This document shows, piece after piece, positions 1 through 64,000 of a stretch of 64,000 nt of DNA. Source of the stretch: Periplaneta americana (Eukaryota > Arthropoda > Insecta > Blattodea > Blattidae); contig NC_091119.1 of the NCBI RefSeq assembly GCF_040183065.1, positions 63,278,892-63,342,891 of the forward strand. Direction: 5' to 3'. Position numbers and translations under genes: made by a program. How positions within the stretch are numbered: position 1 is the stretch's first letter; each line of letters begins with the position of its first letter. The notes beneath the pieces are model-generated. The model searched no databases. It was not told where the DNA came from and saw only the letters and a program-made list of their open reading frames with translations.

Positions 1-378
1 TTCAATTCACTCACCACTTTTCTCTTTCATTGGTACAGCTTTTATGGCTCACTCTGTCTATTTGCATTCATTTTCAATTCCACTCTAATGTACTTCCCAG
101 ATTCTTCCTTTCTGTAGTACCGTACATAAAACACTCGATATTCTTTACTTACAATTTCTAATTTACTTTAACTCTCTTTACTACTTTCCTTTTTACTGGT
201 TTATTCTATTCGTATTCCCCTTAAGATTTAACACAACTAATTATTCCTCAATTTTTCCTCAGTTCCACTTTAGTTACCTTTAACGATCGAATTTTCACAT
301 TCTTTGTTTAGATAAGGTCGCTCAAATTACACAACTGAAATTTACATTAGAGAAAAGGATTTTCATGGAAGACTTCTG
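1..378. other. AT-rich sequence, nothing recognised
   Basis: T-rich noncoding sequence with no sustained open frame, no tRNA-like boxes and no inverted repeats that I could see. Confidence 0.5.
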
Positions 379-603
379 TCAAAAAGAGGGATTTTGGAAA
401 GGTGCATGGTATCGTCTCTCTTCTGCTAACAACACTATATCATCAGAAAATCTTATGCACTTTATTCTTCTTCTTCCTACTATAACCCCTCCCATGTTCT
501 GAAAACTGTTCATCATAATTAAAGAAAATTTCCTAATGTTACCGTTCCACAGAGCAACAGATAAATAAATACCTTCGAAATTCATGATACCAAGGCAAAA
601 CAC
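379..603 (-). pseudogene. LINE reverse transcriptase scrap
   Basis: A 74-codon minus-strand open frame whose second half reads like the catalytic strand of a non-LTR reverse transcriptase: RIKCIRFSDDIVLLAEE, where the family normally has (F/Y)ADD, here FSDD. Only this motif is recognisable; fingers and thumb are absent and the frame ends just after it. It is a fossil with no expected activity. Family knowledge: RTE-like LINEs have a basic strand right before the ADD motif. The assignment rests on one motif and could be chance, but the spacing and flanking hydrophobic residues fit well. Confidence 0.5.
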
Positions 604-731
604 AGTTTAGGCTTTTTTCCAAGTTCGCACTATCTGTATTTAGAACCAACTAAAATTAGTTGTACAATTCTGTCTCATTCTATAAGAAAAGGTCTTTCAA
701 AATAAAAGTTAAGTAACTATATTTGAAGGGT

Positions 732-935
732 CAGTGGCGTATACTGGTTAAAGGGTTTGGGCTACCGCTGACCCTATTATTACACAAAATATATCTAACA
801 ATTACTTTAATTTTAATTACTATGGTAAAACTAATAATAAAAAATTATTACATTATGTTATATTATAAACTTTTTCTTTTGTAATTTCCTTGGGCTACCG
901 CCGGTAGCCCCGGTAGCCCGCAAAATACGTCCCTG
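732..935. mobile_element. small hAT-type MITE
   Basis: A 204-bp element beginning CAGTGGCGTATACTG and ending with the complement of CAGGGACGTATTTTG. The flanking octamers are TGAAGGGT (724-731) and CGAAGGGT (936-943), a 7/8 match of the size hAT transposases make. The interior has no coding capacity and carries repeated GGTAGCCC-type motifs near the right end. It lies inside the left arm of the inverted repeat that ends near 1186, so it inserted after that repeat. Confidence 0.75.
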
Positions 936-936
936 C

Positions 937-1186
937 GAAGGGTACACGGGAATAACGATCAAGGTCCATTTTAGAAAGTTTCGAGAAAAACGAATTTTAA
1001 AGTTTAAGCACTTAATACTTTGTTATGTGTGTATTTAATAGAAATTGACGTAGTGGAATGTCAAGAACGATTATTTCTTATTACTAGCTAGACCACATGA
1101 TAGTACTTCCTTTCCACTATAAGATAGCATTATTAACTCAATTTCGATTTTTGGTGGACCTTGATCGTTTTTCCCGTGTACCCTTC
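937..1186. repeat. inverted-repeat (foldback) element, left arm interrupted
   Basis: Bases 937-968 and 1155-1186 are inverted copies over 32 bp with one mismatch. The homology continues outward past the hAT MITE: the TGAAGGGT at 724-731 and part of the preceding ACTATA-like sequence match the complement beyond 1186. The original left arm was therefore split by the MITE. The interior of about 190 bp is AT-rich and noncoding. It is probably a DNA-transposon-derived MITE; the superfamily is not determined. Confidence 0.65.
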
Positions 1187-2488
1187 ATTTAGGTATAGTA
1201 AAACCGCCAAAGCATATAGTTAATACAATTCATTTTTACAAATTAAATTAATTACGAAGAATAAAGAAAAAAAAATCTATCAACTTTCCCATTACTTTCA
1301 TAATTAGTTTCAGAAAACGTACAAACTATTTATTCAACATGAGGACTGTAGTATTTTAAAATTTACGCAATATCATGCAATATAGTTATAGTTAATATGC
1401 AATAGTTAAAAAATTATCCATCCATGGAGCACCACAGAACTCACTGGAGAGGCGTTACAAGAACATGATATAGTTAAAAATAAATTATTTACATAATTAT
1501 GAGAAGAAAATAGCGTCCAGAGATTTCCTTGAATGTTATTTGGATTGCAATTCATTTAAAGTAACTTAAGTTGATAAATGTCTCTGTGATGATTTTTTTT
1601 TTCTGGAGATGAGAATTAAAGGAAACAATTAAAGCACGATTAATATTTACAAATGTAATTTCGGACTACCACAGTTACCGGAAAGGCAGCTGAAACGTGT
1701 ATTCTTTTGAGGGACATTAATAAAAAATAAATTATTTGGGTTTTTATAATCTAAATTGTTACTGTATTAATATTTTAAGTATTAACATTGTATGTTACAT
1801 AACGTTACCCATACCAAATTTATATTGTACAGACAAAATATTGATTTTTATTGTAATTGGCATTTCATTATACTTCTAAAACTTACTGAATAAGTAAAAT
1901 AACATACTAGATGGCTTGGGCAGATGATAAGCGGCTGATATAATCGGCATTGACATAACATTAGAACAGCTGAATATATTCTTGTCTGCTGTCCAGAAAC
2001 ACAGTTCCCTATTAGCATCCATCAGACCAACATGAGTGCACATCTGTGTATGATTTTGAAAAGACCAATTTAATTAAGACGAAGTCTAGAAAAATTAAAT
2101 CTACAGCTACAGTGGTAATCGTAATCACACCTTAAATACAAGAAGATAAAATAGTTTTATAACATCATAAAATTAGTATAATGTTTCAATGTTGTTAAAT
2201 CATAATTTCATTTTCCAGGTAACATTAAATACTTTGGCATATTACAGTGTTATAGAAGTTCTCCGCTGTCTGAATTACTGTTGTTAACATCGCATATTGC
2301 TAACCGAGAATTAACAGCATTCTGCTATTGCCTTCTCGTGATGTAGTTCTGTACCTAGAATTACCCTCAGTTCAACATGCTTCTGTTCATTAATATTTGT
2401 AATTTTCATTTCGCTACACTTTAAATTACTGTACTTTCTTGATAATTAATCTCTTAGTATATTAAATACGTATCTTTATGGCGATAAC

Positions 2489-2540
<52 letters not shown>

Positions 2541-3247
2541 TAATAATAAATTAACGGTAACAAATAATTAATCATAGCAATTTTATGAAGACAAGTTCAA
2601 TCCTTCTGTTCATGGCAGCGAATTTATCAGTAACATCGTCGTGAAAAGGCTGATTTTTTTTATAATTATGTGCACAATTTGCTTCTCCATGGAAATATTT
2701 GCGAGTGACGAGAGCCTTTGTTGTGACATGGAATTAAGCAACTACACTAGTTTTTAGTGCGATTCTTGGAAGAAAAACTTCTTTCCGTGGACAAACTTGT
2801 TAATAAACGGCCCTAAATCTTTAAAGCACACTCATTTTATGAACAAATATTATTCTTAATTTAAAATAGACCTAATAACTAATGTAATAAGAACAGTAGA
2901 GAAAATAATTTATAATGCACACAATGGGATCTTTATGCGTACTCGCTCACGAAATCGCGGCAAATTTAACTTTGCGTATAGGTTACAGTAGTACCTACAA
3001 CGCAAACACCATAACCAAGTTTTCAATTCCTCTTACATTATATTTTCACTTTTCTCAAGACTCGTGTTTGCTTCTTTAGCAAAACGGTTAAAAAAGTTAT
3101 AAACATATTCATTTAATATATCTTTTCTATGGGCGAAATTAATTTTAACACTTTTAAATTTCTGTAATTTTCACTGTTAGAGATGGATACCTTGTTTAGT
3201 CTCTCTGTCGTTGATTGACGGAACGTTATGAATTCGTCTCCTCTACT
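1187..3247. other. AT-rich noncoding stretch with one microsatellite
   Basis: No open frame or tRNA-like motif worth reporting. The only structure is a pure AAT-type microsatellite at about 2488-2540. The rest is unstructured AT-rich sequence. Confidence 0.5.
2488..2540. repeat. (AAT)n microsatellite
   Basis: Uninterrupted trinucleotide repeat of about 17 units, followed by degenerate units to about 2550. Confidence 0.95.
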
Positions 3248-3297
3248 ATGGCATGTTACGGGGATACCTTTACCTTTACCTTTACCTTTACCTTTTA
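3248..3297 (+). mobile_element. SINE 3' tail with CTTTAC repeats
   Basis: The sequence GGCATGTTACGGGGATACC followed by about five CTTTAC units is the same 3' end as the SINE at 5004-5270. Nothing upstream matches the SINE body, so this is a severely 5'-truncated copy. Confidence 0.7.
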
Positions 3298-3349
3298 CTA
3301 TTTCACGTCTGACCCAAGCCGTGAAACTCTTGTTGCGGGGCGAGGAGAT

Positions 3350-3786
3350 CCGTGCATTTTTTTTTTTTTAAAGCAAGACGTAAAGCGCTGCAGCAAGACC
3401 GTTCTTTTATTACATTTGCTTCACCAGCGCTGTAGCAAGCGTGCAGCAAATCAAAACTTCTCTTTACGAGTTTGCTGCACGATCCATCATGGCCGAATGT
3501 GTGTTTTGGTCTTTTGCAACGTTTATTATTGTCAAAATCGTCTAGTAATAATAATCCAATGTCATTATCATAGAAGTCGAAATTATTTAACATGTTTGGT
3601 TCTTTCAGGGTTAAATTTATTACGGCAGAAATCAACGAGTTAGATACTATCTAACTCGTTGGCAGAAATAGAAGCCAATATTAATTGTCCACCATTTTGC
3701 AGTCATTTGACCTACTTACGTTTTTTTTTTTCGACCCTCATTTTGCTGCAGCAAAGGCATGAAGCGCTTTAAAAAAAAACGCACGG
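3350..3786. mobile_element. Harbinger-like MITE
   Basis: A 437-bp element with imperfect inverted ends of the form CCGTGC(A/G)TTTTTTTTT-AAAGC, flanked by the trinucleotide GAT on both sides (3347-3349 and 3787-3789). Three-bp duplications are typical of PIF/Harbinger elements. A minus-strand open frame (3303-3635) has the run LLLLDDFDNNKR followed by basic residues, which loosely recalls the N-terminus of HARBI1-type nucleases. That resemblance is weak. A perfect palindrome sits inside at 3633-3661. Confidence 0.6.
3633..3661. repeat. perfect 29-nt palindrome
   Basis: Two 14-nt arms, CAACGAGTTAGATA and its exact complement, are separated by a single C. It lies within the Harbinger-like MITE. 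A one-base loop would favour a cruciform or hairpin. Confidence 0.9.
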
Positions 3787-4093
3787 GATGTAGGCTTGTT
3801 GCTATGGTAACCATAGCTGAGTGAAACACTCAGGAGAAAAATTGAACTCCACCGGCACAGAAGGTATCGGAGTCTTGTTGCTACGGTAAACATAGCAAGC
3901 GAGATAGAAAGTCACAATGCAAGAAGTGGAGTCGTCGGCGCTATGTTCTTCTTCAGCGCGGCGCGATTTTTGAACTTACATAAACATAAATATCATAAAA
4001 TTAGTCGCGTTGTAATGTATAGTAAAAGTAAAGTGAATTTTTCAATTTTAAACGTGTAAAAAAATTCTATTGTGTGACGTAATAACGAAAATT

Positions 4094-4338
4094 CAGCCAC
4101 CGGCGTGGCTCAGTCGGTTAAGGCGCTTGCCTGCTGGTCTGAAGTTGCGCTCGGGTGCGGGTTCGATCCCCGCTTGGGCCGATTACCTGGTTGGGTTTAT
4201 TCCGAGGTTTTCCCCAACGGTAAGGCGAATTCTACGTAACCTATGGCGAATCCTCGGCCTCATCTCGCTATCACCAATCTCATCGACGCTAAATAATGTA
4301 GTAGTTAATACAGCGTCGTTAAATAACCAACTAAAAAA
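4094..4338 (+). mobile_element. tRNA-derived SINE, family 1
   Basis: The head is tRNA-like: A box GTGGCTCAGTCGG, B box GGTTCGATCCC, spaced as in a tRNA. It is followed by a tRNA-unrelated body ending in a short A-run. It is flanked by AATAACGAAAATT (4081-4093) and AATAACAGAAATT (4339-4351), a target duplication of about 13 bp as expected for LINE-driven retroposition. The same family recurs at 18449-18710 and, truncated and inverted, at 16457-16617. Transcription would be by RNA polymerase III from the internal boxes. Confidence 0.9.
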
Positions 4339-5003
4339 AATAACAGAAATTAAAATATGAAACAGAACTGAAATTGTACCCAACAGAGACATACACTTCG
4401 CAAAATATACAACATTGAAATATTAAACAGTTAATTTCTTGACTTATACCACGACAATGGAAATTTCCTTTGATATTCCAACACCAAGATGAGAGAATAA
4501 AATCTTAATTTCTAAAATGACAATACATTTTACTATTATATGCAATATTCAATAACCTTTTATGCTACAACAATGTAGAAATTTTAGATAATGCATAACA
4601 AAAATAGACTTCAGAATATTATTATTATTATTATTATGTTTTTTTTAATTTGCATCATTATAGTTATTTAAAAAAGTCAGAACGTCCAACACTGAAGAAT
4701 CGTTCCAATTTTTAAGTTTGCGCTCGAAACTTACGACTTTTTTGGTTAACTGAAACGTCACAAGGATGTATTAAACGTGTAAAAAAACCGAATTTGGAAT
4801 AAACTGCAATAATGTGCAACGAAAATATGACTTAACATAGAGGGCAAGTGGACTCAAGTTGAAAGATAGTCGTAAGACAAGAAGAGACGCAGTCGCCTTA
4901 TTCATATTGGCAAATAGTGAGAACTGACTGCGTGGAGAAACATCTTCAGCGCCTCAATATAAAAGACTGAAAATAACTCCTGATATTATTATGAGTAATG
5001 GAT
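4339..5003. other. AT-rich noncoding spacer
   Basis: Contains a short (ATT)n run near 4617-4637 and otherwise no recognisable structure. Confidence 0.5.
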
Positions 5004-5270
5004 ACGGACTGGAAGGTCCGGTGTTCGATCCCAGGTGGTGACAGGATTTTTTCTCGTTGCCAAACTTTCAGAACGGCCCCGAGGTTCACTCGGCCTCCTA
5101 TAAAATTGAGTACTGGGTCTTTCCCGGGGGTGAAAGGCGGTCAGAGCGTGATGCCGACCACATCACCTCAGTCTAGTTCCGAGGTCATGGAAAGCATGGG
5201 GCTCTACCTTACCTCCATGCCCCCCAAATGCCTTCATGGCATGTTACGGGGATACCTTTACCTTTACCTT
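5004..5270 (+). mobile_element. tRNA-derived SINE, family 4, 5'-truncated
   Basis: Only the B-box half of the tRNA head remains (GGTGTTCGATCCCAGG near 5022), then a GC-richer body and a 3' end of CTTTAC repeats. The flanking repeats TAATGGAT at 4996-5003 and 5271-5278 are identical, giving an 8-bp target duplication. Loss of the A box makes it inactive. The same 3' end occurs at 3248-3297. Confidence 0.85.
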
Positions 5271-5278
5271 TAATGGAT

Positions 5279-6117
5279 CAGTAATAATAACAATGGTGTT
5301 GTGAAAAGGAACAATATAAAGTATTAAGACAACGTCAGAGAATATTAAATCATTTAAAGCTTACTTTAAAGGAAACGAAAATATTATGTTTGAAATGTAA
5401 CATAAATGATCAGTAGAAATGTACATCTCTAGGGCAGACAAAAAAATATGTACGGTGATTTATCATATCAATGTAATAACCGCCACCATATTAAGGTAAA
5501 TATATATTTTGGCAAATCTTCAGAATTCAGATGGTCAAGACAATTATACCGAGGAAAGAAATTACTCAAAAACTAGCAGCAAATGTGGAATTGGAAATGC
5601 TTTGCGCAATAACTGAACGGGATATAATCTTTTTCTTCTTCTTATTGTTCTAAATTAAGGGTGTAGATTACTGCTATAACACTTGGCCACAAATGACCCT
5701 TTGTGCACCCCATACACTACAGATCAACCCAGGAGACTGCAATGCGTTACCAGCTTTGATATGCTGCTGGGATTAATTTCCTCAGAAGACAATGTTTGTT
5801 TCCCGAGATAACGGTGCCTGATTGACTTAGATCTGAGCAATCCAGCAAAATGGCAAATGATAACCAATTTGCGTCCTTTCTTTTTATTTAGTAAGAAATC
5901 GATTTTGTTTCTATAAAAATTGCTACATCGCAGTGAATTCAGAAGCACTTGTCAACAGACGAAACACTTCCCTGGAGCACAGATGGCAGTCACGAGGAGA
6001 CTGCCCTTACAACCTGTACCCACGGTGCTCAGGCTTAAGGTGAGACATGCATCTTGTAACAGTGTTGCAAAATACCTATTACTTAAACTGATTTAATATT
6101 AATTAAAGTATTGAAAT
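5279..6117. other. noncoding spacer
   Basis: No domain, tRNA-like box or inverted repeat recognised. Short open frames here have no protein-like composition. Confidence 0.45.
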
Positions 6118-6892
6118 GCTTCCAGGTATGGTGGGTCCCTGTCACCACAGCATGGCGCGTCCTCAGGTTGCGGATAGAGGAGACAGCCTCCATATATGGA
6201 TATATTGAATAAACAGTCGCGGACAACGGATAAGGGGTGGTCCTCCAGCTTGGGGGTTGGGCGATGAACTAACAACCCACCACCGTAAATAAACAGCTTG
6301 TTACGAAACCACGACATAAGCCTCGGATTCATAGATTTCAAAAAGGTATGTGACTCGGTTAAGAGAGAAGTTTTATATAATCTTATTGAATTTGGTAATC
6401 TCAAGAAACTAGTTCAATTAATTAAAATATGCCTCAGTGAAATGTACAGCAGAGTCCATATAGATCAGTTTCTATCTGATGCTTTTCCAATTCACTGCGG
6501 GCTAAAGCAAGGAAATGCACTATCATCTTTACTTTTTAACTTTTCGTTAGAACAACGGTCATCAGAACACTGCACTCTCGGGCTAGCGTCTCTTACCCGC
6601 AGATCTCTTACAGCACCAGTGTGCATCCAATGCTGCTGGCGGGTATGCTTCCTCCCGCACGAGAGTGCATTTTGCCATGCACTGTTTACCCGTAATCCAT
6701 TTCAGCGAGTCTTGACGACCACTGCTCTAGAAAATGCTATTAGGAAAGTCCAGGATAACAGACAGGGTTTGGATTTGAACGGATTATATCAGCTGCTTGT
6801 CTATGTGGATGACATGAATATTTAGGAGAAAATCCACAAACGATTAGGGAAAAGACAGGAATTTTACTTGAAACAAGTAAAGAGATAGGTTG
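6118..6892 (+). mobile_element. RTE-like LINE family A, internally deleted copy
   Basis: Bases 6118-6310 look like a LINE 5' leader (GCGCGTCCTCAGGTTGCGG and a CCACCGTAAA stretch). They are joined directly to the reverse-transcriptase region at about 6330, which starts at IDFKK; the intact family copy at 12097-13551 has more than 300 bp of sequence upstream of that point. The body then follows the family A copy through GLKQGNALS and the YADD region, here mutated to VYVDD, and ends by 6892. Endonuclease and fingers are missing. It is further broken by the MITE at 6553-6724. The 175-codon open frame at 6298-6825 is a chance fusion across these pieces. Confidence 0.75.
6553..6724. mobile_element. 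hAT-type MITE nested in LINE
   Basis: A 172-bp insertion that is absent from the intact LINE copy, where the homologous site reads CTTTAGAA. Flanks are CGTTAGAA (6545-6552) and CTCTAGAA (6725-6732), each one base from the empty-site octamer. The ends are imperfect inverted repeats, CAACGGTCATCA against CAGTGGTCGTCA, the CARYGG start typical of hAT elements. The interior is noncoding. Confidence 0.85.
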
Positions 6893-6899
6893 GTTGGTT

Positions 6900-7130
6900 T
6901 TGCATGAGATTTTAATACCTTGTGTAATCCATCTATTGCTACATATTGTTTCATTTTTATACTTTACAGGAAAACTGGTTTCAAAAATACTTAGAAATGT
7001 TTTATGAAATTCGTTGAATTTACTGTTCGTATCACTTTGACTGTATACTGATTCCCATGTTTCACTTTTAAGATTTATTTCAAAATTATTTAATGATTCC
7101 CTGTTTATATTTCTGAATCTCACTTTAATT

Positions 7131-7171
<41 letters not shown>

Positions 7172-7395
7172 CTTAGGAGTTGAGCATCATGATCCGATTG
7201 AGATATACCTATTTTTTCTTTTCCGATGAATATGTTGTCTATTGCAGTAGCTGAATCCCCCTGTATTCTGGTCGGAAAGTTTACTGTGTGTATTAAATTG
7301 AAAGATGTTAGCAATGAATTTAGTTGATCTTTCCTATTGCTTTTTGTTAGATAATCGACATTGATGTCTCCGCAAATGATGCATTCATTCTTCTA
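6900..7395 (-). pseudogene. LINE endonuclease/linker fragment
   Basis: On the minus strand, from the right: CGDINVDYL, then NFPTRIQ, AIDNIFIG and SQSDHDAQLLS. These are the GD(F/I)N and SDH blocks of an APE-type endonuclease of a non-LTR retrotransposon. After a 36-nt A-run (T on the plus strand, 7132-7167) the reading resumes in RFRNINRES and ends with WITQGIKISCK, a block found between endonuclease and reverse transcriptase. The SDH motif keeps the metal-site Asp and His. The copy has no reverse transcriptase and is interrupted, so it is dead. It differs from the adjacent family A LINE. Confidence 0.7.
7132..7167. repeat. 36-nt poly(T) inside LINE fragment
   Basis: Pure T on the plus strand; it separates two halves of one LINE open frame. 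It could be the remnant tail of an insertion or slippage of a short A-run. Confidence 0.9.
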
Positions 7396-7846
7396 CACGT
7401 TTACTACTAGCACTGTTTATCAGGCTTATCTCACTGTTTTTCACATAGCACACTGGTAAATTCAGCGATGGTTGGGCGTTTAATTTCAATTTTTTCTTTG
7501 CTGGTATGTTATCTTTCGCAGCTTTGGATCAGAGGGAAACATGATAAATAACACTCGAGCCTTTAGTTTTCCTGCTATAATTCTGACACTCGCTCACCGC
7601 ACAATTTGGCATTTTGCATGCTATGATAGTAACAATATAGGCCTATTATAAACAGTACACTAGCAACGTCTATACAAAATCACAAACACACCCCTCGTTT
7701 TTTAAATTTCAGTAACTACTAAGCGGTTGAGAGTGGAGTGTGTCCCAAAGACGTTGTAGTTATATATCTAGGCACACAATTGGCGCTGATGTCGTGTACA
7801 AATTTGAAACCTCTCGCGCAGGTTCGCGTGCCGTAATTTTGTATTA
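7396..7846. other. spacer; right edge is part of a P-like remnant
   Basis: No coding signal. The last 40 bases or so (GCCGTAATTTTGTATTACTA) match, inverted, the intron just downstream of THAP exon 1 in the P-like element at 13606-17656. They join the sequence resuming at 11594 if the intervening hAT element is removed. Confidence 0.5.
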
Positions 7847-8420
7847 CTATACATTAGTGATGGGCGAAGTTGTTCTTTTCCCGGAACAGTTCCGATTGTT
7901 CCGGTTCCGGAAAAATACTATGTTCCAAACAACAGTTCCGAAATAACAGTTAAAATATACAAGTTTAGATGTGTCTGAATCGTTCACTGATGCGAGTTAT
8001 CTCTTTGACTCTCGCTCCATTTGAGGAGTCGTTCAAAGGGCGGTACAGTACCCTCCCTCTTCCCCAAGCGGCTCGCACATACGTTGGAGCACTCATCGCT
8101 CGGACTCTTAAAATACGTTATCGGCATGACATCATAGCACACATGCTTCTCAATAGATGACATTCCAATGCACATTCGACTCGGTTTGGAAACTTGCTGT
8201 GTATGCGGACAGAAGCTTCATGTTTATTAGATAAACAGCTGTTGAATACAAGGTCAGAATGCAACACTAATTGGTATATAAAGTCATGTAGATACGGTAA
8301 CCAACTCAAAAATTTAACATGTCATTTAAAACGTGTAGTATGTAATTTTTGTTCTCCGTGTTACATATTAAAAAAAATTAAAATCATTAATTTTTATTTT
8401 TACTTTTCTTAATGCTTAGC

Positions 8421-8466
<46 letters not shown>

Positions 8467-8597
8467 TAAGTTCATACATAATACAAATATATAACTACTG
8501 TATATATTGATATATTAGCATTAGTGAAACCTGAAACCCCACACTTAGTAAAATGTTAGAAACCCTCTGTACCAAAGTGTAGTACTTTAAACTTCGC

Positions 8598-8823
8598 GTC
8601 GACCTGGTTGGCAAGTTGGTATAGCGCTGGCCTTCTATGCCCAAGGTTGCGGGTTCGATCCCGGGCCAGGTCGATGGCATTTAAGTGTGCTTAAATGCGA
8701 CAGGCTCATATCAGTAGATTTACTGGCATGTAAAAGAACTCCTGCGGGACAAAATTCCGGCACATCCGGCGACGCTGATATAACCTCTGCAGTTGCGAGC
8801 GTCGTTAAATAAAACATAACATT
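8598..8823 (+). mobile_element. tRNA-derived SINE, family 2
   Basis: tRNA-like head with A-box-like TGGTATAGCGCTGG and B box GGTTCGATCCC, then a body that includes a GTGTGCTTAAATGCG block and ends in AAATAAAACATAAC. The flanking repeat TTTAAACTTCGC is identical at 8586-8597 and 8824-8835. An inverted copy of the family lies at 46340-46573. Confidence 0.9.
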
Positions 8824-8860
8824 TTTAAACTTCGCATCGCACCTCGCTCTGTGTCATTAC

Positions 8861-9741
8861 CAAAGCTCGGAACTTGGGGACTTGTGTCTTTGCACGTGAC
8901 TAAGCGACCGGACTTCAATGTCAACAAACTCCCGCTTCCAGCACGGAGGTACTGTCAGGTCTGCAACAAAAGTGGTTTCTGGCTGCAACAACATATTGAT
9001 AATATTATGGTAGGTTGAAACACGTAATTTCATAGCATATATATAATAAAAATAAACATGAGAAATATATCAAATTTACTGGTCTGCTGTGTACATTTTA
9101 TTACAGTGTATGACTATCTACATTCGAAGATTTTTCGGTAGCAGACTTAAAATACGGAATGTTTTCACTGTTACTGTTTTCTGTTCGATTTTCAGCAGTT
9201 GCTAGCTGATCTCGTATCTGAGAAAGATAAGTGTATCCTAATTTTTTCTAGAAAATAGTTTTCAATTAGTGTGTCACTAGTAGGACAAGCCCCTCTACGT
9301 TTCGATCCATGGCTATGGACAGACTTTTCTACAATTTGAGGGACTGCAATGCCTTTCAATGAATTTCGTTTCCAGCCTCTAGTTTGTGTGTGGCACAACT
9401 TACAAAATATAAACTCTCCATTCGAAAAAAATTATGTATCTCCTCCGAATTCTCCACGAAATTCTGTATCTAAGATTAAAAAAAATGTATTTTCAAACTT
9501 CTATAATACCCATTCGAATAACACGTATTTTCTAATTCCTCAAACAGACCATTTACCTTTAATTCTCTGAATGTCATTGGCTTCGACATAACAGTTTCTT
9601 CGTCCGTCTTCCTGTCATTAGTTGTGGCCACTTTCTTAGTACACACGACTGTCCCTGAGCACTTGCAGCGTGAGCTTTGTGTACGTTGTACCTGTAACCT
9701 TACTCATGCACACGACACAAGTCCCCAAGTTCCGAGCTTTG
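8861..9741. mobile_element. 880-bp TIR element, copy A (hAT-like)
   Basis: Inverted ends of about 28 bp starting CAAAGCTCGGAACTTGGGGA; the flanks are GTCATTAC (8853-8860) and GTCATTAG (9742-9749), 7 of 8 bases alike. The interior has no transposase. A 68-codon open frame (9192-9398, minus) is shared almost unchanged with copy B, but this reflects DNA identity and not a known domain. The TSD pattern nTnnnnAn fits hAT elements. Confidence 0.8.
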
Positions 9742-10363
9742 GTCATTAGACAGACATAATGTACCTGTCTCAACGAAATAATTTAATACGCACCAAAAGA
9801 AGATTAACCCTGCCCTGCACATAAGAGGGAAAATAAAAGGGACGCAGAAACCACCGCCCACGACCCTTTCGTTTACACCGCCTTATAAACAAACACACAG
9901 GAAGACTCTGTGCATCAGTAGTAGAATTTAGGCGACCAACGGGAGCCGAAAGTTCGCAAAACCAACGATGCCCACTTGATATAATCCGTCACTGATCTTC
10001 CCGCCTATTCTTGCCGCACAAATACATTACTGTCTCAGTCGGTGAAGGTGGAGTGGGGAATTAAGAGGTGGTATACAGAACTCAGTCGACTTATTTACGC
10101 CCAGGCCTGGATTAACCTAATATTTTTATTGTTAAAAGATCTAACTTTAGGAATGGCTGGTTAAAAATCTAGAAAATTATAGGTACTGTTAATTAACACA
10201 CACAAACATTGATGTGTTTTATTTAGGAGTACCTTTAAGTTATTATAACGTTGATTCAGGAAACAATTACAATTTCACAAACATCAGCTGCCTCTGTTTT
10301 CGTTTCCAATAATAAACATGTTTCTAGAGAGTGCAGGTTGTTTCTCAATGGCCAGGTTATCAG
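9742..10363. other. spacer between inverted element copies
   Basis: Part of the hAT composite interior. No coding signal. Near 10106 the sequence CAGGCCTGGATTAACC resembles a hAT end, but no partner was found. Confidence 0.45.
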
Positions 10364-11247
10364 CAAAGCTCGGAACTTGGGGACTTGTGTCGTGTGCATG
10401 AGTAAGGTTACAGGTACAACGTACACAAAGCTCACGCTGCAAGTGCTCAGGGACAGTCGCGTGTACTAAGAAAGTGGCCACAACTAATGACAGGAAGACG
10501 GACAAAGAAACTGTTATGTCGAAGCCAATGACATTCAGAGAATTAAAGGTAAACGGTCTGTTTGAGGAAATAGAAAATACGTGTTATTTCGAATGGGTAT
10601 TATAGAAGTTTGAAAATACATTTTGTTTTAAATTTAAGATAGAGAATTTCGTGGAGAATTCGGAGGAGATACATAATTTTTTTCGAATGGAGAGTTTATA
10701 TTTTGTAAGTTGTGCCACACACAAACTAGAGGCTGGAAACGAAATTCATTGAAAGGCATTGCAGTCCCTCAAATTGTAGAAAAGTCTGTCCATAGCCATG
10801 GATCGAAACGTAGAGGGGCTTGTCCTACTAGTGACACACTAATTGAAAACTATTTTCTAGAAAAAATTAGGATATACTTATCTTTCTCAGATACGAGATC
10901 AGCTAGCAACTGCTGAAAATCGAACAGAAAACAGTAACAGTGAAAACATTCCGTATTTTAAGTCTGCTACCGAAAAATCTTCGAATGTAGATAGTCATAC
11001 ACTGTAATAAAATGTACACAGCAGACCAGTAAATTTGATATATTTCTCATGTTTATTTTTATTATATATATGCTATGAAATTACGTGTTTCAACCTACCA
11101 TAATATTATCAATATGTTGTTGCAGCCAGAAACCACTTTTGTAGCAGACCTGACAGTACCTCCGTGCTGGAAGCGGGAGTTTGTTGACATTGAAGTCCGG
11201 TCGCTTAGTCACGTGCAAAGACACAAGTCCCCAAGTTCCGAGCTTTG
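10364..11247. mobile_element. 880-bp TIR element, copy B, inverted relative to A
   Basis: Nearly identical to copy A in reverse orientation, with the same CAAAGCTCGG inverted ends. Flanking octamers are GTTATCAG (10356-10363) and GTCATTAC (11248-11255), 5 of 8 alike and both of the nTnnnnAn form. Together with copy A it makes a large inverted repeat with about 880-bp arms and a 620-bp loop. Confidence 0.75.
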
Positions 11248-11593
11248 GTCATTACTTATGATCACACTACAGAGATTTCAATTTCCTTGCTTCCTCATCT
11301 ATCCACGTGAGAGTTCCAACTTGTTCCAAGAACGACGAGAACAGTGTAGCCGGAGCTGTCATGGTTCAACGGAACAGGTGCCGACTGTTCTCTGTTGTCT
11401 CGGAGTCGGAACATGCCTTGCGCAACGCAGTACTGCGGGCCCGCAACAGCTGACAAGTGAGCGGCTCGGAGTCGGAACAGTGTTATTTCGGAACAGGAGG
11501 TTCCGACCTACTGTTCATTTTTGCAACAGTTCCGAGACCGGAACAGTTCCAAAATAACTGTTGTCTTATTTTTTACCCATCTCTACTATACAT

Positions 11594-11822
11594 ACAATAA
11601 CAGTTATTGATACGTAGAAAGATTCTGTAACGTGTTTATTGTTTTTACAGATTCCCACTGAAAAAATGATTTGTTAACTAAACAGTCGGTTTCACAAATA
11701 ATGAAGAGAGAGAAATGGTTTCCCACAATACATAAAGTTTTGTGTTCCGCACATTTCGATACTAAGTGCATGTATTTTGTGAACGAGAGGAGACGTTTGT
11801 TGCCTAATGCAATAGCAACTAG
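11594..11822 (+). pseudogene. THAP-domain exon remnant of a P-like element
   Basis: A pyrimidine-rich tract and TTTTTACAG acceptor (11641-11650) precede an exon that reads, after a frameshift near 11659, [18 protein letters not shown] and then RRRLLPNAI. This is the second half of a THAP zinc finger: conserved Trp and Pro, the CSAHF block supplying the last Cys and His, and the LLPNAIPT-type end. The inverted homologue lies at 17030-17349 inside a P-like transposon. THAP domains bind DNA at the N-terminus of P-element transposases. The reading frame fuses by chance into the downstream LINE frame. The upstream part was displaced by the hAT at 7855-11585. Confidence 0.75.
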
Positions 11823-12096
11823 TGTTGTGCATTACAGGTGCTACGCTCTAATTAAACATTCAACATTGCATAATACAGCCGTCTGCTATACTCCGCGTCA
11901 GACCAGCAAGTTACTGCAGGCTTTATGGGACAACAAACCCTCACACCACAGCCACAGCCAAACAATCAGTAACAGTAATTGTCCAGGGGTGTGGGGGAGG
12001 GCAAGTACAGCAGAGCGTACTGGTTCCTTGTGTATACTATCCATTCTAAAAATATGTTTTCTTTTACATCACGCATACAATTTAATCCTGGACTGC

Positions 12097-13518
12097 AGCG
12101 AAATTTATAAACTTGTATTTGCTATTTGGGAAAAGGAAATTGTACCAGAACAATGGAAGGAGTCCATAATTGTACCTATTTTTAAAAAGGGGGACAAAAC
12201 CAACTGTGGTAACTTTCGAGGAATATCACTTTTGTTGACGTCGTACAAAATTTTGTCCAATATTCTTTTGAGGAGATTAACTCCGTACGTAGATGAAATT
12301 ATTGGGGATCATCAGTGCGGTTTTCGGCGTAATAGATCGACTATTGATCAGATTTTTTGTATTCGGCAGATAATGGAGAAAAAATGGGAGTATAAGGGTA
12401 CAGTACATCAGTTATTCATAGATTTCAAAAAGGCATATGACTCGGTTAAGAGGGAAGTATTATATGATATTCTTATTGAATTTGGTATTCCCAAGAAACT
12501 AGTTCGATTAATTAAAATGTGTCTCAGTGAAACATATAGCAGAGTCCGTATAGGTCAGTTTCTATCTGATCCTTTTCCAATTCACTGCGGGCTAAAGCAG
12601 GGAGATGCACTATCACCTTTACTTTTTAACTTCGCTTTAGAATATGCCATTAGGAAAGTTCAGGATAACAGGCAGGGTTTGGAATTGAACGGGCTACATC
12701 AGCTTCTTGTCTATGCAGATGACGTGAATATGTTAGGAGAAAATACACAAACGGTTAGGGAAAACACGGAAATTTTACTTGAAGCAAGTAAAGCGATCGG
12801 TTTGGAAGTAAATCCCGAAAAGACAAAGTATATGATTATGTCTCGTGACGGGAATATTGTACGAAATGGAAATATAAATATTGGAGATTTATCCTTCGAA
12901 GAGGTGGAAAAATTCAAATATCTTGGAGCAACAGTAACAAATATAAATGACACTCGGGAGGAAATTAAACGCAGAATAAATATGGGAAATGCGTGTTATT
13001 ATTCGGTTGAGAAGCTCTTATCATCCAGTCTGCTGTCCAAAAATCTGAAAGTTAGAATTTATAAAACAGTTATATTACCGGTTCTTCTATATGGCTGTGA
13101 AACTTGGACTCTCACTTTGAGAGAGGAACATAGGTTAAGGGTGTTTGAGAATAAGGTGCTTAGGAAAATATTTGGGGCTAAGCGGGATGAAGTTACAGGA
13201 GAATGGAGAAAGTTACACAACACAGAACTGCACGCATTGTATTCTTCACCTGACATAATTAGGAACTTGAAATCCAGACGTTTGAGATGGGCAGGGCATG
13301 TAGCACGTATGGGCGAATCCAGAAATGCATATAGAGTGTTAGTTGGGAGACCGGAGGGAAAAAGACCTTTAGGGAGGCCGAGACGTAGATGGGAGGATAA
13401 TATTAAAATGGATTTGAGGGAGGTGGGGTATGATGATAGAGACTGGCTTAATCTTGCACAGGATAGGGACCGATGGCGGGCTTATGTGAGGGCGGCAATG
13501 AACCTTCGGGTTCCTTAA
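12097..13518 (+). CDS. LINE reverse transcriptase (C-terminal two thirds of ORF2-like protein)
   Basis: The frame is open from upstream non-LINE sequence (from 11671) to a stop at 13518, about 474 LINE codons. Visible blocks: [14 protein letters not shown], the [10 protein letters not shown] block, [11 protein letters not shown] with the first catalytic Asp, [15 protein letters not shown], and [11 protein letters not shown] with the catalytic pair. Then follow a KYLGATVTN block, YGCETWTL, the [12 protein letters not shown] block and a basic [10 protein letters not shown] end. All catalytic residues are present. With no endonuclease and no ATG of its own it cannot act alone, but the intact frame suggests a recent insertion. 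It would copy RNA at a nicked target. RTE-like is my clade call from the tail and block order; a related clade is possible. Confidence 0.85.
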
Positions 13519-13551
13519 AAGCCATTTGTAAGTAAGTAAGTAAGTAACTGC
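12097..13551 (+). mobile_element. RTE-like LINE family A, best copy, 5'-truncated
   Basis: Covers the reverse transcriptase, thumb and C-terminal region of a non-LTR retrotransposon and a very short 3' end of GTAA repeats (about 13529-13551). A tiny 3' UTR with a simple-repeat tail is typical of the RTE clade. The 5' limit near 12097 is where LINE-like sequence begins; the endonuclease is absent. Other copies of the family: 6118-6892, 22211-22787, 39385-40497 (minus), 42557-42928 (minus). Confidence 0.85.
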
Positions 13552-14073
13552 TCACCCTATTTTGGACTCATTACTGCTCACCTGGGATATGTTGTTACTC
13601 CACGACAACGAGCTAGAAGTAGAATATAGAGTGGCGATCGCGCCGCCATCTTTGAAACTTTTGAACCTATGTCCGCCATGTATTAACTAGTCAAGAAGTG
13701 GGCGTGGTTCCTATAGCATAATACAGAAAGTGACTGTATAGAACATGTTGCAACTCACGAATCTTATTTTATATCGCATTAACTTATATATTCCATTTCA
13801 CTAGAGCGCTTTCAGAATAAGAAGACATATAAGGCGGAGCTAGTTCAGGCCGGTCTATGTCGACTAGCCAGTGACAGTGAAGCGGTGTTGCCTAGTTAAA
13901 TCGTCGCGAAGTCTCGCTGAAGCGTCGTGTATTAGTTTCTTTCTTGCGCGCACAATACTTATGGCTAGGAATGAATTTTAAGCTATCGCATTCGATAGAG
14001 CTCCGAATTCTGAATCCAACAGTACAAGAATGGCAATTGTATGTCAACTGGTTCGCGTGTTATCGCTTTAAGA

Positions 14074-14313
14074 CTAAACAGAGATATCCAACCTACAGCA
14101 TAGAACATATTTTGCTCTGAATTCCGTCTCTGTAAACGAAGATAGAATCTGTTTATTTTCAAATTCAGATGTGGACTGTTTTCTCTTGTGTGATGCGTAA
14201 CTTACCGTAACAATGTCTCTTGAAGGGATTGCAATTGGCTCTGGTGTTTCATCTGTTATACGCAAAGGGATAGTTCTACACTCACAGGCGAGGAGTATTG
14301 TATTTTTGTACAT
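14074..14313 (-). other. possible exon in P-like element, unknown product
   Basis: A minus-strand open frame reads ITDETPEPIAIPSRDIVT and is followed at once by GTAAGT (near 14200-14206), a consensus splice donor. The composition is protein-like and the strand matches the THAP exons of the same element, so it could be an internal transposase exon. I recognise no domain in it. Confidence 0.3.
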
Positions 14314-14994
14314 AATTTTTTTCAGTGCGTGTCTGACTGCAGAGACGTGTGGTTTAGAAGTGCATACGTTATCTCATATTCTCGGACAAGACAAAGAGAC
14401 AATTAAAATAGGTGGTATACTTGAATTTACCTCTCCTGGAAAATAACGCAAAACAAACGTGTTAATTATTTGTACAATTTTCAGAACCGTGTATTACTTC
14501 ATCGTACGATATTTTAAATACATTAGTAGTATGTGTTAGCAGTGCCATTGTAATAGAACGTGGAAAGAAGAAGAAAGCTGAGAATAATCATAGATACGAC
14601 TTTCACTTATACATGGTATAAGACGAAATATTGCATAAACATGAGATATTTGGATGATATTATAAACATAAACACTCCTGCCTCTTTTTCCATGAATTAT
14701 ACGAAGAGCATTAACAACATTTCCTTAAGAGCATTAGAAAACTTTATAAAATGAAGCACATTAACTACATTTCACTTTTAAAATAAATACAAGCATGCTA
14801 GGAACGAGAAGATTTTATAATTCCAAAACTCAATTTTTATTTTAAAAACCTTTCGTTATATATATATTACACTTTATATGATGTTTTCTAATATACAATT
14901 TTATCTTCAATATATTAACGATATTATTGGATTACGGTTTTCATATTCGCTTCTATACAACTACCTTCACTCGTATGTTTATATTGCCACAGGC

Positions 14995-15500
14995 CAGAGT
15001 GATAGAACATAGAATCCTGGACTTCTAGGTAGGTATAAGCTAGAGGATTAAATTAAATTAGATAGGCTTGATTTAATAAAGTAAAAGGAAGTAATCTTCA
15101 GTTTCAATATGAGTACTGAATTAGGCCTACATATGAACAGATATGCTTATATCCTTACAGCCGGATTCTTAGTCAGAATATGGAACACTGGCCCTCTAGA
15201 TATGTAAAAATTATATGATAAAATAAAATTAGATAGACTTAGTTTATCATAGAAAAATAAAATAATCTACAGTTCCAGTATGAGTACTGAATTATGTATG
15301 AACACACATTATGATTACGTTGCATTATAGCCAGATTCGTAACCAGAATGTAGAACCCTGGACCCCTAGGTACATGTATAAGCTAGAGAATTAAATTAAA
15401 TTATATAGGCTTCATTGAACGGAGGAAAAATAAAATACTTTCCAACTTCAATACTAAATTACGTATCTACAGATTTGTTTTCGTTTTGTTATCGCTAGAT
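14995..15500. repeat. three tandem units of about 170 bp
   Basis: Units begin near 14995, 15170 and 15345. Each contains an AGAA(C/T) ... CTGGAC/GCCC(C/T)CTAG block, then TAAATTAAATTA(G/T)ATAGGCTT, and ends near an AATATGAGTACTGAATTA block (degraded in the third unit). Divergence between units is high, so the array is old. It lies inside the P-like element. Confidence 0.7.
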
Positions 15501-15944
15501 TCTTAGGCTGCCCCTACAAACTGTACCTTATCTTTCCTCTGGAGAAATAAACAATAATAAATTCAGCTTTGCTGTACAAGGAAGTCTGAGTAAGAATTAA
15601 AACATTCTTTCTCAGACATTAGCAAAGTAAATTTCTACATATCTGTCACTTTATTTCGCAAGTCATTGACTCCAAGAGCTACTGATCTATGAAGCTAAGA
15701 AGTAATAAAAATTTAAGATGAGAATTACTTCAGTAAGAGTAATTATATTTAAACATTACACAAAATGAAGAAACAGGTCTCGACCCGCTCGCGCAGCGAG
15801 AGAGCTGCAACTGATATGTTCTGTCCTTATCTGTTGTCTCTGTCTTCCACGTCTCGTGCACCGTGCACTGTGTGACAACGTCGAACTGTTGCTAGCACTC
15901 AATTGGCTTAGGCCATATGCCTTCTTATTCTGAAACAGCTATAA

Positions 15945-16440
15945 CACTTCTTTATTTTAACAGATGTCAGAAAACCCATGCAGCAACAATTTATTCCATT
16001 CACCTTACGTTAACATCGAAGCTTAAAGATGTGGATACAAGTGGGCATGGTTCCTACAGGACGAGGCTAAAAGAGAATGTTTAGAATATTGCATCTTGTT
16101 AATATTAGTTTATATTGCAATAACTCACATATCCCATTTTGACCAGTGGGAAGGAAAAGCCACTCAATATTTTCTTCTACACATCTCACATTTACATTGA
16201 AGTTTTAAGATGTGGAACATGTAGGCTACAGAAGTGGGCGTGGTTTCTATAGGATGAAACGGAAAGGGTAGTCCAGGATAGTTGCATCTTATGAATCTTA
16301 TTTTATATCGCAATAACTCGTATATCTCATTTTTACTAACACTTTATTTTTAATAGTTGTCAGTAAACCCATACAGAAACATTTTATTCTATACATCTTA
16401 GGTTAGCTAGATTAACATTAAATCTTTTATATGTGGAACT
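15945..16440. repeat. two tandem units of about 200-250 bp, plus one distant copy
   Basis: Both units contain AAGATGTGGA, GTGGGC(A/G)TGGTT(C/T)CTA(C/T)AGGA, and a TATAT(T/C)GCAATAACTC block. A third copy of the core is at about 13698-13800 beside the other end of the P-like element in the same plus-strand orientation, so these are repeated subterminal modules. Confidence 0.65.
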
Positions 16441-16456
16441 AGAGTTACACAATTTT

Positions 16457-16617
16457 TTGGCGAGATGAGATGAGGCCGAGGATTCGCCATAGATTACCTG
16501 ACATTTGCCATACGGTTAGGGAAAACCTCTGAAATAACCTAACCAGATAATCAGCCCAAGCACAGCTCCAGATCACCAGACAAGTGAGTCTACCGACTGA
16601 GCTATGTTGATGGCTCT
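16457..16617 (-). mobile_element. SINE family 1 fragment, inverted
   Basis: On the minus strand the tRNA-like head (GCTCAGTCGGTAGACTC) and the body, including GGCGAATCCTCGGCC, match the family 1 SINE. The 3' tail beyond GAGATGAG is missing. It is degraded and nested in the P-like element. Confidence 0.75.
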
Positions 16618-16905
16618 ACAAAAATATACAATACATAGCAAGCAGTTGAATTATACAAAAACATACAGTGTACAGCAAGTAGATTAATTCAGTTTGAAAG
16701 CATAAACAATTCAATCAGTTGAGCTATACAAAAATATAGAATACACAGCAAGCCGATTAATTAAATTTAAATCATTAACAATTCAATCAACTAAGATATA
16801 CAAAAATAGATAATACATATGAAGGAGATTATTATTCAGTTTACAAGCATAAAAAATCCATGAGGTAAACTAAAAAATAAATGCAATACACAGCAAGCTA
16901 CAATT
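16618..16905. repeat. short tandem repeat, about 70-bp units
   Basis: Four degenerate units, each with TACAAAAATATA(C/G)AATACA(C/T)AGCAAGC, then GATTAATT and CATAAACAATTCAATCA(G/A). It begins directly after the inverted SINE. Confidence 0.7.
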
Positions 16906-17029
16906 GAGGGGCCCAGTGAAAAAGGAGCCCATGGCATATTCCTGTTGATTTTTACACGCTTTCAGCTGAAAACACGTTAAGCTCCAGTTTCGTCGGACAG
17001 ACATAGACTGCTTGAAGTCGTATTCATGT

Positions 17030-17349
17030 CAGTATGTTATACAAACCTGGATTCTCGTGGTGTTCTATTGAATTTTCCTCTGCCACAGAAGAGAAAGCTT
17101 CTTTGGTGGAGGCCTAGAAGTCTCTTTTGTTTTCAAATGAGCTGGAAACTTGAATATAGTTGGTATTGCATTGGGCAACAAACGTCTCCTCTCATTCACA
17201 AAATACATGTATTTTGTATCGAAATGTGCAGAACACAAAACACTATGTACTTAGGGAAACCATTTGTGTCTCTTCATTTGTGAAACCCACTGCTTAGTCA
17301 CCAAATAATTTTTCAGTGGGAATTTGTAAAAACAATGAACATATTACAG
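17030..17349 (-). pseudogene. THAP-domain exon 2 of P-like element
   Basis: On the minus strand, after a former acceptor mutated to TTTTTACAA, the text reads with frame changes QMKRHKWFP, then [26 protein letters not shown] and onward to a stop. W, P, CSAHF and the terminal AIPTIF box are hallmark THAP residues. One in-frame stop follows KWFP, and a frameshift or stop precedes it. The lost acceptor G, the stop and the frame change all indicate decay. Product if intact: the DNA-binding N-terminus of a P-type transposase. Confidence 0.75.
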
Positions 17350-17428
17350 AATCTTTCTATCAATTTATAATAACAGTTATAACTGTTATTATATGAATAG
17401 TAATACCAAATTATGGCAGACTACTTAC

Positions 17429-17499
17429 CTGAAATATGAAATATTCTTTGTTTTGTCGCTTCGGTTGCTACAGTTGTAAGACGAGCACACAAGAAGCAT
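17429..17499 (-). pseudogene. THAP-domain exon 1 of P-like element
   Basis: An ATG at 17497-17499 (minus) opens 23 codons: MLLVCSSYNCSNRSD and then KNISYF, followed by AG|GTAAGT, an excellent splice donor. The C-x4-C pair near the start is the first half of the THAP C2CH zinc site, and the ISYF block precedes the exon junction where THAP proteins have S-F-H/F-x-F-P. The intron then leads to exon 2. The two halves together provide the full C2CH ligand set, although exon 2 is broken. Confidence 0.75.
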
Positions 17500-17664
17500 C
17501 TTAATAGAGAATTTAAAAATCTCCACGTGCTTATACGCCTACTTCTGCTACAGCGAGATACTAGTTAAAACATGGCGGCCGGTAGTTCAAGCTAGTACCA
17601 CAAAGAGCGCTGATACAGACGTGAACACCACTCTATATTCTACTTCTAGCTCGTTGCTCCACGA

Positions 17665-18180
17665 CTTTACTCTCCTCCTTTCCTCGACTACTAGTAGGCT
17701 AATTAAAACTTTTGTCGTTGAATAGTCCAAGCTATTATTAGATTATTAGACTAAACTACAGAAGAAAATGAAGTCATCTGGGATGACGCGTCACCCCGGG
17801 TGCATTGCAGGGTTAACTAATACAATTAAAGAATAAAATTAGTATAACTCATCACAAATCGTATTGTTAGCACCAGTTTATAATAAACTTTTGTGGCTAA
17901 CGCCGTATGTTTAGCAGCTTCAGTTACATTGAATAAAAAGACAGTACGAAAGTATAAATACACGTTTAACATCATATTTCTTTCGTCGGAACTCAATATT
18001 CTTCTCCGGGTTCGCAATTTTTTAAGCATTCTGGCGACTTGTCCATTGTTTTGGTACGACAAGAAAGCAAACTAATTGAAGGCACTACACTGACTTATTC
18101 TTGCACAGCGATTTGAAGATGAACTAAACTAAACTAAAAACTGTTTGTATACAAAAAAACACGCAATATTTACACAAACT
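17665..18180. other. noncoding spacer
   Basis: AT-rich; no recognisable element apart from the 7-bp SINE target repeat ACAAACT at its right edge (18174-18180). Confidence 0.45.
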
Positions 18181-18432
18181 TTTATGGTTATTTTACGACG
18201 CTTTGTCAACATCTTAGGTTATTTAGCGTCTGAATGAGGTGAAGGTGTTAATGACGGTGAAATGAGTCCGGGGTCCAGCACCGAAAGTTACCCAGCATTA
18301 GCTCATACTGGGTTGAGGGAAAACCCTGGAAAAAGCCTCAACCAGGTAACTTGCCCCAACCGGGAATCGAATCCGGGGCACCTGGTTTCGCGGCCAGACA
18401 CGCTGACCGTTACTCCACAGATGTGGACTTAA
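18181..18432 (-). mobile_element. tRNA-derived SINE, family 3, inverted
   Basis: On the minus strand: B box GGATTCGATTCCCGG, then GCAAGTTACCTGGTTGAGG, the TTTCCCTCAACCCAG block and a tail with AGCGTCGTAAAATAACC. The flanking repeat ACAAACT occurs at 18174-18180 and 18433-18439. It abuts a family 1 SINE in the opposite orientation with only a few bases between their target repeats. Confidence 0.85.
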
Positions 18433-18448
18433 ACAAACTACAACAGCG

Positions 18449-18710
18449 GAAGCTACCAGCGTGGCTCAGTCGGTTAAGGCGCTTCCCTGCCGATCTGAAG
18501 TTACACTCGGGCGCAGGTTCGATTCCCGCTCGGGCTGATTACCTGGTTGGGTTTTCTCTGAGGTTTTCCCCAACCATAAGATGAATGCCAGGTAATCTAT
18601 GGCGAATCCTCTGCCTCATCTCGCCAAATACCATCTCGCTATCACCAATCTCATCGACGCTAAATAACCTCGTAGTTGATACAGCGTCGTTAAATAACCA
18701 ACTAAAAAAA
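18449..18710 (+). mobile_element. tRNA-derived SINE, family 1
   Basis: A box GTGGCTCAGTCGG and B box GGTTCGATTCCCG, body as in the 4094-4338 copy, A-rich end. The target repeat ACAACAGCG is exact at 18440-18448 and 18711-18719. Confidence 0.9.
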
Positions 18711-18719
18711 ACAACAGCG

Positions 18720-19141
18720 AATAGATTGGCAATCGACACTTTCAAATAGGGTAGTAATACGTTTGCACGAGCCCAGCGACAAGCGGTAACTCTCAATCAA
18801 GACGGGGTAGTGGTTTAAAGCTTACAATTCTCTACCTGCTAAGTTGCAATATACAAAGGTCCTATAAATATTTTTTTTCCACGAGCTATTGTTAAATGAG
18901 CAACATAGTTCCCTATTTCAAATGCACAGTAACTTGCTGGTCTGACACGGAGTGTAGCCGGTGCTTCTCCCAAAGCATGGCGGTGGACGCAAGCTTCAAT
19001 TTGTCCCTACTCTAAACTTCTGCGCAGCTTTGGCTAGCGGTTATTTAGTAAGTCTATGGTAGGGGCTGGGTGTGTCCTCGCGGTGACGTCACAGATTTAC
19101 AGCCGTGGCTTAGCGACCTTCACTTTCTCTTTAAAGCCTGT
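18720..19141. other. noncoding spacer with a direct-repeat marker
   Basis: No coding signal. Bases 19043-19060 (ATTTAGTAAGTCTATGGT) recur exactly at 19877-19894, flanking the inverted-repeat unit described next. Confidence 0.5.
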
Positions 19142-19871
19142 TATAGTCCGACCATCGGATCTGTGCCCCCGTAAGATATGCGAACTGAACCTTAATTCCT
19201 TTTCAGCCTCGGCAATTCCATTTCTCTCCCTGTATTCCTATTTCTCTCTTTTCTATCCTTCTCTCTTTCTCTCCCCCACTACTCACAATTTTGAGCCTTC
19301 TTGCGGGACAGTTTATTTGCACTTGCAGTCCAGTGTTGTCAACTCAACATGAATACTGTACGATGAAAGAGTAATGGAACGGAGAAAAATTCTCTCCGGC
19401 GCCGGGATTTGAACCCGGGTTTTCAGCTCTACGTGCTGATGCTTTATCCACTAAGCCACACCGGATACAACCCCGACGTCGGACAGAACTGTCTCTGATT
19501 GAGTTCCAACTCTTGGGTTCCCTCTAGTGGCCGCCCTCTGCACTACGTCATATATGAATACTGTAGCACGGAGTGGTGAAAGAAATATTATTAAGCAAGT
19601 AATAGCATTTTGCATAAGTCAATCAGCGTCATTAGACCTACTTAAATTAAATTATGAATAAGTAATAATTAACCTTACATTATTATAAGAAATATTCACG
19701 AGACATGACACTGTTTGACGGAAGTTTGGCAACATCCCTATTCGGCAAGGTTCGTGGCCTGCATTTTGACGTAGTGGGAGAGAAACGGGTGGAATGGGGT
19801 GAGTAGAGGCGTTAACTTTTCCAAGAACGACGACAGCGCTGAAGGGGCATAGATCCGATGGTCCGACAATA
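19142..19871. mobile_element. inverted-repeat element, 730 bp, class unknown
   Basis: Arms 19142-19169 and 19844-19871 are inverted copies (TATAGTCCGACCATCGGATC start) with few mismatches over 28 bp. The unit lies inside the 18-bp direct repeat at 19043-19060 and 19877-19894. It contains the tRNA-like cloverleaf at 19395-19465. It may be a MITE, or two nested events; the true ends are not settled. Confidence 0.5.
19395..19465 (-). tRNA. tRNA-Tyr(GTA)-like cloverleaf, possibly a SINE head
   Basis: The minus strand folds into all four stems: a 7-bp acceptor TCCGGTG/CGCCGGA with one G-T pair, a D arm GCTT/AAGC, an anticodon arm TCAGC/GCTGA and a T arm CCGGG/CCCGG with loop TTCAAAT. The 7-nt anticodon loop ACGTAGA places GTA (Tyr), but position 33 is C instead of the near-universal T. 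The variable loop is 4 nt and there is no intron, unlike typical eukaryotic tRNA-Tyr genes. The sequence after the acceptor is GAGAGAATTTTTCTCC, not a T-run terminator. I favour a well preserved tRNA-like SINE head or tRNA pseudogene over a functional gene. Confidence 0.5.
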
Positions 19872-19894
19872 TGAACATTTAGTAAGTCTATGGT

Positions 19895-20764
19895 TATGAA
19901 GGGACCTGTGAGAGCGATAGCGACCGACCGTCCACGGACCTTGACAAAAAACTAACGCTGACGGCAGAAACACAAAAGCCAAAGTTCAGTATCATTTGTG
20001 TTAAAATGCTGCGTTAAAAATGCTATGATATTACAAAATATCTTCTTCGTGCGCTAGATTCAAGTCTGAGGCTTACCTTACATATCTGATTATAACACTT
20101 TCAAACATTGTATACATTAAACATCACCATTATCATCACAGTCCAATTCCAATTACGTTATTTTTTATTGCTACTACAAAATAAACTAAATACGATTTTT
20201 TAAAACAAGATTAGTAGTATTTCTCAGAAGACCCTGTTTAATGCAAATGTTTGTTTTTTAATAAATAACTGTGAAATTCAACGCAATTTAAATACCTGAA
20301 ATTATACTGTATAGCTACTGATGATTTTTTCATGGTTTCTATATGAAATTGTTTCTCTTTTATTCACTGAGAATTTATCAAAGAAAATACTCTCTCACCA
20401 TTAACATTAACAACTTATGGAGTGGATGCAGGAGAGAAATTCTGCCAGTCTTAAAAGCTGGTGAGTCCTTGAAATATTTACACCATGATTGGAAAAAAAA
20501 ATCTCACTTGTCTTAGAAATATCAGTTTGATGAGGTTTCACAAATTTCAGAAAATTACAAAATTGGTTTAAGCCTTTGACGAAGCCCTAAAAATAAGGAT
20601 ATTTCTGATTTTTTTTTTAAAATCCGCGGATGCTGTAATTGGCTTAAGAAAGGAGATATGTCCGGGAAGAAAAGCACAAAAGTACAATGTTGTAATTTTA
20701 AATCTTGTTGAAATATAACTAGTTAAATTTAACTGAACGCAAACTTCAATAAATGAAACATATC

Positions 20765-20767
<3 letters not shown>
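19895..20767. other. AT-rich noncoding spacer
   Basis: No recognisable feature up to the poly(A) tract. Confidence 0.5.

Positions 20768-20830
<63 letters not shown>
20768..20830 (+). repeat. 63-nt poly(A) tract
   Basis: Pure A. It would suit the tail of a retroposed sequence on the plus strand, but no recognisable body precedes it and no target repeat was found. Confidence 0.9.
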
Positions 20831-20833
<3 letters not shown>

Positions 20834-20887
20834 GTATTTACAAAGAAACCTGCAAACATATCTATTTTTAAGGACGTTAATGATGGT

Positions 20888-21098
20888 GGACCACAAGGTA
20901 AGACCTAGCGGCTTTCATCTTCTTTATTACCGTACGTCAAGTATTTGAATTAGCACGAACTGTTACTCCAGCAGCACTCCTGGTCCGCACTGCAGTAGCA
21001 GGAAACTGAGGGTTTAAGATTATTTGTCTCTAGAAATATAGGGCGCTTGCTTTGAGAAATATTCATATTAATTTATTGCATTTTCATAACATAACATG
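20888..21098 (+). repeat. dispersed repeat R1, partial copy
   Basis: Shares GTAAGACC(T/TT)GCGGCTTTCATC, AATTAGCA(C/T)GAACT and AAACTGAGG(G/A)(T/A)TTAAGATTATTT blocks, in the same order, with the longer copies at 33965-35175 and 44617-46270. Confidence 0.75.
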
Positions 21099-21646
21099 AT
21101 TGCATTCTACCGCTTTCCTGCTTGCGCACTTTAGTCGTGTTTTCGCTTGACGTGTGACATGAGCATACAGTTACCAGCATACCGGACACATTACAAAATT
21201 AAATTATTTTCCACTGCTGTCGAACACAGATTTAAAAACTGTGCCTATGGTACTTTTTAAATTTCCATCCGACACTGCTCTTTTAAACTCTATCAGCGAT
21301 TTTCTCCTTTACTACTTCTTCTCTAGAGAGAATGTATTTTAAAATGTATGCTTTCAAAGCCGGTGTCTGTGATTAAGGTTTTTCGGGCTGCTATTACACT
21401 ATCAAAGTTCTTTGACAAAGATCTTTTATAAAATATATATTATGAAATATATGAAAGTGTAATGGGTTTTCTTTTATAAAAGTTTCTTTGATAAAAGATA
21501 TCTATGACATAAAACAAATATGGCGGAACGCGAACATAACTGGACTGTTGCTACCACGCTACCACAGAAATTCTGATATCGGAGTATGAAGGAAATGAAA
21601 TGTTGTAAATAGACACAAAATAATTTTATAATATAATATTAATATC

Positions 21647-21649
<3 letters not shown>
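21099..21649. other. noncoding spacer
   Basis: Contains short AT-rich inverted motifs such as TTTGATAAAAGATATC near 21490 and a GGGCTGCTATTACACTATCAAAG-like block near 21388 that may be a degraded MITE end. No partner could be defined. Confidence 0.4.

Positions 21650-21692
<43 letters not shown>
21650..21692. repeat. (AAT)n microsatellite
   Basis: Pure trinucleotide run directly upstream of the family 3 SINE. Confidence 0.95.
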
Positions 21693-21693
<1 letters not shown>

Positions 21694-22141
21694 GTCCATC
21701 GCTGTAGAGTAACGGTTAGCACGCCTGACTGTGAAACGATCGGATCCCGGTTCGGACAAGCTGGTCCACAATAAACCGGGAACGGAAACGACAACGAGGA
21801 AAGAAATATTGTTAAAATAAATGCATTTAAATGGGAGCATTCAAATTAACTTTCACGTTCACGTTCCCGTTCCAGGGATCCGGCAAGCTTCTCGTTAATT
21901 GTGAATGCTCACATTTAAATAAATTTATTTTAACATTATTTCCGTTCTCGTTCTCGTTGTCGTTTCTGTTCCTGGTTTATTGTGACCGAGTCTTTACGTG
22001 GTAGAGGTTTTTCCCCTCAACCCACTGAGAGCAAATGCTGGGTAACTTTTGGCGCTGGACCCTGGACTCATTTCGCTGGCATTATCATCTCATTCAGACG
22101 CTAGATAACTATAGCAGTTGATAAAGCGTCGTAAAGTAACC
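21693..22141 (+). mobile_element. SINE family 3 split by a foldback MITE
   Basis: The left part (21693-21766) has the tRNA-like head GTAGAGTAACGGTTAGCACG and B-box region. The right part (about 21985-22141) resumes with GTGGTAGAGGTTTTTCCCC and the body through AGCGTCGTAAAGTAACC. The middle is the hairpin element 21767-21984. The 3' end runs into an AAT microsatellite, probably grown from its tail. Confidence 0.8.
21767..21984. mobile_element. foldback MITE inside SINE
   Basis: Long inverted arms: CACAATAAACCGGGAACGGA onward, pairing with the complement that ends GGTTTATTGTG, over about 85 bp each side with scattered mismatches and rich in (A)ACG(A)GAACG-type motifs. A single strand would fold into one long hairpin. 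The target duplication could not be resolved. Confidence 0.8.
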
Positions 22142-22185
22142 AATAATAATAATAATAATAATAATAATAGTAATAATAATAATAA
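22142..22185. repeat. (AAT)n microsatellite at SINE end
   Basis: Imperfect AAT run with one AGT interruption. Confidence 0.9.
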
Positions 22186-22210
22186 TCTTTTATTCTCTGT
22201 AATTATAAAG

Positions 22211-22787
22211 CAAATATGAATGACAGTCGAGAGGAAATTAAACGCAGAATAAATATGGGAAATGCCTGTTATTATGCGGTTGAGAAGCTTTTGTCATCGA
22301 GGCTGTTCTCAAAAAACTTGAAAGTTAGAATTTATAAAACAGTTATATTATCGGTTGTTCTGTATGGTTGTGAAACTTGGACTTTCACTTTGAGAGAGGA
22401 ACAGAGGTTATAGGTGTTCGAGAATAAGGTGTTTAGGAAGATATTTGGGGCTAAGAGAGATGAAGTTACGAGAATGAATTTGCACAACGTAGATCTGCAC
22501 GCATTGTATTCCTCACCTGACATATTTAGGAATATTAAATCCAGTCGTTTGAGATGGGCAGGGCATGTAGTACGTATGGGCGAATCCAGAAATGTATAAT
22601 AGAGTGTTAGTTGGAGGGCAGAGGGAAAAGACCTTTGGGGAGGCCGAGACGTAGATGGAAAGATAATATAAAAATGGATATAATGGTAGAGAGTGGATTA
22701 ATCTTGCTCAGGATAGGGACCGATGGCGAGCTTATATGAGGGCGGCAGTGAACCTCCGGGTTCCTTAATACGCATTTGAAGTAAGTA
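22211..22787 (+). pseudogene. RTE-like LINE family A, 3' fragment
   Basis: Starts at the [19 protein letters not shown] block of the thumb region and runs to the stop and a short GTAA-type tail near 22787. It carries a premature stop after REEQRL (22411), a second frame break in RRW-like sequence near 22600, and small deletions. It corresponds to about 12945-13551 of the better copy. Confidence 0.85.
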
Positions 22788-23631
22788 ATTATAATGATCA
22801 ATTTGTGAAAGGATCTACTCTATTTAGTAATTTTGTCCTGCCGTTTGCAAAAGTGTTTCCATTTCGCATCCAGCATTTTATCAGTTGGGAAACAAAAATA
22901 TCTTTTGTCAGAGCCTATGGCCCTTTATAATAATATAAATAAATATATATATTTTTTTTCATTCTTACACAGCGCAATAATAAATTACTTATTCTGATGA
23001 AGATGTCGTTGCATAACAGAACTAAACATCCAGATGTCAAGGGGCAATATAATAATATAGTCTTGTGACATCCATTACTATAGCGGTATACAAAATACTA
23101 TCGAATGATTAAATATGGAATGTCAACGAAACACTGATAGCGAGAAAGAACATCATAGCTCCAACATAACTTGTTATTGTTTTAGACGAGCTTAGGCATT
23201 AGCCAACGACTGAAAGTGCTGCATTAATTTTATTCTCCAGAAAGGCAATAAATAGTTCATTAATGGCAGTCTCGATAATACGATTCTCGGAACTGGCCAG
23301 CTAGTATCGCCTACGAACTCAGGCTATTTGCCCGCCACTATAACCCAATGCTTTGTATATACTGCGTGTTCAGTTCAAAGTGTGTCATGGCTCTCCGTAT
23401 GCCGTCATGTAGCTAGCCGATGAGCCTAGAGAATTCAATCTTCCTACGCTTTCGCAAGGGCGTATTATCTTTGTGCCAGAGAAGTTGCCTAACAAGTACG
23501 GCGTTCATTCTGAAGAGTACGTACCGATACGTACGGTAACACCGGTAGTGGCAGGAATGTGAACTGTTTGGAAACACGTATTGAGATGAGTTTTTTTCTT
23601 ACTGTCGGGATATGACGAGAGGGTTAAGACC
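22788..23631. other. noncoding spacer
   Basis: No domain or repeat recognised. Confidence 0.4.
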
Positions 23632-24172
23632 AGTGGTCCCCAACTCAGAGCACTGTGTCGTCATCAAGCCTAGCCCGCTCGCCCGCTTGCCCGCGGAAAG
23701 TCGTAACAGGGCAGGTACTGTCAGTGACACAGTTCATCTGCCCTGGAAGGAATGCGGAGTTGGGGTAGTAGTTTCGCACTAGTAGTGGATGGAGTGGATG
23801 GAGGGAAAGTTAGAAATACAATGTAGCATGGTTTGTAAAAACATTGATTTACCAATTCCGTGCCACGTTACTATGGAGTACACTATACATGAAAGTTATA
23901 TTGCTACGTCTTAACTTTGAATATATATTTACAACAGCAATTCTATTAAGCAAACGTTCACCTTCGTCTTCCAAGTACAAATGAAGAGAGAGAAATGTTT
24001 TTTTGGAGAAAATAGAAAGGGGATTAAGCAGAGGGTATTCACACCAAAAGTACCGTTAGCCAGCCGCTTGCTCCAAAGTTAGCCTCACACCCCTCTAAAC
24101 AACACCCATAACTTCCCCAAGGTTCAGGGCAGATGAGCTGTGTCATCGTAGACGTTCAGCGGCGGGACCACA
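23632..24172. mobile_element. possible degraded hAT-type element
   Basis: The left end CAGTGGTCCCCAACTCAGAG is a textbook hAT-like start, and an internal inverted match (GACACAGTTCATCTGCCCTG near 23730 against the complement near 24130) supports an element of about 540 bp. The right end is poor (complement reads TTGTGGTCCC) and no 8-bp target repeat matches. Confidence 0.4.
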
Positions 24173-24301
24173 ATATGAATTTACTGCATAAGTATATGAT
24201 TGTTTTCTGATGACTATTACACTTTTACTACGTCACACTACTTTTGACCAATAAAACGGTACGAAAGGATGTCTGTCAACCAGTCATGGCTGCTTATCGC
24301 A

Positions 24302-24388
24302 CAATTTTATCGCGTCCCTAGCATTTGTTTAATTTTATCGCGTCCCTAGCATTTGTTTATTTTTATCACTACCCTAGCATTTGTTTCT
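24302..24388 (+). repeat. three tandem copies of a 33-bp unit
   Basis: Unit TTTATCGCGTCCCTAGCATT plus TTGTTTAAT, repeated three times; the third unit is diverged (TCACTACCC). Confidence 0.85.
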
Positions 24389-24656
24389 TTGTTTGCCAAC
24401 ATTTCAAACCACTGGTCTGGACGTCAAAAAACAGAAAATTACAAACCACTCCAGTCGATGCACAGCACTTTCAAATATGACTCACATTGGCATTCAAGAA
24501 CAAGAATTAATAAAGATCACTGGTCATACCTATGAATCTTCCCTGAAACCCTATTTACAAATAAATGAAGAGCACCATTCGGAAATCCTGAATAAGTTGA
24601 GGGACACACCATGTACATCACCGAGTTCATTTCTTTTACGCACACGTCCAATATAA
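24381..24656 (+). pseudogene. tyrosine recombinase C-terminus, Crypton-like
   Basis: The 91-codon frame contains KITNHSSRCTA, GIQEQELIKITGH and SSLKPYLQINEEH. These match the C-terminal catalytic blocks of tyrosine recombinases: H-x-x-R (His23, Arg26), the TGH histidine (His49) and the nucleophile Tyr58, with the spacing expected. The ITNHS(G/S)R-TA wording is closest to Crypton and Crypton-derived eukaryotic proteins, as I recall them; DIRS-type elements are an alternative. The first catalytic Arg domain and everything upstream are absent, so it is a fragment. A frame change beyond the N-terminal end is likely, because the first 15 residues overlap the tandem repeat. Confidence 0.65.
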
Positions 24657-26935
24657 CATCAAATGAACCACCAACCACTAAAACATCCAAATTTGAAAAT
24701 TGTACCTACTTTCAATAATTGTTTCTTTTAAAATTATTAATGTTTATTTTTTCATTTCATCATCATTAATTAAAATGTTTCTTGTTTATTTCATCATCCC
24801 TAATTGAAACTTTTCTAACACTCGTTTATATTATTTAGGTTATGTTATAGCTTCTGCTATATGATATTATGAATAGTCACGTTATCAGAGATTGTTTAAT
24901 ACTAAGATTGATTGAAAATCATCTGTCGAGTGACGTTGATTATTGGGATCGGGATAATTGAAGTGGAATGCAACTGTTTTAATAAAAATGAAACAATCAA
25001 CAAAGCCTTCTTGACCAGTAACCGCCCACAGAGTTCAATGAAGATTCCATAGTTGGCGCAACTGATAAGAAATCAGCTCTTCATAACACACTACTGCCAT
25101 CTACTAATGTAATATTTATAAAGTTGAGATGGTACAATTTGAAGACAGTTTTGTATTTTCGTAAATCAATTAATATTTTATTGTATTGGAGTACTTCGTT
25201 ACTTCTAATCTTTATATGCTTTCTTTTAATCGTGTAATAGTCAATTAAATCCCACTCGAGTTTTGATTTTCTCTAGATAAATCAAAACCCCTAGTGAAAT
25301 TACTGTTGATAAAAGATGCTGGCTGAATATAAATAGCTAAATAAACTATCTTAAGCAATTTGAAAAAAAAACATTGTAGCCTATTTTCAACAAAGTTAGA
25401 AGTTAATAAGTTTATAATTACTTTCATAATTATAATTCACATTTCGTGTTAATTATTTGGGCAATGCATGACAATTACTGTAAATGCGCAAACTGTTTCT
25501 GTTAGGCAAAGTGTTGAACAAAACACATAAAAACCCTAGGAATAGTAATGCAGAAACTAACTCCATTCAGTCCACTCAACATGACATTAGCATTGATTTT
25601 TCGGGATTTGTTTAATTCTCTTTTCCCTCAGCAATTTCTCAACGTTTGGAACTATTGTTTGTATAGTGCATAATGTGACAGCACATTTTAAGTTGTGATT
25701 CCATACTTGGCTTCCATGACATGGCTTGTTTATCTTCATCATAGGAAAAAAAATACTGTTCGCACAGATATGTGAATCCGAAAATGTATGTCTGTACAAT
25801 CGGGGAAATCGAACACATAGAAAGTTCATATAAAAGTCGGATAACTTCTTTTGTTTTGATATTTGCCCTTCAATTCACTATCGTAAGTAAATCAATAAGT
25901 TCCAATTACAAATAATAATCGAATATCAAATTGAAAATGTTCCTAGTCTTTAAATCTCGAATCAAATTCCTGGTGCAGATCGCATGATGTGTGAATATAT
26001 TCTTCGAAATCCAAAGTCTTAAGAAACTAGTATGCTTATATCGTTGTTAATTTTGAAAAATGTGATGTAACTTATCCTTTTAGTTAAGCTAAAGTTCCAT
26101 AATTAGAGGTGGTTCATATTAAACCCCTTCACTCTGTCATATAACTGTGTAATAATCTTGTTGTTACCTCGTAGAAAACAATTTAAAGCATTCAGGTAAT
26201 TCCATTAAGAAGGCAAGTTCACAAATCCATTTTTTCATTTTTCACTTATGATACACAGACTTTTCTTCTTTCTCCGTGAACAATGATGTTTCCTCCCTCA
26301 GTTCAAAGAACCTATCCAATAATTTGCCACGACTTAGTCACCGCACTTTACTATATTATGACAGATCGCCATACTCGCTAAGAAATAATTTCATGGGATG
26401 AATTAACGCTTTTCACTTCGTGCCTTAGACTCCTTATTACTCCCGTTTTAGTTCCAACCATGGAAGGAGCATCATTGATTGCCAAGGATATAAGTTTATT
26501 CCAAGGGAGTCCAAAATAATTTCTACAGCCTCTACATGAAAATATCGGAACCAGTAGTAGTATCTTTTATGAGAACAATATATAAGAACTCTCCTTAACC
26601 TGAAGGTTTTCAATACCGCCTCTTACAAAAATCACCAGTTGAGATTTATTGCTTACATAAATATTTTCATCTACTGCCAAAGAATAACAAATGAAAGACT
26701 GACAAACAATTACTAATTGCACCTGAACGTCCTCGGCTAGACCTCGGATGGGATGCATCATGGTGGAAGGACACAAACTGATAGATTCTAACTCCTACAC
26801 TTGTTGTGAGAAAAGTTCCTCAGTTGTAATTAAACATTCTTCAAATTTTCAATCTTTAAAAGGTTTCTAATATTTTACTATTACAAGAGAAATTTTATAA
26901 GTGAGTCGCACAGCCGATTCACTAACATTATGATC
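24657..26935. other. AT-rich noncoding stretch
   Basis: More than 2 kb with no recognisable repeat or protein motif. Open frames here (for example 25245-25427 and 25587-25829, minus) are short and of AT-driven composition. Confidence 0.5.
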
Positions 26936-27130
26936 TTAAACAACTTCTAGCTCATTTTCCTTCAATTGTTGGATTAATGCAACACGCACTTCTCTTCGTA
27001 TCTGCCATATTCGTTCCTGTGAGTTATTTAATGCATCTTTAAGTTGTATTTCTTCAGTGTGGCCTACGTTTTGAAGTGTTTCCTGCTCCTCACATCTCTT
27101 GTTTGAATGAATGGCAAGAACCGCCTCTGT
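26936..27130 (-). other. possible terminal exon, unknown product
   Basis: A 64-codon minus-strand frame ending at TAA reads LAIHSNKRCEEQETLQN and then LKDALNNSQERIWQIRREV and ALIQQLKENELE. The composition is strongly charged and helical, unlike the surrounding AT-driven frames, and would suit a coiled-coil tail. The segment has no ATG; ACAG near 27127 could be a splice acceptor. It may be a cellular exon or the C-terminus of a lost transposase. I do not recognise it. Confidence 0.3.
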
Positions 27131-27246
27131 TCACTATAACGCAACGTTACAAACTGGTCCTTTGCCCGGTACAGTAAGCACGCATGAGCCAAGCACTGCC
27201 CGCGCCCGTTCATACGTGAGTTGATGATCACTGGTTAAGACGATTA

Positions 27247-27895
27247 CCATATTTGCTCGCGTAATTTGCGCATTTTTAATCTGTTTTGGCTGTTTGAAAA
27301 ATTGGGGTGCGTAAAATATGCGATTTTTTTTTAAATTAAACTTCTTGATCTGGGTTTTATTTAAGTATATAGTAATTAAGAATACAGTACTTTTGTCACC
27401 TAAGACTACTGGCAATCTTAAAATAAATAATAATTAAATTGAATATATGACAACCGTAATGAATGCAATGTACAAAGCAGATGTAGCATTCTCAATAGGT
27501 AGTCTTTAATTGAGTACATTGTACGAGTTTATAGGCCTATAGGAGGTTGATCGATGCACTCTTCATGTTGCGATAGTACCTGTTGAACAGTAAAACTTGT
27601 CACAGTCGCTGCCCTTAGGGGTAATTTACAAGAACAAGCATCAGTGTTGAAGTAACGTTATTTAGGGTTTCTTTGTGGAGCAGGTTGGGTACTGGTCAAT
27701 GAACAATGCCGTGGAATGCAAATATTGGCAAAGGAATTTAGGGAAGGAAAATACATACTAACTTACACTGAAAAAAAAAATGAACGTAAAATGTGTGCGG
27801 AAAATACACGGAGCAAAATTAATGTTCAAACTAATCCTTTTAAAATTTAGGGTGCGTAAAATATGCGGTGGCGCAAAGTATGCGAGCAAATACGG
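27247..27895. mobile_element. TA-flanked MITE with CCGTATTTGCTCGCG ends, copy 1
   Basis: Inverted ends CC(A/G)TATTTGCTCGCGTA flanked by TA on each side (27245-27246, 27896-27897); the subterminal GGGTGCGTAAAATATGCG motif is also inverted at the two ends. A second copy in opposite orientation lies at 41768-42390. TA flanks point to the Tc1/mariner/pogo group. Overlapping open frames have no recognisable domain. Confidence 0.8.
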
Positions 27896-27897
27896 TA

Positions 27898-29394
27898 CTT
27901 ACGTATTTGTTGACATTAACTTTGACTGTCAACATGGACACGGAATATTTATTTGTGTTGTGGAATGTTCGGTACGCAACAGATGATAACAAATACCTTG
28001 CGTACGACTTGCCCGCGCAAAACAGTTTGAAAGAGGTTATGGTAGCACACAGACTTTCTAGACCGCCATCTGTTGCTACGACGTTCATGTTATACCGTAC
28101 ACGTTCTCAAGTTCATATTGAACGCCTTGAATAATAGGCAACTTCTCTGACATAAAAGCTGAAACTCGCTTCAAATCGCTGACTCACAACCGTTTCGTCA
28201 TTACACACTTTGAAATGAACACCCAGTAGATGGCTCTGGCCTAACTCATCAAACAGAGCAGTGTAGTACGATTATTATAGAGTACTGCATACTCGGCGGC
28301 GGCCATATTTACTCCTGGCTCGGCACAGAAGCGTAAGCAGTAATGCTAGAAGGAAGCTCATAAAAGGCGATATCACACATGTTGTTGTGGTTATTATTCG
28401 ATTCGCCGAAGGCTCGATTTGTTTCGCTCTCTTTGTGGGAAGACAGCTGCGGCTTTTGAATATAAAAGGCAGATCATGTCATTGAACCATCCAGATATTA
28501 CAATTATCTGTCTTCAAAAGCAACAACTTACAACGTAAAACTACATCCATCAAGAATTATATTTCTTCTTAAAACTGGCATTCTATCTTCAGAAATTACT
28601 TCTTAATGACATAATACTGCATGTGTAGTTACAATAGTTAAAAAGCATTAACTTATATATGGATAACAACTTCTTTTTAGGTATACATTTTCATTTTACT
28701 AATAAACTATGTACAATATAAAGGTTATACAGGACGTATATACCATTGGAACGTAAAACGTAACTAATAAACAGTGTATAAGCTATTATATACATATATG
28801 AGTTGTAAAATTACACATGATAATCGTTACACAACCTATCATCCTAGTATAAGCCGTGGTGGGAATATAATGGTGAAGCAGTGCGCAGTCTCGCCCGTTA
28901 TCGTACTACGTGATGACGTCTCGCGGGAAGCATTGCGAACGCTCTCGCAGCTTGCTAGCTTAGCTCAGTTCAACTCCGTAAGATTTTGGAAGTGGAGTAG
29001 GTTAATTGATTATGAATACCAAGAAATCAGAACCAAATATGGCATTTTATATTACTTGTTACTAATTAAATATACTAACTTTTATTAATTCTCTATGTTT
29101 AAAACATAAAACAATTTTAAGCACAACAGGTGGTTACAGTCACCACATTCGGAATTTAAAATAATCACACGCGTCGAAAAAGAATCTGAATCTACATTTA
29201 AAAAATAATAAACAAGTTCACCAAAATTCAGATGTAACAATTCTTCAGTTCGTCTACAATATACCTACATATTATAATTATTTAACAGTAAATAATTCAA
29301 TTACTGAAACAGCAGTATAATTTGTGAGATAAAAATAACTATAAAGCTACCTACTAAAATCAATTTTACATTGCACATTCAGTTTATGTCAAAT
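27898..29394. other. noncoding stretch with two GC patches
   Basis: Nothing coding is recognised. GC-richer patches at about 28270-28345 and 28870-28965 stand out from the AT-rich background without matching a known element. Confidence 0.4.
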
Positions 29395-29800
29395 GGGCTG
29401 GTTTCACCAACCTTCACTAAGGTTTTAATGATTCTTTAATTTATTTACTGGTTCATTAAATCATTTTTATATCTCACCAACAATCTTTAACCTAACGAAC
29501 TAGTAAAACTATCATTAAATTTAGTGACAGAAATTTCCGTCTTTAAATTTTTAATGGTTCATTAGTTGCAATATAAAATGGCGGAACGTTTCGACGCAGA
29601 ATTGTTAGGCCTATATCGGGAACCGCTCGAAAATTAAGAGTCAGATGAAGATTATGTTAACCATTTAAGAAACGATCATTTTGAAATTTTGAATGACACA
29701 AAAAATTCACGGAAGATACCGCGTCATGAAGGTCGTGGTACTCAAAATTTTAGAAGAAATTTATTGTAGGTTAGAATGTCATTAAAAACAGCTGAGATAA
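29395..29800 (+). other. possible Harbinger-like left end with ORF remnant
   Basis: Begins GGGCTGGTTTCACCAACC, resembling Harbinger-type ends that I recall from other insects, and includes an ATG at 29577 opening MAERFDAELLGLYREPLEN before a stop, then SDEDYVNHLRNDHFEIL. The acidic helical text could be a broken accessory protein. No right end was found, so the element is truncated or the reading is wrong. Confidence 0.3.
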
Positions 29801-30045
29801 AGCTGAAACTAGTCAACTAAGTAACATACAAGTGAGTTTTTATTTTAACACATGAAGTGGTTATTATAACTATATCCAAGAAATATTAGTAAATTAATAC
29901 ATAATATGCATTCAACCATAACAAAATTTCATTGGTATATTAACTTTCATTTATTAGAATTATATTATAGCTAGCGATAAGATATGTTTGCACTGGCTTT
30001 AAAACAGAAGCGAAAGAACTGGATTCATGGAATTTATAGCCTATA

Positions 30046-30330
30046 CCACCAAAGGAAATTTCATTTCCAGCAGGATAACCACCCCGCGCACATCGCCATA
30101 AATGTTCAAAGACGGTTCACGGAAAGGTATGAAAAAGAGGATTGACAAATATCGAGACAACCCACCTCAGAATCCAGATCAGTTGTGGGATCAAGTTCTG
30201 GCTACCTGGGAAGATCTCGCTGAGGACCAGAACTATTTCCGCGATCTGATGGACTCAATGCCCCGAAGATGCCAGGCAGTGATAGAAGCCAGTGGCATGA
30301 AGAGGTTTGCATATTGCCTGCACCGTAGGC
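30046..30330 (+). pseudogene. Tc1/mariner transposase C-terminal scrap
   Basis: FHFQQDNHPAHIA at about 30060 is the block holding the second catalytic Asp of Tc1 transposases. After a frameshift the text resumes with NPDQLWDQVLATWEDLA, YFRDLMDSMPRRCQAVIEA and ends KRFAY, as in the C-terminus of this family. The middle block with SPDLNPIE and the third acidic residue has been lost, so it cannot be active. Confidence 0.7.
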
Positions 30331-31747
30331 GCTCAGTGTCGTTGTACAGTATAATAAAAATTATTGAAACCCGGTTTTGCAGGACTCTAATCGCGAACTC
30401 AGTTTGTATAGGAGAAGTTGGATAGTGCACACCTTTCTACTATCGAAATGTTGGTATCTTGCTTCCAATAACAATTACCTCTCCAAGGCAAATAACGAGT
30501 GCAGTTTCTTGATTTTTATAGAAAGGAACTACTTTTCGTGTGCCCTTGTCAACTCTGTATCTCCAACCCAATGAAGAGGGGTTCGGATTACTTAATATTT
30601 ATTTTATTTTTAAGTCGTGGAAGAAAAATACAGTAGCCTATACTCTATCGTGTTTTACCGCCTTCTGGCTATAGTTTTGGACGACAGCAAGTGATTTGCG
30701 AAATTCTCCTGATTTATGTGTTGTGCCACGTTATCTTAGGTACCTTTGGGTTTATATACAAGAATGGAGTTATCTAGAACCCCTTCAGTTCCTAGTACAC
30801 AAAGATCTATCAAAGACGATTTACAATACAATAGTACCAACTGTTTCTGTTGCTCCTTTACGCATTCAGCGTATTGTACCAGAGAATACAAATTTCACCC
30901 TACATTGAAAGAATATTAGTTCTCGGGTAGCCTACTTCCAGCGACAATGCGCTCGGTGTAGTATACAGTTATTCATGACATAATTGCAACAAAAGAACGT
31001 TTATTTAAAATAAACAGAGCAGACAATAATATTGTCAACAAACAGACTCCTTGCATCATCGTCTTAACACTTGTACAATGATCCTTTCTATACGAGAACA
31101 ATTTGGAAAGTACGTGAAAGACAATAATATATTTGGCAAGGACACTCTTCATCCTACGACATTTCAATTAGCAGTCTTCAATTTCAGGCCAAGCAAAGAC
31201 AAAACGCTGCATTATGGTTGATAGGTCATACAGTAACCTTTTTTATTTGGAACCAAGAGAATACCTTTAAAATAAATTATATAGCCTATATTAACCAGGC
31301 AAGAAGGAACAGAAAATTCTATCGAAAATGGGACCTTTTGTTTGGGAATTTTCTCTGTCACTTAGATTAGTTATAATTTGATAGTACAAAAACTTTCCAA
31401 AATATGAAAATTCAAGCATATTTACATACACATTTTTTAACTCTGTATTAATAAAATAAAAGTTCGTTTTGATTACAAAATGAGTGGTTCCTCCAGGAGT
31501 GAACGATTTCTTGTTACTGAATGAATGTGTATCTATTGTATTGTTTATAGAGTGAAGGAATTAATTTTAATAGTGCAAGTCAGTTTCATTTATATGGTTA
31601 ACATTTATTTACATGGTTAAACATTTTTATTTACAGAAAAAAAAGTATACATGGAAATTGTTTTCACTACTGCATACCGTTTCTATCAGTTTATTTGCCT
31701 AGCTTGAAGTGTACAGTAGTGGCAAAAAAAAAAAAAGAACCGGACTG
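30331..31747. other. AT-rich noncoding stretch
   Basis: No recognisable feature. Confidence 0.45.
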
Positions 31748-31880
31748 ACCCTTGTAGCTGAATTCAGAGCCTTGTTCACTCCAGAGCACGATAGACTGGT
31801 ACCGGTAACTAAGACTTTCGTGGTTCGAATCTTGCCTGGGAAGGAAACGTTTTTTGTTCCTTATTCAAATTTATTCCCAA
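31748..31880 (+). mobile_element. tRNA-derived SINE-like repeat, family 6
   Basis: B-box-like GTGGTTCGAATCTTG preceded at about tRNA distance by an A-box-like TAGCTGAATTCAGAGCC, then GGGAAGGAAACGTTTTTTGT and an AT-rich end. A relative on the minus strand is at 37985-38105. Confidence 0.5.
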
Positions 31881-31899
31881 ATTACTGAAATTATAATGT

Positions 31900-31949
<50 letters not shown>

Positions 31950-31950
31950 C
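31900..31950. repeat. (AAT)n microsatellite
   Basis: Pure trinucleotide run shortly downstream of the SINE-like repeat. Confidence 0.95.
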
Positions 31951-32597
31951 ATATAGTAATGAAAACAATATAAAAACAGACTACAAGAATTCCAAATTTG
32001 TACAATGTGTTAAAAGTAATCACAATGGAGAAGTCTGAGAAACACTGGCTCAACATATTACAATATGTTTACAGTTATTATTAAATTTAATTCAAATTCA
32101 AGTAACTGTTACGAAAATCTTCATTTATATATAATTTAACAGTTATGTATTATACGAATTAACAACTGCTTCGAAATGTTTGTAATTTTTCATTCACCCA
32201 CGGTATGAATTCAAAATATTAGAGGCCACGAACTGATCACATGTCCCTCGAATAACAGCTAAATTGACATGAACTCATCTTTCCTATGATGTTCCTATTA
32301 TCGAAGCAGTCTCAACGTTGAAAGAAATTGAAATATATTGATTCCCATAGCTCTTCATCGATTCATTTTACCTTAATATTACCTCCACTTACGCTGAGTG
32401 ACCTCGTTAAATAACAGACTTACAAGCTGCCAGAAAGAAAAAAAGTGCTTACATTTGATCTTTCCAGTTCGAATGTGGAAAGCTGCACTGTGTACTGCAT
32501 TTTCGGCACTGTCTCCCAGAGCGTGGAAAGTAAAAATTTATGCACATATAATCAATCAATCGGAGTGTAATCAAACTCACATCCCCAGGACACGAGT
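31951..32597. other. noncoding spacer
   Basis: Nothing recognised. Confidence 0.45.
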
Positions 32598-32605
32598 TCC
32601 TTTTC

Positions 32606-33756
32606 CAGTAGCGGCCGGTGATCGAAATCCTCGGTGAGGCCAGATGCAACTAGTTTAATTGCCTCCGATAGGAAATGTTTGTTTATGATATTAATTATTA
32701 TTGTTATTATATTATTAATATCATTATTACTGTATTATTATTATTATTATTATTAGTCTATTCTTATTATTATCAATGAAAAATAATAATTTCCCTCACC
32801 AAATAAGCTGTTATGCTCTCAGTTTCAGTGATTGTTTCATTGTGATGAAGCAACCCATATGTGTTGAAATTCCCCTTTCTTTCTTTTCTTTTTATTTTTT
32901 TTTCTCTGACAGCAACAAACAAGGCCAAGAGAAGTTTATTTTGCATCACATTACCACATAACCATTTATGTTGCCCATACCAGGATGCAATAGAAACTCG
33001 TGTTTTAAGATTATGTGTGAGAAAAATTATCAGCGATGTCGTAGGTATCTCGGTAGTCTCTCTCTTTATTTAAAACTTCCTTTCTTTCAGTATTATTTCT
33101 TCTCAAAAAAGGACACTCTAACAATGAATTAATTGCACCAGCATTACTTCTCTCATTTGTTTCTGTTTATATTTTCCCGAAATACATAACAACATTGGCC
33201 CACATTCACTACTGTACTACACCCTCGCTTATATGTCATAAACTGAGACATAAGGGGAGAGAATCGAGTGGGTCTCTGCCTGCCAAAGAGCTGGAATTTT
33301 GTTATTTATGGCCTAGTTAGGAAGACAAGTCACCACTGCTATTCCCACCCCACTCTACCCTTGAGGCCGGCCCATGGATGGGACGAGTGAAATCTGACCA
33401 GGCCAGACGAATTGTGCCTCAGCTACAACGTTTTAAGCGCAAACTCAAAGCCCGCGATAGGACATGAAATGCATTAAGCCAAACTCGGCACGAACGATTC
33501 TGGCCTCAGGAACAAATTTTACTGCAAAACAGGTCTATATACATCACAAGCCAGACCCGGCGCGAGCGATCCCGGCCTCAGGAACAAATTTTACTGAAAA
33601 ACAGGTCTATATAAATCAAAGTTTTTAAATGCTTCTACAGCGATATATGCTTTCTTTCAAATAACTAATACATTATATGAAAACACAAAATTTGATTTCA
33701 TTTAAGCCAAGTAACTGAGGCTCGGCCTCACTTGCCTCAGTCAATAGCCGCCACTG
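32606..33756. mobile_element. non-autonomous hAT element, 1.15 kb
   Basis: Ends CAGTAGCGGCCGGTGATC and, in complement, CAGTGGCGGCTATTGAC. Flanking octamers TCCTTTTC (32598-32605) and TCCTTTCC (33757-33764) match in 7 of 8 positions. Just inside both ends is a GAGGC-rich motif, a likely subterminal binding site. No transposase; the interior has an ATT microsatellite and a direct duplication at 33476-33620. Confidence 0.8.
33476..33620. repeat. 72-bp direct tandem duplication
   Basis: Two adjacent units share GGCCTCAGGAACAAATTTTA and ACAGGTCTATATA; each opens AAGCCA(A/G)AC(T/C)CGGC(A/G)CGA. They lie near the right end of the hAT element. Confidence 0.85.
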
Positions 33757-34327
33757 TCCTTTCCCTACTCCATGTACGCCGATTATCACTAGCTGTGTTA
33801 AATTACATTCCAAGCATTCTGAAAATTTTAGGCGCCATTTACAAGTCTTTCAAAACTTTCGAAATAATTCCAGGAATCTAGCCTACAATGTAATTCACTG
33901 ATTCGATCATCCAAGTTTCTTGCAGTACAGTAAGTCTACAGAGACATCTACTTGCGACAGAGAAAATGAACTCTAAATCTTTAATAGAATCCACTCATTC
34001 AAGAATAAGACTAATTTAATTGCGTCAATCTACATCATGAGACACCCCACTTAGTTTTGTTCTAAAGTGAGCCAAATTATGGAATTTATGATCCTTAAAT
34101 TTTCTCCATAGTCCATTAAAATTTTACCATTTATTATTCCACATTTCCGAAATTTTGTAGTCACAAAGCAGTCCATGCAGTGGGAAGGCATCGACGCAGA
34201 GAATGACATGCAGCCCATGGGGTGAGACCCTGCCGAACATCAGGATACCAGCCGAAGGAATGGGACACCTAACGGAATTAAAAAGGTAAGACCTTGCGGC
34301 TTTCATCAAGTAATTGAATTAGCATGA

Positions 34328-34566
34328 GTTCACACCTGTGGAGCAACGGCTGCGAAACCAGGTGGCCCGGGTTCGATTCCCGGTCGGGGCAAGTTACCTG
34401 GTTGAGGTTTTTTTCCGGGGGTTTCCCTCAACCCAATATGAACAAATGCTGGGTAACTTTCGGTGTTGGACCCCGGACTCATTTCACGGCATTATCACCT
34501 TCATCTCATTCAGACGCTAAATAACCTAAGCTGTTGATAAAGCGTCGTAAAATAACCTACTAAAAA
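34328..34566 (+). mobile_element. tRNA-derived SINE, family 3
   Basis: B box GGGTTCGATTCCCGG, GCAAGTTACCTGGTTGAGG and the body ending AGCGTCGTAAAATAACC with a short A-run. The target repeat AATTAGCATGA is exact at 34317-34327 and 34567-34577, and the same stretch is uninterrupted in the other R1 copies. Confidence 0.92.
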
Positions 34567-34755
34567 AATTAGCATGAACTATTACTCCATCAGTAGGCCT
34601 ATTCCTGGTGCGTATTGCAGTAGCAGCAAACTGAGGGATTAAGATTATTTACCTCTAGAAATGCTGTATAAGGCTTTTGCTTTGAGAAATATTCATGTTA
34701 AATTATTGCATTTTCGATCGTCTTGAACGGGCAATTCTTCTTAATACTTGAAATT

Positions 34756-35089
34756 GGCTGCGTTCAGCACTGGGGTAGCGATTAATTTTTGCTGAGTTAC
34801 AGCAGCTGTTAGTGGCTGAACGACCAGACTGCAAAATGTCCGCTGTGTTTACAAAGAAACACGCCATTGTTCTGTCTACTCCGGCACCATTGGTTGATGT
34901 CTACCCCTTCCAGTTTTGCTGGCTAGCAGCCAAAGACGTTTTATAGTTTAACCTAGCAGCAAGCTTGCAGCGAAAAAAAATTTTGCTACGAAAAATGGCG
35001 GCCGCTATTTCGACGCTGTCGGCCAGCAAGGCGTTCAGTGCTGTCGCTATTTCAGCGTTCCCTCAGCGCTGTCCCGGCTGAACGCAGCC
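34756..35089. mobile_element. small MITE with GGCTGCGTTCAGC ends
   Basis: Inverted ends GGCTGCGTTCAGC (34756) and its complement (to 35089), flanked by ATT on both sides (34753-34755, 35090-35092). It is missing from the R1 copy at 44617, which proves insertion. The 3-bp duplication fits a Harbinger-type element. The interior is GC-rich with repeated CAGC motifs. Confidence 0.75.
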
Positions 35090-35462
35090 ATTAGCTTATA
35101 CAGAGATTTTGATAACTTGCATGTTCGAATGTGTGGAAATACTTGGTCAAAATGAAAATGGCCGGCGTCTGAGATATTAAGTTCAAATCGGGTATTTCCG
35201 TGAGCGCTCGGGACAGACAGGCTTTGTTCGAAAGTTTTCGTATATTCTTCTAGTAGTTATAATAGGAAACACAACTATTAATCACTAAAATCTTCCGAGA
35301 AAATAATTCATATACGAGATTTAAAACAGACAGATCGTTCAGAGTGTTTAAACAGTGAATATTGTAACACAAACACTACATAGGCCTACTGTATAACAGG
35401 TTCTCAAGTAGAGTATGACCATTGCTCGTTACAATGTCATTCTGACTGCAGTAAACCTCTTA

Positions 35463-36437
35463 GGCCCGATTGTATAAACCATTTAATCTTAGATCAGAGA
35501 TTAAATTGATCCTTGTTTCAGCTGAACTTGGAATTTTGTGTTGTATAAAGTCTAATCTGAGATTAATTTGTCCCAAACTAAAGTCAACTTTGACTGAAGA
35601 AATTTCTCCGATTAAGTTAGATGATCCAAGTTCAGTTATTTCTTTTCTGTTTGAAATATACGAGCGACAGATTGTGCAAATAAAATATCCATTATTATTA
35701 ATATTAATAGATATGATAGGTCCATTTATATATATTTCTTTCAATTTCTTGCCTTAATACACAAACAATCTCATATTTTATAAGGCTCTATCATGTTCAG
35801 CAGTATCTAATAACATAACCTATAATTATATTATGTTCATAACAACCATTAATTATTAATGGATATGTTAGGTACATTCATAAATTTTCAATTAACTGTA
35901 TTACTAAACGAAAATCGTTGTTTTATAAAGCTTTATTATGTTTAGCACTATCAAACATCACAACATGATAACAACTCGGAGAACAGTCAACCTTCTTCTT
36001 ATTGTTCGCCATTATTTACATTGCACAAAAAACCAGTGTCTCCAACAGAGTGTACGGAAAGTCGCCAAAAAGTAGTTGTAAAGTCTCCAGATTTCTCATT
36101 ATCAACAAAGAAAGATTAAATTTTGTCACTATAGGGTGCTGAAAAGGTCATTAAATCCCTATTTAAGCAATATAAAAGTTAAAAGAAATTGTTGTTGAAA
36201 AAGAGTTAAAGTCGCTAGATTGGCAACACTGAACAAACCTGTCCGCGCATCACGTATTTCACCTGTTTATGCGATGTTGCCAAATCCTTTTCACGTGAAC
36301 TTAGATTGCATTTGAAGCAAGGTAATTTGATCGCAGAAAAGATTTATACAATAGAAGAAGTGTCTGAACTCGGTTCACTTTTCGATCTTCGATCAAAGTT
36401 GATCTTTAGTCAGGGAGTTTTATACAATTGGGCCTTA
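35463..36437. mobile_element. Harbinger-like element, tandem copy 1
   Basis: Ends GGCCCGATTGTATAAACC and, in complement, GGCCCAATTGTATAAAAC, flanked by TTA (35460-35462 and 36435-36437): the TWA-type 3-bp duplication of PIF/Harbinger elements. Internal subterminal AGATCA/TGATCT motifs are inverted. Open frames of 94-95 codons on both strands overlap each other and show no domain, so I treat them as chance. Confidence 0.8.
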
Positions 36438-36440
36438 GAG

Positions 36441-37437
36441 GGCCCGATTGTATAAACCATTTAATCTTAGATCAGAGGTTAAATTGATCCTTGTTTCAGC
36501 TGAACTTGGAATTTTGTGTTGTATAAAGTCTAATCTGAGATTAATTTGTCTCAAACTAAAGTCAACTTTGACTGAAGAAATTTCTCCGATTAAGTTAGAT
36601 GATCCAAGTTCAGTTATTTCTTTTCTGTTTGAAATATACGAGTGACAAATTGTGCAAATAAAATATCCATTATTATTAATTTTAATAGATATGTTAGGTA
36701 CATTTATATATATTTCTTTCAATTTCTTGCCTTAATACACAAACATTCTTACATTTTATAAGGCTCTATCGTGTTCAGCAGCATCAAATAACATAACCTA
36801 TAATTATAGGCCTATTATGTTTATAACAACCATTAATTATTAATGGATATGATAGGTACATTCATAAATGTTCAATTAACTGTATTACTAAAGGAAAATT
36901 GTCGTTTTATAAAGCTTTATTATGTTTAGCAGTATCAAACACCATAACATGATAACAACTTGGAGAACAGTCAACCTTCTTCTTATTGTCCGCCATTATT
37001 TACATAGCACAAAAAAAAAAAAACAGTGTCTCCAACAGAGTGTAATACGGAAAGTCGCCAAAAAGTAGTTGTAAAGTCGCTAGATTTCTCATTATCAACA
37101 AAGAAAGATTAAATTTTGTCACTATGGGGTGCTAAAAAGGTCACTAAATCCCTATTTAAGCAATATAACAGTTAAAAGAAATTGTTGTTGAAAAAGAGTT
37201 AAAGTCGCTAGATTGGCAACACTGAACAAACCTGTGTAACATGGTCCGCGCATCACGTATTTCACCTGTTTATGCGATGTTGCCAAATCCTTTTCACGTG
37301 AACTTAGATTGCATTTGAACCAAGGTAATTTGATCGCAGAAAAGTTTTATACAATAAAAGAAGTGTCTGAACTCGGTTCACTTTTCGATCTTCGATCAAA
37401 GTTGACCTTTAGTTAGGGAGTTTTATACAATTGGGCC
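36441..37437. mobile_element. Harbinger-like element, tandem copy 2
   Basis: A direct, same-orientation repeat of 35463-36437 at a period of 978 bp. It begins right after TTAGAG and is followed by another TTAGAG (37438-37443). It differs by scattered substitutions, a longer A-run near 37010 and a small insertion near 37222. Sharing TTAGAG at both right edges suggests one insertion that was then duplicated together with 6 bp of flank. Confidence 0.85.
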
Positions 37438-37443
37438 TTAGAG

Positions 37444-37984
37444 TAGTTTGTAGAGCGATAGCTAAGAGTTCATGAGGGTGCATGTTCAAATATTCGTGTA
37501 GTTACTAAACTTTTTTTTAAAGGCATCAGTCAAAATATAACAGGCTTTCGTTTTTTTAATACTTAGAATACTTTTCGCTTTATTATTTTTTTTTTCATGT
37601 TAACAAACATTTGACGCTAGATAGAAGTAACACTAAAGACGACAATTAGGGGCTTTCATATTAAAATGCAGTGTTAATTATTTTATTAATCCCTGCTGCT
37701 TTGCACTCTATTGCCTAAGGACCATTCAATAAATATGTTGACAGCTAAATAATTGGGAATAATTAATTTGCAAGTTGTGCCACAGGGAATATGATTATTA
37801 TACTAATCTAAATCCGTGAAGAAGAAAAACCATAATTCTGATGACAAAATATATCCTGATTTCCTAGAATTATAACGAGAAACTTTTACCAATTTTGTAA
37901 TTATCTGTAGGCCTAAGTAACATGAAGTGACATAAGCAAAATTATTTGATTATATTAGGGCCTACAATAAAACGACTTATGAAA
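37444..37984. other. AT-rich spacer
   Basis: Nothing recognised. Confidence 0.45.
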
Positions 37985-38105
37985 ATAAAAGAAAGGACAA
38001 AACAAAAAATTCGCTACGGAGATTCGAAGCATGCTGTGGAGGTAGCCCAAATCAGCGCCTTGTATTATGGAGTTAACTAAAACGGCGCACGGAGGTTTAC
38101 GGTAG
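37985..38105 (-). mobile_element. SINE-like repeat, family 6 relative
   Basis: On the minus strand: TTTTAGTTAACTCCATAA, then GCGCTGATTTGGGCTACC and a B-box-like GCTTCGAATCTCC followed by TTTTTTGTTTTGTCC. Order and 3' T-rich wording resemble the repeat at 31748-31880, but similarity is moderate. Confidence 0.35.
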
Positions 38106-38149
38106 TGAACTGCGCTCACCCGAAGGACTTAGAAAATTTTCACTGCTCA

Positions 38150-38380
38150 AGAGGCCGGCCACTTTCATTTTAACGACGATAAAACACCACGTTCTTCCGT
38201 ATAAGGTTTTGTGTCTTTGGGTTTAGGCAACACCAACTGTTACAAACCGCGTACAAAAGTATTAACCACAGATCTACTGGTATGTATAGAAACGGAAAAA
38301 AAAAAAATTGGAGCTCCTTTATTGTATAAGATTCGCTTACAGCATACTACGCATACTACGCATGTGAAGTAAATATGAGC

Positions 38381-38420
<40 letters not shown>

Positions 38421-39375
38421 TACTTGTGTACAGCCGTGCGAAACTGTTACCTACATATAGGTGGACTCCCATCAAGACTTGCTCCATGAAGGAATTTCGA
38501 GAAAAATAAGCATTCAGTACATATGAGAATTCGTAGCGTTTCTTTTTTATTATGATTTTGTTGAGATGGGCTGTTCGCTCTTCATAGCACCTCTTCAGTC
38601 TGCTTATCATTTTCGTGTAACTTCAATGGATGTCTTGGAAATGAAAAGTGCTGTAATTTTAACTAGTTTTCCTGGTGTGCTCAACAAAATAGAAAGTCGA
38701 GAGTAAGATCATTCCAGTATTCATGTTACACAGTGTAATATAATACTGGACAACTCTGCAAAGCATAGCCCATAGGAAGTGTCTGAGCAGTAGTTGTGTG
38801 TTATGCTGACCATTACGAGACTTGCAACGTGTAGGCTTACCTGTCTTTAGTGTCAGTCCAAAGATAAGTGCACAACACAAAAGAATCTTCACACGTCTTC
38901 TTCTCGTTTACGTCAAATGTGAGCTCTGTTACACATATTTTCACTCAGGGACACCAAGACTCAAAGGGCTCTCGTAGAAAAATCAAAATTGCCCTATGCC
39001 TACCTGTGTGCCCCCTACTCCACGTGAATATAAAAAACTGAAGTTAAAACTTTTTTCTCAGAATTCTATCAATCCTATAGTTATTACTTTAACAAATTAT
39101 ATTCATTTTACGAATTTTCCTTTATATTGTTTCACAACTTCTCCTATCACTGCATAAATTAATAATATAGAAGTATTAGTGTGGTTAATCTTGATAAAAG
39201 TTTAACTTCATCTTGTTCCTGTTTCGCAAATGGGTATTACGTAAACTGAAAATTACTTAATACTATTTGTTAATTTAAAAATGGTGTTGCTCTAATAAAT
39301 CTTATTACTAACGTAGACAGAACATCATGTTTATTTTTCAGTAATAATGTTAACTTTACATATTCAATGACACAA
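38150..39375 (+). repeat. dispersed repeat R1, second-half copy
   Basis: Matches 45510-46260 of the longest R1 copy: GATAAAACA(C/G)(C/T)ACGTTCTTCC, CTACCTGTGTGCC, GAACATCATGTTTATTTTT. Bases about 38325-38818, including a TA microsatellite (38385-38418), have no counterpart in the other copy, so either they were inserted here or were lost there. Confidence 0.75.
38385..38418. repeat. (TA)n microsatellite
   Basis: Pure dinucleotide run of about 17 units. Confidence 0.95.
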
Positions 39376-39384
39376 CTTAATTAC

Positions 39385-40497
39385 TTACAAAAGGCTTTTA
39401 AGGAACCCGGAGGTTCATTGCCGCCCTCACATAAGCCCCCTATCGGTTCCTATGCTGTGCAAGATTAAATCAGTCTCTATCGTCATATCCCACCTCCCTC
39501 AAATCCATATTAATATTATTCTCCCATCTACATCTCGGTCTCCCCAAAGGTCTTTTTCCCTCCGGCTTCCCACCTAACACTCTATATGCATTTCTGGATT
39601 CGCCCATAAGTCCTACATGCCCTGCGGATTTCAAACGTCTCGATTTAATGTTCCTAATTATGTCAGGTGAAGAATACAATGCGTGCAGTTCTGCATTGTG
39701 TAACTTCCTTCATTCTCCTGTAACTTTATCCCTCTTAGTCCCAAATACTTTCCTAAGAAACTTATTCTCAAACACCCTTAATCTCTGTTCCTCTCTCAAA
39801 GTGAGTGTCCAAGTCTCACAATCATATAGCACAATAGGTAATATAACTGTTTTATAAATCCTAACTTTAAGATTTTTTGTCAGCAGACTAGATGACAAAA
39901 GCTTCTCAACAAAATAATAACAGGCATTTCCCATATTTATTCTGCGTTTAATTTCCTCCCGAGTGTCATTTATATTTGTTACTGTTGCTCCAAGATATTT
40001 GAATTTTTCCACCTCTTCGAAGGATAAGTCTCCAATTTTTACATTTTCATTTCGTGCAATATTCTGGTCACGAGACATAATCATATACTTTATCTTTTCG
40101 GGATTTACTTCCTAACCTATCTCTTTATTTGCTTCAAGTAAAATTACCGTGTTTTCCCTAATCGTTTGTAGATTTTCTCCTAACATAATCACGTCATCCG
40201 CATAGACAAGCAGCTGATGTAAACTGTTCAATTCCAAATCCTGTCTGTTATTCTGAACTTTCCTAATGTTATATTCTAGAGCGAAATTAAAAAGTAAAGG
40301 TGATAGTGCATCTCCTTGCTTCAACCCACAGTGAATTGGAAAAGCATAAGACAGAAGTTGGCCTCTACGGACTCTGCTGTAAGTTTCACTGAGACAAATT
40401 TTAATTAATGGAACTAGTTTCTTGGGAATACCAAATCCAATAAGAATGTTATATAAATTTCTCTCTTAACTGAGTCATATGCCTTTTTGAAATCTAG
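39385..40497 (-). pseudogene. RTE-like LINE family A, truncated and broken copy
   Basis: The minus strand covers from the IDFKKAYD position of the reverse transcriptase (40497) to the GTAA-type tail (39385). [24 protein letters not shown] and RPLGRPR blocks remain. It is broken into frames 40112-40324, 39710-40084 and 39470-39679 by stops and a frameshift. The 5' end stops abruptly against a Jockey-like LINE on the opposite strand, at nearly the same point where the 6118-6892 copy resumes. Confidence 0.85.
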
Positions 40498-40532
40498 GTA
40501 ATCCTATCATTTGTAATGTAAATGATATCGAT

Positions 40533-41345
40533 ATGGCAGTGCAGTTATTCACTGATACCATCAGTACAACCATTGACGATACCACACACTCTATTTCAAA
40601 GTCACTGGACTTTGAAGATGATACTGATTTGAAATTATTTTTACTAGTTAAATCTAGAGCACGAAAGAGGTGGCAGCACTTTGGGGACACTCAAGCAAAG
40701 AGTGCCTTTTATAGATATCAGAGAACTATTCGAAGAAGACGTCAAACATATATTACCAAATCATTTGAAGATAAAATTCATAATGCGAGTTCAAATAGTA
40801 AAGATTTCTGGTCTCTTACAAAACATTTATTACACAAAAATTCCACCAACAAAAACACTCATATCCAAGACTTCAATGGAGAGATGATATAAAATTGACA
40901 GAAGAAAGTTGAAATTTTAGCTGAATCAATACAGGCGAGATTCCAGCCACATCTTGAACCATCGGATCCAGTTTTTACAAGAGAACCATCTTAAAAGTTA
41001 ATAACATTCTTGCATTGCCTTCTTTTGAATCTATAACCTCTGTCACTCCGAAAGAGGTACTTCTTACAATTAAAAATCGTCCAGCCAATCAAAGCACCAG
41101 GACCTGATAAAATTACTCCATTAGCACTGAAAAAGTTGCCTAGAATAGCCGTCACACACCTAACAAAAATTTATAATGCATGTCTTGCACACTCCTACTG
41201 CCCCACCGCTTGGAAAGTTGCAAATATGGTCTTAATCTTAAAACCACATAAACATTCAATTTTTGCAAATAGTTATCGACCAATAAGCTTATTGAACTTC
41301 TTAGGAAAAATCTTAGAAAGGCTCTTTCTCACTCGAATTCAATAA
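40533..41345 (+). pseudogene. Jockey-like reverse transcriptase, N-terminal part
   Basis: 40533-40892 reads as the linker between endonuclease and reverse transcriptase: RARKRWQHFGDTQAKSA, FYRYQRTIRRR, KDFWSLTKHLL. After a frame break, 41136-41345 has HLTKIYNACLAHSYCPTAWK and the SYRPISLLNFLGKILERL block of the fingers. Both are characteristic of the Jockey clade. The intervening stretch includes the AP(G)PDKIT-type block in other frames. Stops and shifts make it dead. Confidence 0.8.
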
Positions 41346-41767
41346 TAAATTCACCTGATCGGATCCACCATGAACAATTCGGGTTCATATCTCATCATAG
41401 TACCAAGGAGGCTCTCTTTCGGCTCACTTCCTTTATCCATTCCGGCTTCATTCATAAAAAAAACACACACACTGTTGCTTCTTTTTCGGACATTGAATAA
41501 GTATTTGATACCGTTTGGCATGAAGATGTAATTTTGAAACTCTACACTTTCAAGACCTCTACAGCAGCGGTGACCATAACTCGAACGGCAGTGATTACAC
41601 GCGAGAGACGGTCGATGAAGTAAAGAGACGGGGGAGAGGTACTTGACATGATAACTACAACCAGTGGTGGTTCGTGCACTAACATTGAGTTCTTCATCAA
41701 CCCACTATAAAAATCGCAAGCTTTGCTGTATCAGTAATGTCACTACTGTCAAGAGCCAATAAAAATA

Positions 41768-42390
41768 CCGTATTTGCTCGCGTACTTTGCGTCACCGCGT
41801 ATTTTACGCACCCTAAATTTTAAAGGATTATTTAATTTTGCTCCGTGTATTTTCCGCACACATTTTTTTCCTTCCCTAAATTCCATTACCAATATTTGCA
41901 ATCCACGGCATTGTTCATTGACCAGTACCCAGCTCAACTACCTGCTTCACAAAGAAACCCTAAATAACGTCACTTCAACACTGATGCTTGTTCTTGTAAA
42001 TTACCCCCAAGGGCAGCGACTGTGACAAGTTTTACTGTTTAACAGGTATCGTGCAGCTGTCACCGCAACATGAAGAATGCATCGATCAACCACCTATAGG
42101 CCCATAAACTCGTACAATGTACTCTATTAAACACTAACTATTGAGAATGCTATGTCTGCTATGTACTTTGCATTCATTAGGATTGTGATATACCCAATTT
42201 AATTATTATTTATAATTGAAGATTACCAGTAGTCTTAGGTGAAAAAAGTACTGTATTCTTAATTACTATATGCTTGAATAAAACCCAGATCAAAGAGTCT
42301 AATTTAAACAATTCGCATATTTTACGCACCCCAATTTTTCAAACAGCCAAAGTAGATTAAAAGGTGCGCAAATTACGCGAGTAAATACGG
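41768..42390. mobile_element. TA-flanked MITE with CCGTATTTGCTCGCG ends, copy 2
   Basis: The same family as 27247-27895 in opposite orientation; ends CCGTATTTGCTCGCGTAC and complement of CCGTATTTACTCGCGTAA, with TA at 41766-41767 and 42391-42392. The shared interior includes AATGAACAATGCCGTGG (complement here) and GTTACTTC-type motifs. Confidence 0.85.
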
Positions 42391-42556
42391 TATATACAAA
42401 TTTTCTTGCTGTTTTTCCTCAATGAACACAATCATAAATTTCCTGAATTCTCTTCTGGATATTTAGTCGAGAAAGCGCAGTTTCTTCAAAATTAATTAAC
42501 AACTTTCTTTGGACAAATTATTTCAGCCACCTTGATTATTAATTTACTTATTCTAC

Positions 42557-42928
42557 TTACTTACAAATGATTTTTAAGGAACCCAGAGGTTCATTGCCGC
42601 CCGTACATAAGCCCGCCATCGATCCCTATCCTGCGCAAGATTAATCCAGCCTCTATCATCATATCCCACCTCCCTTAAATCCATTTTAATATTATCCTCC
42701 CATCTACGTCTCGGCCCCCACAAAGGTTTTTTTCCCTCCTGTCTCCCAACTAACACTCTATATGCATTTCTGGATTCACCATACGTGCCACATGCCCTGC
42801 CCATTTCAAACGTCTAGAGTTAATGTTCTTAATTATGTCAGGTGAAGAATACACTGCATGCAGTTCTGCGTTGTGTAACTTTCTCCATTCTCCTGTAACT
42901 TCATCCCTCTTAGCCCCAAACACCTTGA
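42557..42928 (-). pseudogene. RTE-like LINE family A 3' end
   Basis: The minus strand runs from [19 protein letters not shown] to the final stop at 42574 and a short tail. It is 5'-truncated exactly where hAT transposase sequence starts (42929), so it landed inside the transposase. A small deletion occurs near 42780. Confidence 0.85.
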
Positions 42929-43100
42929 TCATTACGCTTTTAAAAAACTCTCCTCCGTTGGAAGGCTTAAGAGAACGAGCTATTTCGTTTGCCACTAGAT
43001 AGCTGGCTTCCTTACATTTTATTTATGTCATCTTTCTGCTCATGACGATGCTTTATGGCTGATTTCAGTTCTTGGAGTTTAATAGCTCGTTTCATTACTA
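42929..43100 (-). pseudogene. hAT transposase fragment
   Basis: On the minus strand: KLQELKSAIKHRHEQKDD, then (after a frame change) ASYLVANEIARSLKP and NGGEFFKSVMI. The motif ASY-VA--IA----KP---GEF-K--M is a signature near the N-terminus of hAT transposases of the kind related to GTF2IRD2-like proteins. It lies on the strand and at the place expected for the host hAT element. The BED finger and catalytic core are missing. Confidence 0.7.
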
Positions 43101-43316
43101 TACTAGCACGTAATATTCAATCAGTTTCTCTATATTATTATTATTATTATTATTAAACCAATAACTAGTTAATAACTGATAATAGTCATCAAAAGATTTA
43201 AAAAATTGAAATGGAGATATAACGTAGTGTAGTAATTATTTTATCCTTCAAGGGAAGATGTAGGCCTATATAATATTCAGGCACGTATATAAGAATTATG
43301 GTGAAACTAGCTGATA

Positions 43317-43366
<50 letters not shown>
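43317..43366. repeat. (AAT)n microsatellite
   Basis: Pure trinucleotide run. A shorter ATT run is at 43134-43155. Confidence 0.95.
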
Positions 43367-43368
<2 letters not shown>

Positions 43369-43764
43369 GCAATACCTGTTATGCCTGTGTATTCGGCATA
43401 ATGCCCTGTAATATCCTTTCTATATACTACTACTAATTGAACCGTTGAGCAAAGCAACATATTACATTTTCTCCGACAGAACAGCGAATAAATTCCTCTT
43501 CCCATTCTGTACGAAGCCTTCTGCTCCTGCTAGAGACAGAGGGTTTGTAGAGCGACATAGTACCGATACTGCTTACCTTTAGTACGTGAATGACACAGAG
43601 AGCAATATACAGGAAACTCCCCTTACCAGTATGAATGCCTTTGATTACACGGTGTAATCACGATACCCGGTTTGGTCACGGCTGCTCTACAGTTTCTACA
43701 CTTCATTCATAATATTATCTACAAGGTCGTACTTCCTGTGTTAAAGGCAACAACACAACTTCGC

Positions 43765-44427
43765 TCTTTCATCCCATAACAGGAGTGTCTCAAGGTTCCG
43801 TCATAGCTTCGATTCTATATTCGTTATACATTCAAGATATTCCAAAGACCTCAAGAACATCAACTGGTTTATATGCTGATCGCACTGTCATTTATACAGG
43901 ACACAAAGATATTAATACTGCCTATCAACGAATCCAGAGAAATTTACATGATCTCACTCAGTGGTCCACTAAGTGGAAAATAAAAATAAACGGTGAAAAA
44001 TCACATTTTGTTGTCTTCACTAAACGCTTCCCCCGTGTTTTAACAAATCTCAGTATTCAGAACCAGACTATTCCATTCAATACATCAACTAAACATCTTG
44101 GGGTCATATTATACAATCGTCTCACCTTCAGATTTCATGGTTTATGGAGCTATATCCATTTTTCAAAAACAGTTTGCCAATGAACATAAAATTACTGTGA
44201 AATTTGGGCACAAAGTCGCATATGTTATCTGAAGAAACTAGATGGCATTCAACGATCAGTTTGTCGAACCATCACAGGAGCGGACTACCTTATCAGAAAC
44301 ACAACTTTATGAAGATTTGAACATCAGCTTATTTAGTGACTTTATAAAGTTAAAGAGATCAGTCTTTCTCCATTCCTCAAAATCTCATATCAATCCATTG
44401 ATAAAAGAACTCTTTCCTAATACTTGA
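43765..44427 (+). pseudogene. Jockey-like reverse transcriptase, C-terminal part
   Basis: Contains GVSQGSVIASILYSLYI and IPKTSRTSTGLYADRTVIYTG, where the catalytic YADD has become YADR, a loss of the second Asp. Then come LTQWSTKWKIKINGEKS, the TKHLGVIL block, a frame break near 44160, and RSVCRTITGADYLIRNTTLYEDL to INPLIKELFPN and a stop at 44427. This is the thumb and C-terminus of a Jockey element. It continues 40533-41345 across the hAT insertion. Confidence 0.85.
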
Positions 44428-44616
44428 TTTTTATTTTATTTATTTTGTCTAATGCTTGCTTTATTTTGTTCAAGTTGGTAATCTCTGTCTCTGATGGAGT
44501 TCTTGTCTTAATTTCTCACTTTTGTTATATATTTGTACCATTTGTTTTCTTCTTCTGTTATTCTCATTGTAAAAAGGCAAGAGTCCTTGTGACCTGGTAC
44601 TTAAAATGAATGTTAT

Positions 44617-46270
44617 GCTATCTCTTTAATAGAATCCACTCATTCAGAAATAAGACTAATTTAATTGCGTAAATCTACATCATGGGGCACCCCACTTTAT
44701 TTTTGTTCTAAAGTGAACCAAATTATGGAATTTATTGCCCCTAAAACTTCTCCACCGTCGATTAAAATTTTACCATTTATTATTCCACATTTCCGAAATT
44801 TTGTAGGAACAACAGGAGCCCATGCATTTGGAAAGCATCACCGCCGAGAATGATATGCAGCCCATGGAGTGGGATGCTGTAACTAACCCAGTCGAACATC
44901 AGGTTACATCAGGATACCAGACTAAGAAATGGAATACTCAACGGAATTAATGGTGATGGAATAAACATTTCGCCAACAAGTTAAGACCTTGCGGCTTTCA
45001 TCTTCTGTACTATACTCCGTTTCTGGAATCTGTGGATTATAGGAACCGAGTGGAGGGGCCAGTCCAATGACCGCTCTGAGGGAAAGCATTGATTGAAGAC
45101 GAGCGCCTAAAATGTCACCCCTACCTATCACCTTCTGTCACGTGCATCTCATCCCTTAGCAGCTGTGAGCCGATCCAGCCCGCAATACACTCCCGCACTG
45201 ATGAGCTCCGCCCACTTGGTTGTCATAGGCTCCATGCAAATGCGTCGACTTACTCCACAGATACCAGAAACGGAGTGTAGTCTAGGAAAAATAATTGAAA
45301 TAGCACGATCTATTACTCCAGCAGTGTTCCTGGTCCACATTGCAGTAGCTCGAAACTGAGGATTTAAGATTATTTATCTCTAGAAATATAAAGCTTTTGT
45401 TCTGAGAAATATTCATGTTAAATTATTGCATTTTCATAACATCTTGAACGTGCAATTCTCCTTAATTCTTGAAAGTAGTTTGTAGAGATTTTTTGATAAC
45501 TTGCATTATCCAGTATGTGGAAATATGTAAATTTTAATGACAATAAAACAGTACGTTCTTCCACACAGAGTTTTATATCTTTTGGGACTTAGGCAATACC
45601 AGCTGCTACAAACTGCGTACAAAGTATCAACCATAGATCTACGAGTATGTAGCCTACAGATACGAAAAAAAAATTGGAGATCCCTTATTGCAGGCCTATA
45701 AGTTTCGCAATGTGTAGGCCTACCTGTCTTTAGCGTCAATCCAAAGATAAGTGCACAGCACATAAAATAATCATTAAACACACAATTTCTCGTCCAAGCC
45801 AAATGTGAGCTCTGCTAGACAGATTTTCACTCAGGGACATCAAGAATCATGGGGCTTTCGTAGCACTAATCAAAATTACCCCATGTCTACCTGTGTGCCA
45901 TCCACTTCACACGAATATAAAAATTGAAGTTACGACTTTTTTTTTCAAAATCATATTAATCCTATAATTATTACTTAAATAAATTATATTCATTCACGAC
46001 TTTTACTTAACATTTGTTTCACAACTTTTCTTATCACTACATGAATTAGTAATATTGAAGTGTTAGTTTGCTTAATCTTCATAGAAACTGAATTCATCTT
46101 GTCCTTGTTTCGCATCTAGGTATTGCACAAACTGAAAATTAATTAATGGTACAGTATTTGTGAATTTAAAAATGATGTCGTTCTAGCAATCTTATTATTA
46201 ATGCAGATTGAACATCATGTTATTTTTTTAGTAATAATGTTAATTTTACATATCTAGTATATCAGTCACA
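44617..46270 (+). repeat. dispersed repeat R1, longest copy
   Basis: Joins both halves seen separately at 33965-35175 and 38150-39375, so the family is at least 1.6 kb. Bases 45000-45290 (around CTCCGTTTCTGG) are absent from the 20888 and 33965 copies; this segment carries an inverted pair, ACTCCGTTTCTGGAATCTGTGG (45007) and its near complement at 45254-45280, so a foldback element is probably inserted here. No reading frame supports a protein. Confidence 0.75.
45007..45285. mobile_element. foldback insertion in R1
   Basis: ACTCCGTTTCTGG-ATCTGTGGA at 45007 pairs with the complement of TCCACAGATACCAGAAACGGAGT at about 45254-45278. The enclosed 280 bp interrupts R1 between TTTCATCTTCTGTACTAT and AATTGAAATAGCACGA. 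The ends and duplication are not exact. Confidence 0.55.
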
Positions 46271-46339
46271 TTATTTCAATCTTAAATCATCCTTGAAGAT
46301 TAATTTCTTGCTGTTACGTTCGACAAGGATCTTAGTTGA

Positions 46340-46573
46340 AAAATTTTAAATTACGGTTTATTTAACGATGTTCGCAACTGCCGAAGTTACATCAGCGTCG
46401 CCAGTGTGCCTGAATTTTTTCCCGCAGGAGCTCTTTTACATGCCAATAAATCTACTAACATGAGCCTGTCGCATTTAAACACACTTAAATGCCATCGACC
46501 TGGACCGGGATTGAACCCACAACCTCGAGCACAGAAGGCTTGCGCTAATATAGACTACGTTACTCAAGCCGAC
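46340..46573 (-). mobile_element. tRNA-derived SINE, family 2, inverted
   Basis: The minus strand has the B box GGTTCAATCCCGG, ATTTAAGTGTGTTTAAATGCG, GTAAAAGAGCTCCTGC and a 3' end before AATTT. The target repeat GGATCTTAGTTGA is exact at 46327-46339 and 46574-46586. Confidence 0.92.
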
Positions 46574-47294
46574 GGATCTTAGTTGATTTTTCACATTGAT
46601 GATCTTTATAATGCTTTAGACTCAATAAGGGGGGGCAAAGGCTAATTGGGATTTCCCGGTCTCTGATCAGGTCAAAAACCCTGATGGAACTGATATTTAA
46701 CCCTTGTGGAGAATTTCGGTGAAGTCCGGAGGGCCTAATTAGTCAAATCCACTCTCCTCACCTCCACGCTGGGGCCCCCTGGGATCTTTTAAGGATACAC
46801 TGATGTGAAATTTTGTCATTTTTGGTCAAAAATATTGATTTTTTGTTTTTATCTTTAAAAAATTGTTCATGGTGTATAGATGTCCTCTGCCAATTTTCAT
46901 GGCCATACGATCGGTCTATCAGCTGTTTAGGGTCACATTTCGAAAAGGTTGCGCGCTCTGACTGATAATGTAAATCCCCCGTCCACGCCCTCAAGTCTGA
47001 ATTCTGCGACGATTTGGAAATTACGCTGTACTTCATACATTATTTATTACACTCATAATTTATTACACTACTGTTTGTGAAAAGACAACACCCAGAAAGA
47101 ATGGCCCGAACGACTCCAATCTCGGGAGATGTGTAGAAAAGTGTACCATCAATAATTGATTACATTTCCAGAGAAATGGCGTACACATAGGCCCAACAGT
47201 GACGTCTCTTGTTTAACCAGCAAGGTCAATGTTATCCCTTGCTCAGTCAGTGCAGAGCTTCCAAAGGAAGTGGAAACGTGAATCTAGTGTAGGT

Positions 47295-48327
47295 ATGCCT
47301 CGTCGACGAGGAAGGGCGCAATATCAGCACGTGAATGAGTTCGGGGGGAATGATTGTTCTCCGGGAAGCAGGTTTGTCATACCGTGACATTTCGGCTCAT
47401 ACAGGGCATGCTGCTACGACAGTGATGCGTGTGTGGATACAGTATATAGAAGAGGGTCGTACGCAGAGACGAGCGGGTACTGGACCACGTAATGTGACCA
47501 CAGCACGGGATGACCGCCATCTTATCCACTTGGCCGTGACGGACCGTACAGCTTCATCCATAATGTTGAGTCGACGTTGGAGTACTGCATCATGTGTTGA
47601 TCTATCTGCCGTCGTTCGTCGCCGTCTTTTGAGAGATGGACTAGTGGCTCGCATGCCGTTGCGTCGGCTTCCATTGTCCAGAAACCACCAACGTCTCAGA
47701 CTATAATGGGCACGTGAACACCGTCACTGGCGTGCTGAGTAGCAAAATGTAGTGTTTTCGGACAAGTCATGCTAGTCCTACTTGTCCTACAATGATGGTT
47801 GCATACATGTTAGATCCTACCATGGTGAACACAATCTGAGAACCTGCATTGTTGAGCAGCATAGCGGAGAAATGCTAGTGTGATAGTTTGGGGAGTCATT
47901 GAATACAATATGCGATCTCGCCTTCTACGTATTTAGGGCAATCCGAACAGCAATCGCTACATTAGGGAGGTTTTATAGCCCGAAGTACTGCCCCTCCTTC
48001 AGGCAACTCCACATGCCATATTTCAGCAGGACAATGACTGGCAACATGTGGCGAGGATTGTGCAAGCCTTCTTTGAAGAATGACGGGTATCCTCTTCCCT
48101 GGCCTGCACGTTCGCCAGACATGTCGCTCATCGAACATGTCTGGGAAATGGTTGGTTGGCAATTTGTTCGTCATTGTCTTCCAGCACCGACCCTTGACTC
48201 TTTGTGGATTCGCATACAAACTGCGTGAAGGGAGATTCCCCAGGAACATATCCAGTCTCTCTTTGATTCCATGCCACGAAACTTAGAAGCTCTAATTGCA
48301 GGGCATGGAAGCTTCACACCATACTGA
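47295..48327 (+). pseudogene. Tc1-like transposase, broken copy
   Basis: Starts MPRRRGRAQYQHVNEF, a frameshift at about 47340, then MIVLREAGLSYRDISAHTGH and ATTVMRVWIQYIEEGRTQRR: the paired-like helix-turn-helix domain and linker. Later frames give VVFSDKS (first catalytic Asp block), IFQQDND (second Asp block) and WPARSPDMSLIEHVWEMV (the PD-x-x-x-IE block with the third acidic residue), ending near HTILKSHGH after frame changes. Length matches a 340-residue Tc1 transposase. At least four frameshifts or stops disable it. Inverted ends of its own were not found. Confidence 0.85.
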
Positions 48328-49470
48328 AATCTCACGGTCACAGATCAGGTAGAATTCTGTAATTCTAATCATTTCTATATTGTTATGTACCTAATCTAAG
48401 GTATCAATTTCATTTCAGTCACATGTATCTTTCTTGGTGTTGCAATTTCCACAAGCATTTGTGTACATTAGATTTCCAATTCAGACAATGTAGCTTCTCG
48501 ACTTCTCGAAATATTTCTCCATAGGATCCAACAGATATCACTTCAAAGGATGCTTTCCTTTGAAAAATATTCAGTAACCAAGAAGACCACAACTCTTGTC
48601 TAAAGAAAAATTCCATTTGTTGCTAGTAGCCATAACAACGTGTTTTCCATGCTTGGTTTTTGTTTTGTTATACAAGAAATATTTGCAAGTTTCTAACAGT
48701 TTTATTGTTAGTGTTATAATAGTGTCTGCAGTCTATAGTGATTTGTTTTCATAAGTTTACATCTTTTCTTTCAGTCGCCACCTTTATTTACTAGTACAGA
48801 TTAGGTGTGCACTGCATGGTAGTGTATATAAGAGTAAGTTCTAGGTAAAATAAGCAAGGCCTATATATCTCCAAATGCCTAGAAAATCAAAAAGATAGAG
48901 TTCTTGTTTATTATTATCATCCCAAACTTTGAAGTCAATTTTCTCCACTTTCAGTTTTTGTAAATTTTGCATTGCTAAAAATGCTACTCTTCCTACAAAT
49001 TTTGTACTACATGCATGATTTTTTTGTAGAGGTTTTTAAATGTGTTCTTAACAAAACTTACTACCAGGATTATACCTAACATTCATATTTTATTTAATAT
49101 TAATTTTTCTTTATGCTCGAGTTGATTTTTTTTTTCCGTTTTTACACTTTAGTGCATAAAATATTTTTTATTTTATTTTTAGTAGAATAAGAGGCAAAAT
49201 TGTATAGTAAGCTTTATTTCCGAGAGTCTGACAAGTATGTAGAGAAAATGTCAGGCCAAAATATTTGAATTTGTGGGAGGAGTAGCAATTTTTGAAAAGC
49301 TAAATTTACACAATTCAAAATGACAAAATTATTAATAATTCATATATTTCTGCATCAAATGAGGCGAAACTTTGTACACAGACTATTTGTGTACAGTAGG
49401 ACAACTGTACAAAATTTCAGAGATCTACATAGAATAGTTTAGAAATTTAAAATTTCACATCAGTGTACCC
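48328..49470. other. right half of TTAA element, noncoding
   Basis: AT-rich with T-runs; the only supported structure is the right inverted end at about 49447-49470. Confidence 0.5.
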
Positions 49471-49475
49471 TTAAG

Positions 49476-49918
49476 ATGCGAAAGAGAGAGTGGTGTGCGG
49501 AAAGCAGTGGGAAGCTTCCGCATTTTCCTACATCCCAAAAAGTTATGATAAAAAATGCCATGATGAGTCTTTCCCTGGTAAAAAACTCCGGACGTAAACT
49601 ATCCCCCCAATCGGATGTCCGGGTGGGGGATACTGGGGAAGGACATGTCATGACGAAATCCAACGGAGAGAAGAAAAGAAGAAAGACAGCAAGATCGACA
49701 AGAAGATCAACTGCAACGTGTTGTGTCAAGACTCCAATTGTACCAGGTAAGTTGGAAAACTTGAAGGAAGCAATAAGAAGAAACAGAGTGGATGTGATAG
49801 GAATATCAGAAGTGAGGTGGGAAAATAGTGGTGAGTTGATGAGTGATGATGGGGCTCGGAAGTTGATGAAATATCATATTTTTTCATTGATATCACAGAC
49901 AATGCAGGATACAATATA
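49476..49918 (+). pseudogene. LINE endonuclease N-terminus
   Basis: The 147-codon frame has a basic leader (SNGEKKRRKTARSTRRS) followed by VPGKLENLKEAIRRNRVDVIGISEVRW, the first strands and helix of an APE-type endonuclease with the conserved catalytic Glu in SEVRW. The frame ends soon after SGELMSDDG, before the other catalytic residues. It is a 3'-truncated LINE remnant of RTE-like wording. Confidence 0.7.
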
Positions 49919-51313
49919 AACTGATTTCACTTCAACACGAACCATTACAGCTTACATTTATTTTGCATTTGTTTGCATTTTTTGGTCTTCTATTGTTTAC
50001 TGGTCATTTTTTTAGGAAATGTTTTACTTTTTGTTGCATTATTCCTCTTCTCTTCTTTTAAACGAATATTTTTTACTATGTAATCGCAGTCTACATTACA
50101 GAATCTACTGCAGATTGCGTCATGCGGGAATTTGCCTTATGGTTGCTTAATTCATAATCACAAGCTTGCCCCCATTCAATGCAAGAGTATAGATACTGCA
50201 GCCGCAGTATTTCATGTTTGCACTTACCGTCTCTGTGATGCAGTGAACATCATTTTGATTACTTACACACAATTACACAGATGAATTGTCGTATATTTTA
50301 ATACCTTCAACATTAATCAACAAGAAGTACACAAACATTGCATAACCTTAATGATCGACCTGCTATCTTCTTTAAAGTATCTATGTCACACAGTTCACCA
50401 AACGAATTCATTTTGTCCATTTTCAACTACTTAATTTGTTGTTCATTCTTGTTGAGGAATAAGATTACCGGTATCTAATCATTCCGTCAAACCTGGAAAT
50501 ATCCTTGTTTCTTTAAATATCCATCTATTTCGAAGGTATTCTTGCACATTTCCTTCTGTCTCTAGAAACATGTAGGCCTACTAGGTAAAAATCGTTTACT
50601 TCAAAGTGTTTAATACAGACAACTGAATGCTTTTTGGCGTGAAGACATTTTGTGGTAGACTAGTAGATTCTAGCCACATAACTTATCATTTTCAATTGGA
50701 AATTTGGAAACAGTAACATAACACTCACTTATAGCACTCTGGTAATTGCTGGTACACACGGGCACACAACATTTAGAAGCCATTTGTAAATAAAAGAATA
50801 TTAATAAATTAATGTCATGTTTAATAAAAGTCCTTTATTTCAGTTCCCTGAATTAATTTTTGTTTGAGGTTATACCTATATTAGAAGTAGGTCTAACCGT
50901 TACTTAGTGTTTCATCTTTTCTGATTCCTTTACAGACTTTACTTTTATGATTCACTTATTGTTAATAGTTTGGTGACGTACATGCTGTTTTGCTACTGTC
51001 CGTCCGAGTGGTTATATCACACGGTCGTCAAAATGGGGGAAATCACATGACACTTACTTAACAGGGCCCTTTTCTTTAAATTATTTTAAATAATTGTATA
51101 ATACTACATAAACTTCCAATTCTGTACAGCAAATATTTGCAGAGAAGAGCCTCACAGCTTAGCAATTAGCTCTTGCAGAGGGGACAGGAGAAACGAGGGG
51201 GGCAAACCGGGATGCGACATAACCATTCGGCTGGACAGTACCTATGTATGCTCTTCATAGTTAGCTATCAGTGCATTATGAAGATTTCAACTCAGAATTA
51301 CACTGCCTTTTAG
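49919..51313. other. AT-rich noncoding stretch
   Basis: No repeat or coding feature recognised; if the exon at 51314 is genuine, this is upstream intron or intergenic sequence. A polypyrimidine-poor CTGCCTTTTAG lies at the exon border. Confidence 0.45.
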
Positions 51314-51508
51314 GTCAACATGAATCAACTGCACACAAGGGGCCAAAGCCCATGATGGTACACGCTGCCACACCGACCTCGAGCAGCGACCACTTGTTTG
51401 AACCCAGCAGCCAGTATGCCGAGTGGGAGGAGAACGTCATGGAGCAGGGGCGGAGGAAGCTGGTGAAGTTAGAGTCTCATCTTTTTAACTTCGTATACAA
51501 TTACGAAC
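51314..51508 (+). CDS. candidate internal exon of a cellular gene
   Basis: A GC-rich 195-nt segment bounded by TTTTAG and by C|GTAAGT, a perfect donor. It is open in one frame: HKGPKPMMVHAATPTSSS, then FEPSSQYAEWEENVMEQG and RRKLVKLESHLFNFVYNYE. Both borders are phase 1, so it is a symmetric exon of 65 codons. Codon use (GTG, CTG, GAG, AAG, CAG) differs sharply from the AT-driven chance frames around it and it shows no transposon motif. It would be a charged helical segment after a short Ser-rich linker. I do not recognise the protein. No companion exon is visible in the window. An alternative acceptor is the AAG at 51339. Confidence 0.5.
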
Positions 51509-52140
51509 GTAAGTAACTTCAAATTCTAAACTAGTGGCTCTTTCAGCTATGCATAAGCAGAATCCGTGGATACCCAGAGTAGCACTACCAGCTAGTCGGT
51601 TGCCATTGTTATTCTATATCAAAACGCTTAGGATAGTAGTATTTAAAGTAAAACTCAATTTAGGTCAGTGTCAACTGCCCTTAAAATTAAAAATATTTGA
51701 TTCTGATTTAGGCTATATTCATTCCCCATACAAATGCATGTGGCAAATAGCGTGCGCTGTAATAAAAATGGCTGATTTGTCGGCATTTCTAGCGCTAAGG
51801 ATTGCGGTACTCTGGATATCGACGTACTCTGTGCACAAGTTCAGGAGACTTGAAATCTCATTGGTAGCGAATAGGGCAGTTATCCAGTGGTGTCATTCAG
51901 CCAGTTCACACCAGTCGCCAGATTCACTTGTTGAATTTGTCGCAATTCCTAGAACCTGTTCTGAGATGTTTGAAGTTAAAACAAATTAAGTTCTTGACAG
52001 AAAGGAAGAACATTAATTTAACATTTTAACATGAAATTCTCTAGATTTTCAATACGACAGCACATATAATCATATCATATGATTAAATCGTTGTTTCTTA
52101 TCCAAGTGTGCAGCCAGTCAGAACAGGAATACAATATCGC
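51509..52140. other. spacer or intron, noncoding
   Basis: A 151-codon frame at 51534-51989 has no domain-like pattern and looks like chance. Otherwise empty. Confidence 0.4.
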
Positions 52141-52378
52141 CGGCCCAGCTTGAAAGGGAAAAGACTCAAAATTTAAAGTTTGGGAAATCTGCATTTTGAA
52201 GCGTTATGTTGCTGTGAAAAATCAAAGAATCGTTTAACATAATCCAAATTCAAATCATGTTTATAATATGCTCTAAGTTTCAAATTAGAGTTTGGATGTT
52301 TCACAGCAACATGAAGCTTTAAACTTCACTTTTCTCAAAAGTTTAAATGTTGAGTTGTTTCCCTTTTGAACTGGCCCG
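52141..52378. mobile_element. foldback MITE with CGGCCCAG ends
   Basis: Two arms of about 85 bp pair with scattered mismatches: CGGCCCAGCTTGAAAGGGAA with the complement of TTCCCTTTTGAACTGGCCCG, continuing through TTGCTGTGAAA / TTTCACAGCAA. The 70-bp middle is AT-rich. The target duplication is unclear. Confidence 0.75.
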
Positions 52379-52630
52379 CTCTATATCACGTTTGCGGTCT
52401 GGAATTACTTTGCCAGTTGCATACCGATCCCCTTTCCTTTTGAGTGTTAATAAGACATACACAACATGAACCATATTTGATTATTCAAAACATAAACAGA
52501 CTTTCAACTACAAAATATACCGAACTATAAAGGACATTAATAATATACTTTGTTTTCCTCTTTTAATACTCCTACAATTTTTACTCCATTTTTAATGGAA
52601 TAGATTTTTTTCATTAAAAGTATGGACAAT

Positions 52631-52822
52631 TCAGAATGCTTCATGATCGCCGGGTCGGCAGTAGTCAGTATGATTTAAGTTGCGCTTATGTTTGAATCTA
52701 AATCCCACACAGTAATCAGGGTAGTACAATGAAACATGAAAGCGTTCCATCAAGTCTTCTAAATGCTGGCTGTTCAAGAACCGACTCTTGCGAGGTGCGA
52801 GGCCAGTTTCGTACAAATCCAC
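52631..52822 (-). other. possible coding fragment, unknown
   Basis: The minus frame reads ETGLAPRKSRFLNSQHLED, LMERFHVSLYYPDYCVGF and RNLNHTDYCRPGDHEAF, balanced in composition and ending at a stop. It has no ATG with context and no splice sites that I could defend. It may be part of a decayed transposase. Confidence 0.2.
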
Positions 52823-53344
52823 ACTACACGAGCAATAGTGAGTGGTTTGTAAAGCTAAGAGGTGCGCGGTCTGAAGTGAATTGGGACCCTGTAGTTTACG
52901 TTTTTACTTTGACTGTCTCAAATTCGGCAATGCTCAGGTGAATCCTCCATCTTGCCATTCAAAAAATGTTTATCATCAGGAAGACTGTTGATGGTCATGT
53001 TTCAACCGAGCTATCCCTGGTGAGAGAACAACAGAATCCAGTCTGCAACAGATCGCCTACCAAGGAAACTTTTATCTCCTGAAAGAATACGAAATCTGCC
53101 AGACATAGCCTACATGATAATAAATCTCTCGCAGTCCAACTAGAAACAGTAAGATTAAACACGCAAAATACTTTCGAAACTCTCAATAAAGTACTTAGTT
53201 ACATCAAGATTCTAGATCTAGAATCTCACACAAAAGATCTAAAATAGAGAATTCTTTAATTAAAAATAAAATTTGTTTGCTAGTAGGTGACAAGGTTCTT
53301 CCAATGCCTTGACATGGCAATGAGGGCCAAAAAACTCAAATTTC

Positions 53345-54050
53345 AAAAAGTTGTTGTTGTTTTCTAATGTCAGACGTTTGGCAATAAAGTCATTTGACCT
53401 CTTGCACTCCAATATTTTTCAAAGATATTATCATGACTAGCCACTGAAGCACAGATTTTGAGGTGTTCCGAATCCATTTCTTGGTTTGAGTTGCACAATG
53501 GACAGTTAGGGGACTGATATATTCCAATTCTATGCAGGTTTTTGGCCAAACAATCATGGCCTGTTGCCAATCTAAATGCAGCTACAGACGATTTTCGTGG
53601 TAAATCGGGAATTAACTGTGGATTTTGATGCAGAGAGTTCCATTTTTTCCCTTGGGATTGTGTTATCAAATTTTGTTTGTTGAAGTCTAAGTATGTAGAT
53701 TTAATAAATCTTTTCACAGATTCACCGATTCAATACGTAGATTTAGTAACAGGTCTGTAAGTAGCAGTGCTGCCCTTCTTTGCTAAAGCATCCGCATTTT
53801 CATTTCCCAGGATTCCACAATGGGATGGTATCCATTGGAATACAATTCTTTTATTGAGTGATATTAATTGAGAGAGCATTTTAGTTATTTCTGCTGTTTG
53901 AGATGAAGGTGTATGTTTAGAGACTATTGATAGAATAGCTGCTTTGGAGTCTGACAATATAACTGCATTCCTAAATTTATTTATGTGGCATAGGAGATTC
54001 CTGAGACTTTCCCTTGTTGCAATGGAAATTCAAAAAGTAAAATTCCCACA
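53345..54050 (-). pseudogene. LINE RNase H domain and C-terminus
   Basis: The minus strand has SDSKAAILSIV (an RNase H catalytic Asp block) and VFQWIPSHCGILGNENADALAK (the His and last Asp blocks). After a short break come KSSVAAFRLATGHDCLAKNL and a zinc-knuckle-like C-x2-C-x8-H-x4-C (CPLCNSNQEMDSEHLKIC), then a stop at 53370 and a short ACAACAAC-type 3' end. This arrangement is found in LINE clades that encode RNase H. Stops in the upstream part show decay; the reverse transcriptase is absent. Confidence 0.8.
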
Positions 54051-54059
54051 AGTCTAATA

Positions 54060-54616
54060 TCATGCATAAATGTATAAAACAAGAACAAAAATTTCACTAA
54101 AAGTACCAGGGCTGAGAGGTTTATAATTTGTAACACAGTAAAAGAAAAAAAGTCGGAGCAACTTTTGAAGGAGTTGGGAACTCTTGTTGGTATTTGTGTT
54201 AAAGTTGAAGAAGAAACGGTTTCTATTCTTCATCTTCGTCAATGCCTCATTGTAGTTGTTAAATTAACGTGATGTAACTATGTTGTATAAGTATGTGTGC
54301 AGATACATCTTCAGATAGTATAGTATTTCCTTTAGCTACTTATGTGGAGCATAGGGCAGCAACAAACAAGCGCCACTTTATCCTATTCCTGGCTGGGGGC
54401 ATCTTGAGATAATTCAGATAATATATCGGTGTGGACAGATATTCAAAGCTAGTTAGCTGGTGTTGTTCTGTGGACTTCTCACACTTTATAATATCTGCCG
54501 TTATTGTAGTGAAGATAGTAATGTTGGGAGAAAGGAAAAAAGACTCTGCGCATGTCAGAATAGCACTCCACCCACGCTGCCGCACTTCCAGGAAACATCA
54601 TTTGTTTTTGAGTAAG
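54060..54616. other. noncoding spacer
   Basis: No recognisable feature. It is the pre-insertion flank of the LINE that follows. Confidence 0.4.
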
Positions 54617-54628
54617 AAACGAGTGTGT

Positions 54629-56610
54629 CTTCTTCTTCTTATTTGGTATTACAGCCCAGGTGGGCCTTAACCTCCTCTATGGCTCTCTTCCATCCTTCTC
54701 TATCCATCGCCAACTCCCTCCAATTCCTTATTCCTAATCTATTCACATCCACTCGTACACAGTTCCACCATCTTGTTCTCGGTCTTCCTCTTAATCTGGT
54801 TCCATCTGGGTTGTTATTGAAGACAATCTTCACTTTCCTTGTTGTTTCCATCCTTGTGACGTGTCCCAACCATCTCAGTCTTTGACATCTTATGTGCGCC
54901 TCCAAATCCGATTCCTTGTACAGTTCGTATATCTCATTATTATATCTGGCTCTCCATCCATCCACTGTTTCAATTGCTCCGAATATCCTTCTTAAGATTT
55001 TCCTCTCAAAAACTGCTAGTTCTTTGCATGTATTTTTATTCAGAACCCATGTTTCTGTACCATATGTTATAATGGGTCTTATTAGGGTTTTGTAAATCTT
55101 GATTTTGATTTCTCTAGATATTATTTTATTTTTAACAATTGCTAAAAGTGAATAATATGCCCTGTTAGCCAGATTTATTCTTCTTTGTACCTCATTCCTT
55201 AGGTCATTATTTGCTGTCAATATTGATCCGAGATATGTAAATTCTTTTACTTTTTGAAACTTATATGTTCCCATTTTAACTTCCTTCACTTGATCATTTT
55301 GTCTTTTGGTGACTGACATAAATTTAGATTTCTTTGTATTTATTTTAAATCCCAGTTTCTGAGTTTCCTTATCCAATGCTATCAAGGCTTCTTCAACATC
55401 TTGTATCCTTCTTCCGGTGATGATGACATCATCCGCATAGCCTAAAATCTGTTGTGTCTTATTAAAAATAGTTCCATTAATTTGGACTTCTGATTTTATT
55501 ATTGCAATGTGTAGGGCTATATTAAACAAGAGAGGTGCCAGCCCATCTCCTTGCCTGGTTCCTTTCTCCAATTTAAAATTTTCAGTTGTGATCTTTCCTA
55601 ATTTCACTGTTGCCTTTGGTTCAGATGACACAATTCTGCATACATTTATCAGTTTCCTTGGAAAACCGAGTTGATGCATGTGTCCCCATATTGTCCTAAG
55701 TATTAGATTATCATATGCAGATTCAAAATCTAAAAAGAGGCAGTGTAAATCGATGTTCTGTTCCCAGCATTTTTCTGTCTCTTGTCTCATTATGAATAGC
55801 TGGTCCACCGTCGATCTTCCCGGTCTGAATCCGCACTGATAGTCCCCTACTATTCCTTCCATATATGGTAACATTTTTTTATATAGGATGTTAGTCAACA
55901 TTTTATAAACTGTACACAGTAAAGTTATTGCCCTATAGTTCTCACATATCATATTATCACCCTTTTTATGTATTGGAACTATCATCCCTGTTCTCCACTC
56001 CTCAGGAATAGTCTCGGTTACCCATATCCTTTGTATCAAATATAATATTGTCTTTTTAAGTTCTTTACCACCCTTTTTAATCATTTCTGTTGTTATGTGG
56101 TCACACCCAGGAGCCTTGTTATTCTTCAACTTATCTATTGCCATTTCCACGTCGATCATCTCAGGTGGTTCTACTAAAGGTTCAGCTGTATATACTTCTT
56201 GTTCCATTTGCTCACTTTCTCTTTCATTTCTTAGTTTAAAGTGGTCTTCATAATATTCTTTCCATCTTTCCAAAGCTTGCGCTTCATTACTAATAATTTC
56301 TCCTTTACTGTTTTTAATCAGTTTAGTTTGAGGTTTAAATCCTTTCTTGAAGTAATTAACCTCCTTATAAAAGTTTCTTGCATTTTGATTGTTATATTCT
56401 ATACTTATATTGCTCAGTTTCTCATGTAGCAATGCTCTCTTCTTATTTCTAAACATGTGGTTTGCTTCCTTTCTTTTATTTTTATACTCTAATTCATTTT
56501 GCCGAGTATATCTTCCTATCATCTTCTTATATGCTTTGTTTTTCTCTTCTAATATCAATAAGCACTCTTCATCAAACCAGTCATAACGCGTTTGTCTACC
56601 TTGTGCTTAT
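54629..56610 (-). mobile_element. RTE-like LINE family B, 5'-truncated insertion
   Basis: Flanked by AAACGAGTGTGT (54617-54628) and AAACGCGTGTAT (56611-56622), a 12-bp target duplication with two changes. The 3' end (left) closes with AAGAAGAAG-type repeats just after the stop, a short tail typical of RTE elements. The 5' truncation falls just upstream of a WFDEEC block in the linker that follows the endonuclease. Confidence 0.85.
54639..56558 (-). CDS. LINE reverse transcriptase, uninterrupted 639 codons
   Basis: It lacks an ATG at the start, because the frame is open from the 5' truncation. Order: charged linker (residues 1-130), MAIDKLKNNKAPGCDHI (about 139-155), PEEWRTGMIVPIHKKGD, QCGFRPGRSTVDQLF, FLDFESAYD with catalytic Asp277, TRQGDGLAPLLFNIAL, GYADDVIITGR with Asp376-Asp377, then FTYLGSILT, YGTETWVL, QRLRWLGHVTRM and RLRGRPRTRWW. 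All reverse transcriptase catalytic residues are intact and no stop interrupts the frame, so the insertion is young or the frame was spared. It would copy its RNA at a nick, but the endonuclease is missing. It is distinct from family A, with many differences in every block. Confidence 0.9.
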   Translation of the reverse strand: MILEEKNKAYKKMIGRYTRQNELEYKNKRKEANHMFRNKKRALLHEKLSNISIEYNNQNARNFYKEVNYFKKGFKPQTKLIKNSKGEIISNEAQALERWKEYYEDHFKLRNERESEQMEQEVYTAEPLVEPPEMIDVEMAIDKLKNNKAPGCDHITTEMIKKGGKELKKTILYLIQRIWVTETIPEEWRTGMIVPIHKKGDNMICENYRAITLLCTVYKMLTNILYKKMLPYMEGIVGDYQCGFRPGRSTVDQLFIMRQETEKCWEQNIDLHCLFLDFESAYDNLILRTIWGHMHQLGFPRKLINVCRIVSSEPKATVKLGKITTENFKLEKGTRQGDGLAPLLFNIALHIAIIKSEVQINGTIFNKTQQILGYADDVIITGRRIQDVEEALIALDKETQKLGFKINTKKSKFMSVTKRQNDQVKEVKMGTYKFQKVKEFTYLGSILTANNDLRNEVQRRINLANRAYYSLLAIVKNKIISREIKIKIYKTLIRPIITYGTETWVLNKNTCKELAVFERKILRRIFGAIETVDGWRARYNNEIYELYKESDLEAHIRCQRLRWLGHVTRMETTRKVKIVFNNNPDGTRLRGRPRTRWWNCVRVDVNRLGIRNWRELAMDREGWKRAIEEVKAHLGCNTK

Positions 56611-56622
56611 AAACGCGTGTAT

Positions 56623-57394
56623 TTCTTGCTTTTGTTGTTTTTATTAATTAATTTCTGTATATAGTATAATGCTATTTGTACATATAATAGTATAGTAGGT
56701 ATGATAATTTATATGATATGATGTTTCTGTAGTGAGGCAATCCTCCGCCGCTGAGCGCATACATGAAGTGTCAGAAGTTTACTCCCCTTCTTCGTGACGC
56801 GAGTCAAAATTTTAAATTATGAAAATAATTTTGTTATGCAAGAACATGTTGGATTGCAGTTTTCCATTATGTGTATTATTACGTCATTTAATATTTTCAA
56901 ATTTTCGGTCATTAGGGGAGAGAATCGGTTGTTAAAAAATTAGAATGACACAACTGGATATATCTAGAGTTAAGATGTGTTAACCTTACGACCAGGGATT
57001 TCAACGCTGACTATGAAGCTGCTGAACAAGCATGTCCATAAGCGAAAGTTTTAATATTGTAGTTTCAAATAATCATAACACACACTTATTACAGTGCATC
57101 TTCACCATGACCCCCGCGACTATCGACCGAGTGCCCAGTGAGGGCCGCGCTGCTGCCGCTTGCCAGTCAGTCGTCGCGACGTGATGGCGAACACGCACTG
57201 TATTAGGAATTCTGTACAATATAGGCCACTAGCCTATACAACCCACAAAGAGAGAAGAGCTGACTTTATTTAGAAATAGGCCTATGTAGATAAATTAACG
57301 TGGAACAACCTCAAGTGGAGTATCCATATCATGAAATAATGTTATTTAATTATTCTGTTTGTTTACAATCCCCTAGTTAGTTTCTTCTCACTAG
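56623..57394. other. noncoding stretch with a GC patch
   Basis: Mostly AT-rich; 57105-57195 is GC-rich with CG dinucleotides (GGGCCGCGCTGCTGCCGC). It could be a promoter-like patch or repeat remnant. No start codon or exon pairs with it convincingly. Confidence 0.35.
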
Positions 57395-57630
57395 GTGCGT
57401 ACACACGTACCGAACAAACAACGAACGAGAAACGAATGCATTCGCTGATTGAAATTTGAACGTGTGGACGACGTAGCAAAGGCAAATCGATTGTTTGATT
57501 TGCCTTCAGTAGTGATCTGTCGCTTGTCGGTACATCAAAGGAAGTTGGTATTCGTTGTGGACGGGATTTATGGTTAGTGGAGTTTAAACAGGGCGCGTCA
57601 GCTACTATGGCCATTTGCGCCCTTATCTAA
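57395..57630. mobile_element. possible MITE fragment with GGTGCGTACACACG start
   Basis: The start TAGGTGCGTACACACGTACC followed by GAACAAACAACGAACGAG resembles MITE ends that I recall in insects, but the inverted right end is missing. Its minus-strand 83-codon frame is probably chance. Confidence 0.35.
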
Positions 57631-57984
57631 AATCATTCACTAAACACGAACACAATACAATAACCAGAATGCTTAAAAGAACTAAAAAGCGTTGTCACGG
57701 TTAAAACGAGGCAAACAAATGCAGTTTCAACAAGGTGAAGCATAAAAACCATAAAAGTGGGAAGTTCTCAGACCCTAAGTAGTATTTAAAAAGAAACAAC
57801 AAAACAATAAAACAAATTCCACCAGAAATAAATTGTCTGGAGCATTTATGAAATGCACTGATGTAAACAGTGCGAATGTCAAATTTGATCGTATACTAAA
57901 AAATGTATCTCCGGATGTAAAGAGTCCGGAGGATAAGTAAAATGGGTCATTAAAAAACTACATCACCTTGTCAAGTCCTGTATT
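57631..57984. other. noncoding spacer
   Basis: Nothing recognised. Confidence 0.4.
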
Positions 57985-59040
57985 CGATAAACATTTCAGA
58001 ACTGCACTTGTACAATTAAAATCATTTCCAAGAGTCATGTAAAGTCGGCCGAATTCCATACTGCCGACGGGCACGGTCGTATTTTCTACACTGTAATAAA
58101 AAATGTTCCACGGTCAGTGGAACATGGCATAGATCACACTCCGGCTGAGGCTCGCCACGTAGGAGATAGCCATGCGTCAGATGACTGTGGCCAATCCTCA
58201 TCCGGGTGAGTAAAACGTCTTCTTGTCGTGACGCTCGTGTGGACGAATCCCATACGAGAACAGTATTCTTTATTCTTCGTAATTTGTTTCCCTCTTGTGT
58301 AGACCATTCGCCTTCCCATTGCCACCGTAACGTACGTTTCAAATAATTTTTAATATCTTGCCACCTCTCACGCCAATACACCTCAGACCCATTTACAGCA
58401 CCGTCCCTTGCTGCAGCATCCGCTGCCTCGTTTCCAGGAATGCCAACATGACCGGGAGTCCACACTACTCCAATCTCATAGTCAGAGGTTAGAAGAGTGT
58501 GGAAAAGTTCCTGCGTTCTCAACACAAGCGGAACATGAGAATTCAGACGCTGCAGGGAGTCAATGGCGCTTAGAGAGTCGGAGCAGATAAGGAATCTGCC
58601 CCGGGGTTGCCTAATTAAAAACAGTAAAACTCTACAAAAAGCATATAGGTTAATTCTGCGGTAAAAACATTGGTGTACTGGCTCAAGTTATATTTAAATA
58701 TCTGTCCATTCGCAATAAAGGAACAACCAACACAATAATTTATTCGGGATCCGTCAGTAAAAACTAATGAATAATTTGGATACTGTGATAAAAGTTCACT
58801 AAAACGAAGTCTGTAAAGAAAAGCTGGTGTAAATTTTTTAAAACATCGGCTCAGACTTACGCCTACGTCAAACATGGGACGTCGCATAGTCCACGGTGGA
58901 GTGGTGGTGTACTCCAGTGTACGAACTATTGGCAAGCGGATGTCGAGCTCGGACAGCAGTTCTCGGAACCGCACAGACGACGGGATTTACCACTTGTTTG
59001 CAGTTCATGGCAGAATGCAGCAGTTAGGTTAATTTCAGCA
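57985..59040 (-). pseudogene. RNase-H-bearing LINE C-terminus (I-like)
   Basis: Two minus frames, 58615-58974 and 58022-58525, with a break near 58560-58615. They contain a full RNase H set: VFTDGSR (first Asp), FTAELTYML (Glu), LLSDSLSAIDSL (second Asp), and VVWTPGHVGIPGNEAADAAA (His and last Asp). Then follow LLTRMRIGHSHLTHGYLL and a C-x2-C-x9-H-x4-C knuckle (CDLCHVPLTVEHFLLQC). The end is RPTLHDSW. This is the standard C-terminus of I-clade and related LINEs. Wording differs from the RNase H at 53345-54050, so two families are present. The frame break and a missing reverse transcriptase make it inactive. Confidence 0.85.
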
Positions 59041-59802
59041 ACAGGATGTCGAAACTCGAAAGGACTGAAGAAATGTCATCAAACTTATTGATGTATATAT
59101 GAACCAGGAAATGTTATGGCCATACTTTGCACAGTAATATTTCGAAGTCTATTTCTGAAATGTGACAAGTTGTGAAACTGTCCCGATTCAATTCGACGTA
59201 AATCATGAAGGAAGTCAGTCTCCATATCGATTGCGACTTTCGTAAATGGCGTTTGTCACCATTGTCTTTTGTTTTTTAACTTTCTTTTTGTTAAACTGCC
59301 TATAATAATAACAACGGCTACACTAGCTATAATTATATCTTCGTCTGCTATTACTGCGGATAATCGGCCTTCTCTCACACTCTTCATCACTTAAGTGAAG
59401 GAACGAGCAAGGGATAAATGCTTAGCTCAGTTGCCAATTCTTGATGTCATTGCCATATTATTTCATTGAGGAGAAGATGGGAGTTTATGAGGATTTACCA
59501 ATTCCAGGAAGAAAGTCCGTCATGTTTTGGAGCAAGGCACACCCTCACCATTATTACAATATAAAAAGCGTCACGTTCCACTACAGTGCCCCGAAATTTT
59601 CGCATGATTTACTTTTCGTGAATACTGAATGAAAAGAGTGACAAAATTTTCTCTGAAGAATTTGTAATTGCACAACTGAACAACACTGCACAACACAGCA
59701 TGTCTTAGTAGTCTACTGTAGTGTAAGGTTTATTGTTACAATTGTAACTAACAAACAATGCAATTACAAGAAATGGATAAGCAATAAAGAAAACCGAGTG
59801 AC
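59041..59802. other. noncoding spacer
   Basis: Contains a 63-codon plus frame (59441-59632) with no recognised pattern. Confidence 0.4.
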
Positions 59803-59960
59803 TTGGCTCAGACGGTAGTGTTTGAGACTCGTATTGGGAAGGTCCCGGGTTCAAACCCCATGGTCAACCAATCTGATTGAAGTTTCTCATTGTTTCCTCA
59901 GTCACGAAGGCACAATGCACGATTGGAAATTTACATACTATTATTAATGGCCTCCTTAAT
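59803..59960 (+). mobile_element. tRNA-derived SINE, family 5
   Basis: A-box-like TGGCTCAGACGGTAG and B box GGGTTCAAACCCC at tRNA spacing, then a body with GAAGTTTCTCATTGTTTCC and CACGAAGGCACAATGC. The ends and target duplication are not defined. Confidence 0.7.
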
Positions 59961-60182
59961 CACCAATATATAAACATTAAAACAAAATCTAAATCAGTTA
60001 CATGAACATAAGCCATAAGACAAAAAAGAGAGTCAGAACAAAAGTCCACGACTTAGTGACATACCCAAAGACCCTGTACACGTGATATGACCACAGATGT
60101 TAAAGTGTGTATAGATAAACTTCACAAAAAATGCCAACTGAGAATAAGTGAAACAGAGAAAAAGAGGTTATGGGATTTTTAA

Positions 60183-60300
60183 GTAGTAGTAGTAGGTTTA
60201 TTTTGCCTGGCAGAGTTAAGGCCATGAGGCCTTCTCTTCCACTCAACTAGGTTTCAATAATATACATGATATACAGGACAAAATTTAATTTCAGTTAAAA
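60183..60300 (-). repeat. short dispersed repeat, LINE 3'-end-like
   Basis: AGTAGTAGTAGGTTTATTTTGCC followed by GAGTTAAGGCCATGAGGCC. In complement it ends in a CTACTACTACT-type simple repeat, as a LINE 3' UTR would. I recall this block from other insect sequences but cannot assign a family. Confidence 0.4.
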
Positions 60301-60339
60301 TTAATAATAGGACCTCAGAATGACACGAAATTAACAGAG

Positions 60340-61260
60340 GAATAAACAGGATTGCGGTCTCTCCCTCCGGTTTATAATGCAAGAGAATAAAATTCTTCAG
60401 AAATGGAGACAAATGCGACATGGTCAGTTGCAGAAAAACGAAATTAAAATCGGTTCATTGATATTTGCAGATGACCTAGTTTTAATAGCATCTACAGAAA
60501 ATTATGTACAATTCTCAGTAGGCCTACGTAATTGAAATATAATTGCAAAAAAAATGAAATGGAAATAAATACAGAAAAAGGACAAAGCAATGGCCTTCTG
60601 GGAAAATACATTGTTCCTAGTAAAATATGTCTAGAAGGCAAAATTTTAGGAAGAGTTAATGTTTTTACATAATTATCTTGACTATGTTTTGGGAATAAAT
60701 AATGAGCAAAATTGTAAAATAGGCCTACTCCAAAACTATGAAAAAAATAAACAGGGTAATGAAACCTTCCCTGCTACAGAAAAGCACTAGAATACGCCTT
60801 TAACAAATTTTGTATTCTGTTATGGTATTGAAGCATGGACAAAAGACGGATGGATGAAAGTAGAATGACAGCTAACGAAATGAGATTTATGCGGGTACCA
60901 CTGCCACCGGGTACTTACCCATTTGCAGTGTGAATACATACATACATACAGATACATACATACATACACACATATATACATACATACATACATACACATA
61001 CATACGTACGTACATACATACATGCATACATACAAGAACATCATGGTATACAAAATGGAGCCATAAACACAACGACAAAGTAATGGAAGAAATCGTTCTG
61101 GAATCAGTACTCCATTTCATATAGAACTCTCAGAACTGGATGAGTCATTTGCGACGTATGAGATCCCACAGAATCCCAAAAGCTATACTTCACTACAACC
61201 CCAAGTAAAGAGATCTCTGGGGCGTCTGAAAAAGAGATTGGGAGATATTCCTCTTTATTG
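60340..61260 (+). pseudogene. LINE reverse transcriptase C-terminal fragment with microsatellite insertion
   Basis: A run of frames gives QGCGLSP, IFADDLVLIAST (the catalytic ADD), then KDKAMAFWE, LEGKILGRVN, and RMDESRMTANEMRFMR. A CATA-type microsatellite (60934-61037) intervenes, and the protein text resumes as YTKWSHKHNDKVMEEI and SHRIPKAILHYNPK. The order is that of the thumb and C-terminus of a LINE, different from families A and B. Many stops and frameshifts mark an old copy. Confidence 0.65.
60934..61037. repeat. (CATA)n microsatellite
   Basis: Imperfect ACAT/CATA repeats over about 100 bp with CGTACGTACG interruptions, splitting LINE coding text. It makes misleading open frames rich in YVCMYVCM on the minus strand. 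Confidence 0.9.
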
Positions 61261-61753
61261 TGAGATCATAATAGTTCACATGGCGTAATACTTGTATGGG
61301 TGATGATGATGATTAACTCAGGTAGGTAGAGGTGTTTGGGAATGCTTCTTGTTGTTGCCGTAGCACAATGGAACATAAGCATAGTGTGTTTGTTTTGGTT
61401 TCTCCACACCCACACTGCATATGCAAGGAATTTTACGTCATCAAGTACGTACAGTTAAAATAAAAATATTACTTGCTGACAAAAAATTCAGAATATTATT
61501 TTTACAAAATATGATAATTTTGGGACTTTTTTCCACAAAATACTGAAAATATGCTACATTGCTTGCTCAATAGTCTATTATATATAGGAACACCTAAAAT
61601 ATGCAAAAATATGTACAATTAATTCTGAATATTCGTCACTACATTCGTTCAAAACATGTAAGAAATGATTTTGTATGACTTGAAAATGGACAGTAAAAAT
61701 ATGCAGTTGCATACGAATTCTCACCCTATTAATATGCCTGTGAATGCAATGAC
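61261..61753. other. AT-rich noncoding spacer
   Basis: No feature recognised up to the repeat ORF. Confidence 0.45.
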
Positions 61754-63634
61754 ATGCAGTTCATTTTACTTATTGCAGTTTTGGACGTCACGTTCGAGTA
61801 CTTATCGGAGGATTGGTTAGCAACTGAACTGGTACCTCGCAACACAAATCTCAGGATAGACCCTCTGACATCTCCCCTTACCACTTCCCATGCCAGAATC
61901 TATACCAGCACCTCTGCAAGCAATTCTGCCAAATCCCATTCCAGCTCCCCTAATACCTCAAATACCAGCTCCCCTACTAGCTCAAATACCAGCTCACCTA
62001 CTACCTCAAATAACAGCTCCCCTACTTATTGCTGGCCCTCTTCAAGATATATAATTCGTGCGCTTCGTCGTCTTTTTAGGCAAGCCCCTGTGACATCTTC
62101 CCTTACCACCTCCCATGCCAGAATCTATACCAGCATCTCAGTAAGCACTTCTGCCAATTCCCATTCCAGCTCCCCTACTATCTCAAATAGCAGCTCCCCT
62201 ACTACCTCAAATAGCAGCTCCCCTACAACCTCAAATTCCAGCTCCCCTACTACCTCAAAAACCAGCTCCCGTAGAAACTTCTCTGCTAGACCCTCTGCCA
62301 TCTCCCTTTCAAGCTCCCATACCAGCTCGACTGGCAGCTCCTCTACCAGCATCTCTGCTAGTTCCCAAGTGAGATCCCCTGCGAGCCCAAATGCCAGCTC
62401 CCATACCAGTTCGCATACCAGCTCCCATACTAGTTCGCATACTAGTTCCCATACTTGTTCGCATATCAGCTCCCTTTCGAACTCCCCTACAGCTCCCATG
62501 CCTCCCATACCAGCACTTATGCCAGCTCCAACGCCAGCAGCATCATTGGAGCACCTACCAGCGGAACAAGAAAATGAGGACAGAAGAACGAAGTGTTCTT
62601 GCTGGCCCTCTTCAAGATATATAATTCGTGGGCGTCGTCGTCTTTTTAGGCTAGCCCCTGTGACATCTTCCCTTACCACCTCCCATGCCAGAATCTATAC
62701 CAGCACCTCTGGAAGCACTTCTGCCAATTCCCATTCCAGCTCCCATACTATCTCAAATACCAGCTCCTCTACTATCTCAAATACAAGCTCCCCTACTACC
62801 AGCTCCCGTAGAAACTTCTCTGCTAGACCCTCTGCCATCTCCCTTTCAAGCTCCCATACCAGCTCGACTGGCAGCTCCTCTACCAGTATCTCTGCTAGTT
62901 CCCATGTGAAATCCTCTGCGAGCCCAAATGCCAGCTCCCATACCAGTTCGCATACCAGCTCCCATACTAGTTCGCATACCAGCTCCCATACTTGTTCTCA
63001 TACCAGCTCCCATATTTGTTCGCATACCAGCTACCTTTCGAACTCCCCTACAGCTCCCAAGCCTCCCATACCAGCACTTATGCCAGCTCCAACGCCAGCA
63101 ACATCATTGGAGCACCTACCAGCGGAACAAGAAAATGAGGACAGAAGAACGAAGTGTTCTTGCTGGCCCTCTTCAAGATATATCATTCGTGGGCGTCGTC
63201 GCCTTTTTAGGCTAGCCCCTGTGACATCTTCCCTTACCACCTCCCATGCCAGAATCTATACCAGCACCTCTGGAAGCACTTCTGCCAATTCCCATTCCAG
63301 CTCCCCTACCACCTCTAATACCAGCTCCCATACAAAATTCTCTGATAGCCCCTCTGCCATCTCCCTTTCAAGCTCATATACCAGCTCAACTGCTAGCTCC
63401 TCTACCAGCATCTCTGCTAGTTCCCATGTTAGATCCCCTGTGAGCCCAATTGCCAGCTCCCATACTAGTTCGCATACCAGCTACCTTTCGAGCTCCCTTA
63501 AATCTCCCATGCCTCCCATATCAGCATCTATGCCACCTCCAACGCCAGCAGCATCATTGGAGCACTACCAGAAGAACAAGAAAATGAGGACAGAAGAACG
63601 AAGTGTTCTTGCTGGCCCTGTTCAAGATATATAA
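61754..63634 (+). CDS. Ser/Thr/Pro-rich tandem-repeat ORF, unknown
   Basis: A 626-codon frame. Its first 10 residues (MQFILLIAVL) are hydrophobic and weakly signal-like. The rest is built of large units of about 560-570 bp. Each has SSLTTSHARIYTS, then SSPTTSN heptads, RRNFSARPSAISLSSS, HTSSHTSS octads, PPIPALMPAPTP, a charged EQENEDRRTK and a CWPSSRYIIRG-RR-LFR block. Units start near 61867 (short), 62091, 62661 and 63221. The last unit has a one-base deletion near 63566 that shifts the frame to a stop. If expressed it would be mucin-like, open to O-glycosylation. Against coding: other frames on both strands are also long and open, as expected for a minisatellite of 3n units. No known domain. 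Confidence 0.4.
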   Translation: MQFILLIAVLDVTFEYLSEDWLATELVPRNTNLRIDPLTSPLTTSHARIYTSTSASNSAKSHSSSPNTSNTSSPTSSNTSSPTTSNNSSPTYCWPSSRYIIRALRRLFRQAPVTSSLTTSHARIYTSISVSTSANSHSSSPTISNSSSPTTSNSSSPTTSNSSSPTTSKTSSRRNFSARPSAISLSSSHTSSTGSSSTSISASSQVRSPASPNASSHTSSHTSSHTSSHTSSHTCSHISSLSNSPTAPMPPIPALMPAPTPAASLEHLPAEQENEDRRTKCSCWPSSRYIIRGRRRLFRLAPVTSSLTTSHARIYTSTSGSTSANSHSSSHTISNTSSSTISNTSSPTTSSRRNFSARPSAISLSSSHTSSTGSSSTSISASSHVKSSASPNASSHTSSHTSSHTSSHTSSHTCSHTSSHICSHTSYLSNSPTAPKPPIPALMPAPTPATSLEHLPAEQENEDRRTKCSCWPSSRYIIRGRRRLFRLAPVTSSLTTSHARIYTSTSGSTSANSHSSSPTTSNTSSHTKFSDSPSAISLSSSYTSSTASSSTSISASSHVRSPVSPIASSHTSSHTSYLSSSLKSPMPPISASMPPPTPAASLEHYQKNKKMRTEERSVLAGPVQDI

Positions 63635-63650
63635 TTTGTGGGCTTAGTGG
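61867..63650 (+). repeat. higher-order tandem repeat (about 565-bp units)
   Basis: The block TGACATCT(C/TC)CCCTTACCAC recurs near 61867, 62091, 62661 and 63221; intervals are about 224, 570, 560 and 430 bp. Inside each unit are nested 21-bp (AGCTCCCCTACTACCTCAAA-T) and 24-bp (CATACCAGCTCCCATACTAG-TTCG) repeats. GC content is higher than in the flanks. Confidence 0.92.
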
Positions 63651-64000
63651 TCTTTTTAGGCGCAAGTAGGTATAAATTTTATGTATAAGAGCCATTTCCA
63701 GATAGATCGCTGTCGGACTGTTTCTATGTTTCCCTCATCACTTGTTCACAGCTAAGTAATTTTGTTACAGTAATAGTAGACTACAACATGTGCACGCCTT
63801 AATGTTACCAATCATTAAAAATTTCATTTTGTTTGGCGGCCTTTTGTTTATGTGCTAAAATATGTCTCATTCTCACGCTCCGTCCCTTGGTTCCACTCAA
63901 TGTTTATAATATATTTTATTGTTATTTCAGTCATCAACTTATCAGATATCTTCAATCTTTTTATCTCTGACTAATATCCACTAATTATAAATATTACACT
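63651..64000. other. AT-rich noncoding end of window
   Basis: No feature recognised. Confidence 0.45.

Follow-up and report, generated by a model that had tools for sequence, protein, structure and literature searches.

A repeated family of non-autonomous transposons, probably of the P superfamily, with split THAP exons in the Periplaneta americana genome

The 64,000-nucleotide stretch of Periplaneta americana DNA analyzed here (the window) contains a transposon-like element bounded by two 29-bp terminal inverted repeats (TIRs), which lie at 13606..13634 on the plus strand and 17628..17656 on the minus strand and are identical at 29/29 positions. Allowing as many as 3 mismatches, a pattern search of the window found these two repeats and no other match; 100 shuffles gave 0. 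The element is flanked by 8-bp target site duplications (TSDs) that read CTCCACGA on both the left (13598..13605) and the right (17657..17664); the matching site of a second locus, L013, carries the identical octamer, and the right side of a third, L009, agrees at 7/8 bases. Inside the TIRs, a left subterminal inverted repeat (13661..13691, plus strand) pairs with a right one (17560..17590, minus strand), and its core at 13673-13691 matches at 18/19 positions, compared with at most 15/19 in 200 Markov-shuffled pairs. The leftmost 198 bp (13606..13803, plus strand) are kept across copies, as judged from 40 scored places (810 candidates at first look).

Next to the right end, two minus-strand exons encode a THAP domain. 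Exon 1 (17429..17499; 71 nt) begins with an ATG at nucleotide 158 counted from the right end of the element and is followed by a GTAAGTA donor. The intron (17324..17428) has an intact donor GT and, in the window copy, AA in place of the acceptor, while exon 2 with its linker (about 17065..17323) carries an in-frame stop codon at 17251-17253. When spliced with an X at the stop, the product matched the Pfam THAP domain at 2e-17 (64.1 bits, cut-off 23.9). We aligned 11 other copies and found that the stop codon was absent in 10/10 copies keeping the stretch; the acceptor read AG in 7 and AA in 3 of the 11, and 1 had lost it. The anatomy described in the original prediction was confirmed by the window checks and shuffles: the 29-bp TIRs, the flanking octamers, the subterminal repeat with its 18/19 match, and the THAP domain in two exons. 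Its description of this copy as decayed is also right. Outside the element, at 11615..11821 on the plus strand, lies the relic of a second THAP exon 2 (87% identical), together with a portion of the intron; it is probably in a duplicated carrier segment.

The feature at 13606..17656 had been taken for a single element. About half of its 4,051 bp belongs to a foreign insert of 2,138 bp (13804..15941), which is flanked by a TA duplication, has imperfect inverted ends (20 of the first 24 positions match), and contains 171-bp repeats. This insert is foreign to the P-type element and is missing at the junction in the five copies printed there (L009, L010, L011, L012, and L014). The window copy consists of a 1.9-kb element plus this separate insert. 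The interior of the 1.9-kb element (15942..17156, plus strand) contains 193-bp and 72-bp repeats and a SINE-like stretch at 16467-16561. A P transposase core was not found in the window element: Pfam searches with 10 selected open stretches of the window gave scores that were all under the cut-offs, and three frames of the minus strand, in which stops were replaced by X and the THAP part of the second was removed, gave no Pfam match.

We scanned the 3.23-Gb host genome by pattern. With as many as 2 mismatches allowed, 89 ends of the 29-bp type were listed, and with no more than 1 allowed, 68 ends of a 30-bp variant, compared with 0 for the reversed-pattern control in each case; both types start with CAACGAG. 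We fetched 20 of the 40 scored left-end loci, of which 16/20 were two-ended and 4/20 unpaired. The two-ended copies measured 1,792 to 1,979 bp (n=10), 1,095 to 1,097 bp (n=4), or longer (n=2), and their TSDs matched at 8/8 positions in 13 and 7/8 in 3. The duplications were not invariant between copies, as the octamers differed between sites. Over 20 paired sites, they showed a GT....AC preference (G1 24/40 and T2 26/40 after symmetrization); in this tally, the window site was entered three times (the window, L009, and L013), and L015 was excluded because its right end had too many mismatches. The TIR pattern had no match in viral_contigs (29 and 19 bases) or in genome_contigs (26 bases). When viral_contigs was searched for THAP proteins, 35 stretches fitted the pattern, with 0 confirmed.

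The element was originally suggested to have moved recently in trans. The family may indeed have been moved in this way; the window locus does not fit, since L009 and L013 have the identical insertion point and kilobases of flank that are 95 to 99% identical. The octamer at both loci is that of the window, apart from one base on the right side of L009. The common site and flanks rule out a single recent jump as the origin of the window locus and indicate that a larger segment was duplicated and the window copy with it. After insertion, the element was duplicated together with the adjoining sequence, which gave rise to at least two further loci (L009 and L013). Both lack the 2.1-kb TA-type insert, and by parsimony this insert joined the window copy later. 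None of 74 sites in the ends and duplications had changed, which would set a bound of 4% per site at 95%; we set this figure aside because it presumes one independent insertion.

We then asked whether the family can be tied to P transposases. At C17:7307917-7318494, a stretch with a family end on either side (1 and 2 mismatches) has three domain matches on its minus strand, which follow one another in this order: the family THAP exon 2, the helix-turn-helix of P transposases (PF12017), and the C-terminal part of the P RNase H domain (PF21789). The THAP exon 2 is stop-free and 85% identical to the L057 query. PF12017 scored 67.7 bits (cut-off 23) at 7315989-7316114, a partial match covering positions 32 to 73 of 73 in a frame of 61 amino acids, and PF21789 scored 68.1 bits (cut-off 24) at 7314793-7314894 in an open frame of 320 amino acids. 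The RNase H-like N-terminal domain PF21787 was not found in this stretch among the 150 scored of 2,964 genome candidates. We infer that the three matches belong to one gene whose product moves the short copies. As the stretch was located by domain hits, with a partial PF12017 and PF21787 not among the 150 scored, its P domain matches might belong to a nested foreign P fragment.

We compared 150 of 2,215 candidate THAP matches with the listed P domains. In 7/150, a listed PF21787 core followed on the same strand at a distance of no more than 3 kb; the seven THAP exons concerned lie outside the family, are 54 to 57% identical over exon and linker, and are 615 to 1,341 bp upstream of the P cores. 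PF12017 was listed within 3 kb of 8/150 THAP matches. Counting the opposite strand instead, out to 10 kb, gave 0, and 200 shifted controls for this proximity gave a mean of 0.025 and a maximum of 1. The intron acceptor, its codon, and its phase were constant in the P-linked loci L067, L062, L064, L065, L068, L073, and L074, the first five of which represent one lineage. For 13/20 THAP matches chosen as falling beyond the family or at its margin, no listed P core was nearby, and neither exon 1 nor an end was recognized in L075 and L076 (560 bp upstream of L073). Together, the C17 domains and the proximity of THAP matches to P cores and to PF12017 support membership in the P superfamily, and the presence of such an element outside flies is likely. 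Copies that consistently encode a non-P transposase did not turn up in the search by ends: 14/16 two-ended copies were about 1.9 or 1.1 kb long, and in the one long member placed by domain hits, that on C17, the domains are those of P.

Several other loci were discarded as transposase sources. L070 lacked a THAP match and looked by eye to contain a mariner-like frame; in L069, which lies 3 kb within the C7:66548060 member, none of the listed open reading frames looked P-like by eye; L025 contained a mariner-type helix-turn-helix and, by eye, BEL/Pao-like frames; L027 contained a pogo-like transposase frame; and L026 proved to be a 1.07-kb copy. A Mutator-type reading of the L026 frame was also dropped, as the frame lies outside the element and has no Pfam match. 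Comparing TIR ends with the listed P cores by eye gave a sole near pair, C8:148208760/148212621, in which the core is outside the element.

An element of the hAT superfamily, in which the transposase carries a THAP domain in place of the BED finger, would likewise produce 8-bp TSDs. The ends of hAT elements follow the YARNG rule, with which the family's CAACG agrees, and the GT....AC preference of the 20 paired sites agrees with nTnnnnAn; however, the ends and the G1 and T2 counts are non-specific and fit P as well, GT....AC being equally the P/Galileo target pattern in the available portion of PMC4168063. hAT C-terminal domains are abundant in the host (31,016 first-look candidates for PF05699), and one THAP family match (C10:135387252) has a scored hAT domain at 135393052, 5.8 kb downstream on the same strand. 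Yet 0/150 THAP matches had any of the hAT domains scored (150 of these 31,016 candidates) closer than 3 kb, compared with the 7/150 near the 150 scored P cores, and the domains between family ends on C17 are a P helix-turn-helix and RNase H C terminus. We therefore consider a hAT origin very unlikely.

Even less probable is that any transposon captured the THAP exons from a cellular host THAP gene, in which case the exons would not be a transposase remnant. A PDB search with the window THAP domain returned cellular THAP1 and THAP2 as the nearest chains; even with E values as high as 10 admitted, no chain of a P transposase appeared. Like the 71-nt exon 1, the first coding segment of human THAP1 ends at c.71, where intron 1 follows (c.71+9 variant, in the accessible part of PMC4049367). 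In addition, C12:35596571 (57%), the closest full-length non-family THAP match listed, is without a listed P core nearby; in the 800 bp around it (L071), the exon 2 acceptor is in the matching place, and neither exon 1 nor a family end was found. Against capture stand the seven non-family THAP exons upstream of P cores, the unchanged acceptor side of the split in the P-linked loci examined, and the position of the ATG, 158 nt from the end, as expected of a transposase start. The results also suggest that the codon-24 split is common to host P transposases, in which the acceptor side was seen, and cellular THAP1.

We conclude that the window feature very probably belongs, as a non-autonomous copy, to a DNA transposon family of the P superfamily. 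The window element is one copy of a repeat related to the fly P element; it lacks the transposase but has retained the first two exons of its gene, and a second transposon, the 2,138-bp insert, sits within it. The family is best placed as a new non-autonomous P-superfamily family, a known kind of jumping DNA. By extension from known P element biology, a P-type transposase from elsewhere in the genome would bind both subterminal regions via its THAP domain and cut at the 29- to 30-bp inverted repeats, and the element would enter targets resembling GTnnnnAC, giving the 8-bp duplication. Transposases of the P superfamily also have a GTP-binding insertion domain (PF21788), and their cut-and-paste reaction depends on GTP and leaves 17-nt overhangs. 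In flies, truncated P repressors bind without cutting and thereby repress. By analogy, the short copies might have been amplified because they retain a spliceable THAP-only gene near one end, which would act as a built-in, high-copy repressor that binds the ends without cutting, in a genome with a very large, partly open set of P transposases, although we regard this as unlikely. First-look candidates in the host genome numbered 2,964 for PF21787, 1,252 for PF12017, and 1,629 for PF21789, and some scored candidates lay in frames of 700 to 865 amino acids. These results add a documented non-autonomous P family and make the host a good setting for P-element diversity outside flies.

The Drosophila melanogaster P element has 8-bp TSDs, 31-bp perfect inverted ends, subterminal inverted repeats, and an N-terminal THAP domain (PMC7776569, in the text available). 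The family shares the 8-bp TSDs, the subterminal inverted repeats, and the THAP domain; in contrast, an intron interrupts its THAP domain at codon 24, its end sequences differ, and the copies read are non-autonomous with internal 193-bp and 72-bp repeats. Galileo, a P-superfamily element of Drosophila, has the target consensus GT...AC (PMC4168063, same portion), but its inverted repeats are very long and its TSDs mostly 7 bp. Zebrafish Pdre2/THAP9 is a P-type element outside flies with 8-bp TSDs and subterminal inverted repeats, whereas the ends of Pdre2 are 13 bp long and different in sequence (PMC10983969, as far as the accessible text goes). Nearest in kind, judging from the available part of PMC1562414, are the P-MITEs/AgaP of Anopheles gambiae, with 27- to 31-bp ends, 8-bp TSDs, and short copies in which P ends surround an unrelated middle; the cockroach family differs in its host and in that its short copies retain THAP exons besides their ends.

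The element at 13606-17656 was present much as the original prediction had described it, with perfect ends, equal flanking octamers, a subterminal repeat and a split THAP domain. Its terminal inverted repeats were identical at 29/29 positions, did not recur elsewhere in the window when up to 3 mismatches were allowed and were absent from 100 shuffles, and identical copies of the octamer CTCCACGA lay on both sides. A window-wide scan for inverted pairs with 8-bp duplications returned four, namely this element and three pairs inside one large palindrome. The subterminal inverted repeat matched at 18/19 positions (best of 200 shuffled pairs, 15/19). The THAP domain is encoded on the minus strand in two exons, with an exon 1 of 71 nt whose ATG lies 158 nt inward of the right end, and the spliced product, with X in place of a stop, scored 64.1 bits against Pfam THAP. 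No other Pfam domain was found on the minus strand or in 10 chosen open stretches from both strands. Elsewhere in the window we noted a second, foldback-like element at 8861-11247 (2,387 bp; 8-bp duplication GTCATTAC; ends CAAAGCTCGGAACTTGGGG; inverted arms of ~890 bp at 98.4%), a ~1-kb direct tandem duplication at 35463-37443 (93.8%), a 633-amino-acid open frame of Ser/Thr-rich repeats over a minisatellite at 61733-63634, a minus-strand 655-amino-acid open frame at 54639-56606 that by eye resembles a non-LTR reverse transcriptase, and a minus-strand tRNA-Tyr gene at 19394-19465.

Within the element, a 2,138-bp insert at 13804-15941, with TA on each side and imperfect inverted ends (five junctions compared), is foreign to it. 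In the numbering of the window element, 18 of 20 fetched copies pass from nt 197 or 198 to sequence starting at nt 2337-2339 and L020 passes to nt 2388, and in L026 the opening stretch is followed by both kinds of repeat. Without the insert and one TA copy, the element measures 1,911 bp, the same size as its relatives. The insert itself contains three 171-bp tandem repeats and has inverted ends around TTTCAGAATAAGAAG.

Two loci fetched from the host genome, L009 and L013, shared the insertion point of the window element. The initial 1,488 bases of the right flank matched both at 97.3 to 97.4% and additional blocks matched at 95.4 to 97.8%, while the left flank matched over 59 bp and resumed past a LINE at ~12097-13546; this LINE and the 2.1-kb insert were absent from both loci. 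A THAP relic was found 308 to ~490 bp beyond the left end at C11:133013401, C11:120302243, C15:114245372, and C5:151840297, which is the arrangement of the window (relic at 11615-11821) with the LINE discounted; flanks were compared for the C11 pair. Because the insertion point, flanks and relic arrangement are shared, the window copy stems from a single insertion that was duplicated along with its surroundings. The recent movement that had been proposed from the pristine ends thus does not hold for this copy. The window relic, an exon 2 remnant 87% identical to that of the element, opens a 618-amino-acid frame running into a LINE reverse transcriptase, and 11931-22433 is common to two C11 loci at 95 to 99% as a duplicated carrier segment broken by the LINE.

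The host assembly (3.23 Gb, 91 contigs) yielded 40 scored places among 810 candidates for the left end and 40 among 270 for the right end. In pattern scans allowing up to 2 mismatches, 89 ends of the 29-bp form were listed, and scans for a 30-bp form, allowing up to 1 mismatch, listed 68; neither reversed pattern gave any. Both ends were present in 16 of 20 fetched left-end loci, in ten cases 1,792 to 1,979 bp and in four 1,095 to 1,097 bp apart, the other two copies being longer; target-site duplications matched at 8/8 positions in 13 and at 7/8 in 3. The same test found no pair in L017, L025, L026, or L027, three of which have the 30-bp form. Inside a family copy, L027:2111-4141 holds a 676-amino-acid open frame for a pogo-like transposase (PF03184; HTH_psq under the cutoff). 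Twenty paired sites, pooled from both forms and including three that represent the same insertion, gave a palindromic target preference GT....AC (G1 24/40, T2 26/40). In an older family group at 83 to 87%, THAP exon 2 was recognizable in 8/8 loci examined (L050 to L052 and L054 to L058). THAP relics spaced ~47 kb apart at C5:151887493-151981535 and irregularly spaced THAP clusters with family ends at C4:145559769-145717324 and C4:155356600-155512235 suggest repeated segments containing the family.

The THAP exons of the window copy have an altered acceptor and an in-frame stop. When 11 other copies were aligned, the stop occurred in none of the 10 that keep that stretch, and the intron acceptor was AG in seven, AA in three and deleted in one; family copies free of these two defects, the only ones covered here, therefore exist. 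From the retained exons, a THAP-only repressor made by short copies would be conceivable, and we regard it as unlikely.

Because only THAP is left in the window element, we searched the host genome for P transposase domains. These were plentiful, with first-look candidates numbering 2,964 for the N-terminal RNase H part (PF21787), 1,252 for the helix-turn-helix (PF12017) and 1,629 for the C-terminal RNase H part (PF21789), 150 of each being scored; all scored PF21787 matches exceeded the cutoff, several in frames of 700 to 865 amino acids. Using unmodified family exon 2 from L057 as the query, we compared 150 listed THAP matches of 2,215 candidates. Eight lay within 3 kb of a listed PF12017 (mean of 200 shifted controls, 0.025), and none of the 150 had a listed PF12017 on the other strand up to 10 kb away. 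Seven of the eight were loci outside the family adjoining P cores, and one was a family member, C17:7317964. This member is bounded by family ends at C17:7307917 and C17:7318494, 10,578 bp apart (1 and 2 mismatches), and carries on the minus strand THAP exon 2 (85%, no stop), PF12017 (67.7 bits, positions 32 to 73 of 73) and PF21789 (68.1 bits, open frame of 320 amino acids), which inward from the THAP end is the P transposase order. Judging from order, strand and enclosing ends, these matches probably form one continuous gene. The original prediction had proposed a genome search by ends for copies encoding a P transposase; the one long member with these ends that domain matches placed has THAP and two P domains.

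We chose 20 THAP matches as non-family or borderline. In seven of them (54 to 57% identity), a listed P core followed 615 to 1,341 bp downstream on that strand, and 13 had no listed P core adjoining, among them C12:35596571, the closest full-length non-family THAP of those compared (57%). This linkage opposes capture of the THAP exons from a cellular THAP gene, which we consider very unlikely. P-linked loci (L067, L062, L064, L065, and L068, all of one lineage, together with L073 and L074) have an AG acceptor ahead of exon 2 at the identical codon and phase; the comparison concerns the acceptor side, exon 1 of L073, whose P core lies within a 771-amino-acid open frame, not being found in 560 bp upstream. 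The first intron of human THAP1 follows c.71 (PMC4049367), just as exon 1 of the window element measures 71 nt. A split THAP alone is thus no sign of gene capture.

Ends of hAT elements obey the YARNG rule, with which the CAACG ends agree, and the target pattern agrees with hAT nTnnnnAn, as would be expected of a hAT-superfamily element bearing THAP. The target pattern cannot separate hAT from P, because the targets of Galileo (GTANTAC) and the ANAGT...ACTNT tendency of P and 1360 (PMC4168063) resemble it. A scored hAT dimerization domain (PF05699) occurred within 3 kb of 0/150 THAP matches, counterevidence of reduced weight given that 150 of 31,016 hAT candidates were scored, and at 5.8 kb from one match; we judge a hAT origin very unlikely. 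The window element is very probably a non-autonomous member of a P-superfamily transposon family, a confidence we lowered slightly because most non-family THAP matches, the closest included, lacked an adjoining listed P core.

A literature search of limited coverage pairing P elements with cockroaches or termites found no such family. P-like elements occur in zebrafish (PMC10983969), and in Anopheles, P elements whose ends measure 27 to 31 bp are described, together with 8-bp duplications and short derivatives whose middles are unrelated (PMC1562414). The family of the window element is new, and the kind of transposon that it represents has already been described.
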